Assembly (NCBI GenBank): GCA_944381485.1 | Contig: CALWLI010000033.1 | Span: 1-34,723 of the forward strand | DNA: 34,723 nucleotides | Direction: 5' to 3' | Source of the DNA: an uncultured Lachnospiraceae bacterium | Lineage (GTDB): Bacteria > Bacillota > Clostridia > Lachnospirales > Lachnospiraceae | Shown here: positions 1 through 34,723 of the stretch, piece after piece | How positions within the stretch are numbered: position 1 is the stretch's first letter | Layout: every line of letters starts with the position of its first letter | Translations under genes and position numbers: made by a program | Notes under the pieces: generated by a model | The model's database searches: none | The model's input: only the letters and a program-made list of their open reading frames with translations | Told to the model about the DNA's origin: nothing

Positions 1-105
1 TTCCATGTTAAGTCCGGAGTAGTGAACGAATACGTCCTTTCCGTTTTCATCAGAGATGAAACCGTAACCCTTCTGGTTGTTGAACCACTTAACTTTACCT
101 TTCAT
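1..105 (-). CDS. Cold shock protein (CspA family), C-terminus cut by window edge
   Basis: The reverse strand from 105 reads a protein starting [17 protein letters not shown], the classic opening of a single-domain cold shock protein that binds single-stranded RNA/DNA and melts RNA structure. The RNP1-like KGYGFI and RNP2-like VFVHY motifs are both visible, and 35 residues lie inside the window; family members are about 66-70 residues, so roughly half is missing beyond base 1. A strong Shine-Dalgarno GGAGG (111-115 on the complement) sits five bases before the ATG. A near-consensus promoter lies upstream at 157-185, leaving a leader of about 45 bases. Such leaders often carry cold-responsive structure, but I cannot show that here. 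Confidence 0.95.
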
Positions 106-156
106 ATATACCTCCGAAAATAAATAAAGATGTTGCCTCTTGGTGCAACTAAGGCT

Positions 157-185
157 ACAATATCATTCTTTATCACCATTGTCAA
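157..185 (-). promoter_or_regulatory. Promoter for the cold shock gene
   Basis: On the minus strand TTGACA (185-180) and TATTGT (162-157) are separated by exactly 17 bases, a good vegetative sigma factor promoter pointing into the cold shock gene. Confidence 0.7.
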
Positions 186-226
186 ATGATTTTAAAACAA
201 TGACTTAAAAAAATAAAAAGGACAAA

Positions 227-697
227 TTACAGGGGTTCTATCCTGACGATAAGCCTGTGGGGAAGGCATACTATGGTATCAGTATAGAGAGAGGCAACCC
301 CTTCACTGACACAGACAAGGTCGGGGCAGTTTGCCTCTGTGCAGCTTATCCCCCCCTCGGTAAGGAGAAAGAGATTGCTTCCGTAGGGAGTCTCAAGTTC
401 AAATGACAGGCTTCCCTTTTCACAGCTTATGCCCTTCACAGTGAAGTCAGAGCCTTCGGACAGGTAATTGAGATACTGAGCTGATTTTTTTTCGCTGTAG
501 CTTTTTGACAGGGGAACAGAAATTATATCATTTCCGTCGAGGCTTATGACGGCCTGCTTCGATTCGCCTGATTCTTTTGAATTTCCCGCTGAGAAAAAAA
601 AGAAAAAGCAGGCGGCAAGGATAAGCAGGACTGATACGAGTATAAGATCGTTCTTTTTTGAGGCCCTTTTTTCTGTTTGTGCAGATCCTTCTGTCAT
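227..697 (-). CDS. NusG domain II-containing membrane-anchored protein
   Basis: A 156-residue protein with an N-terminal charged segment, one hydrophobic segment (about residues 16-36) and an extracellular-type domain ending in CPDLVC...IVCLPHRLIVRI. That cysteine-containing end is the hallmark of stand-alone NusG domain II proteins of Clostridia (family knowledge). Their function is not established; they are often found next to Gx-type membrane proteins, as here, where the divergent neighbour is one. I place the start at the ATG at 697 rather than the one at 703, because a GGAG lies six bases before the 697 ATG but touches the 703 ATG. No obvious terminator separates this gene from the cold shock gene downstream. 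Confidence 0.82.
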   Translation of the reverse strand: MTEGSAQTEKRASKKNDLILVSVLLILAACFFFFFSAGNSKESGESKQAVISLDGNDIISVPLSKSYSEKKSAQYLNYLSEGSDFTVKGISCEKGSLSFELETPYGSNLFLLTEGGISCTEANCPDLVCVSEGVASLYTDTIVCLPHRLIVRIEPL

Positions 698-736
698 TTT
701 CATCTCCGATTTCGATTTTTAAAATGTGTTACGCCT

Positions 737-765
737 ATTATAACAAATTTTCTCCCGATATGAAA
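737..765 (-). promoter_or_regulatory. Possible promoter for the NusG domain II gene
   Basis: On the minus strand a perfect TATAAT (742-737) has TTTCAT 17 bases upstream (765-760). The -35 is weak, so only the -10 is persuasive. Confidence 0.4.
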
Positions 766-771
766 AATACT

Positions 772-799
772 TTGATATAAACAGCTCTGATGCTATAAT
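772..799 (+). promoter_or_regulatory. Promoter for the Gx transporter-galT unit
   Basis: TTGATA (772-777) and TATAAT (794-799) with a 16-base spacer, directed into the Gx-type gene; the predicted start of transcription is near 806. Confidence 0.6.
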
Positions 800-845
800 A
801 TATTAACAAAAGTAATTATGACCGGAAAGGCTTTGATAAAGCTTC

Positions 846-1358
846 ATGAACAGACGGATGAGGGCCATGCGCCCTGCTTTTTACGGCTTGATGACAGCTC
901 TGTCTATGGTGCTGGCCTATGCGGAAACTCTGCTGCCCTCAATAGGCATACCGGGGGCAAAGATAGGGCTTCCAAATATAGTCACGGTCCTGGGACTCTA
1001 TACCGTTGGATTTAAGGGCACTGCCGCAGTGAGCATACTAAGGATAGTCCTTGTGGGCCTGAGCTTCGGGAACCCTTCAATGATGATATATTCCTTATCG
1101 GGATGGGTGCTTAGCATGGCCGCAATGACAGCTGCGAAGAGGACCGGGCTATTTACCCCCCTGGGAGTCAGTGTGGCCGGGGGAGTGGCCCACAACCTGG
1201 GACAGCTTATCTGTGCCTGTGTTGTACTTGAGAGCACTGCCATCTTGGCTTATTTTCCCTTTTTACTGCCGGCAGGTGTTGCCGCAGGTGCTGTAGTGGG
1301 AGTTGCCGGGGGAGTTTTGACAGAGAGAATAAAAAAATATACAGACCCTCGAGAATGA
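846..1358 (+). CDS. Gx transporter family protein (heptaprenyl diphosphate synthase component I-like)
   Basis: About 170 residues, almost entirely hydrophobic, with five to six predicted membrane segments and the conserved GIPGAKIGLPNIVTVLGLY and SxxGWVLS-type stretches of the family formerly called heptaprenyl diphosphate synthase component I. That old name is thought misleading; the protein resembles small-molecule transport components (S-component-like fold), with unknown substrate. Its divergent partner is a NusG domain II protein, a recurring neighbour in Clostridia. The start is uncertain: the ATG at 846 has no close Shine-Dalgarno, and ATGs at 858 and 867 are in frame. galT follows 23 bases downstream, probably in the same transcript, with no visible functional link. 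Confidence 0.8.
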   Translation: MNRRMRAMRPAFYGLMTALSMVLAYAETLLPSIGIPGAKIGLPNIVTVLGLYTVGFKGTAAVSILRIVLVGLSFGNPSMMIYSLSGWVLSMAAMTAAKRTGLFTPLGVSVAGGVAHNLGQLICACVVLESTAILAYFPFLLPAGVAAGAVVGVAGGVLTERIKKYTDPRE

Positions 1359-1381
1359 TATAAGGGTCAGGGGGAGTTGTT

Positions 1382-2962
1382 ATGAGAGATACAGATCTGC
1401 TTATTACAAAGCTTGTGGAGTACGGAAAGGTCACAGGACTCATTACAGAGGAGGATGAGATCTACGCACGAAACAGGATAATGGAGAGGCTTAAGGAGGA
1501 CGAGTATGAGGAGCCCTGTCCTAAGCCTGAGGTAAAAACTGAGGACCTTCCCGATATCCTGGGGGGACTATGCGATCTTGCTTTTGAGAAGGGGCTTATA
1601 AGTGACAATACCGTAACCATGAGGGACCTGTTTGACACAGAACTTATGAACTGTCTGATGCCCAGACCCTCAGAGGTGATAAGCCTGTTTAAGAAAAAAT
1701 ATGAGGGCTCTCCGAAGGAGGCTACTGATTATTTTTATAAGCTCTCTCAGGATTCGGACTATATAAGAAGATACAGGATAAAGAAGGATCTGAGATGGAA
1801 GACAGAGACGGAGTACGGAGATCTTGACATCACCATCAATCTCTCAAAGCCTGAGAAGGATCCCAAGGATATAGCTGCGGCGAAAAAGATGAAGCAGTCG
1901 GGCTATCCCAAGTGCCTCCTTTGCAGAGAAAATGAGGGATACGCAGGAAGGGCAAACCACCCGGCAAGAGGAAATCACAGGATAATCCCTCTTAAGCTTT
2001 GCAACAGCAGCTGGGGATTCCAGTACTCGCCCTATGTCTACTACAATGAGCACTGCATAGTATTTAACTATGACCATGTTCCTATGAAGATAAGCGGAGA
2101 TACCATGAGGAGGCTCTTCGCCTTTGTAAAGCTGTTCCCTCACTACTTCCTGGGATCGAATGCGGATCTGCCTATAGTGGGAGGCTCCATACTTACCCAC
2201 GATCACTTCCAGGGAGGAAATTATGAGTTTGCCATGGCAAAAGCGGGATATGAGGAGAAATACGCCGTTCCCGATGGCTTTGACAAGGATATAGAGGCGG
2301 GCATAGTACACTGGCCCCTCTCTGTCATAAGGCTCAGAGCAAAGGATACGGATAAGATATGTGAACTTGGGGAGAAGCTTCTCTCGGAATGGAGAGAGTA
2401 CAGCGATGAGAAGGCCCTCATATATGCGGTCACAGACGGGGAGCCCCACAACACCATAACTCCCATAGCCAGGTTTAAGGACGGCTTTTATGAGCTCGAT
2501 CTGGTACTCAGAAACAACCTCACCACAGCCGAGCATCCCTTGGGACTCTATCACCCCCATGAGAAGCTCCACCACATAAAGAAGGAAAACATAGGCCTTA
2601 TTGAGGTTATGGGACTTGCGGTACTTCCCGCAAGGCTTAAGGCTGAGATGGCAAGGCTTGAGGAGACTGTCTTAGAGGTGCTTAAGACTGAGGACGCTGC
2701 TGATGCCCCCGAAAAGATATACAAGGCGCTGACAGAAGATGAGGCTCTTTCAAAGCATGCGGACTGGGCAAAGGAATGGATGGAAAGCAGACTTTCATCC
2801 GGAGAAAAAATAAGTGCTGAAAATATAGACTCAATAGTTCACGATGAAATAGGAAAGGTCTTCAAGCAGGTGCTTGAGGATGCGGGAGTATACAAGTGTA
2901 CCCCCGAGGGCAGAGAGGCCTTCAGCAGATTCCTTGATAAGTGCGGATTCAAAAAAATGTAA
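1382..2962 (+). CDS. galT: UDP-glucose--hexose-1-phosphate uridylyltransferase, class II
   Basis: Transfers UMP between UDP-glucose and galactose-1-phosphate in the cytoplasmic Leloir pathway. The 526-residue length and sequence match the class II GalT of Firmicutes, about 150 residues longer than the E. coli enzyme. Visible signatures include HPARGNHRIIPLKLC in the middle and the active-site segment THDHFQGG at residues 272-279, where class I enzymes have HPH. The ATG at 1382 is preceded by GGGGGAG. galK and galE are not in the window, so the gene stands apart from a gal operon; galactose control is therefore not evident. It ends in a strong hairpin terminator. Confidence 0.95.
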   Translation: MRDTDLLITKLVEYGKVTGLITEEDEIYARNRIMERLKEDEYEEPCPKPEVKTEDLPDILGGLCDLAFEKGLISDNTVTMRDLFDTELMNCLMPRPSEVISLFKKKYEGSPKEATDYFYKLSQDSDYIRRYRIKKDLRWKTETEYGDLDITINLSKPEKDPKDIAAAKKMKQSGYPKCLLCRENEGYAGRANHPARGNHRIIPLKLCNSSWGFQYSPYVYYNEHCIVFNYDHVPMKISGDTMRRLFAFVKLFPHYFLGSNADLPIVGGSILTHDHFQGGNYEFAMAKAGYEEKYAVPDGFDKDIEAGIVHWPLSVIRLRAKDTDKICELGEKLLSEWREYSDEKALIYAVTDGEPHNTITPIARFKDGFYELDLVLRNNLTTAEHPLGLYHPHEKLHHIKKENIGLIEVMGLAVLPARLKAEMARLEETVLEVLKTEDAADAPEKIYKALTEDEALSKHADWAKEWMESRLSSGEKISAENIDSIVHDEIGKVFKQVLEDAGVYKCTPEGREAFSRFLDKCGFKKM

Positions 2963-2965
2963 AAG

Positions 2966-3004
2966 ATACCGGGAAGGAAAACTCCTTCCCGGTATTAAAG
3001 TTTT
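2966..3004. terminator. Bidirectional terminator between galT and the PsiE-family gene
   Basis: A perfect 13-bp stem (2966-2978 with 2983-2995) closed by an AAAC loop. The run of T is better on the minus strand side (CTTTT after the stem) than on the plus side (AAAGTTTT), so it probably serves both converging genes. Confidence 0.8.
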
Positions 3005-3033
3005 AACTGCCCTTAAGGACCTGAAAAAGACAT

Positions 3034-3582
3034 TTAATCCATCCTTGTTTTTGGCCTGTCAGCTTTAGGTTCAGGCTTGGGATTTTCGGGCTCAGCTTTC
3101 TCCTTGTGCTTGGAATGGAATACATCAGGACGGCTCTCCTTGTCGAGTTGAGATACAAAGAGATATTTCCTTATGACGAAGAGCACAGCCACCGCCATTA
3201 CACCCAAAAGCATCTCACCCGGAGACATATGCTCTATGATAAGCTCTCTTGTTATGGCTATCAAAAGTATCTCCACTATAGTGTCAAGGGTCTGATGACA
3301 GAGCACTCTTATGAGCTCCACGGCGATTATGATATTGATGGTATATTTGAGGAATTCTATAAGGCTGTCGGAGTCAACGTCTGTGAGAGACATAAACTGA
3401 ATGGGTAAGCTCCACAGAGTTATCAATATGGCGATGATTATGGTAAGCGCCACAAAGTACTGTATACAAACTGAAAGGATATAGCTGAAGCGTCTGAGCT
3501 TGCTGAGCACAAGATCCTCAAACTCCGACTGTCTGCCCTTTTTCTCCTTTGAGTCATTGTCTGATCTGTTGTCCTGCTGCAT
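3034..3582 (-). CDS. PsiE-family membrane protein
   Basis: A 182-residue protein with charged, low-complexity ends and a central membrane region of about four hydrophobic segments (roughly residues 34-150). The stretch AVELIRVLCHQTLDTIVEI followed by ITRELI and FVIRKYL matches the phosphate-starvation-inducible E family as I know it. The biochemical role of PsiE proteins is unknown, and phosphate control is known only for the E. coli member; no Pho-box-like repeat was recognised upstream here. The start is supported by GGAGG seven bases before the ATG on the complement. The acidic/basic hydrophilic tail (last 30 residues, rich in E, K, P) is longer than in typical members. Confidence 0.72.
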   Translation of the reverse strand: MQQDNRSDNDSKEKKGRQSEFEDLVLSKLRRFSYILSVCIQYFVALTIIIAILITLWSLPIQFMSLTDVDSDSLIEFLKYTINIIIAVELIRVLCHQTLDTIVEILLIAITRELIIEHMSPGEMLLGVMAVAVLFVIRKYLFVSQLDKESRPDVFHSKHKEKAEPENPKPEPKADRPKTRMD

Positions 3583-3620
3583 ATTTACCTCCGAAAGGGT
3601 TACCGGCTTTTAATAATAAA

Positions 3621-3650
3621 AATATAACATATAAATTCCCCTTCGCACAA
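3621..3650 (-). promoter_or_regulatory. Possible promoter for the PsiE-family gene
   Basis: Minus-strand TTGTGC (3650-3645) and TATATT (3626-3621) with an 18-base spacer; only moderately close to consensus. Confidence 0.4.
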
Positions 3651-3663
3651 GGAGAAATGAGAC

Positions 3664-3693
3664 TTGCGGAGAAGTTCCCGAGGGTTATATAAT
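3664..3693 (+). promoter_or_regulatory. Promoter for the prmA-nnr-rsmE unit
   Basis: TTGCGG (3664-3669) and a perfect TATAAT (3688-3693) with an 18-base spacer; predicted transcript starts about 25 bases before the prmA ATG. Confidence 0.55.
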
Positions 3694-3724
3694 ACTTCAA
3701 AAGAATCTATGGAGAAGAACGATC

Positions 3725-4795
3725 ATGAAGTGGAAAAAAATAACCATATATACTACTACAGAAGCTGAGGACATAGTCAGCAGCATGCTCTGCGATCTGG
3801 GAGTGGAGGGAGTTCAGATCGAGGACAATGTACCCCTTACCGAGGCTGACACAAAGGGGATGTTTATAGACATACTTCCTGAATTGCCGCCTGATGACGG
3901 AAGCTCGAAGCTCAGCTTTTTTCTGAGAGAGGCGGATGAGGACTTAAGGAAGGCAAATGAAACCTCTGTGAAGGGATTTGAGGACGGCGTGGACGCTTCC
4001 TACACTGTGAATGACAGGATATGGACAGGGGAGGAGACGGAAAAGCTTTTAGCGGACATCAAGGAGGAGCTCAGCCTTATGAGAGCCTACACGGATGTGG
4101 GAGAGGGAAGGATAGAGGTGAGCGAGACTGAGGATGTGGACTGGATGAACAATTGGAAAAAGTTCTTTAAGCCCTTTACGGTTGAGGATATACTCATAAA
4201 GCCCACCTGGGAGGACATCCCTGAGGAGCTTAAGGGAAGAGAGGATATCACTGTCGTTGAGATGGACCCCGGAACAGCCTTCGGCACAGGAAGCCACGAG
4301 ACGACACAGCTGTGCATAAGACAGATAAAAAAGTATTTAAAGGGAGGAGAGGCTGTCCTTGACATAGGCACCGGAAGCGGGATACTGGGGATCACGGCTC
4401 TTAAGCTGGGGGCTGAAACAGTCATAGCCACAGACCTGGATGACAACTGTGTCGATGCTGTCTGCGACAACCTCATGGCGAATCTTATACCTGCAGAGAG
4501 CTTTAAGCTGTATATAGGAAATGTCATAGGAGACAAGGAGACAGAGGACAAGGTGGGCTATGAGAAATATGATCTTGCAGTGGCCAACATACTTGCCCCT
4601 GTCATAATGCTGCTGGCAGCTGCCGGTTCTGCTGACCGTTTCGTAAAAAAAGGAGGCATATTCATCACCTCGGGAATAATAGATACAAAAGCCAAAGAGG
4701 TGGAGAGAGCCTTTAGGGAAAATCCTTCCTGGGAGATACTGGAGATAAATCATCAGGGAGAGTGGGTAAACATCACGGCAAGAAAGCGGGCATAG
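3725..4795 (+). CDS. prmA: Ribosomal protein L11 methyltransferase
   Basis: SAM-dependent enzyme that trimethylates lysines and the N-terminus of ribosomal protein L11. The C-terminal half holds the family signature MDPGTAFGTGSHETT, the SAM-binding loop VLDIGTGSGILGI and the catalytic-region motif VANILAPVI. At 356 residues it is longer than E. coli PrmA (293); the extra length is in the acidic N-terminal substrate-recognition half. The ATG at 3725 follows GGAGAAG. The stop is four bases from the next start, so translation with the NAD(P)HX repair gene is probably coupled. The arrangement prmA-(nnr)-rsmE groups ribosome-modifying enzymes in one transcript. Confidence 0.96.
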   Translation: MKWKKITIYTTTEAEDIVSSMLCDLGVEGVQIEDNVPLTEADTKGMFIDILPELPPDDGSSKLSFFLREADEDLRKANETSVKGFEDGVDASYTVNDRIWTGEETEKLLADIKEELSLMRAYTDVGEGRIEVSETEDVDWMNNWKKFFKPFTVEDILIKPTWEDIPEELKGREDITVVEMDPGTAFGTGSHETTQLCIRQIKKYLKGGEAVLDIGTGSGILGITALKLGAETVIATDLDDNCVDAVCDNLMANLIPAESFKLYIGNVIGDKETEDKVGYEKYDLAVANILAPVIMLLAAAGSADRFVKKGGIFITSGIIDTKAKEVERAFRENPSWEILEINHQGEWVNITARKRA

Positions 4796-4799
4796 CGGG

Positions 4800-6401
4800 A
4801 TGAAAAGGATAATAACAGGAAGCCTTGCAAAAAGGGCAGACGGTTTTGCCATAAATGAGTTGGGCATACCTTCTCTGAAGCTTATGGACAGGGCTGCAGC
4901 CTCAGTGGCAAGGTATGTCATGGCACTTGCGGAGGAAGAAGGCCTCAAAAAGGACTGCGAGATAGCGGTTTTTGCGGGAGCAGGGAATAATGGGGCTGAC
5001 GGTGTGCTCTGCGCCGTAAAACTTTTGAGCGAGGGCTTTTTAAATACAGAGGTGTATTTTTGCGGAAAGCCTGAGAAGAGAAGCGAAGAGTTCGTGATAC
5101 AGCTTGATAAGCTTCGAGCCCTTGGAAGAGAGATCCGGGATTACGACAGCTTTCAGCTTTCGGAAAAGAGGCCTTCCATAGTTATAGATGCCCTGTTCGG
5201 AATAGGACTTAAGAGGGAGGTAAAGGGAGCATATGCCGGGTGCATAGAGCTTATGAACAGGATAAAGGATGAGGCGGGAGCTTACATTGTGTCAGTGGAT
5301 GTGCCCTCGGGTCTCAATTCCGATGACGGGCAAAATATGTGTCCCCGTCCTGCGGATGCGGATATTACAGTGACCTTCGGCTATGGAAAGACAGGGTTTT
5401 ATCTTAATTACGGCTATGGAAATTGTGGAGAGATATTCGTTGAGGATATAGGCTATCCGAAGGACCTTCTCTCTAAGCTTGCTTTCACAGAGGGGGAGCT
5501 CCTTTTCCTTATGGAAGAGGGAGACCTTAAAAAGCTAGGCTTGGGAGAGAGAGATCCCCGCGCAAACAAATCCGATTACGGTAAGGCAGTGCTTGCGGCA
5601 GGCTCAAGGGGAATGGCGGGAGCGGCATTTTTGAGCGGTTTGGCTGCCTTCAAGACGGGGGCAGGCATGGTAAAATATCTGGGGCCTGAGGAGAACAGGA
5701 CGATTTTGCAGACGCTTATTCCGGAGGCAATGTACGATGCTTTTACTTCGGAGGAGTCAGAGTCTGAGCTTTTCGATAAAGTAAAAGACTCTATAGCCTG
5801 GGCGGGTAGAAGAGGCTGTGTAGTCTTGGGCCCGGGACTGGGTACCGGGGAGCAGTCGAAAAAGCTTGTGAGGACAGTAGTTTCAGCACTGTCAGAGCAC
5901 AACAAAAGGGAGCCCGGATCCACTGTGTTTCTGGTGGCTGACGGTGATGCCTTAAATGTGATCTCAGGTGAGCGGGAGCTTCTTAAAGACCTTGGAGGGT
6001 TTACTGTGATAACGCCCCATGTGGGAGAGATGTCGAGACTTACAGGCAAAACCATAGGTGAAATAAAAGCTGATCCTGTGGGGGCAGCTGTAAAATTTTT
6101 CAATGACACCGGTATAAATATTATATTAAAGGACTATGTTTCTGTGGTAATAGAAACAAACAGAGAAATTTTTATAAACACCTCAGGAAATGCGGCTCTG
6201 GCAAAGGCCGGCTCAGGAGATGTGCTTACAGGCATACTTGCGGCCCTCATAATGAGAAACGGGGATCTTAAGGACTCTCTCTCTGAGGCGGCATACATCC
6301 ACGGGAGAGCCGGAGTTAAAGCGTCCGAAATAATGGGGCTTAACGGGACTTTGGCAAGGGACATAGCCCTAAGCCTGCCTTCGGTCATAGAGAGCTTTTG
6401 A
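4800..6401 (+). CDS. nnr: Bifunctional NAD(P)H-hydrate epimerase / ADP-dependent NAD(P)H-hydrate dehydratase
   Basis: Repairs damaged NADHX/NADPHX. The N-terminal YjeF-type epimerase domain (about residues 1-215) shows the AGAGNNGADG loop and SVDVPSGLNSDDG. The C-terminal ribokinase-like dehydratase domain (about 235-533) shows a VLGPGLG segment and the AKAGSGDVLTGILA active-site loop, in which the GSGD aspartate is the conserved general base region. The 533-residue length is normal for the fused form. The ATG at 4800 sits four bases after the prmA stop with GCGGG immediately upstream. Both halves look intact. Confidence 0.95.
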   Translation: MKRIITGSLAKRADGFAINELGIPSLKLMDRAAASVARYVMALAEEEGLKKDCEIAVFAGAGNNGADGVLCAVKLLSEGFLNTEVYFCGKPEKRSEEFVIQLDKLRALGREIRDYDSFQLSEKRPSIVIDALFGIGLKREVKGAYAGCIELMNRIKDEAGAYIVSVDVPSGLNSDDGQNMCPRPADADITVTFGYGKTGFYLNYGYGNCGEIFVEDIGYPKDLLSKLAFTEGELLFLMEEGDLKKLGLGERDPRANKSDYGKAVLAAGSRGMAGAAFLSGLAAFKTGAGMVKYLGPEENRTILQTLIPEAMYDAFTSEESESELFDKVKDSIAWAGRRGCVVLGPGLGTGEQSKKLVRTVVSALSEHNKREPGSTVFLVADGDALNVISGERELLKDLGGFTVITPHVGEMSRLTGKTIGEIKADPVGAAVKFFNDTGINIILKDYVSVVIETNREIFINTSGNAALAKAGSGDVLTGILAALIMRNGDLKDSLSEAAYIHGRAGVKASEIMGLNGTLARDIALSLPSVIESF

Positions 6402-6437
6402 TTATTTCAGGCTTAATAAGTTTATTTGGAGAAAGCT

Positions 6438-7208
6438 ATGCATCATTTTTTTGTAAAGGATCATCAGATATCTGAAAAGGAGATATTTATTGAAGAAGGA
6501 GATTATAACCATGCGGTAAATGTCCTGAGACTTAGATCCGGTGAGGAGATACTCATAAGCGACGAGGAGGGAAGAGACTATGTCTGCGAGGTGGGAGAAA
6601 ATGACAAGGAGCTTCAGAGACTGAGACTCTTTATAAAGGAGATGACTGAGAAAAATCATGAGCTTCCGTCAAGAGTATATCTCTTTCAGGGACTCCCAAA
6701 GTCAGACAAGATGGAGTTCATTATACAGAAGGCCACGGAGCTGGGGGTAAGTGATATCGTTCCCGTCAATATGAAAAACTGCGTGGTAAAGCTTGACGAT
6801 AAAAAGGCTGAGGCAAAGCTCAAAAGATGGCGTGCCATAGCCGAAAGCGCCGCAAAGCAGTCAAAGAGAAGTGCTGTACCTGAGATACACGATATTATGA
6901 GTTTCACCGAGGCTGTGAAGATGGCAGAGGAGATGGATCTGAGCATACTCCCCTACGAGTGCGAGGACGGCATGGCCGGAATGATAGACGCCATAGTAAA
7001 CTTTTTGCCCGGCCGCCATATTGCCGTATTCATAGGACCTGAGGGAGGCTTTGACAGGCTTGAAGTAAAGTTTGCGAGAGACAGGGGAGTCAGGACCGTA
7101 TCCCTCGGAAGGCGCATCCTACGCACCGAGACTGCGGCTCTTGCTGTGCTTTCCATGATAATGATAAGGCTTGAGATAGCGGAGCAGATGGGCTTTGACG
7201 AGGAGTAG
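6438..7208 (+). CDS. rsmE: 16S rRNA (uracil(1498)-N(3))-methyltransferase
   Basis: SPOUT-class methyltransferase that methylates U1498 in the decoding centre of 16S rRNA. Visible features are an N-terminal PUA-like domain (about residues 1-70), the LFQGLPKSDKMEFIIQKATELGV segment shortened here to its core QKATELGV, and the C-terminal knot with FIGPEGGF and LGRRILRTETA, which binds SAM. An upstream in-frame TTG at 6426 would add four residues, but the ATG at 6438 has GGAG six bases before it and gives the usual family start MHHFFV. It is 256 residues, normal for the family. It is probably the last gene of the prmA transcript; no clear terminator follows. Confidence 0.95.
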   Translation: MHHFFVKDHQISEKEIFIEEGDYNHAVNVLRLRSGEEILISDEEGRDYVCEVGENDKELQRLRLFIKEMTEKNHELPSRVYLFQGLPKSDKMEFIIQKATELGVSDIVPVNMKNCVVKLDDKKAEAKLKRWRAIAESAAKQSKRSAVPEIHDIMSFTEAVKMAEEMDLSILPYECEDGMAGMIDAIVNFLPGRHIAVFIGPEGGFDRLEVKFARDRGVRTVSLGRRILRTETAALAVLSMIMIRLEIAEQMGFDEE

Positions 7209-7289
7209 GACAGCTGAGCATTTAAAGTCCTGAGACAGGGAAAATAAGACTTAAAATACAAGAGCTTACAAAAAATATTAAAATAAATG

Positions 7290-7318
7290 TTGACAGCGCT
7301 GTCTCAGGGTGCTATAAA
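7290..7318 (+). promoter_or_regulatory. Strong promoter of the lysine riboswitch-transporter operon
   Basis: Perfect TTGACA (7290-7295), a 17-base spacer and TATAAA (7313-7318). Transcription would start near 7325, about 20 bases before the riboswitch P1 stem. The 411-base gap between rsmE and the binding protein is fully occupied by this promoter, the riboswitch and its terminator. Confidence 0.8.
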
Positions 7319-7339
7319 GTATACAAAATTCATAAAGCA

Positions 7340-7515
7340 GAAACAGATAGAGGAGCGGATTGCTAAGAGTAACCGAGTCATGGAGGCCGGCAGAGGCCGA
7401 TTCGGTGAAAGGAGACAGCCGCCGAAACCGTAACACGTCAGCCCGTGTTATGAGTTGGGCCGCAGAAATAAGATTTTGCGGACTGTCACGTCTAAGTGAA
7501 GCGCTATCAAAGGTA
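7340..7515 (+). ncRNA. Lysine riboswitch (L box) aptamer
   Basis: The leader carries the conserved islands of the lysine riboswitch in order: AGATAGAGGAGCG, AAGAGTAACC, GTGAAAGGAGACAGCCGCCG (the AGCCGCCGAA core), GAGTTGGGC, GCGGACTGTCACG and the closing AAGCGCTATC. The P1 stem pairs GATAG (7346-7350) with CTATC (7504-7508). Length and element order fit the known five-way junction. When lysine is bound, P1 is stabilised and the downstream terminator can form, shutting off the operon. Identification is from remembered consensus, not from a covariance search, but several long islands agree. Confidence 0.9.
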
Positions 7516-7550
7516 AGAGCTAAAATTCAGGATTTCATAATTTCAGAATC

Positions 7551-7590
7551 AGTACCGCGAAGTGTTTCAGAGACGCTTTGTGGTATTTTT
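7551..7590 (+). terminator. Riboswitch-controlled intrinsic terminator (expression platform)
   Basis: A 14-bp stem (7551-7564 with 7574-7587, including four G-U pairs), nine-base loop, then a T run ending at 7590. The 3' arm start CGCTTTGT (7574-7581) can instead pair with GTGAAGCG (7496-7503), which overlaps the 3' strand of riboswitch P1, giving an 8-bp antiterminator when lysine is absent. Confidence 0.82.
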
Positions 7591-7620
7591 AATTTACATA
7601 TTAACGAGGAGGAAGAAATT

Positions 7621-8517
7621 ATGAGAAGAAGGATTTTTGCAGGAATGATGGCGGCAGCCATGGTGGCAGGACTTACAGCCTGCGGCTCATCATCAGAGGC
7701 GGAGACAACAGCAGCCCAGGGAGCAGCTGAAGAGGGAACTGAGTCAGGAGCTGAGTCAGGTCTTGAGGACGGAGTGCTCAGCGTTGCCATGGAGTGCAGC
7801 TATGCTCCCTACAACTGGACACAGCAGGACGATTCAAACGGAGCTGTTCAGATCAAGGGAAGCAGCGATTACGCATACGGCTACGATGTAATGATGGCAA
7901 AGCACATAGCCGAGGCCCTCGGAGTGGACCTTGAGATAGTAAAGTCCGACTGGGATTCCCTTGTACCTGCAGTACAGTCCGGAACAGTTGACTGTGTTAT
8001 AGCAGGCCAGTCCATAACTTCAGAGAGACTTCAGTCAGTTGATTTTTCAGAGCCTTATTACTATGCATCTGTAGTGGCTGTGACAAAGAAGGATTCACCC
8101 TATGCTAACGCTCAGGGAGTATCAGATCTTGCAGGTGCCACAGTTACAAGCCAGCAGAACACCATATGGTATGACAGCTGCCTTCCCCAGATAGAGGGAG
8201 CGGATATACTTGCGGCACAGGAGTCAGCCCCCGCAATGCTTGTCGCTCTTGAGTCGGGAAGAGTGGATCTGGTGGTTACAGATATGCCCACAGCTCAGGC
8301 CGCATGCGTGGCTTACCCTGACATGGTGCTTCTCGATTTCACCGGATCTGACGATGACTTTGAGGTATCAGAGGAGGACATAAATATAGGTATATCCATG
8401 AGAAAGGGCAATTCAGCCTTAAAGGAGCAGATAGACTCAGTCCTTTCAGAGATGAATGTGGATGATTTCAATGAGATGATGGATGAGGCCATAAGCGTTC
8501 AGCCTCTTTCAGAGTAA
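7621..8517 (+). CDS. Amino-acid (probably lysine) ABC transporter substrate-binding lipoprotein
   Basis: A 298-residue periplasmic-binding-protein type 2 receptor anchored outside the membrane. The N-terminus has MRRR, a hydrophobic core and the lipobox LTAC with Cys21 as the lipidation site, then an S/E/T-rich linker to about residue 45. The rest matches polar amino-acid binding proteins: GYDVMMAKHIAEALG, AGQSITSERLQSVDFSEPYY and a C-terminal SVLSEMNVDDFNEMMDEA helix. The ATG at 7621 follows GAGGAGGAAG; longer readings upstream run through the riboswitch and are not genes. Followed by permease and ATPase genes. Substrate call of lysine rests on the riboswitch, not on the protein itself. Confidence 0.92.
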   Translation: MRRRIFAGMMAAAMVAGLTACGSSSEAETTAAQGAAEEGTESGAESGLEDGVLSVAMECSYAPYNWTQQDDSNGAVQIKGSSDYAYGYDVMMAKHIAEALGVDLEIVKSDWDSLVPAVQSGTVDCVIAGQSITSERLQSVDFSEPYYYASVVAVTKKDSPYANAQGVSDLAGATVTSQQNTIWYDSCLPQIEGADILAAQESAPAMLVALESGRVDLVVTDMPTAQAACVAYPDMVLLDFTGSDDDFEVSEEDINIGISMRKGNSALKEQIDSVLSEMNVDDFNEMMDEAISVQPLSE

Positions 8518-8553
8518 TCATTACAGCTTAAACATAGAGGAGTTTGATTAAAA

Positions 8554-9411
8554 ATGTTACCTTCAGATTTTTGGGGAAGAATAGTTTTCATATTGGAGGA
8601 GTACGGAGCCTCCTTTGCCGGCGGCATTTGGACCACCATGATCATAGCCGTGATCTCAACTGCCATAGGATGCATCATAGGCTTTGCCATAGGCATAATT
8701 CAGACCATACCCTGTGACAGGGAGGAGACTCCTGTAAAATGGGGACTACTCTCAGTCATAAAGTTTATACTGACAGCCTATGTGGAGATCTTCAGAGGTA
8801 CTCCCATGATGGTTCAGGCCATGTTTATATATTACGGCTCTGCCATGGTATTTAATATAAACATGGGAATGTGGACAGCAGCCTTCTTTATAGTATCCAT
8901 AAACACCGGAGCTTACATGGCTGAGACCGTGAGAGGAGGAATACTTTCCATAGATCCGGGACAGACAGAGGGAGCCATGGCCATAGGAATGAACCATTTT
9001 CAGACCATGATAAATGTTATACTTCCCCAGGCTCTGAGGAACATTATGCCTCAGATAGGAAACAACCTTATCATAAATATCAAGGACACATCAGTGCTTT
9101 CGGTGATAGGAGTCATGGAGCTTTTCTACACTACGAAGGGCATAGCCGGAGCTTACTATACTTACTTTGAGGCCTTCACCATAACAATGGTATTCTACTT
9201 TATTATGACCTTCATCTGCTCAAGGATACTCAGATTCATGGAGTCGAAGATGGACGGCCCTGACAATTATGAGCTGGTACAGACAGACGCTCTGGTCATG
9301 GGAGAAGGAATGCATACCTACAATCCCAAGGACAAGAATTCATATACCAACGTTGACTATAAGGCACATAAGACAGGAAATTTTAACGAGAATCAGAGGG
9401 AGGGCATGTAA
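8554..9411 (+). CDS. Amino-acid ABC transporter permease (probably lysine)
   Basis: A 285-residue inner-membrane subunit of the HisMQ/GlnP type with about five membrane segments. The cytoplasmic coupling loop reads [22 protein letters not shown], the EAA-loop signature (G-Q-x-E-A-x-x-I/L-G form) that contacts the ATPase. [13 protein letters not shown] upstream is also typical of this subfamily. The C-terminal tail of about 45 residues after the last membrane segment is hydrophilic and longer than usual. The ATG at 8554 is preceded by GGAG. Only one permease gene is present, so it should form a homodimer. It ends two bases before the ATPase start. Confidence 0.93.
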
Positions 9412-9412
9412 T

Positions 9413-10150
9413 ATGGAAAACATAATCAAGGTAAGCCATCTCCAAAAGTTTTTCGGAAAAAATCAGGTCCTTAAGGATGTGGACTTCAAGGTGGATGAGG
9501 GTGATGTGACCACCATAATAGGGGCGTCAGGCTCGGGAAAATCAACACTTTTAAGATGTATAAATCTCCTTGAGAAACCCTCGGGAGGAGAGATACTCTT
9601 CCACGGAAAGCCCATAACAGGAAAGGGCTTTGACCACTGTGGCTACAGAGCTAAGGTGGGCATGTGCTTCCAGAGCTTTAACCTCTTCAACAATATGACC
9701 GTACTTGAAAACTGTATGACAGGACCTGTCAAGGTGCTCAAAAAGTCAAGGGAGAAAGCTAAGGAGAAGGCTCTCTTCTATCTCAAGAAGGTGGGTATGG
9801 ATCCTTACATAAATGCAAAGCCCATGCAGCTCTCCGGAGGACAGAAGCAGAGAGTTGCCATAGCCAGAGCCCTTGCCATGGAGCCGGAGGTACTGCTCTT
9901 CGACGAGCCCACATCGGCTCTTGACCCACAGATGGTGGGAGAGGTGCTTTCCGTCATGAGACAGCTTGCAAAGGAAGGGCTTACTATGATCATAGTGACT
10001 CACGAGATGGCTTTTGCCAGGGATGTCTCCACCCATGTTGTGTACATGGCGGACGGTGTCATCTGTGAGGAGGGGACTCCTGAAGATATATTTGAACATC
10101 CCAAAAAAGAAAAGACAGTGGAGTTCCTTAAGAGATTCAACGAGAGATAA
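9413..10150 (+). CDS. Amino-acid ABC transporter ATP-binding protein (probably lysine)
   Basis: A 245-residue ATPase powering import. Walker [10 protein letters not shown] is at residues 37-45, the signature LSGGQ at 140-144, Walker B LLFDEP at 161-166 and the switch histidine in THEMA at 197; all key residues are intact. The closest subgroup is the GlnQ/HisP polar amino-acid ATPases. An in-frame reading opens upstream inside the permease gene, but the ATG at 9413, just after the permease stop and preceded by GAGGGAGGGC, gives the normal family start. A terminator hairpin follows directly, closing the riboswitch operon. Confidence 0.95.
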
Positions 10151-10166
10151 GAAGCTCTGTTTAAGA

Positions 10167-10200
10167 GGCCTGCAGGTGTATATTCCCTGCAGGTCTTTTA
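10167..10200 (+). terminator. Terminator of the ABC transporter operon
   Basis: GGCCTGCAGG (10167-10176) pairs with CCTGCAGGTC (10186-10195) over ten bases with one G-U pair, followed by TTTTA. Confidence 0.8.
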
Positions 10201-10251
10201 TAATAAGCGCTCCTTAAAAAAGAATGATATGTGTCCTCTTCTCTTTACAGG

Positions 10252-10280
10252 TTTACTTAATCTCTCACTGATGCTAAAAT
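10252..10280 (+). promoter_or_regulatory. Promoter for the cysteine desulfurase gene
   Basis: TTTACT (10252-10257) and TAAAAT (10275-10280) with a 17-base spacer; transcript would start near 10287, about 58 bases before the ATG. Confidence 0.5.
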
Positions 10281-10344
10281 AACTCCTGATGACTTTAAGA
10301 CATACAGATTATATATGTATAAACATAAAAAGGAAGAGATCGAT

Positions 10345-11499
10345 ATGACCGTTTATTTTGATAATGCCGCCACAACGAGAGTGGACCCCAGGGTGACAGA
10401 GCTCATGGTAAAGATAATGAATGAGGACTATGGCAATCCCTCATCAAAGTATATTATGGGGCTGACAGCCGAGAATTATATAAAGGAGGCCAAGGAGAGA
10501 ATAGCTTCAAGCCTCAAGGTAAAGCCCTCAGAGATAGTTTTTACCTCAGGAGGGACAGAGTCTGATAACATGGCTTTAATAGGAACGGCCATGGCCCGAA
10601 AAAAGAGAGGAAAACATATCATAAGCTGCAATATAGAGCATGCAGCTATCTACAAGACCTTGGAGTTTCTGGAAAAGGAAGGCTTTGAGATAAGCTTTAT
10701 AGGAGTCGACGAGAAGGGGCATGTTGACCTTGAGGAGCTTAAAAGGACAGTAAGGCCTGACACCATACTTGTGAGTATGATGTATGTGAACAATGAGATA
10801 GGGGCCATAGAGCCCATAGCCGAGGCATCACGCATAGTAAAGAGCATAAATCCCGACTGCTATTTCCACACGGATGCGATCCAGGCATATGGTAAGCTCA
10901 CCATAAGGCCGAAAAAGGAGGGCATAGACCTTTTGTCTGTCAGCAGCCACAAGATACACGGTCCTAAGGGAGTGGGCTTCATATATATAAATGAAAAAGT
11001 AAGGATAGAACCCATAATATTCGGAGGCGGGCAGCAAAAGGACATGCGCTCCGGCACAGAAAATGTTCCGGGGATAGCAGGACTGGGACTTGCGGCTGAG
11101 CTCTACTCAAAGAATCACGAGGAATATATAAAAAGGATACTTGCGGTAAAGGACCGTCTGACGGAGAGGCTTGAGAAGATAGAGGGGGTAAAGCTTAATT
11201 CTCTTAAGGGTGAGGAGAGTGCTCCCCAGATAGTAAGCGCCTCCTTTGAGGGAGTGAGAGCCGAGGTGCTTCTCCACGCTCTTGAGGATAAGGGAGTCTA
11301 TGTGTCTTCAGGTTCAGCCTGTTCCTCAAACCATCCCGCCATATCAGGAACACTTAAAGCCATAGGCGTAAAGAAGGAGCTTTTGGACAGCACCTTGAGG
11401 TTTTCCTTCGGCATATTCAATGAGCCCGGGGAAGCGGATTATTGTTCCGACTGTATAGAGGAGCTTCTTCCTGTGCTTCGGAAATACACAAGAAAATAA
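10345..11499 (+). CDS. Cysteine desulfurase (NifS/IscS family)
   Basis: PLP enzyme that takes sulfur from cysteine as a persulfide. At 384 residues, with YFDNAATT at the N-terminus, the PLP lysine in SSHKIHGPKG at residue 203 and the catalytic cysteine in SSGSACSS at residue 326. The long flexible loop with this cysteine resembles group I enzymes. An in-frame ATG at 10315 exists, but the ATG at 10345 has GGAAGAG at proper distance and gives the standard start. The next gene is thiI, so in this position it probably is the dedicated sulfur donor for 4-thiouridine, like the NifZ-ThiI pair of Bacillus; no iscU-like scaffold gene is nearby. Confidence 0.95.
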   Translation: MTVYFDNAATTRVDPRVTELMVKIMNEDYGNPSSKYIMGLTAENYIKEAKERIASSLKVKPSEIVFTSGGTESDNMALIGTAMARKKRGKHIISCNIEHAAIYKTLEFLEKEGFEISFIGVDEKGHVDLEELKRTVRPDTILVSMMYVNNEIGAIEPIAEASRIVKSINPDCYFHTDAIQAYGKLTIRPKKEGIDLLSVSSHKIHGPKGVGFIYINEKVRIEPIIFGGGQQKDMRSGTENVPGIAGLGLAAELYSKNHEEYIKRILAVKDRLTERLEKIEGVKLNSLKGEESAPQIVSASFEGVRAEVLLHALEDKGVYVSSGSACSSNHPAISGTLKAIGVKKELLDSTLRFSFGIFNEPGEADYCSDCIEELLPVLRKYTRK

Positions 11500-11500
11500 A

Positions 11501-11529
11501 TTGACAATTTTCCATGCTGCGAATATAGT
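11501..11529 (+). promoter_or_regulatory. Promoter directly upstream of thiI
   Basis: Perfect TTGACA (11501-11506), 17-base spacer and TATAGT (11524-11529), starting one base after the cysteine desulfurase stop. thiI can therefore be transcribed alone as well as by readthrough. Confidence 0.7.
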
Positions 11530-11537
11530 AGATATAC

Positions 11538-11566
11538 TGCCGCAGGGAAAGCGGCAAAATTTTTTG
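11538..11566 (+). terminator. Small hairpin plus T tract in the thiI leader
   Basis: TGCCGC (11538-11543) pairs with GCGGCA (11551-11556), followed by AAATTTTTT. It resembles a weak terminator for transcripts coming from the cysteine desulfurase gene, or an attenuator just after the thiI promoter start. The stem is only six base pairs. Confidence 0.35.
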
Positions 11567-11577
11567 AGAGGGAATAT

Positions 11578-12759
11578 ATGCGTTATCACAGCTTTTTGAT
11601 CAAATACGCCGAGATAGGCACAAAGGGAAAGAACAGATACATTTTTGAGGACGCCCTCATACATCAGATAAAGCAGCACCTTAAAAAGGTGGAGGGAGAG
11701 TTCGCCGTAGTCAAGGAGCAGGGAAGGATATATGTAAACGCAAAATCCGACTATGACTATGACGAGGTGGTGGAGGCCTTAAAGAAGGTCTTCGGAATAG
11801 TAGGCATCTGTCCTATGACTCAGCTTGCGGACGAGGGCTATGAGAAGCTCAGGCAGGAGATAGTTAAATTTATAGATGAGGAGTATCCCGACAAGCATTT
11901 TACTTTCAAGGTAAGGGCAAAGCGCACAAACAAACACTACCCTGTGACCTCTGACGAGATAAACGCGGATGTGGGATATGACATATTGACTGCCTTTCCG
12001 GAGACCAAGGTCGACGTGAGAAATCCCGAGGTGATGATACACATAGAGATAAGGCAGCAGATAAATGTTTATTCAAAGACCATAAAGGGAGCAGGAGGTA
12101 TGCCCATAGGAACCAACGGAAAGGCTATGCTTCTTCTCTCAGGCGGAATAGACAGCCCCGTAGCAGGCTATATGATAGCAAAGAGGGGAGTCATGATAGA
12201 GGCCGTATATTTCCACGCTCCGCCCTATACCTCAGAGAGGGCAAAGCAGAAGGTGGTTGACCTTGCCAAGGCCGTGGCCGGCTACTCAGGCCCCATAAAG
12301 CTCCACGTCGTAAACTTTACGGAGATACAGCTCTATATCTACGAGCAGTGCCCCCACGATGAGCTCACCATCATTATGAGAAGATATATGATGAGAATAG
12401 CTGAGAGGATAGCCGAGGAGACCGGGTGCATAGGACTCATCACAGGAGAATCCATAGGGCAGGTGGCGTCCCAGACCATGTTCTCTCTGCAGGTGACGAA
12501 CGAGGTGTGCACACTTCCTGTATACAGGCCTGTGATAGGCTTTGACAAGCAGGAGATAGTGGATGTTGCGGAGAATATAGGAACATTTGAGACAAGCATA
12601 CTCCCCTATGAGGACTGCTGTACCATATTTGTGGCAAAGCATCCCGTCACCAAGCCGAATATAAATGTTATCAAAAAATCAGAGACAAAGCTTGCTGAAA
12701 AGATAGATGAGATGATGGACACCGCGGTGAAGACAAGGGAAGAGATAATCTGCAGCTGA
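11578..12759 (+). CDS. thiI: tRNA 4-thiouridine synthase (tRNA sulfurtransferase)
   Basis: Adenylates U8 of tRNA and inserts sulfur; also linked to thiamine thiazole synthesis in some bacteria. The 393 residues comprise a ferredoxin-like/THUMP region (about 1-165) and an adenylation domain with the PP-loop SGGIDSP at residues 188-194. GESIGQVASQT is also typical. The C-terminal rhodanese domain of E. coli ThiI is absent, as is normal in Firmicutes, where the partner desulfurase hands sulfur over directly; a DCC pair is retained near residue 344. The ATG at 11578 follows GAGAGGG. A strong terminator follows. Confidence 0.95.
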   Translation: MRYHSFLIKYAEIGTKGKNRYIFEDALIHQIKQHLKKVEGEFAVVKEQGRIYVNAKSDYDYDEVVEALKKVFGIVGICPMTQLADEGYEKLRQEIVKFIDEEYPDKHFTFKVRAKRTNKHYPVTSDEINADVGYDILTAFPETKVDVRNPEVMIHIEIRQQINVYSKTIKGAGGMPIGTNGKAMLLLSGGIDSPVAGYMIAKRGVMIEAVYFHAPPYTSERAKQKVVDLAKAVAGYSGPIKLHVVNFTEIQLYIYEQCPHDELTIIMRRYMMRIAERIAEETGCIGLITGESIGQVASQTMFSLQVTNEVCTLPVYRPVIGFDKQEIVDVAENIGTFETSILPYEDCCTIFVAKHPVTKPNINVIKKSETKLAEKIDEMMDTAVKTREEIICS

Positions 12760-12764
12760 ATAAA

Positions 12765-12807
12765 AAAAACATACCCACAGGGATTATCCCGGAGAGGGTA
12801 TGTTTTT
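12765..12807. terminator. Bidirectional terminator between thiI and the HPr-like gene
   Basis: AAAAACATACCC (12765-12776) pairs perfectly with GGGTATGTTTTT (12796-12807). The loop holds a second small stem, GGGAT/ATCCC. A tracts and T tracts flank both sides, so it can serve both converging genes. Confidence 0.85.
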
Positions 12808-12841
12808 GATTTAAATTTAAACTTACGGAAATGATTTGGGG

Positions 12842-13078
12842 CTACTCCTCTATAATGTAGGGCTTCAGAGTCTCAAGTATCTCATCGAGATTTCCGTCGG
12901 CGTGGATATTGAGGGTGATGGGCTTTGAGAGGTCAAGGGAGAATATTCCCATTATAGACTTCGCATCAATTATATAGCGCCCTGAAACAAGGTCAAAATC
13001 CACATCGTATCTGTTCAGATCATTGACAAATGACTTGACTTTATCGATAGTATTTAATGAAATACGAACTTCCTTCAT
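12842..13078 (-). CDS. HPr-like protein lacking the phosphorylatable histidine
   Basis: A 78-residue protein that aligns with the phosphocarrier HPr across its length by eye. The regulatory-serine helix is kept as AKSIMGIFSLDL, with Ser41 at the place of HPr Ser46. The catalytic loop GIHARPA is replaced by NTIDKVKSF, so no residue equivalent to His15 exists and transfer of phosphate to PTS enzymes is not expected. The closest functional parallel is Crh of Bacillus, which lacks His15 and acts as a CcpA corepressor through its serine, but the replacement here is more radical. AGGAGG lies 11 bases before the ATG. It is a single-gene unit with its own promoter and terminator. Confidence 0.8.
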   Translation of the reverse strand: MKEVRISLNTIDKVKSFVNDLNRYDVDFDLVSGRYIIDAKSIMGIFSLDLSKPITLNIHADGNLDEILETLKPYIIEE

Positions 13079-13121
13079 AACAAACGCAACCTCCTGAATT
13101 CAATGATTCTTTATAGAATAA

Positions 13122-13149
13122 ATTCTACCATGAAGAGCCTTAAAGTCAA
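13122..13149 (-). promoter_or_regulatory. Promoter of the HPr-like gene
   Basis: On the minus strand TTGACT (13149-13144), a 16-base spacer and TAGAAT (13127-13122), a good vegetative promoter. The -10 is part of the palindrome TAGAATAAATTCTA at 13114-13127. Confidence 0.65.
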
Positions 13150-13177
13150 GCAATTAGAAGTAAAACGGGAGTAAAAA

Positions 13178-14587
13178 ATGACATTTGCAATTCACAATTT
13201 GGGCTGTAAAGTAAATACCTACGAGACTGACGCCATGATATGTAAACTCAGGGAGGCGGGATACGAAGAAAGAGCCTTCAACGAGAAGGCGGATGTATAC
13301 ATAATAAACACCTGCACTGTTACGAATGTGGCTGACAAGAAGTCAAGACAGATGCTCCACAGGGCAAGAAAGCTGAACAAGGACGCCGTTGTGGTGGCTG
13401 TGGGCTGCTATGTGGATGCTGCGATGAAAAATGAGGAGATGAGAGGGCTCCTTGAGGATAAGGCTGTAGATATATTTCTCACCAACAGAGAAAAGCCCGA
13501 GATATTGTCTAAGATAGAGGAGTTTTTGAACACCGGAAAAAAAATAAGCCTTGAGTCGGGAAACCTTAAGGAAGAAAGCTCAGGCTTCGGCTGCGAATCC
13601 GGATCTTTCGGAATGAGAGTCTCCGAGATAGTAAATCATACCAGAGCCTTCATAAAGGTACAGGACGGATGCAACCAGTTTTGCTCTTACTGTATCATTC
13701 CCTTTGCGAGAGGCAGGATAGTATCAAGACCCATTCAGGATTGCGTGGATGAGATAAAGGAGCTTTCCGAAAAGGGCGTCAGAGAGGTGGTCCTTACAGG
13801 CATACATTTGAGCTCCTACGGAAAGGATTGGCTGAGAGACGGGGGAAAAGGTCCGGTAAGTGATGAGGACTTCAAAGACAGGATATATCTTCTTGAGCTT
13901 ATAAAGGCAATCCATGACATAGAGGGAGTGGAGAGGATAAGAGTGGGTTCTCTTGAGCCCCATATCATCTCTGAGAAGTTTGCCTCCGAGCTCTCAAAAT
14001 TGGAAAAATTCTGCCCCCATTTCCATCTTTCTCTTCAAAGCGGATCCGATACCGTGCTTAAGAGGATGAACAGACACTACAGCGCAGAGGACTACGGGAG
14101 ACGCTGCGACATACTGAGGAGATATTTCTCTCATCCCGCCATAACAACAGACGTAATAGTGGGATTTCCCGGAGAGAGCGATGAGGAGTTTGAGGAGACA
14201 CTTAAGTTTGCTCGGGATATAAGCTTTTATGAGATGCATGTATTCAAGTATTCGGGGAGAGCGGGCACAAGGGCCTACAGCATGCCTGATCAGATACCTG
14301 AGGAGATAAAGAGTGAGAGAAGCGAAAAGCTCATAAAGCTTGCTGAGGAGATGTCTGATGAATTTGTAAAATACTATATGGGCCGCGAGCTGGAGATGCT
14401 TCCTGAGGAGATAGTGGAGGTAAATCAGGAGGATGGCGGCAAAAAGAGCTATGTCACAGGCTATACAAAGGAATATGTAAGGACTGTAAAGGAAGCCCGG
14501 GATTTTGAAAAGGGAAAGCTTATACGGGGGATTGCGTCAGATATTTGTAAGGAAAAATCTATTTACGAAAGTATCCTTTTGAGTTAG
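13178..14587 (+). CDS. mtaB: tRNA t6A37 methylthiotransferase
   Basis: Radical-SAM enzyme that converts t6A37 to ms2t6A in tRNAs reading ANN codons. The N-terminal methylthiotransferase domain carries Cys10 (LGCKVNTYETD), Cys46 and Cys77, which hold the auxiliary cluster. The radical-SAM CxxxCxxC is Cys165, Cys169, Cys172 in QDGCNQFCSYCIIPFARGR. A TRAM-like RNA-binding end follows from about residue 400. The 469 residues are slightly above the usual 430-450, with extra residues after about 120. The ATG at 13178 is preceded by CGGGAG. It sits upstream of ireB by 33 bases, suggesting one transcript through RNase J. Confidence 0.94.
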   Translation: MTFAIHNLGCKVNTYETDAMICKLREAGYEERAFNEKADVYIINTCTVTNVADKKSRQMLHRARKLNKDAVVVAVGCYVDAAMKNEEMRGLLEDKAVDIFLTNREKPEILSKIEEFLNTGKKISLESGNLKEESSGFGCESGSFGMRVSEIVNHTRAFIKVQDGCNQFCSYCIIPFARGRIVSRPIQDCVDEIKELSEKGVREVVLTGIHLSSYGKDWLRDGGKGPVSDEDFKDRIYLLELIKAIHDIEGVERIRVGSLEPHIISEKFASELSKLEKFCPHFHLSLQSGSDTVLKRMNRHYSAEDYGRRCDILRRYFSHPAITTDVIVGFPGESDEEFEETLKFARDISFYEMHVFKYSGRAGTRAYSMPDQIPEEIKSERSEKLIKLAEEMSDEFVKYYMGRELEMLPEEIVEVNQEDGGKKSYVTGYTKEYVRTVKEARDFEKGKLIRGIASDICKEKSIYESILLS

Positions 14588-14620
14588 AATAAGCTATAGT
14601 GATAAAAAGGACGTGATAAT

Positions 14621-14884
14621 ATGAGCAATATGCAGAACACACAGATAATAGGACAGGTAAAGGGAAACAAGCCCGATGTCAGCGACGTTTTGAGAGATGT
14701 ATACAATGCTCTCGTGGAGAAGGGCTACAATCCCATAAACCAGATAGTCGGATATATTATGTCCGGAGATCCCACATATATTACCAGCCATAAGAATGCC
14801 AGGAGCCTTATTATGAAGGTGGAGCGTGACGAGATCCTGGAGGAGCTGATGGCATCCTACATCAAGTCCGAACTGAACGGTTAA
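14621..14884 (+). CDS. ireB: IreB family regulatory protein
   Basis: An 87-residue protein matching the DUF965/YrzL family: [33 protein letters not shown] is the conserved core (seen here, shown shortened to the segment [17 protein letters not shown]). In Enterococcus, IreB is a small protein phosphorylated by the Ser/Thr kinase IreK and it modulates cephalosporin resistance (established for that species only). The conserved order ireB-ruvX-DUF1292 is typical of Firmicutes (yrzL-yrrK-yrzB in Bacillus). The stop codon directly abuts the ruvX ATG. Phosphorylation by a kinase here is an inference; no kinase gene is in the window. Confidence 0.93.
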
Positions 14885-15328
14885 ATGAGAGTTTTAGGGC
14901 TTGATTACGGAAGCAAGACAGTCGGAGTTGCTCTGACTGACGAGATGGGTATTATTGCGTCTCCCCTGGAGACGATAGAGCGTGATATGGAAAGCAAAAT
15001 AAGGCCGACTTTAAGGCGCATAGAGGAACTCGTACATAAGTATGAGGTTTCTTTTATTGTTCTCGGATATCCTGTAAAGATGAGCGGCGAGGTCGGGGAG
15101 AGGGCTCTCAAGACGGAGGAATTCAAGGTCCTTCTTGAAAAAAGGCTTGGTGAGTCTGTTCCTGTGCGCCTGTGGGATGAGAGATTGAGCACTGCTGACG
15201 CAAGGGAGATATTGGACGAGAGCGGGATCAAAAGGAGCGAACAGAAAAAGTATATTGATAAGATAGCTGCCGCTCTGATTCTGGAAGACTATATGAAAAA
15301 CAGTAAAGATTACGCATGTAATCCTTAA
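14885..15328 (+). CDS. ruvX: RuvX/YqgF family nuclease (Holliday junction resolvase-like, pre-16S rRNA processing)
   Basis: A 147-residue RNase H-fold protein. It opens with LGLDYGSKTVGVALTDEMG, containing the first catalytic aspartate; VPVRLWDERLSTADA supplies the conserved Glu region and KKYIDKIAAALILEDYM the last Asp. E. coli YqgF matures the 16S rRNA 5' end, and related proteins cut Holliday junctions in vitro. The start abuts the ireB stop, so translation is probably coupled. Length is normal and all acidic motifs are present. Confidence 0.94.
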   Translation: MRVLGLDYGSKTVGVALTDEMGIIASPLETIERDMESKIRPTLRRIEELVHKYEVSFIVLGYPVKMSGEVGERALKTEEFKVLLEKRLGESVPVRLWDERLSTADAREILDESGIKRSEQKKYIDKIAAALILEDYMKNSKDYACNP

Positions 15329-15357
15329 AATTGAATAAAAGAAAAGGAAAATCGAAT

Positions 15358-15624
15358 ATGGAAGAAAAAATAATCATGATCATGGATGACGGCTCTGAAG
15401 TTGAGTTTACTATTTTGGAGCAGACTGTTCTGGGAGGATCGAGCTATATCCTGGTGACTGATGCCCCGGATGATGAGGACGGTGAGTGCTATGTACTCAA
15501 AGATGTATCCACCGAGGAGGATGCGGAGTCAGTATATGAGTCTGTGGATGATGAGAAAGAATTGGATGCCGTCTTCAAGATCTTTGAGGAGATGCTCAAG
15601 GATGAACTTGATATAGAGCGGTAA
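15358..15624 (+). CDS. DUF1292 domain-containing protein (YrzB-like)
   Basis: An 88-residue very acidic protein. Its core, with DDGSEVEFTILEQT, SSYILVTD and a following YVLKDV, matches DUF1292, a small single-domain family of unknown function always met near ireB and ruvX. The ATG at 15358 with AAGGAAAA upstream is preferred over an in-frame TTG at 15331 that would begin within the lysine-rich leader. It ends 65 bases before RNase J. Confidence 0.9.
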   Translation: MEEKIIMIMDDGSEVEFTILEQTVLGGSSYILVTDAPDDEDGECYVLKDVSTEEDAESVYESVDDEKELDAVFKIFEEMLKDELDIER

Positions 15625-15689
15625 TCTTTTTGTGGGTAAAAAATGTATTTTAAGGGGACGTGAAAAATAAACAAGGAGGAAAATATCAT

Positions 15690-17789
15690 TTGGATAAGAT
15701 AGATGGCTTTCTCAGTGTCGGAAAAAACGACCGGAGCGAAGAGAAGGCTGAAAAGGAAGTAAAGACTGTAAAGCGCAGATTGACGCGCAAGGTAAACGGG
15801 ACCAAAAAGACGGTCTCAAAAAAGACGGAGATTTTAAAGCAGGACGCCGAGACAGCGGAACCTGTAAAGGATGAAAAGAAAAAGGGCCGCACAAAGGGGA
15901 ATACTCAGAACAGGCCCAAGGCTGTAAAGGCAAAGCCTGAAAAGGCTGTAAAGAAAAAAGAAAATGAGGGAGAGGAGAAGGCTCCCGCAGAAAAGAAGGC
16001 GGTACGGAAGAAAAAGCAGCCTTCGCAGCCTACAGAGAAGAAGGCAGAGAAAAAGCAGGATAAAAAATCGGGACGTACGGGACGTACAAATATAATAGAG
16101 GCCGCCAGGAACCTCTTCAAGGCACCTGAAAAAGGTGAAAACAAGCACATTAAAATAATACCTCTCGGAGGACTGGAGCAGATAGGAATGAACATCACAG
16201 CCTTCGAGTATGAGGACAGTATAGTTGTTGTGGACTGCGGACTGGCATTCCCCGGGGACGATATGCTGGGAGTTGATCTGGTCATCCCTGACGTCACCTA
16301 TCTCAAGCAGAACATAGAAAAGGTGAAGGGCTTTGTAATAACCCACGGACATGAGGACCATATAGGTGCTCTGCCCTACATACTCAGGGATATAAATGTG
16401 CCTGTTTATTCCACAAGGCTTACCATAGCCCTTATTGAGAACAAGCTCAGAGAAGCTCAGCTCTTGGACAGCGCCAAGTTAAACGTGGTGAAGCATGGTG
16501 ATACGGTGAGACTTGGAAGCTTTGACATCGAATTTATAAAGACGAATCACTCCATACAGGATGCCAGCGCTCTGGCCATCCACTCTCCCGCAGGAACAGT
16601 TCTCCACACGGGAGATTTCAAGGTGGATTACACCCCGGTATTCGGAGATGCCATAGATCTGCAGCGCTTTGCGGAGTTGGGAAGAGAGGGCGTACTTGCC
16701 CTCATGGCAGATTCCACCAACGCCTTGAGGACAGGCTTTACCATGTCTGAGAGGACTGTCGGAAGGACCTTTGACGCCATCTTTGCCGAGCATCCCAACA
16801 ACAGGATAATAGTTGCCACCTTTGCCTCCAACGTGGACAGAGTACAGCAGATAATAAACGATGCCTACAAGTACGACAGGAAGGTAGTGGTGGAGGGGCG
16901 TTCCATGGTAAATGTTATAGGCACAGCTTCAGAGCTGGGATATATAAACATTCCTGAGGGGACTCTCATAGACATAGACAATATAAAGAATTATCCTGAC
17001 GAAAAGACAGTCATAGTGACTACCGGAAGCCAGGGAGAATCCATGGCAGCACTTTCAAGGATGGCCTCATCCCAGCACAGGAAGGTATCCATAGGACCTT
17101 CGGACGTGGTGGTGCTGAGCTCTACACCCATACCGGGAAATGAGAAGGCGGTGGCAAAGGTAATAAATGAGCTTTCTCAGAAGCATGCCGAGGTGATATA
17201 CCAGGATACTCATGTATCAGGACACGCCTGTCAGGAGGAGCTTAAGCTCATATATTCTCTGGTACACCCCAAGTATGCCATTCCTGTTCACGGAGAGTAC
17301 AGACATCGTCTGGGACAGACAAGGATAGCCGAGGCCATAGGCATACCCAAGGAAAACATTATTATGGCTTCCACCGGAGACGTTATCGATATAGGCTATG
17401 ACTCCTGCAGGATAGTCGACCATGTTCAGTCCGGAGGCCTTATGGTGGACGGGCTCGGAGTCGGAGACGTGGGTAACATAGTTTTAAGAGACAGACAGAA
17501 CCTGGCTCAGAACGGTATAATAGTAGTGGTACTTACTCTGGAAAAGTATTCGGGACATGTGCTCTCGGGACCTGATATAGTTACAAGAGGATTTGTCTAT
17601 GTCAGGGAGTCGGAGCCTCTTATCGACGAGGCGAGAGGAGTGGTAAGGGACGCTGTCGATGACTGCCTGGTGCGCCATGTAAGTGACTGGGGAAAGATCA
17701 AAAATGTCATAAGGGACAGCCTCTCGGACTATTTCTGGAAAAAATTGAAGAGAAATCCCATGATACTTCCCATAATAATGGAAGTATAG
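15690..17789 (+). CDS. rnjA: Ribonuclease J with long basic N-terminal extension
   Basis: Endo/5'-exoribonuclease central to RNA decay in Firmicutes. The metallo-beta-lactamase domain starts near residue 153 (KIIPLGGLEQIGMN) and carries the zinc motif HGHEDH at about 219-224; beta-CASP and C-terminal domains follow to residue 699. Typical RNase J is about 555 residues. The extra ~150 N-terminal residues are Lys/Glu/Ala/Pro-rich repeats that look disordered and RNA- or ribosome-binding; similar basic extensions occur in some other RNase J proteins. I choose the TTG at 15690, ten bases after AAGGAGG, over the GTG at 15660, whose AAGGGG is too close. Last gene of the mtaB run. Confidence 0.94.
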   Translation: MDKIDGFLSVGKNDRSEEKAEKEVKTVKRRLTRKVNGTKKTVSKKTEILKQDAETAEPVKDEKKKGRTKGNTQNRPKAVKAKPEKAVKKKENEGEEKAPAEKKAVRKKKQPSQPTEKKAEKKQDKKSGRTGRTNIIEAARNLFKAPEKGENKHIKIIPLGGLEQIGMNITAFEYEDSIVVVDCGLAFPGDDMLGVDLVIPDVTYLKQNIEKVKGFVITHGHEDHIGALPYILRDINVPVYSTRLTIALIENKLREAQLLDSAKLNVVKHGDTVRLGSFDIEFIKTNHSIQDASALAIHSPAGTVLHTGDFKVDYTPVFGDAIDLQRFAELGREGVLALMADSTNALRTGFTMSERTVGRTFDAIFAEHPNNRIIVATFASNVDRVQQIINDAYKYDRKVVVEGRSMVNVIGTASELGYINIPEGTLIDIDNIKNYPDEKTVIVTTGSQGESMAALSRMASSQHRKVSIGPSDVVVLSSTPIPGNEKAVAKVINELSQKHAEVIYQDTHVSGHACQEELKLIYSLVHPKYAIPVHGEYRHRLGQTRIAEAIGIPKENIIMASTGDVIDIGYDSCRIVDHVQSGGLMVDGLGVGDVGNIVLRDRQNLAQNGIIVVVLTLEKYSGHVLSGPDIVTRGFVYVRESEPLIDEARGVVRDAVDDCLVRHVSDWGKIKNVIRDSLSDYFWKKLKRNPMILPIIMEV

Positions 17790-17794
17790 TAAAT

Positions 17795-17893
17795 AAAAGA
17801 TCCCTGTCCGGGGCAAAGATATGTCCCCTTTTGCCGGAGGATAACCGGCGAGAGGGGCATATTCTGAAAAACGCTCCGAGACAGGGATCTTTT
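17795..17893. terminator. Large nested hairpin after RNase J (bidirectional terminator or structured RNA)
   Basis: Three nested stems: outer AAAAGATCCCTGTC (17795-17808) with GACAGGGATCTTTT (17880-17893), 14 bp perfect; a middle stem 17819-17829 with 17853-17862 (10 bp, one bulge); and an inner GCCGG/CCGGC (17833-17837, 17845-17849). A and T tracts flank both ends. It ends both RNase J and the converging Fe-S protein gene, but it is far larger than an ordinary terminator. Confidence 0.75.
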
Positions 17894-17987
17894 CTGTGAA
17901 ATTTTGCGGCATCTGACATTTCAAGTGCAAAATCTGTTCATTATACATCTGAATGCCGCGCATATTAATATTTTTAAGTTTTTGTGC

Positions 17988-18617
17988 TTAGTCCTCCAAC
18001 AGATCTCCACGAGTTGACACGGTATATACCTGCCAAGGGATGAACTTTCCGCTTCTCTTTAGGGCCTCCTTTGCGGCATACTCAAGACCGCCGCAGCAGG
18101 GGACCTCCATGCGAACTATATCAAGGCTCCGGATATCGTTCTCCCTTATTATCTCCGTGAGCTTCTCGGAGTAATCTATACTGTCAAGCTTGGGGCAGCC
18201 GACTATGCAGATATGGTTTTTAAGAAACTTTTTATGGAAATTGCCGTGGGCAAAGGCGGTGCAATCGGCAGCCACAAGAAGTCTTGCACCATCAAAATAT
18301 GGAGCTTTCACAGGGACAAGCTTTATCTGGACAGGCCATTGCATAAGCTCACTTTTACTGCAGGGCTCGGGCATGGCAGGTAACTTTTTATTCATGAGCA
18401 CAGCCTGCCTGTCATAGGCCGCGGCCTCCCTCTCCTCAAAGCTTATGGCATTTTGCGGGCAGGCGGGCAGGCAGTCGCCCAGACCGTCACAGTAATCCTC
18501 TCTCATAAGCTTAGCCTTACCGTTTACCACTTCTATAGCGCCTTCATGACAGGCTTTTGCGCAAAGGCCGCAGCCATCACACTTCTCTTCGTCTATATGT
18601 ATTATTTTCCTTATCAT
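17988..18617 (-). CDS. 4Fe-4S ferredoxin-type protein with cysteine-rich C-terminal domain
   Basis: A 209-residue protein. Residues 1-60 form a two-cluster ferredoxin: CxxCxxCxxxC at Cys13, 16, 19, 23 and a second set Cys43, 49, 53 followed by Pro. The C-terminal half (about 105-209) holds AADCTAFA (Cys119), IVGCPKLD (Cys141) and VPCCGGLE (Cys174-175), a conserved-looking cysteine set of unknown role. Proteins of this type often accompany Crp/Fnr regulators and hydroxylamine reductase (hcp) in anaerobes; hcp is not visible here. The start at 18617 has AAGGAGAAG upstream; a longer reading overlaps the regulator gene and is rejected. An operator palindrome lies at the right distance for activation. 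Confidence 0.85.
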   Translation of the reverse strand: MIRKIIHIDEEKCDGCGLCAKACHEGAIEVVNGKAKLMREDYCDGLGDCLPACPQNAISFEEREAAAYDRQAVLMNKKLPAMPEPCSKSELMQWPVQIKLVPVKAPYFDGARLLVAADCTAFAHGNFHKKFLKNHICIVGCPKLDSIDYSEKLTEIIRENDIRSLDIVRMEVPCCGGLEYAAKEALKRSGKFIPWQVYTVSTRGDLLED

Positions 18618-18636
18618 AAAACTTCTCCTTCTTCCC

Positions 18637-18664
18637 TTGCTTTTTGACGGGATTATAGTATAAT
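18637..18664 (+). promoter_or_regulatory. Promoter of the Crp/Fnr regulator gene
   Basis: TTGCTT (18637-18642) and a perfect TATAAT (18659-18664) with a 16-base spacer; start near 18671, which puts the palindrome at 18680 within the transcribed leader. Confidence 0.55.
18652..18657 (-). promoter_or_regulatory. -10 element of the Fe-S protein gene, activator-dependent type
   Basis: A perfect TATAAT on the minus strand (18657-18652). The region 17 bases upstream (CATACT) is a poor -35. If transcription starts at about 18645, the centre of the palindrome at 18680-18693 lies at -41.5, the classic position for a Crp/Fnr activator replacing the -35. Confidence 0.55.
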
Positions 18665-18679
18665 CCTCCGGTAAAGTAT

Positions 18680-18693
18680 GTTGCAGTTGCAAC
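18680..18693. promoter_or_regulatory. Palindromic operator for the Crp/Fnr regulator
   Basis: GTTGCA-GT-TGCAAC, a perfect 14-base inverted repeat between the divergent Fe-S protein and Crp/Fnr genes. Dyad size fits this regulator family. Location predicts activation of the Fe-S gene and repression of the regulator's own gene. Confidence 0.65.
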
Positions 18694-18713
18694 GTTTGAA
18701 AGGAAAAATATAA

Positions 18714-19460
18714 ATGAATACAGCTATAAATGAAAGCTTTGGCCTGATCGGAAATTCGCAGCTTTTTTCCGACATAGCCCCCTCGGATTGGGATGAAGTC
18801 GCAGATATACTCGAGGCAGACATAAAGAGCTTCGGGAGAGGGGAGTATATAGCATACTCCGGAGACCGCCTCAGATACATAGGCATAGTCCTTTCGGGAA
18901 GGATACATATAATGAAGGACGACTTTTACGGCAATTCGGTCATACTCACGGATCTTAACAGGGGAGATGCCTTCGGGGAGACCTTTGCCTGTGGAGGCTT
19001 TGAACTGACGGTAAATATCAGGGCGGAGGAGGACACAGAGGTGCTGCGCATAAAGCCTGAAGGCATACTTAAAGGCAGCGCCGGGGCAAAAAATAAAAAT
19101 TTGGAAAAAGACTGCGGCAGCTATCACAGACAGGAGCTTGTTCTCACACTTTTGAGAAACCTGGTCAAGCTCTTCTCCTCGAAAAACTTTTTTATCACAG
19201 GAAGGATAGAACACCTGTCAAAAAAGAAAACCGAGGACAAATTGCTGTCATACCTTACGGATGTTGAGAGGAGAGGGAAGAAGGATAAAAACGGAGTATT
19301 TGAGATCAATTTTAACAGGCAGGAGCTTGCCGATTACCTGGCTGTGGACAGGAGTGCCCTGTCGTCTGTTATGGGAAGGCTCAGAAAAAGAGGGGTGCTG
19401 GAATTTAAGAAAAATAAATTCCGCATAATAAAGAGGACAGACTCCCTTAAGGAGATTTAA
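18714..19460 (+). CDS. Crp/Fnr family transcriptional regulator
   Basis: A 248-residue regulator with a cyclic-nucleotide-type sensor domain (about residues 15-115; GEYIAYSGD and NRGDAFGE are the beta-roll landmarks), a dimerisation helix region (about 135-165) and a winged-helix DNA-binding domain with the helix-turn-helix around 200-230 (NRQELADYLAVDRSALSSVMGRLRKRG). The FNR-type N-terminal cysteine cluster is absent; only Cys93 and Cys134 are present, so an Fe-S oxygen sensor of the FNR kind is unlikely. The cAMP-binding arginine signature is also not obvious. Divergent Fe-S gene and shared palindrome suggest local redox or nitrosative stress control. Start supported by AAAGGAAAA. Confidence 0.9.
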   Translation: MNTAINESFGLIGNSQLFSDIAPSDWDEVADILEADIKSFGRGEYIAYSGDRLRYIGIVLSGRIHIMKDDFYGNSVILTDLNRGDAFGETFACGGFELTVNIRAEEDTEVLRIKPEGILKGSAGAKNKNLEKDCGSYHRQELVLTLLRNLVKLFSSKNFFITGRIEHLSKKKTEDKLLSYLTDVERRGKKDKNGVFEINFNRQELADYLAVDRSALSSVMGRLRKRGVLEFKKNKFRIIKRTDSLKEI

Positions 19461-19471
19461 GCAAATTGGAT

Positions 19472-19499
19472 TTGTATGTTTAAACAATTATGATATAAT
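19472..19499 (+). promoter_or_regulatory. Promoter of the MltG-like to recO run
   Basis: TTGTAT (19472-19477) and a perfect TATAAT (19494-19499) with a 16-base spacer. The leader of about 80 bases contains an imperfect stem, GCC-T-TGCAG with CTGCA-GGC (19502-19524). Confidence 0.55.
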
Positions 19500-19585
19500 G
19501 AGCCTTGCAGAGTTCCCTGCAGGCGCGGGAAGCTCCATAAGGCTGATGCCTCATCATTTTGAAAGGAATACTTATATTTAATAAG

Positions 19586-20149
19586 ATGGATAATAACGAG
19601 AATGCATTGCAAAAGATAAGCGGATTTTTGACAGGATTTGCCGGCAGGGTTATAGTTATAGCTCTTCTGGTACTGGCCTGTGCTTACGGATTAAAGACAA
19701 GCTATGATTTCGGACATGATATTTTTTATCAGGAGCTGGTGGAGGCGGCGCCCGGACAGGACAAAAACATCAAGATAGGGCAGGATGAGACTCTTGACAG
19801 CGTGGCATCCCTTCTGAAGGATGAGGGCCTCATAAGAAATGAGATAGCCTTCAAGGTACAGGGTATCCTGTACGAGGTGGATATAAAACCCGGGGAGTAT
19901 ATACTCAACACTTCAATGACTACTAAAGAGATATTGGAGAAGTTTATGGAGGCTCCCGAGGAGACTGTGCCCCAGGAGACGGAGGCTCAGGATGTGATCG
20001 GCGGAGGAGACGAAAGCATAGGAGCAGATCAGGTCGAGGCCGCTCAGAGAGAAGGAATAGATATCGAGGCCGAAACTGCAGGAGAGACAGGGGGAGAAAC
20101 AGCCGGAGATACAGAAGCTGATGGCGCTGAGGAGAGCCTCTCCGAATAA
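19586..20149 (+). CDS. MltG-like membrane protein lacking the catalytic domain
   Basis: A 187-residue protein with a membrane segment (about residues 20-36) and an extracytoplasmic domain (about 60-122) that resembles the LysM-like N-terminal part of the endolytic transglycosylase MltG: IKIGQDETLDSVASLLKDEGLI and KPGEYILNTSM are recognisable pieces. The YceG catalytic domain with its essential Glu, which should follow, is absent; instead an acidic low-complexity tail of E, A, G, T residues runs to the end. It occupies the mltG (yrrL) position in the conserved order before the yrrM-like methyltransferase. The start is unsure: ATG at 19586 has its GGA about 18 bases upstream, and an in-frame TTG at 19559 exists. 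Confidence 0.75.
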   Translation: MDNNENALQKISGFLTGFAGRVIVIALLVLACAYGLKTSYDFGHDIFYQELVEAAPGQDKNIKIGQDETLDSVASLLKDEGLIRNEIAFKVQGILYEVDIKPGEYILNTSMTTKEILEKFMEAPEETVPQETEAQDVIGGGDESIGADQVEAAQREGIDIEAETAGETGGETAGDTEADGAEESLSE

Positions 20150-20179
20150 AACCGATACCATATATGGAGATGAAGTAAA

Positions 20180-20851
20180 TTGGACCAAAGGAGAATAACA
20201 GACTACCTGCTGTCTCTGGAGAAGGAGGAGGACGGCTTCCTCTCACAGCTCAGAGACCGCTGTGAGCTTGAAAATATACCGATCATAAGAAAAGAGACAG
20301 AGAGCCTTCTTAGGACTTTGACAGTGCTGAGAAGGCCTGAAAAGATACTGGAGCTGGGAACGGCTTTGGGCTACAGCTCCATAGTAATGGAGAGGGCTCT
20401 CTGCGGCATGGGTCATATAATAACTGTGGAGAGCTACTCAAAAAGGATACCGATGGCCTTGAAAAACATCAGGGATGCAGGCTTTTCCGGCAGGATAAAC
20501 CTGCTTAACGAGGATGCGGACAGGGCTCTATGCGCCTTGAGGGCTTCGGGACTTCATTTGCCTGAGGCGGGCTCAGGCTTTGACCTTGTATTTATGGATG
20601 CGGCAAAGGGGCAGTATTTAAACTGGCTTCCGAGGGTCCTTGACATGATGAATTTAGGTGGACTTCTTGTCTGCGACAATGTGCTGCAGGACTTTACGGT
20701 CATGGAGTCCCGCTTTACTGTGGAGCGCAGAGACAGGACCATACATGAAAGAATGAGAGAATTCCTCTATGAGATAAAACACAGCGAAAGACTTGAGAGC
20801 TCTGTCATTCCCATAGGAGACGGAGTGAGTATTTCTGTGAAGCTGTACTGA
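20180..20851 (+). CDS. TrmR-like SAM-dependent O-methyltransferase
   Basis: A 223-residue class I methyltransferase of the caffeoyl-CoA O-methyltransferase-like family. The SAM loop ELGTALGYSS lies at residues 58-67; FDLVFMDAAKGQY (about 135-147) carries the metal/catalytic aspartate. The Bacillus homologue in the same gene order (YrrM, renamed TrmR) methylates 5-hydroxyuridine at the tRNA wobble position; the U32 partner next door supports that role here (inference). The start is a TTG at 20180 with GGAG ten bases upstream; no ATG fits the frame nearby. It lies 30 bases after the MltG-like gene. Confidence 0.88.
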   Translation: MDQRRITDYLLSLEKEEDGFLSQLRDRCELENIPIIRKETESLLRTLTVLRRPEKILELGTALGYSSIVMERALCGMGHIITVESYSKRIPMALKNIRDAGFSGRINLLNEDADRALCALRASGLHLPEAGSGFDLVFMDAAKGQYLNWLPRVLDMMNLGGLLVCDNVLQDFTVMESRFTVERRDRTIHERMREFLYEIKHSERLESSVIPIGDGVSISVKLY

Positions 20852-20898
20852 TTTTTTGACGGACAGCTGAAGACAGCATAAGACGGAGATTTTTGCGA

Positions 20899-22137
20899 AT
20901 GAAGAGAGATAAAAAACCTGAATTACTGATACCTGCAGGCAATTTGGACACATTAAAGACTGCTGTGATCTATGGAGCCGATGCGGTCTATATAGGAGGG
21001 GAGGCCTTCGGCTTAAGGGCCAAGGCTGACAACTTTTCCATACCCGAGATGATAGAGGGCATAGCCTTTGCCCACGAGCATAAAACGAAGGTGTATGTGA
21101 CTGCAAATATACTGGCCCACAACGGTGACATAAGGGAGGCTCAAGCATACTTCAATGAACTTAAGGATACGGGAGCCGATGCGGTCATAATATCAGACCC
21201 GGGGCTTTTCGACCTGGCAAGAAGGATAATGCCTGATATGGATATACACATATCGACCCAGGCAAACAACACAAATTATATGACCTATCTTTTCTGGCAC
21301 AGGCTTGGTGCAAAGAGGGTCGTAAGTGCCAGAGAGCTTTCTCTCAGGGAGATAGCTGAGATAAGAGAGGCGATCCCTGATGATATGGAGATAGAGAGCT
21401 TCGTCCACGGAGCAATGTGTATTTCCTACTCCGGAAGATGTCTGCTTTCCTCCTTTATGGCGGGGAGGGATGCCAACCGGGGAGCCTGCACCCATCCCTG
21501 CAGATGGAAGTACAGCCTTATGGAGGAGACCAGGCCGGGAGAGTACTTTCCTGTGGAGGAAAATGAGAGGGGAACCTATATATTCAACTCAAAGGACCTG
21601 TGCATGATAGAACACATACCGGAGCTCTGCGATGCCGGAATAGACAGCTTCAAGATAGAGGGAAGGATGAAGACAGCTCTTTATGTGGCGACAGTGGCAA
21701 GGACCTACAGAAAGGCCATAGATGATTACTTCACTTCCCCGGAGCTCTACAAAAGTAAAATAGAGGATTATAAGTCAGAGATAGGAAAGTGCACCATAAG
21801 AGATTTCACCACGGGCTTTTATTTCGGAAAGCCGGGCTCGGAGTCCCAGATATACGACAGGAGCACCTATCTCAAAAATTATACATATCTGGGAACAGTT
21901 TCCGCTGTATTAGGGGGCTATGCTGATATAGAGCAGAAGAACAAGTTTTCGGTGGGAGACAGGATAGAGATAATGAAGCCTGACTTTCGGAATCTTGAGA
22001 CCGAGGTGCTGGAGATAAGAGACGGGGAGACCTTAGAGAGCATGGAGTCCTGCCCCCATCCCAAGCAAAAGCTTAAGCTTAGACTCTCTGAGATGCCTGA
22101 GCCCTATGATATCATAAGAGTCAAATCGGAGGAGTAA
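20899..22137 (+). CDS. U32 family peptidase-like protein, probable tRNA 5-hydroxyuridine synthesis (TrhP-like)
   Basis: A 412-residue protein with the U32 signature ESFVHGAMCISYSGRC (from residue 166) and four cysteines, Cys174, 181, 197 and 201, at the spacing that holds a 4Fe-4S cluster in UbiU/UbiV-type U32 proteins (family knowledge). Despite the peptidase name, Bacillus YrrN/YrrO and E. coli TrhP act in prephenate-dependent hydroxylation of wobble uridine. Its place just after a TrmR-like methyltransferase fits that pathway. Bacillus has two such genes; here one. ATG at 20899 with GGAG ten bases before; a TTG at 20893 is less well placed. Confidence 0.9.
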   Translation: MKRDKKPELLIPAGNLDTLKTAVIYGADAVYIGGEAFGLRAKADNFSIPEMIEGIAFAHEHKTKVYVTANILAHNGDIREAQAYFNELKDTGADAVIISDPGLFDLARRIMPDMDIHISTQANNTNYMTYLFWHRLGAKRVVSARELSLREIAEIREAIPDDMEIESFVHGAMCISYSGRCLLSSFMAGRDANRGACTHPCRWKYSLMEETRPGEYFPVEENERGTYIFNSKDLCMIEHIPELCDAGIDSFKIEGRMKTALYVATVARTYRKAIDDYFTSPELYKSKIEDYKSEIGKCTIRDFTTGFYFGKPGSESQIYDRSTYLKNYTYLGTVSAVLGGYADIEQKNKFSVGDRIEIMKPDFRNLETEVLEIRDGETLESMESCPHPKQKLKLRLSEMPEPYDIIRVKSEE

Positions 22138-23091
22138 ATGGAAGTCCTTTTTATTTTTGCAGCCGGGATCTGCGCTCTTTATTTTGTGCTGATCGTTGCA
22201 TACTCAGGCATAGGAACATCCTTCTGCCTGATATGGCTGTTTTTTGCGGCTCTTTGCGGGGCGGCCTCCAGGCTTTGCGTCCATGTGAAGGGCCACAGAC
22301 AGAGCCTTCCGGGAAGGTGGACGGTATTTCTGTTTACCACCTTTATCCTGGGGCTTACAGTCCTTGCCGTAATGGTAGGCTTTGTGCTTAAGGCGGCAAA
22401 GACGCCTGAGAAACAAAAGCTTGACTATGTCATTGTTCTGGGAGCAAAGATATACCCGGACAGGATGAGCCTTACCTTAAAGAACAGACTTGATAAGGCC
22501 TACGAATATCATATTGAGAATCCGGAGACCAAATTTGTCCTGTCAGGAGGACAGGGCAGAGACGAGTATCTGCCTGAGGCCGTAGCCATGTACAACTATC
22601 TGCACCTCAAGGGCATGCCGGAGGAAAATATGATAATTGAGATGTTTTCTACCAGTACAACAGAAAATATCGCATATTCAATGCTGACTATCGAAGAGGA
22701 TATGAAAAGAACCGAGTCTAAGGTGATGGAAGATCTGAAGGACTCTGTTCAGATAAAGCTCAGGGAGAGGATAGAGTTCGGAATTGCCCCTGTGGACAGA
22801 GGCATAGATATTATAGAGGAGAGTCTTAAAGAAAGACCGCCACACCCCGGAAAGCCGGAGACTGCGGCCGGCGAGGAGGAAAAAGCCGGCAAACAGGCGG
22901 CGGATATGGGGCCCTCGGTGGGAGTCCTCACAAATGATTTCCACATGCTGAGAGCTATTATGATAGCTAAGGAGAGAGGTCTGAAGAATGTGTCGGGCAT
23001 ATCGGCCCCCTCGGACCCCATACTTTTCGTTCACTTCTGTGTGAGGGAGTGCGCAGCCATATTAAAAGACAGGATAATGGGCAACATGTAA
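22138..23091 (+). CDS. YdcF/DUF218 family membrane protein with internal insertion
   Basis: A 317-residue protein with three to four N-terminal membrane segments (residues 1-85) and a DUF218 domain from about 95: DYVIVLGAKI, LSGGQGRDEYLPEA and TSTTENIAYS are typical, as is the later VGVLTNDFHMLRA. Between them (about 190-258) lies an inserted, charged, Pro/Glu/Lys-rich stretch not expected in the compact fold. Members such as SanA and ElyC affect the cell envelope; the reaction is unknown. The ATG immediately follows the U32 stop, so translation is coupled. Confidence 0.85.
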   Translation: MEVLFIFAAGICALYFVLIVAYSGIGTSFCLIWLFFAALCGAASRLCVHVKGHRQSLPGRWTVFLFTTFILGLTVLAVMVGFVLKAAKTPEKQKLDYVIVLGAKIYPDRMSLTLKNRLDKAYEYHIENPETKFVLSGGQGRDEYLPEAVAMYNYLHLKGMPEENMIIEMFSTSTTENIAYSMLTIEEDMKRTESKVMEDLKDSVQIKLRERIEFGIAPVDRGIDIIEESLKERPPHPGKPETAAGEEEKAGKQAADMGPSVGVLTNDFHMLRAIMIAKERGLKNVSGISAPSDPILFVHFCVRECAAILKDRIMGNM

Positions 23092-23115
23092 ATATCAAGG
23101 TAAAAAGGAGAAGAG

Positions 23116-26043
23116 ATGCGGCATAAGGATTATGAATTTATAGAGGAGAGATATATACCTGAGCTTTCATCGGAGGCGACTGTGCTTATGCACAGAAAAA
23201 GCGGAGCCAGGGTACTCCTTATGGAGAATGATGATGTAAACAAAGTTTTTATGATAGGCTTCAGGACAACACCTGATAATTCAAAGGGAATACCTCATAT
23301 ACTTGAGCATTCAGTGCTCTGCGGCTCAGAAAAGTTTCCCATAAAGGATCCCTTTGTCGAGCTTGCAAAGGGCTCACTGAACACCTTCCTCAATGCCATG
23401 ACCTACCCGGATAAGACGGTATACCCGGTTGCGTCCTGCAACGATAAGGATTTTAAGAATCTCATGGATGTATATATGGATGCCGTCTTTTTCCCCAACA
23501 TCTATAAGGAGGAAAAGATATTTAAGCAGGAGGGCTGGCATTACGAGCTTGAGGATGAGTCAGGAGAGCTCAAGTATAACGGCGTGGTGTACAATGAGAT
23601 GAAGGGAGCCTTTTCGTCTCCGGAGTCGGTCCTTGAGAGATATACCATGAATGAGCTTTTCCCGGACACCACCTACGGAAATGAATCAGGCGGAGATCCG
23701 GAGTGCATACCGGAGCTGAGCTACGGTGAGTTTATCGAGTTCCACAAAAGATTTTATCACCCGTCAAACTCCTACATATGGCTCTACGGCAAGATGGATA
23801 TGGAGGAGAGGCTTACATGGCTTTCAGAGAATTATTTGAACCGCTTTGAAAGGACAGAGCCGGATTCTGCCATAGGAGTTCAGAAAGCTTTTGAAAAGAC
23901 AAAGGAGCGTTTGATCAGCTATCCAATAGGAGATAATGAGCCTGAGGAAAAGCACAGCTATCTCTCAAAGAGCTGGGTAATAGAGGATGACTTGGATCCG
24001 AAGCTTTACATAGCATTTCAGATATTGGAGTATGTGCTTTTGGATGCCCCGGGAGCTCCCATAAAGGAAGCTCTTTTGGAGGCGGGGATAGGCGAGGACA
24101 TATTCGGAGGCTATACCTCAGGAATATGCCAGCCCTACTTTTCCGTCATCGCAAAAAATACAGATGAAGACAAGAAGGATAAATTTTTAAGCACCATAGA
24201 TTCAAAGCTTTCAGAGCTGTGCAGTGGAGGACTTGACAGAAAGGCTGTGCTTGCAGGCCTTAACTTCTACGAGTTCAAATACAGGGAGGCGGATTACGGC
24301 AGGCTTCCGAAGGGCCTTATGTACGGACTTATGAGCCTTGACTCATGGCTCTATGACGGTTCCCCCTTCACCCATCTTTTTTATGAGGATACCTTCAGCT
24401 ATCTTAAGGATAAGGTGGAGGAGGGCTACTTTGAGAAGCTCATAGAAAAATACCTAAGGGAGAACAGCTTCAGCGCTGTGATAACAGTAAAGCCTGAGAG
24501 GGGACTTACCGGGAAAAATGACCGCCTGCTGGCAGAAAAGCTTGAAAAAATTAAGAACAGCATGAGCGCGGAGGAGCTTAAAACCATAGTCAGGGAGACA
24601 AGGGAGCTTAAGGCTTATCAGGATAAGCCCGATACTCAGGAAGACCTGAGATGCCTTCCGGTGCTTAAGCCGGAGGATATAGATAAGAAGGCCGAGAGCA
24701 TAAACTACAGGCTTGAAGGAGAGGAGAAGGGACCCGACATAATATTTACCGAGGAAAACACAAACGGTATAGCTTATGTCAAAGCTCTGTTTGACCTCTC
24801 ACATCTTGAGAGGGAGGAGCTGTTTTACGCCTCCTTCCTGAAATCTGTCCTTGCCTGCATAGACACGAAGAAACACAGCTATAGAGATCTGGCAAGTGAG
24901 ATACTTTTAAATTCCGGAGGACTGGATTTTGATATAAGTGCCTACCCCTGCTACAGAGAGGGAGAGGATGACATAAAAGAGATCTTCTCCGCGGAGATAA
25001 GAGTGTTAAAGGAAAAGCTTGATTTCAGCTTCGACATAATATCCGAGGTACTCTCGGATACTGTGTACACAGACAGAAAAAGGATAGGAGATATTCTGGC
25101 GGAAACTGTGTCAAGAGTCAGGATGGGAATAGAGGGGGCCTCTCACAGAGCCGCAGTCACAAGGGCCGGAGCATATTTTTCAAAGATATCAGCCTTTGGA
25201 GACATGACAGCAGGCATAGGCTACTATGAGTTTTTGAAAAGGTCCATGTCAGACTTTGAGAGCTCAGGGGGAGAGAACTTTGTGGAGAGACTGAAGTCTG
25301 TGGCGGAAAAGATCTTTACAGGGACAAACCTAAAGACGGCACTCTGCGGCTCAAAAGATATGCTTGAGGGCTTTAAAGATGGAGCAAAAAGACTTTGTGC
25401 TTCCCTTGGCGAGACGAAGGCGGAATATAAGAAGGCCAATGAGGAAGAGCTTAAGCCCTTGGGAAAGCTTAACGAGGGATTAAAGACAGCATCTCAGGTA
25501 AATTATGTGGCGGTAAGCGGCAGATTTGACAAAAACGGACTTAAATACACCGGGGCGCTGCAGGTCCTCAGGGTGCTTTTGAACTATGACTATCTCTGGC
25601 TCAACCTGAGAGTAAAGGGCGGAGCCTACGGCTGTATGGCAGGATTTGCCAGAACAGGTAAGGGCCATCTCGTATCCTACAGAGACCCCAATGTAAAAGA
25701 GACACTTGAGGTGTACAGGAGACTTGCCTCATATCTCAGGGAGACAGAGTTTGATGAGGAGACAGTGGCTAAATACATAATCGGAGCTGTCTCTGACCTG
25801 GACGCGCCTCTCACCATGTCGGCAAAGGCTGCAAGGGGAGTAAATGCCTATATCTCGGGAATCACAGATGAGATGCTTCAGAGGGAGAGGGATGAGATCC
25901 TGTCTGCAGACGGTCACACCATAAACAGCCTGTCAGCATACATAGACGAGCTTATAAGCGAGAATGCGGTCTGCACTATAGGAAACGCTCTGAGGCTGGA
26001 GGACTGCGCGGATGAATTCCTTACAGTCAGAGATCTGTTTTAA
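23116..26043 (+). CDS. M16C insulinase-family zinc metalloprotease
   Basis: A 975-residue two-lobed peptidase of the presequence protease/falcilysin group. The inverted zinc motif HILEH is at residues 61-65 and the distal Glu lies in VVYNEMKGAFSSP near residue 160. Two tandem halves with a linker are visible from length and from the second-lobe KGGAYGCMAGFARTGKGHLVSYRDP stretch (shown here by its core GGAYGC and SYRDP), typical of M16C. There is no signal peptide, so it is cytoplasmic and probably degrades peptides. AAAAGGAG precedes the ATG. It lies between the YdcF-like gene and era in one run. Confidence 0.93.
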   Translation: MRHKDYEFIEERYIPELSSEATVLMHRKSGARVLLMENDDVNKVFMIGFRTTPDNSKGIPHILEHSVLCGSEKFPIKDPFVELAKGSLNTFLNAMTYPDKTVYPVASCNDKDFKNLMDVYMDAVFFPNIYKEEKIFKQEGWHYELEDESGELKYNGVVYNEMKGAFSSPESVLERYTMNELFPDTTYGNESGGDPECIPELSYGEFIEFHKRFYHPSNSYIWLYGKMDMEERLTWLSENYLNRFERTEPDSAIGVQKAFEKTKERLISYPIGDNEPEEKHSYLSKSWVIEDDLDPKLYIAFQILEYVLLDAPGAPIKEALLEAGIGEDIFGGYTSGICQPYFSVIAKNTDEDKKDKFLSTIDSKLSELCSGGLDRKAVLAGLNFYEFKYREADYGRLPKGLMYGLMSLDSWLYDGSPFTHLFYEDTFSYLKDKVEEGYFEKLIEKYLRENSFSAVITVKPERGLTGKNDRLLAEKLEKIKNSMSAEELKTIVRETRELKAYQDKPDTQEDLRCLPVLKPEDIDKKAESINYRLEGEEKGPDIIFTEENTNGIAYVKALFDLSHLEREELFYASFLKSVLACIDTKKHSYRDLASEILLNSGGLDFDISAYPCYREGEDDIKEIFSAEIRVLKEKLDFSFDIISEVLSDTVYTDRKRIGDILAETVSRVRMGIEGASHRAAVTRAGAYFSKISAFGDMTAGIGYYEFLKRSMSDFESSGGENFVERLKSVAEKIFTGTNLKTALCGSKDMLEGFKDGAKRLCASLGETKAEYKKANEEELKPLGKLNEGLKTASQVNYVAVSGRFDKNGLKYTGALQVLRVLLNYDYLWLNLRVKGGAYGCMAGFARTGKGHLVSYRDPNVKETLEVYRRLASYLRETEFDEETVAKYIIGAVSDLDAPLTMSAKAARGVNAYISGITDEMLQRERDEILSADGHTINSLSAYIDELISENAVCTIGNALRLEDCADEFLTVRDLF

Positions 26044-26069
26044 AACATTCGGAGAGTGAGAATAAATAT

Positions 26070-26984
26070 ATGAAATCAGGATTTGTGGCCATTATCGGAA
26101 GGCCTAACGTGGGCAAGTCCACACTTATGAACAGACTTATAGGGCAAAAGATAGCCATAACATCACCAAAGCCCCAAACCACAAGGGAGAAGATACAGAC
26201 TGTGTATACAGACGACAGGGGGCAGGTGATCTTTCTCGACACACCGGGTATCCACAAGGCAAAAAACAAGCTTGGAGAGTACATGGATAAGGTGGCTGAA
26301 AAGACCTTCGGGGATGCGGATATCATAATGTGGTTGGTGGAGCCTGTGACCTATATAGGAGCCGGGGAGGAGAGGATAGCAGAGCTTTTAAACAGGCTAA
26401 ATCCTAAGGGGTCAAGAGAAAGGAAGCCTGTGATTTTAGTTGTAAACAAGGTGGACAAGCTTGAGTCAAAAGAAGACATACTTCCTGTGCTTAAGGCCTA
26501 CAAGGCAAAATATGACTTTGACGAGGTGATACCGGTATCCGCCATGGACGGCACCAATACGGATACAGTTCTTGATGTAATTTACAGTCTCCTCGGAGAA
26601 GGCCCCATGTACTACGATGAGGACACCGTGACCACTGTCCCCATGAGAGAGATAGCTGCAGAGCTTATCAGAGAGCAGGCTCTGAGACTCTTAAAGGACG
26701 AGATACCTCACGGAATAGCAGTTCTCGTGGACAAATTCCATGAGAGGAGTGACGGCATATTTGAAGTCGAGGCCACCATAGTATGTGAGAGGGATTCCCA
26801 CAAGGGAATAATAATCGGAAAGGGCGGATCAATGCTCAAAAAGATAGGGTCCAACGCGAGAAAGTCCATTGAGGACATGCTGGGAGCCCACATAAATCTG
26901 AGGCTTTTCGTAAAGGTCAGAAAAGACTGGAGAGACAGCGAGCTGTACATGAAAAATTACGGCTATGATTCCAAAAAGATCTGA
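26070..26984 (+). CDS. era: GTPase Era
   Basis: Ribosome-assembly GTPase that binds the 3' end of 16S rRNA. The G1 loop is GRPNVGKST (residues 10-18), G3 is DTPGIHK, and NKVD is G4. The C-terminal KH domain is seen as IIIGKGGSMLKKIG followed by LFVKVRKDWRD. The 304-residue length is normal. GGAGAGTGAG precedes the ATG. recO starts two bases after the stop, the usual era-recO pairing of Firmicutes. Confidence 0.97.
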   Translation: MKSGFVAIIGRPNVGKSTLMNRLIGQKIAITSPKPQTTREKIQTVYTDDRGQVIFLDTPGIHKAKNKLGEYMDKVAEKTFGDADIIMWLVEPVTYIGAGEERIAELLNRLNPKGSRERKPVILVVNKVDKLESKEDILPVLKAYKAKYDFDEVIPVSAMDGTNTDTVLDVIYSLLGEGPMYYDEDTVTTVPMREIAAELIREQALRLLKDEIPHGIAVLVDKFHERSDGIFEVEATIVCERDSHKGIIIGKGGSMLKKIGSNARKSIEDMLGAHINLRLFVKVRKDWRDSELYMKNYGYDSKKI

Positions 26985-26986
26985 GT

Positions 26987-27646
26987 ATGAAAAGAGAAGA
27001 TGAAAAGAAAGTTACAGGCATGGTCTTAAACGCCATGCCTGTAGGTGAATACAACAAAAGATTGATACTTATCACAAGGGAGCTGGGAAAGATAACTGTA
27101 TTTGCGGGAGGCGCCACAAAGCCCACTTCTCCCTTTCTCGGGGCATCATTCCCCTTTTCCTTCGGAGATTTTTATATAAGCCGAGGAAAAAACGCTTACA
27201 ATCTTCATGCGGTCAGTATAAAAAGACGATTTGAGGAGTTGAGCGCAGACATAGAGAAAATGTGCCGAGGCTCATACTTCCTTGAACTTGCAGATTACTA
27301 CGCCCATGAGGGCATGGAGGGAGAGGAGCTTTTGAAGCTTTTATATCTGTCTCTCTCTGCACTCATAAATGAAAATATTCCTGACAGGCTGGTGACAGCC
27401 GTATTTGAACTGAGATGCATGGTCACAGAGGGAGAATACACGGAAGAGCCTCCGGTGAGGGCCTCAGGGGCCTGCAGCCTGGCCTGGCACAAGGTGGTGA
27501 CCGCTCCCTTGGGGAAGCTTTATACCTTCGTGCTCTCGGAGGAAGTCCTCAGGGAATTTGAGGGCAATGTCAGCCTTTTGAGAAAGCGCTTTGTGGGAAA
27601 AAAATTCAAATCCAGGGACATACTCAAAGAATTGCAAAAAAAATAA
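26987..27646 (+). CDS. recO: DNA repair protein RecO, without a zinc finger
   Basis: Mediator loading RecA onto gaps in the RecFOR pathway. The N-terminal OB domain shows VLNAMPVGEYNKRLILIT and the GGATKPTSP loop. The helical C-terminal part is short: the CxxC...CxxC zinc finger of many RecO proteins is missing, with only one cysteine (in RASGACSL) in that region, so the protein is 219 residues rather than about 240-250. As I recall, other Lachnospiraceae RecO proteins also lack the finger. The gene overlaps functionally with era and ends in a terminator. Confidence 0.9.
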   Translation: MKREDEKKVTGMVLNAMPVGEYNKRLILITRELGKITVFAGGATKPTSPFLGASFPFSFGDFYISRGKNAYNLHAVSIKRRFEELSADIEKMCRGSYFLELADYYAHEGMEGEELLKLLYLSLSALINENIPDRLVTAVFELRCMVTEGEYTEEPPVRASGACSLAWHKVVTAPLGKLYTFVLSEEVLREFEGNVSLLRKRFVGKKFKSRDILKELQKK

Positions 27647-27674
27647 AAGGCCGGGGAAAACCGGTCTTTTTTGT
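27645..27674. terminator. Bidirectional terminator between recO and the DUF4364 gene
   Basis: AAAAGGCCGG (27645-27654) pairs with CCGGTCTTTT (27661-27670), one G-U pair, GGAAAA loop, T run after it. On the other strand a T tract also follows the stem, so both converging genes can use it. Confidence 0.85.
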
Positions 27675-27676
27675 CT

Positions 27677-28201
27677 CTATTTTGTCTCCATCAGCTGCTT
27701 CATCACATAGGAGTATATCTTCTGGCTCTTTGCCTTCCAATTTCCCACCATATCCATGGCCTCTCTCTCATCAGGCACGGATATGTCGAAGCTTATCAGT
27801 ATGCTTTTTCCTTCCCTGACTTCACAGTGGACTATGTAATTCCTGTCATCGGTCTTATAATAGTCTGCTGTCGTTCCCACCTCCGAGCGGAGGCGGAATT
27901 TGTTGGCTTTAAGAAAATTGTCCATATCGGATTTTATAGCGGGAGATATGTCTTTTCCGAAGAAGCCGAGAGTCTCCTCCCCGTCTGAGCTTATCTCGTA
28001 CCTGGTGGAGTTTCCTATATGCCGGTCTGTTATAAGCTTTGAGTCTATGAGCTCTGAAAGGACCTGCTGAAGGGTGAAGTAGGTGGTGTATTCATTATCC
28101 AAAAAAAATCCTGTCAGCTGGCTGTTTGTAAGAGGAAAATTGACCTCGTTTAACATATATAATATCATTAATTTGTACAGAGTTATGGGTTCGGAAATCA
28201 T
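27677..28201 (-). CDS. DUF4364 family winged-helix protein
   Basis: A 174-residue protein. The N-terminal half (about 1-85) looks like a winged helix: YKLMILYMLNEVNFPLTNSQL, then a VLSELIDSKLI recognition-type helix and a RYEISSDGEETL wing. The C-terminal half is a mixed alpha/beta domain with DYYKTDDRNYIVHCEVREG. It matches DUF4364, a Clostridia family of presumed transcription regulators with no known target. GAGAGG lies upstream of the ATG at 28201. It is a single gene, divergent from the DUF5717 cluster, and could regulate it, but nothing in the sequence proves this. Confidence 0.82.
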   Translation of the reverse strand: MISEPITLYKLMILYMLNEVNFPLTNSQLTGFFLDNEYTTYFTLQQVLSELIDSKLITDRHIGNSTRYEISSDGEETLGFFGKDISPAIKSDMDNFLKANKFRLRSEVGTTADYYKTDDRNYIVHCEVREGKSILISFDISVPDEREAMDMVGNWKAKSQKIYSYVMKQLMETK

Positions 28202-28247
28202 AAGTAAAGCCTCTCTTTTTAATATTTAAATCATACCATAATATACT

Positions 28248-28275
28248 TTAAAAGGAAATATAAATGTGATAGAAT
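28248..28275 (+). promoter_or_regulatory. Possible promoter of the DUF5717 cluster
   Basis: TTAAAA (28248-28253) and TAGAAT (28270-28275) with a 16-base spacer; weak -35, so low confidence. Confidence 0.35.
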
Positions 28276-28302
28276 ATCCTCTGACGGAGTGAAGTGAAAC
28301 AT

Positions 28303-30933
28303 ATGAAGGAAAAGATAAATCGCCTTGCAAGGGGCATTTTTGAAAACGAAATACCCGAGCCTGAATATCCTGAGCGCATAGACGCAACACTCGCCTTCGA
28401 GGGGATCTCGAGAGGCGAATTTTCTGTGTCCTGTAAAGGAAACTATCACATCAAAGGGCTTTGCTACTCGGACAATCTCAGGGTCATACCTGAGACAAAG
28501 AGCTATGTGGGGACCGTAAACAAGATAATTTACAGCGTAAATGCCTCATTTGCCCCTGCGGATTCTCTGATAGAGGGCAATTTCTTTCTTGTTACAAGCG
28601 CGGGAGAGATAAAGATACCCTATTCCTTCAGGACTCCCGCCTCATCTCTTGACAGGGCTATAGCCTCTCTGAATTCCGGAGAGGACATGGGAAGGCTTTA
28701 CAGCAAGGACCCGGAGAAGCTTCTTCTCCTTTTTGAGTGCGACGACTTTGTGAGGGCACCGTTTATGAATGACGAGAGGCTGAGAAGCCTCTATGACGGC
28801 CTCAGGGGAAGAGGAGACCGCATGCATGCCATGCAGCAGTTTATGACAGCGGCAGGCATTATGAAGAGCCCTCGTGAGGATAATACCCTCAGTTTAAAAC
28901 ATGAAAAAGAGCTTTCGGATGAGCAGAGATTTCTCATTGATAACTGCCCTGAGGATGATGAGCTTTTGGCTGAGCTCTGTTCGGAGCTCATAACAGGCAG
29001 TGTGACGGAGCCCTTTGCCTTTTATATATATGAGATCGCCATAAGAAGAGATATAAAGCTGACTCAGCTCTATGAGTATTATCTCTACTCCTGCCCGGAA
29101 GGATATAAGGGCAGGATGCCTCAGGAGGTGCTCATGTACTTTTCCTATGCCAGCGGTGTCGACAGGAGAGTGAAGGCTCCGGTATATAAAAATGTCCTCA
29201 TTTACATGAACCCGGATACGGAGATATACAGAAAATATGAGGATGATATGAGGGATTATGCCCTGGACAGTATTTTTAACAACAGAATAGATGACGATCT
29301 CGCTGTCATATATGACAGGATGATATACAGGGATATGATCGACAGAAAGGTGGCGGCCATATTTCCCTCTGTATTAAAGACCTTCCGCATTGAGTGCGAC
29401 GAGCCTTCCATGAGGCAGATCACAGTCAGATACCCTCAGCTCGAGGAGGAAGAGACATATCAGCTGAATCATGGAAAGGCCTATGTACCTGTTTATTTTG
29501 AGGACGCTCTGCTCCTTTTTACCGATGTTTACGGCAACAGATATGCGGATGTGAAGTTTGAAAAAAAGCCTGTTTTGACAAGGCCTGAGCTTTTGAGAAG
29601 ATGCTTTGATGTCTACCCTGAGCACCCTATGCTGAAGATATCAGCCGCCAAAAAGATAGTCTCGGAAGGCATAAGAGACGCAAATGACAAGGCGATACTT
29701 GAGGACGTCATGCGCAGCTTCGATTTAAACCCGGTTTTCAGAAAGAAACTCGTGTCAAGGCTAATATACTTCAGAGGCGGCACGGCATTTTTAAGCAGGG
29801 TAAACCCGGATGAGCTGGATGAGTCGGAGATAAGGGCGGTGATAGGGGATCTTTGCGGGGAGAAGAAGTATCGGGAAGTTTACCTGATGCTCAAGCGCTA
29901 TGGCACAGGACCGGCAGATGAAAAAAGCCTTTCAGAGACAGTGACAGCCCTGATAAACTCGGAGCTCATGCAGGCTGAGGATGAGGAATATTTCCTCAAT
30001 CTCTGCTATGAGGCATTCAGAGCCGGAGGAAGAAGGCCGGAGCTTCTTGATATACTCTGCAGATACTATGAGGGGCCCACTGAAAACATGTACGGTATAT
30101 TGGCCGAGGCGGTAAGGCTTGACGCCTATACCCACGGAATATGCGAGCGGCTTTTGGCTATGCAGCTTTTCAGCAACGCTTACTCCCACATTGACGAGGT
30201 GTTTAAATTTTACCTTGAGGAGGGGGACGCCAAGGAAAATATAGTCAGGGCCTACCTCACTGCAAGGAGCAGCTCCTATTTCATAGATGAAGAGAGGCCT
30301 GCGGAGGGCGTATTTGACTTTCTGGAGTCACTTTTGGAGGGGACGGGAGATTACGACAAGGCCCCTACCATATGGCTTTTGGCAGTCACCAAGCATTTTT
30401 CCGAGAGAAAGCGTCTATCAGCCAAGCAGGCTGAGCTCTGTAAGGCCCTTACAGACGTGCTTATATCGGAAGATTACGTGTTTTATTATACAAAAAAGCT
30501 GGGCAAGCTTATAGACATACCATCGGAGATAAAGAACAAGTACTATATAGAATACCACGGAAACAAATTCGCAAGACCTGAGCTCTATGTAAGGATAAAG
30601 CCTGAGGACAAGGACTTTCGCAAGGAAGAAATGAGAAGAGTGTACCAGGGTATATATGTGAAGGACATAGTGCTTTTTGCGGACGATGAGCTCAACTACA
30701 TAATCTATGACAGCTCTGTCTCCGAAGACCCGGTGGAGAAGGGCATGATATCAGGAAAGCAGGGCTCCGGAACGAGAAATGAATCGAGAGTCTCAAAGCT
30801 TGACGAGATAAGCTCCTTAAGAGGGGATAACGGGAAAATAAAAGAGCTCAGGGAGGATATGCTCTCGTATGCTCTCAAAAACGGTATGAACGAAGAGCTC
30901 TTTAAGATAAATGAGTATGATATTTTACAGTAG
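28303..30933 (+). CDS. DUF5717-like large protein of unknown function
   Basis: An 876-residue protein with no signal peptide or membrane segment. The N-terminus KEKINRLARGIFENEIP, a basic helix, and a following beta-rich domain (about 25-120; GEFSVSCKGNYHIKGLCYSD) match what I remember as DUF5717. The remainder, from about residue 125, is mostly charged helices in a repeat-like, solenoid pattern (TPR-like in style), ending in a partly disordered tail. No catalytic motif is visible. The ATG at 28303 gives the expected start; an in-frame GTG at 28294 is closer to the GGAG. The Hsp70-like gene follows after 15 bases. Confidence 0.78.
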   Translation: MKEKINRLARGIFENEIPEPEYPERIDATLAFEGISRGEFSVSCKGNYHIKGLCYSDNLRVIPETKSYVGTVNKIIYSVNASFAPADSLIEGNFFLVTSAGEIKIPYSFRTPASSLDRAIASLNSGEDMGRLYSKDPEKLLLLFECDDFVRAPFMNDERLRSLYDGLRGRGDRMHAMQQFMTAAGIMKSPREDNTLSLKHEKELSDEQRFLIDNCPEDDELLAELCSELITGSVTEPFAFYIYEIAIRRDIKLTQLYEYYLYSCPEGYKGRMPQEVLMYFSYASGVDRRVKAPVYKNVLIYMNPDTEIYRKYEDDMRDYALDSIFNNRIDDDLAVIYDRMIYRDMIDRKVAAIFPSVLKTFRIECDEPSMRQITVRYPQLEEEETYQLNHGKAYVPVYFEDALLLFTDVYGNRYADVKFEKKPVLTRPELLRRCFDVYPEHPMLKISAAKKIVSEGIRDANDKAILEDVMRSFDLNPVFRKKLVSRLIYFRGGTAFLSRVNPDELDESEIRAVIGDLCGEKKYREVYLMLKRYGTGPADEKSLSETVTALINSELMQAEDEEYFLNLCYEAFRAGGRRPELLDILCRYYEGPTENMYGILAEAVRLDAYTHGICERLLAMQLFSNAYSHIDEVFKFYLEEGDAKENIVRAYLTARSSSYFIDEERPAEGVFDFLESLLEGTGDYDKAPTIWLLAVTKHFSERKRLSAKQAELCKALTDVLISEDYVFYYTKKLGKLIDIPSEIKNKYYIEYHGNKFARPELYVRIKPEDKDFRKEEMRRVYQGIYVKDIVLFADDELNYIIYDSSVSEDPVEKGMISGKQGSGTRNESRVSKLDEISSLRGDNGKIKELREDMLSYALKNGMNEELFKINEYDILQ

Positions 30934-30948
30934 AATTGGAATGATGTG

Positions 30949-32178
30949 ATGAGTATTGCTTTAGGTATAGATCTCTGCAATGATTACACTATATGCAGAG
31001 CTTTCGGAACAAAAGACGATGAGTTTGTAGCCCTGCCGACAGTGGTCTGCAAGAATAAGCATACCGGAGAGTGGGAGATAGGCGAGGAGGCTTATCGCAT
31101 GGCTCTCTCAGGTGATGGAGTCATAGTAGACAAACTCTTAAAGCTGGCAAAGAAGAACGGCACAGCCACCATAGAGGATGTTAAATATGAGGCCTCCGAG
31201 CTTCTCAAGATATATTTGGGGAAGCTGATAGACGCCTGCCTTAAAAGCACCGGGCAGACGGAGGTGTCTTTTCTCGTAGTCACTATAAAAGAGCTTAATA
31301 AGATTCTTATGGACACTATAAAGGATGCGGGAGATTCTGTAGGCATAGCCCCCGGAAGGATACGAATCATAAGCCATGCGGAAAGCTTTGTGTATTATGT
31401 GCTCAGCGGACCCAAGGACCTCTACAACAATCAGGTAGCCCTCTTTGACTGCTCCTCATATAATTTGAGATACTATGAGATGAAGGTCATGAGAGGAGTT
31501 AAAAATGTAAGTGTAATAGCCGAGGGGAAGTCTTTGGAGGAGGCCTTTAACACTGACATCCTCAAGAACGAGGCGGGCAGAAAGCTGGCGGACCACATAC
31601 TCAGGTCCTGCGCAGAAAAGCTGATGTCAAAAAAGATATATTCATCTGTATTTTTGACAGGAGAGGCCTTCGATGATGCCGACTGGGCGGACGATTTCTT
31701 CAAGTTTATATGCAGCAGGAGAAGGGTGGGAATTGAGAAAAGCCTATTTGCCTTGGGCGCTGCCGCAAGAGCTGATGATCTGAGCCACGGCGGAGTGAAT
31801 TTCCCCTATGCCGTGATATGTGAGGGGAACCTGCCTGTAAACATAAGCCTGCAGGTGACGACAGGAGAGCAGGAGTCAAGGCTTCTTCTGGCGGGAGCGG
31901 GAGATTCCTGGTATGAGACAAGAGGACATGTGGAATTGATACCTGCAGGGCAGGACTATATTGACCTTCACATTGAAGCCGCGGACAAAAACCACAGAAC
32001 AAGGCTTATAAGGATACCCTTGGAGGGATTCCCTGAGAGGCCTGACAGGACTACAAGGCTTAGCCTTGACCTGAGCTTCCCGGATGCGGAAAAAATGGAG
32101 GTAAACATCACTGATATGGGATTCGGAGACCTCTATCCCAAGTCCGATTCATTTATTCACGAGGAGATAGATTTATAA
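30949..32178 (+). CDS. Degenerate Hsp70-like protein (DUF5716-like)
   Basis: A 409-residue protein built like an Hsp70. GIDL at 6-9 opens the actin-type fold, but the first phosphate loop reads LCNDYT instead of LGTTNS; the second, FDCSSYN (167-173), lacks the DLGGGT glycines; the adenosine motif is TGEAF (237-241) instead of GGSTR. A substrate-binding beta-sandwich follows (about 293-400) with LSLDLSFPDAEKMEV and GFGDLYP, resembling the Hsp70 end. Nucleotide hydrolysis is therefore doubtful. The linker and helical lid are absent. The ATG at 30949 follows GGA; a GTG at 30946 is in frame. Overlaps the next gene by one base. Confidence 0.75.
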   Translation: MSIALGIDLCNDYTICRAFGTKDDEFVALPTVVCKNKHTGEWEIGEEAYRMALSGDGVIVDKLLKLAKKNGTATIEDVKYEASELLKIYLGKLIDACLKSTGQTEVSFLVVTIKELNKILMDTIKDAGDSVGIAPGRIRIISHAESFVYYVLSGPKDLYNNQVALFDCSSYNLRYYEMKVMRGVKNVSVIAEGKSLEEAFNTDILKNEAGRKLADHILRSCAEKLMSKKIYSSVFLTGEAFDDADWADDFFKFICSRRRVGIEKSLFALGAAARADDLSHGGVNFPYAVICEGNLPVNISLQVTTGEQESRLLLAGAGDSWYETRGHVELIPAGQDYIDLHIEAADKNHRTRLIRIPLEGFPERPDRTTRLSLDLSFPDAEKMEVNITDMGFGDLYPKSDSFIHEEIDL

Positions 32179-32990
32179 TGTCATTGCTTTTATGCAGAAA
32201 CTGCGCCGCCCGCCCTTTTTACATCGAAAAGGCGGATCTGCGCATTTACTCTCTTCAGGAGCTCTGCTTTATCATATATAATTATCCTCTCATAATCACA
32301 GAGGATTTTATTAGTGAGGAGTTGGTCTCATGGATAAGAAATGAGCTTTCCATGGGCAGGCTTTCAGAGCGGATAAAAAGACTTTTGGAGGCGGAGGAGA
32401 GTCAGGAAAACATACTTTACCTGATGCTGAGAGAGGGGAATTACTACAACATAGATGAGATAAATGCGTTTAAACAGAGATTCGTAAAGCTTAAGAACCT
32501 GCCGGAGGAGAGGCTCCTTCAGGCTACAGCTTCCACATACTTTAAGCTTAAGAGGTTTGCAGAGGCCTGTGATATATTTACGGAAATCGACAGGAAGCTT
32601 AGAGACAGGATAAAAAAGGCCAAAACCGAGGAGAGAAACGAGCTTTTTTCAAAGCTTTCAGATACGGTATGCGACGAGGCTGTATGTAAGCTCAGGCTCT
32701 TTGACGATGAGGGGGCAAAGAAGCTCCTTATAGAGGGAGCTGAGATGGCTGAGAATTCCAAGTGCGGCAAATATCTGTTTCTTTTGGACGAAAAGTCAGG
32801 TGCCAAGTATGTTGCGGATGAAGAGAAGGCAAAGCTCAGAGAACTCAGGGAGGAAGCCCGCAAGAAGGCAATGCTTGGGGAAGGATATAAGCGAGTCACC
32901 GATATATTTGAGAAGGACTCGATAAAGAGGGATGAGGAGATAAAAAAGCTTATCTCCGAATGGAAAAGCGTATACAGAAAGATGGTATAA
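32178..32990 (+). CDS. Small helical-repeat protein, third member of the DUF5717 cluster
   Basis: A 270-residue soluble protein of unknown function. The N-terminus MSLLLCRNCAARPFYIEKA has a CxxC and leads into IYSLQELCFIIYNYP, a stretch I recall from many Lachnospiraceae proteins in the same setting. Residues about 100-180 look TPR-like (a helix pair with ATASTYFKLKRFAEACDIF). The end is highly charged helix, possible coiled coil (about 205-265). Its start overlaps the stop of the Hsp70-like gene (TAATG), so the two are translationally coupled. valS follows 61 bases downstream. Confidence 0.75.
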   Translation: MSLLLCRNCAARPFYIEKADLRIYSLQELCFIIYNYPLIITEDFISEELVSWIRNELSMGRLSERIKRLLEAEESQENILYLMLREGNYYNIDEINAFKQRFVKLKNLPEERLLQATASTYFKLKRFAEACDIFTEIDRKLRDRIKKAKTEERNELFSKLSDTVCDEAVCKLRLFDDEGAKKLLIEGAEMAENSKCGKYLFLLDEKSGAKYVADEEKAKLRELREEARKKAMLGEGYKRVTDIFEKDSIKRDEEIKKLISEWKSVYRKMV

Positions 32991-33051
32991 ACAGACATAG
33001 ATATTTTGTTTTACAGGATATATTGCGACAAAGACGAGGAGATCACAGATT

Positions 33052-34723
33052 ATGAAAGAACTTGCTAAGACCTACGATCCTCAGGAGATGGAACCGAGGA
33101 TATATGATAACTGGCTTAAGAAGGGATATTTCCATGCGGACGTAAACTCCGACAAAAAGCCCTTCTCCGTTATGATGCCCCCGCCCAACGTGACGGGACA
33201 GCTTCACATGGGGCACGCCCTTGACAATACTCTTCAGGACAGCATTTGCCGCTTTAAGAGAATGCAGGGCTATGAGGTGCTGTGGCAGCCGGGAACGGAC
33301 CATGCGGCCATAGCCACCGAGGTCAAGGTCATAAACAAGCTCAAATCCGAGGGGAAGGACAAGCACGAGCTGGGAAGAGAGGGCTTTCTCAAGGAGGCCT
33401 GGGCCTGGAAGGAGGAGTATGAGAGCCGCATCTTAAAACAGATGCATAAGATGGGAGCGGGAGCCGACTGGGAAAGAAAGCGCTTTACCATGGATGAGGG
33501 CTGCTCCGAGGCCGTAAAGAAGGTATTTATAGATCTCTACAACAAGGGATATATATATAAGGGAAACCGTATCATAAACTGGTGCCCTGTCTGCAAGACC
33601 TCCATATCAGATGCAGAGGTGATCCATGAGGATCAGGACGGATTTTTCTGGCACATAAACTACCCCATAGCAGGAGAGCCGGGAAAGTATGTGGAGATCG
33701 CCACTACAAGGCCTGAGACCATGCTTGGGGACACAGCTGTAGCTGTAAATCCTGAGGATGAGAGATATAAGGACCTTATAGGAAAGACCTTAAAGCTTCC
33801 TCTCACAGACAGGGAGATACCTGTCATAGCCGACGAGTACGTGGACAAGGAGTTCGGTACGGGCTGCGTAAAGATAACACCGGCCCATGACCCTAACGAC
33901 TTCGAGGTGGGAAGAAGACATGACCTTCCCGAGATCTGTATAATGAACGACGACGCCACCATAAACTGCCCCGGATCAAAGTACGACGGCATGGACAGAT
34001 ACGAGGCGAGAAAGCTCATGGTGGAGGACTTAAAGGCTGAGGGACTTCTGGTAAAGGTGGTTCCTCACAGCCACAGCGTGGGTACCCATGACCGCTGCGG
34101 AACCACTGTTGAGCCCATGGTAAAGCCTCAGTGGTTCGTAAAGATGGATAAGTTCGCAAAGGACTGCAAGGATGCCCTCTCCACAGGAGAGCTCAAATTC
34201 GTCCCTGAAAACTATGCGAAGACCTATATACATTGGCTGGACAATATCAAGGACTGGTGCATAAGCAGACAGCTCTGGTGGGGACACAGAATACCTGCCT
34301 ACTACTGCGATAAGTGCGGAAAGCTGATAGTTGCCGAGGATATGCCTGACATCTGTCCCGACTGCGGGGGAACTCATTTTACTCAGGATGAGGATACCCT
34401 TGACACCTGGTTCTCATCAGCACTCTGGCCCTTCAGCACTCTGGGCTGGCCTGAGGAGACTCCCGAGTTCAAGAAGTTTTATCCCACGAATGTCCTTGTG
34501 ACAGGCTACGACATAATATTCTTCTGGGTAATAAGGATGGTATTCTCAGGGATAGAGCACACCGGAAAGTGTCCCTTCAACACAGTGCTCATGCATGGGC
34601 TTGTGAGGGATTCTCAGGGAAGGAAGATGAGTAAGTCCCTCGGAAACGGAATAGATCCCCTGGAGGTAGTGGACAAGTACGGTGCCGATGCCCTGAGGGC
34701 GGCACTTCTCACAGGAAACTCTC
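33052..34723 (+). CDS. valS: Valine--tRNA ligase, C-terminus beyond window
   Basis: Class I aminoacyl-tRNA synthetase. Visible are the HIGH-type motif HMGH at residues 52-55, the CP1 editing domain, with [17 protein letters not shown], the [17 protein letters not shown] segment (core [10 protein letters not shown]) and KMSKS at 525-529. About 557 of roughly 880 residues are inside the window; anticodon-binding and coiled-coil parts are cut. The ATG at 33052 follows GAGGAG. No T-box is visible in the 61-base gap, so it probably relies on readthrough from the cluster or a promoter I cannot identify. Confidence 0.97.

Follow-up and report, generated by a model that had tools for sequence, protein, structure and literature searches.

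In the window, i.e., the whole 34,723-nucleotide stretch of DNA analyzed here, three adjacent genes (A, B and C) were interpreted, with moderate confidence, as the core that has been kept from a dedicated Hsp70/GrpE chaperone operon, in which the products of A and C would hold that of B, a predicted non-hydrolysing subunit. The trio and its flanks were as follows:

27677-28201, minus strand: DUF4364 gene (Pfam), flanking the trio on the side of A
28303-30933, plus strand: gene A, 876 amino acids, DUF5717 (Pfam)
30949-32178, plus strand: gene B, 409 amino acids, DUF5716 (Pfam)
32178-32990, plus strand: gene C, 270 amino acids, no Pfam match over a cut-off
33052-34722, plus strand: valS, flanking the trio on the side of C, running off the window and outside the system

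The sequence-only reading had described three closely packed genes lying between a DUF4364 gene and valS, with no sign of transfer, and each of these points was borne out. The coordinates gave a 15-base gap between A and B and a one-base overlap (TAATG) between B and C, the Pfam scan of the window placed the trio between the two named flanks, and the GC content of the trio was 0.464 versus 0.466 for the window, so that composition gave no sign of transfer. An alternative GTG start for A was located at 28294. The search against NCBIfam gave no meaningful match for A, B or C.

Next, the distribution of the three genes was analyzed. In 112 of the 120 family genomes (119 genera), they lay side by side in the A-B-C order on a single strand, with varying flanks, and such a linkage goes far beyond chance. 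The proposal that DUF5717 and DUF5716 recur together in Lachnospiraceae was thus sustained, and the neighborhoods showed the trio together and not the independent scatter that would speak against a joint system. Both families were single copy and near-universal, with DUF5717 found in 116 and DUF5716 in 117 of the 120 genomes, while the profile of C gave 117 matches, or 116 after a weak, TPR-only match in G029 was dropped. Three genomes (G029, G091 and G098) were devoid of A, B and C, and G020 contained B alone of the trio. In G009 and G055, A was found on a separate contig, and the match to B or A was located where a contig ends. Gene A was apart from B-C in G039, and C was apart from the rest of the trio in G084; these two cases, where A and C are split, were counted against the best explanation. 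The draw from the class comprised 245 genomes, only two of them from the order's other families, and DUF5716 was detected in nine, all from the window's family; the A profile was found in the same nine, along with two weak partial matches. When 146 genomes were drawn from the order, 75 had DUF5717, 15 of them from the window's family and 60 from other families, and none of the 14 control genomes had a match to DUF5717 or DUF5716. The plasmid search with B found none, one scan of viral contigs with B found none, and one scan of genome contigs with this query gave 1 locus. For A, B and C, the window and L001 shared protein identities of 0.73, 0.83 and 0.67, respectively. The dN/dS values for this pair were 0.069 for A and 0.054 for B, with a saturated dS that was not computable for C. 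On sequence grounds, A, B and C have evidently been passed on as a set, with purifying selection maintaining them together. Fusions and neighbors were then read in 60 stretches from 59 family genomes, taken from the strongest and the weakest matches to DUF5716. Genes B and C made a single open frame in 4 of these loci (G067, G025, G043 and G071), valS was directly 3' of C or of the B-C fusion in 11, and DUF4364 was the nearest upstream gene in 4.

The product of B matched PF18980 (DUF5716_C) with an E-value of 2.1e-87 and 293 bits, over a cut-off of 34.7. In the Pfam scan, no match to PF00012 was obtained from the B of the window alone; the profile of the B family matched the nucleotide-binding domain of solved DnaK (PDB) over residues 8-195, with an E-value of 7.8e-7. 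The SBD-beta half of this profile was not significant against the PDB DnaK alone. The C-terminal half matched the end of Hsp70b, a member of the larger operon described below, in 9/9 comparisons (E 7e-6 to 1e-10), and about 80 of the 110 DnaK columns 391-500 were filled in the alignment. This SBD-beta-like half was maintained throughout the family and contains conserved motifs. The SBD-alpha lid was missing, since a mean of 4.7 residues was aligned to DnaK 506-625 in 56 B proteins. The catalytic residues were scored in an alignment with the DnaK of the window's genome, using 56 family and 17 order-level rows of B; the positions D8, K70, E171 and T199 are in DnaK numbering, and GGGT is the phosphate-2 loop. 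Neither GGGT at the loop position nor the equivalent of K70 was present in any row of either set (0/56 and 0/17), the equivalent of E171 was found in 0/56 family and 1/17 order-level rows, and that of T199 in 2/56 and 0/17, respectively. The equivalent of D8 was found in 48/56 and 15/17. The letters GGGT were observed elsewhere in the sequence in 1 of the 56 family proteins. In a quick tree of 59 rows, which included 12 of the 56 family B proteins and had long branches flagged, that of L159 above all, all the B proteins were on one branch beside Hsp70b, with those of the family inside and L140 nearest, and the branch lengths indicated that B evolves fast. The match of the B profile to DnaK, the tree and the missing catalytic residues uphold the earlier assignment of the second gene as a degenerate Hsp70: the alignments show a descendant of an Hsp70, lidless and without the ATP-hydrolysis residues, and the best reading of B is a lidless pseudo-Hsp70, predicted to be non-hydrolysing. 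Structure prediction for B from two sequences gave a pLDDT of 35.5. An EEVD-like tail of B as the ligand of the TPRs of C was considered and rejected, as EExD was found among the final 10 residues of 3 of the 56 B proteins.

The protein encoded by A matched PF18984 (2.2e-126, 423 bits) and PF18983 (9.3e-64, 216 bits), both with a cut-off of 25. It has a beta-rich N-terminal domain, followed by a TPR-like alpha solenoid, in line with the helical solenoid claimed for the first gene, and then the PF18983 domain. The N-terminal domain gave no match below E 0.2 against the PDB. The A of the window is a shortened form: the usual family frame is about 1,180-1,230 amino acids, and the 876-residue protein was missing about 310 of 1,184 core columns, in the middle. 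The A of the congener L087 was equal in length. The product of C was composed of a conserved N-terminal domain (about residues 10-108) and a TPR region (about residues 109-230). Resemblance to TPRs is common. Here, TPR_2 was matched in 16 of 29 family C proteins, that of the window not being among them, the C family profile matched solved TPRs, and residues 109-236 of the predicted model were aligned to TPR domains with Z to 13.7 (VIA-align), in rows covering mainly residues 36-236, so that no fold is claimed for the first 35. Foldseek with this model gave no match at E 0.001 or better, the best being 0.021. Together, these results agree with the TPR-like character first ascribed to the third gene, and A and C are, as judged from their sequences, shown to be mainly helical-repeat proteins. 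The CxxC start, given before as a trait of C, did not hold as a family feature, because it was found in 1 of 52 C proteins; for the same reason, a zinc or redox site at this motif was rejected.

The larger operon found in other families of the order was read in 20 stretches, i.e., 20 of the 60 DUF5717-matching genomes from those families. Its gene order was N, A, Hsp70a, the GrpE-like G, B, Hsp70b, the Hsp70-vWA protein V and C, at times followed by the membrane protein D. N is encoded separately and corresponds to residues 1-290 of the family A; it preceded A in most stretches and was fused to it in L144. Hsp70a, of about 558 amino acids, was after A in 18/20 stretches. G, with a GrpE domain at the C-terminus, was assigned by position in 16/20, and matched PF01025 over the cut-off in all four scanned (L140, L142, L144 and L149). 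A homologue of B was found by position in 17/20 stretches, 16 of them with a match to the B profile and L159 by position only, and Hsp70b was after B wherever the stretch extended that far. Downstream, 10/11 stretches had V and then a C homologue, which was split in L167; L171 lacked both. D came after C in L167, L170 and L175, and valS was after D in L167 and L170, the place it occupies after C in the window. The four catalytic residues and the GGGT loop were kept in Hsp70a (18/18), in Hsp70b (9/9) and in the one V aligned, and the operon Hsp70s all aligned poorly to the DnaK lid. The window's family kept the fused N and A, B and C, with D in about half of the genomes, and the cluster of the window is without the Hsp70 and GrpE-like genes of its order-level relatives.

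When the profile of C was compared with the last TPR gene of the larger operon, E-values from 4e-25 to 3e-38 were obtained at nine loci, and the N-terminal 118 residues of C, without the TPRs, matched this gene with a probability of 99.3. Descent of C from G, which lies on the same side of B, was rejected, with an hhalign probability of 0.1 against 16 G proteins. C therefore derives from the last TPR gene of the operon and not from G. Moreover, C was present in 12/12 DUF5717-positive order genomes tested, including G480, a weak positive, and in 0/5 DUF5717-negative ones, where a TPR-only match in G369 (1.5e-7, profile 113-184) was counted as negative. One genome of another family, G376, shows a similar reduction: it contained N-A-B followed by unrelated genes, C on another contig, and DnaK as the sole full Hsp70, and its family, f87, also holds full operons.

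D is a coiled-coil protein, and in 29/29 sequences the prediction gave one membrane segment or two. It was strongly matched in 52/120 family genomes, two further weak matches being dropped, and by coordinates adjoined C in 51 of the family genomes; in G092, its neighbor was a further fragment of C, located on a different contig. A genome-wide search found D neither in the window's genome nor in that of G117, of the same genus, so that a site at the membrane is not general.

To place the trio among other chaperones, Hsp70s were searched in 25 trio-bearing family genomes. Among the matches listed, 16 of these had DnaK as the only long Hsp70 frame, the remaining matches being short frames called MreB-size by length and position; G003 and G060 each had one more, weak match beyond those listed. 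The other nine (G000, G008, G028, G033, G043, G046, G054, G070 and G111) had another Hsp70 elsewhere, the window's genome included; hence, an unlinked active partner may exist. The five larger-operon genomes tested all carried the operon Hsp70s, and no such Hsp70s were among the matches listed for the five order genomes without DUF5717 (G363, G369, G375, G380 and G385). The window's genome also has a canonical GrpE beside DnaK, separate from the trio. A second Hsp70-GrpE pair, on its contig C19, was considered as a relocated part of the operon and found no support, because this Hsp70-2 was outside the operon Hsp70s in the quick tree and the same-genus G117 had no such Hsp70 among the matches listed.

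We infer that A, B and C form one complex, which is supported indirectly by the B-C fusions in 4/60 loci and by the homologous genes, which share one operon with Hsp70s of the active type and a GrpE-like protein. In such an assembly, the beta domains and solenoid of A and the TPRs of C would hold B, whose open SBD-beta might bind a client or partner peptide weakly, like lidless Ssz1. Clients would then either be passed to the housekeeping DnaK, or the complex would be an ATP-independent scaffold; where D is present, its site could be near the membrane. According to PMC7083937, the yeast Ssz1 has no lid and binds ATP without hydrolysing it, and its SBD binds nascent chains, with subsequent handover to the active Hsp70 Ssb. 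The trio is comparable to this ribosome-associated complex, with a similar logic of a lidless Hsp70 relative with SBD-beta, non-hydrolysing in Ssz1 and predicted to be so in B, that would act next to an active Hsp70 while partners hold it, and with a kinship that would be limited to the Hsp70 superfamily. However, Ssz1 binds ATP (PMC7083937), whereas the nucleotide-binding domain of B is assigned by homology. Moreover, Zuo1, which partners Ssz1, carries a J domain, and the Pfam scan gave no J-domain match for any of the three proteins with E-values up to 1. With the DnaK-DnaJ-GrpE system, the likeness lies in the Hsp70 homology of B, Hsp70a, Hsp70b and V, and in the PF01025 match of the four G proteins scanned; in contrast, the order-level operon has several lidless Hsp70s, one of them predicted to be dead, with vWA, TPR and solenoid proteins, and the trio has no predicted ATPase and no GrpE, DnaK and GrpE being separate genes in the window's genome.

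The alternatives were weighed against the same data. A structural or cytoskeletal scaffold, in which B would be a rigid ASKHA-fold platform for the solenoids of A and C with no chaperone or client function, is unlikely, albeit the least so of the alternatives. The complete catalytic loss and fast sequence change of B, the repeat architecture of A and C, and the membrane segments of D where present would fit it, but the SBD-beta-like half of B is kept family-wide with conserved motifs, and the relatives sit beside three Hsp70-type genes and a GrpE-like gene. Slightly less likely is a role for B as a bacterial, Hsp110-like factor that would drive nucleotide exchange on the housekeeping DnaK, A and C being its adaptors. 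Hsp110 and Grp170 are, according to PMC4753570, degenerate Hsp70 relatives working with an active Hsp70, a eukaryotic precedent for B, and DnaK would be the sole Hsp70 partner in the 16/25 trio genomes mentioned above, among the matches listed. Nevertheless, the same paper gives Hsp110s an alpha-helix bundle domain and beta-sandwich insertions, whereas B is lidless and has no such bundle; a canonical GrpE is already beside DnaK in the window's genome, and the order-level operon holds both B and a GrpE-like protein, so that B did not arise as a GrpE replacement.

That the trio is merely a set of co-transcribed housekeeping genes with no joint function is improbable. Unrelated genes can share compact operons, and valS directly follows C in 11/60 loci; on the other hand, the gene order is kept across 112/120 genomes while the flanks change, B and C are occasionally fused, and A and C are present or absent jointly. 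An anti-phage or mobile defense module is hardly credible: multi-gene sets of repeat scaffolds and ATPases are common in defense islands, and the Hsp70 parts of the order-level operon weakly matched one PADLOC candidate model (2e-5 and 7e-7), yet at E 0.01 none of the three proteins had a PADLOC match, the genes are single copy and near-universal in the family, B was seen neither in plasmids nor in the one viral contig scan, and the composition of the trio matches that of the window.

The retained-core reading can be taken further, to a possibility that we put forward tentatively: a core machine of the Lachnospiraceae, built as a pseudo-Hsp70 complex A-B-C, might have taken over its handling of clients from a multi-Hsp70 operon of nine genes, stripped at least twice, and might work free of ATP or by borrowing DnaK, as a bacterial counterpart of Ssz1/Hsp110. 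A and B are members of Pfam DUF5717 and DUF5716_C far above the cut-offs, both families being uncharacterised, and no paper on them or on the combination was found in the literature searched, from which subscription papers and preprints were excluded. DUF5717 and DUF5716 did occur in one paper of that literature, which judging by its title deals with something else. The analysis adds C as the third member, the assignment of B as a pseudo-Hsp70 and a connection with an Hsp70/GrpE operon. Within the same literature, the order-level operon is an undescribed combination of three genes of the Hsp70 type, whose catalytic motifs were present where checked, and a predicted dead Hsp70 with GrpE-like, vWA, TPR and solenoid proteins. 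The operon link makes a testable system of two uncharacterised families, DUF5717 and DUF5716, which are near-universal and single copy in a dominant gut family, and of one unnamed family. Since a presumably dead Hsp70 and its scaffolds are kept in nearly all the sampled family genomes, they probably perform an important, undescribed job, and the family offers a natural experiment that asks if function can survive the loss of ATP hydrolysis in an Hsp70 machine.

The product of gene D is a coiled-coil protein for which one or two membrane segments are predicted. The gene was located directly 3' of C, the TPR-protein gene, in 52 of the 120 Lachnospiraceae genomes sampled; none was found in the window's genome. 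This gene and the other features are as follows.

L063, 10677-11867: gene D, plus relatives
L152 (genome G376), 5816-10915: reduced form N-A-B
L141, 5644-7107: S41 peptidase gene
L166 (contig C19 of the window's genome), 2270-6842: second GrpE and second short Hsp70
Window, 7340-7514: lysine riboswitch, RF00168 (86.4 bits)

Outside the family too, N and A (DUF5717) were joined in a single frame in L144 (G425), and frames of 1,332-1,335 aa resembling it were observed in G396, G434, and G451; this joining is perhaps a separate fusion event. In L152, N, A, and B (DUF5716) were followed by WecG, YitT, and SecA genes, and no Hsp70a, GrpE-like gene, or Hsp70b was present at the locus. This reduction looks to have arisen independently. 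A WecG/TagA-type glycosyltransferase gene was 3' of B in both reduced loci, L152 and L142 (G430). In one order-level operon, L141, the peptidase gene separates A from Hsp70a.

At the L166 locus, the genes for the second GrpE (202 aa) and the short Hsp70 (551 aa) are accompanied by one for a small membrane protein and one for a protein of 620 aa. By eye, the N-terminus of the 620-aa product resembles a J domain; the Pfam scan gave no match for this protein. An Hsp70 search of the same-genus genome G117 did not find a second Hsp70. The riboswitch lies upstream of an ORF in the 7360-8517 region of the window.
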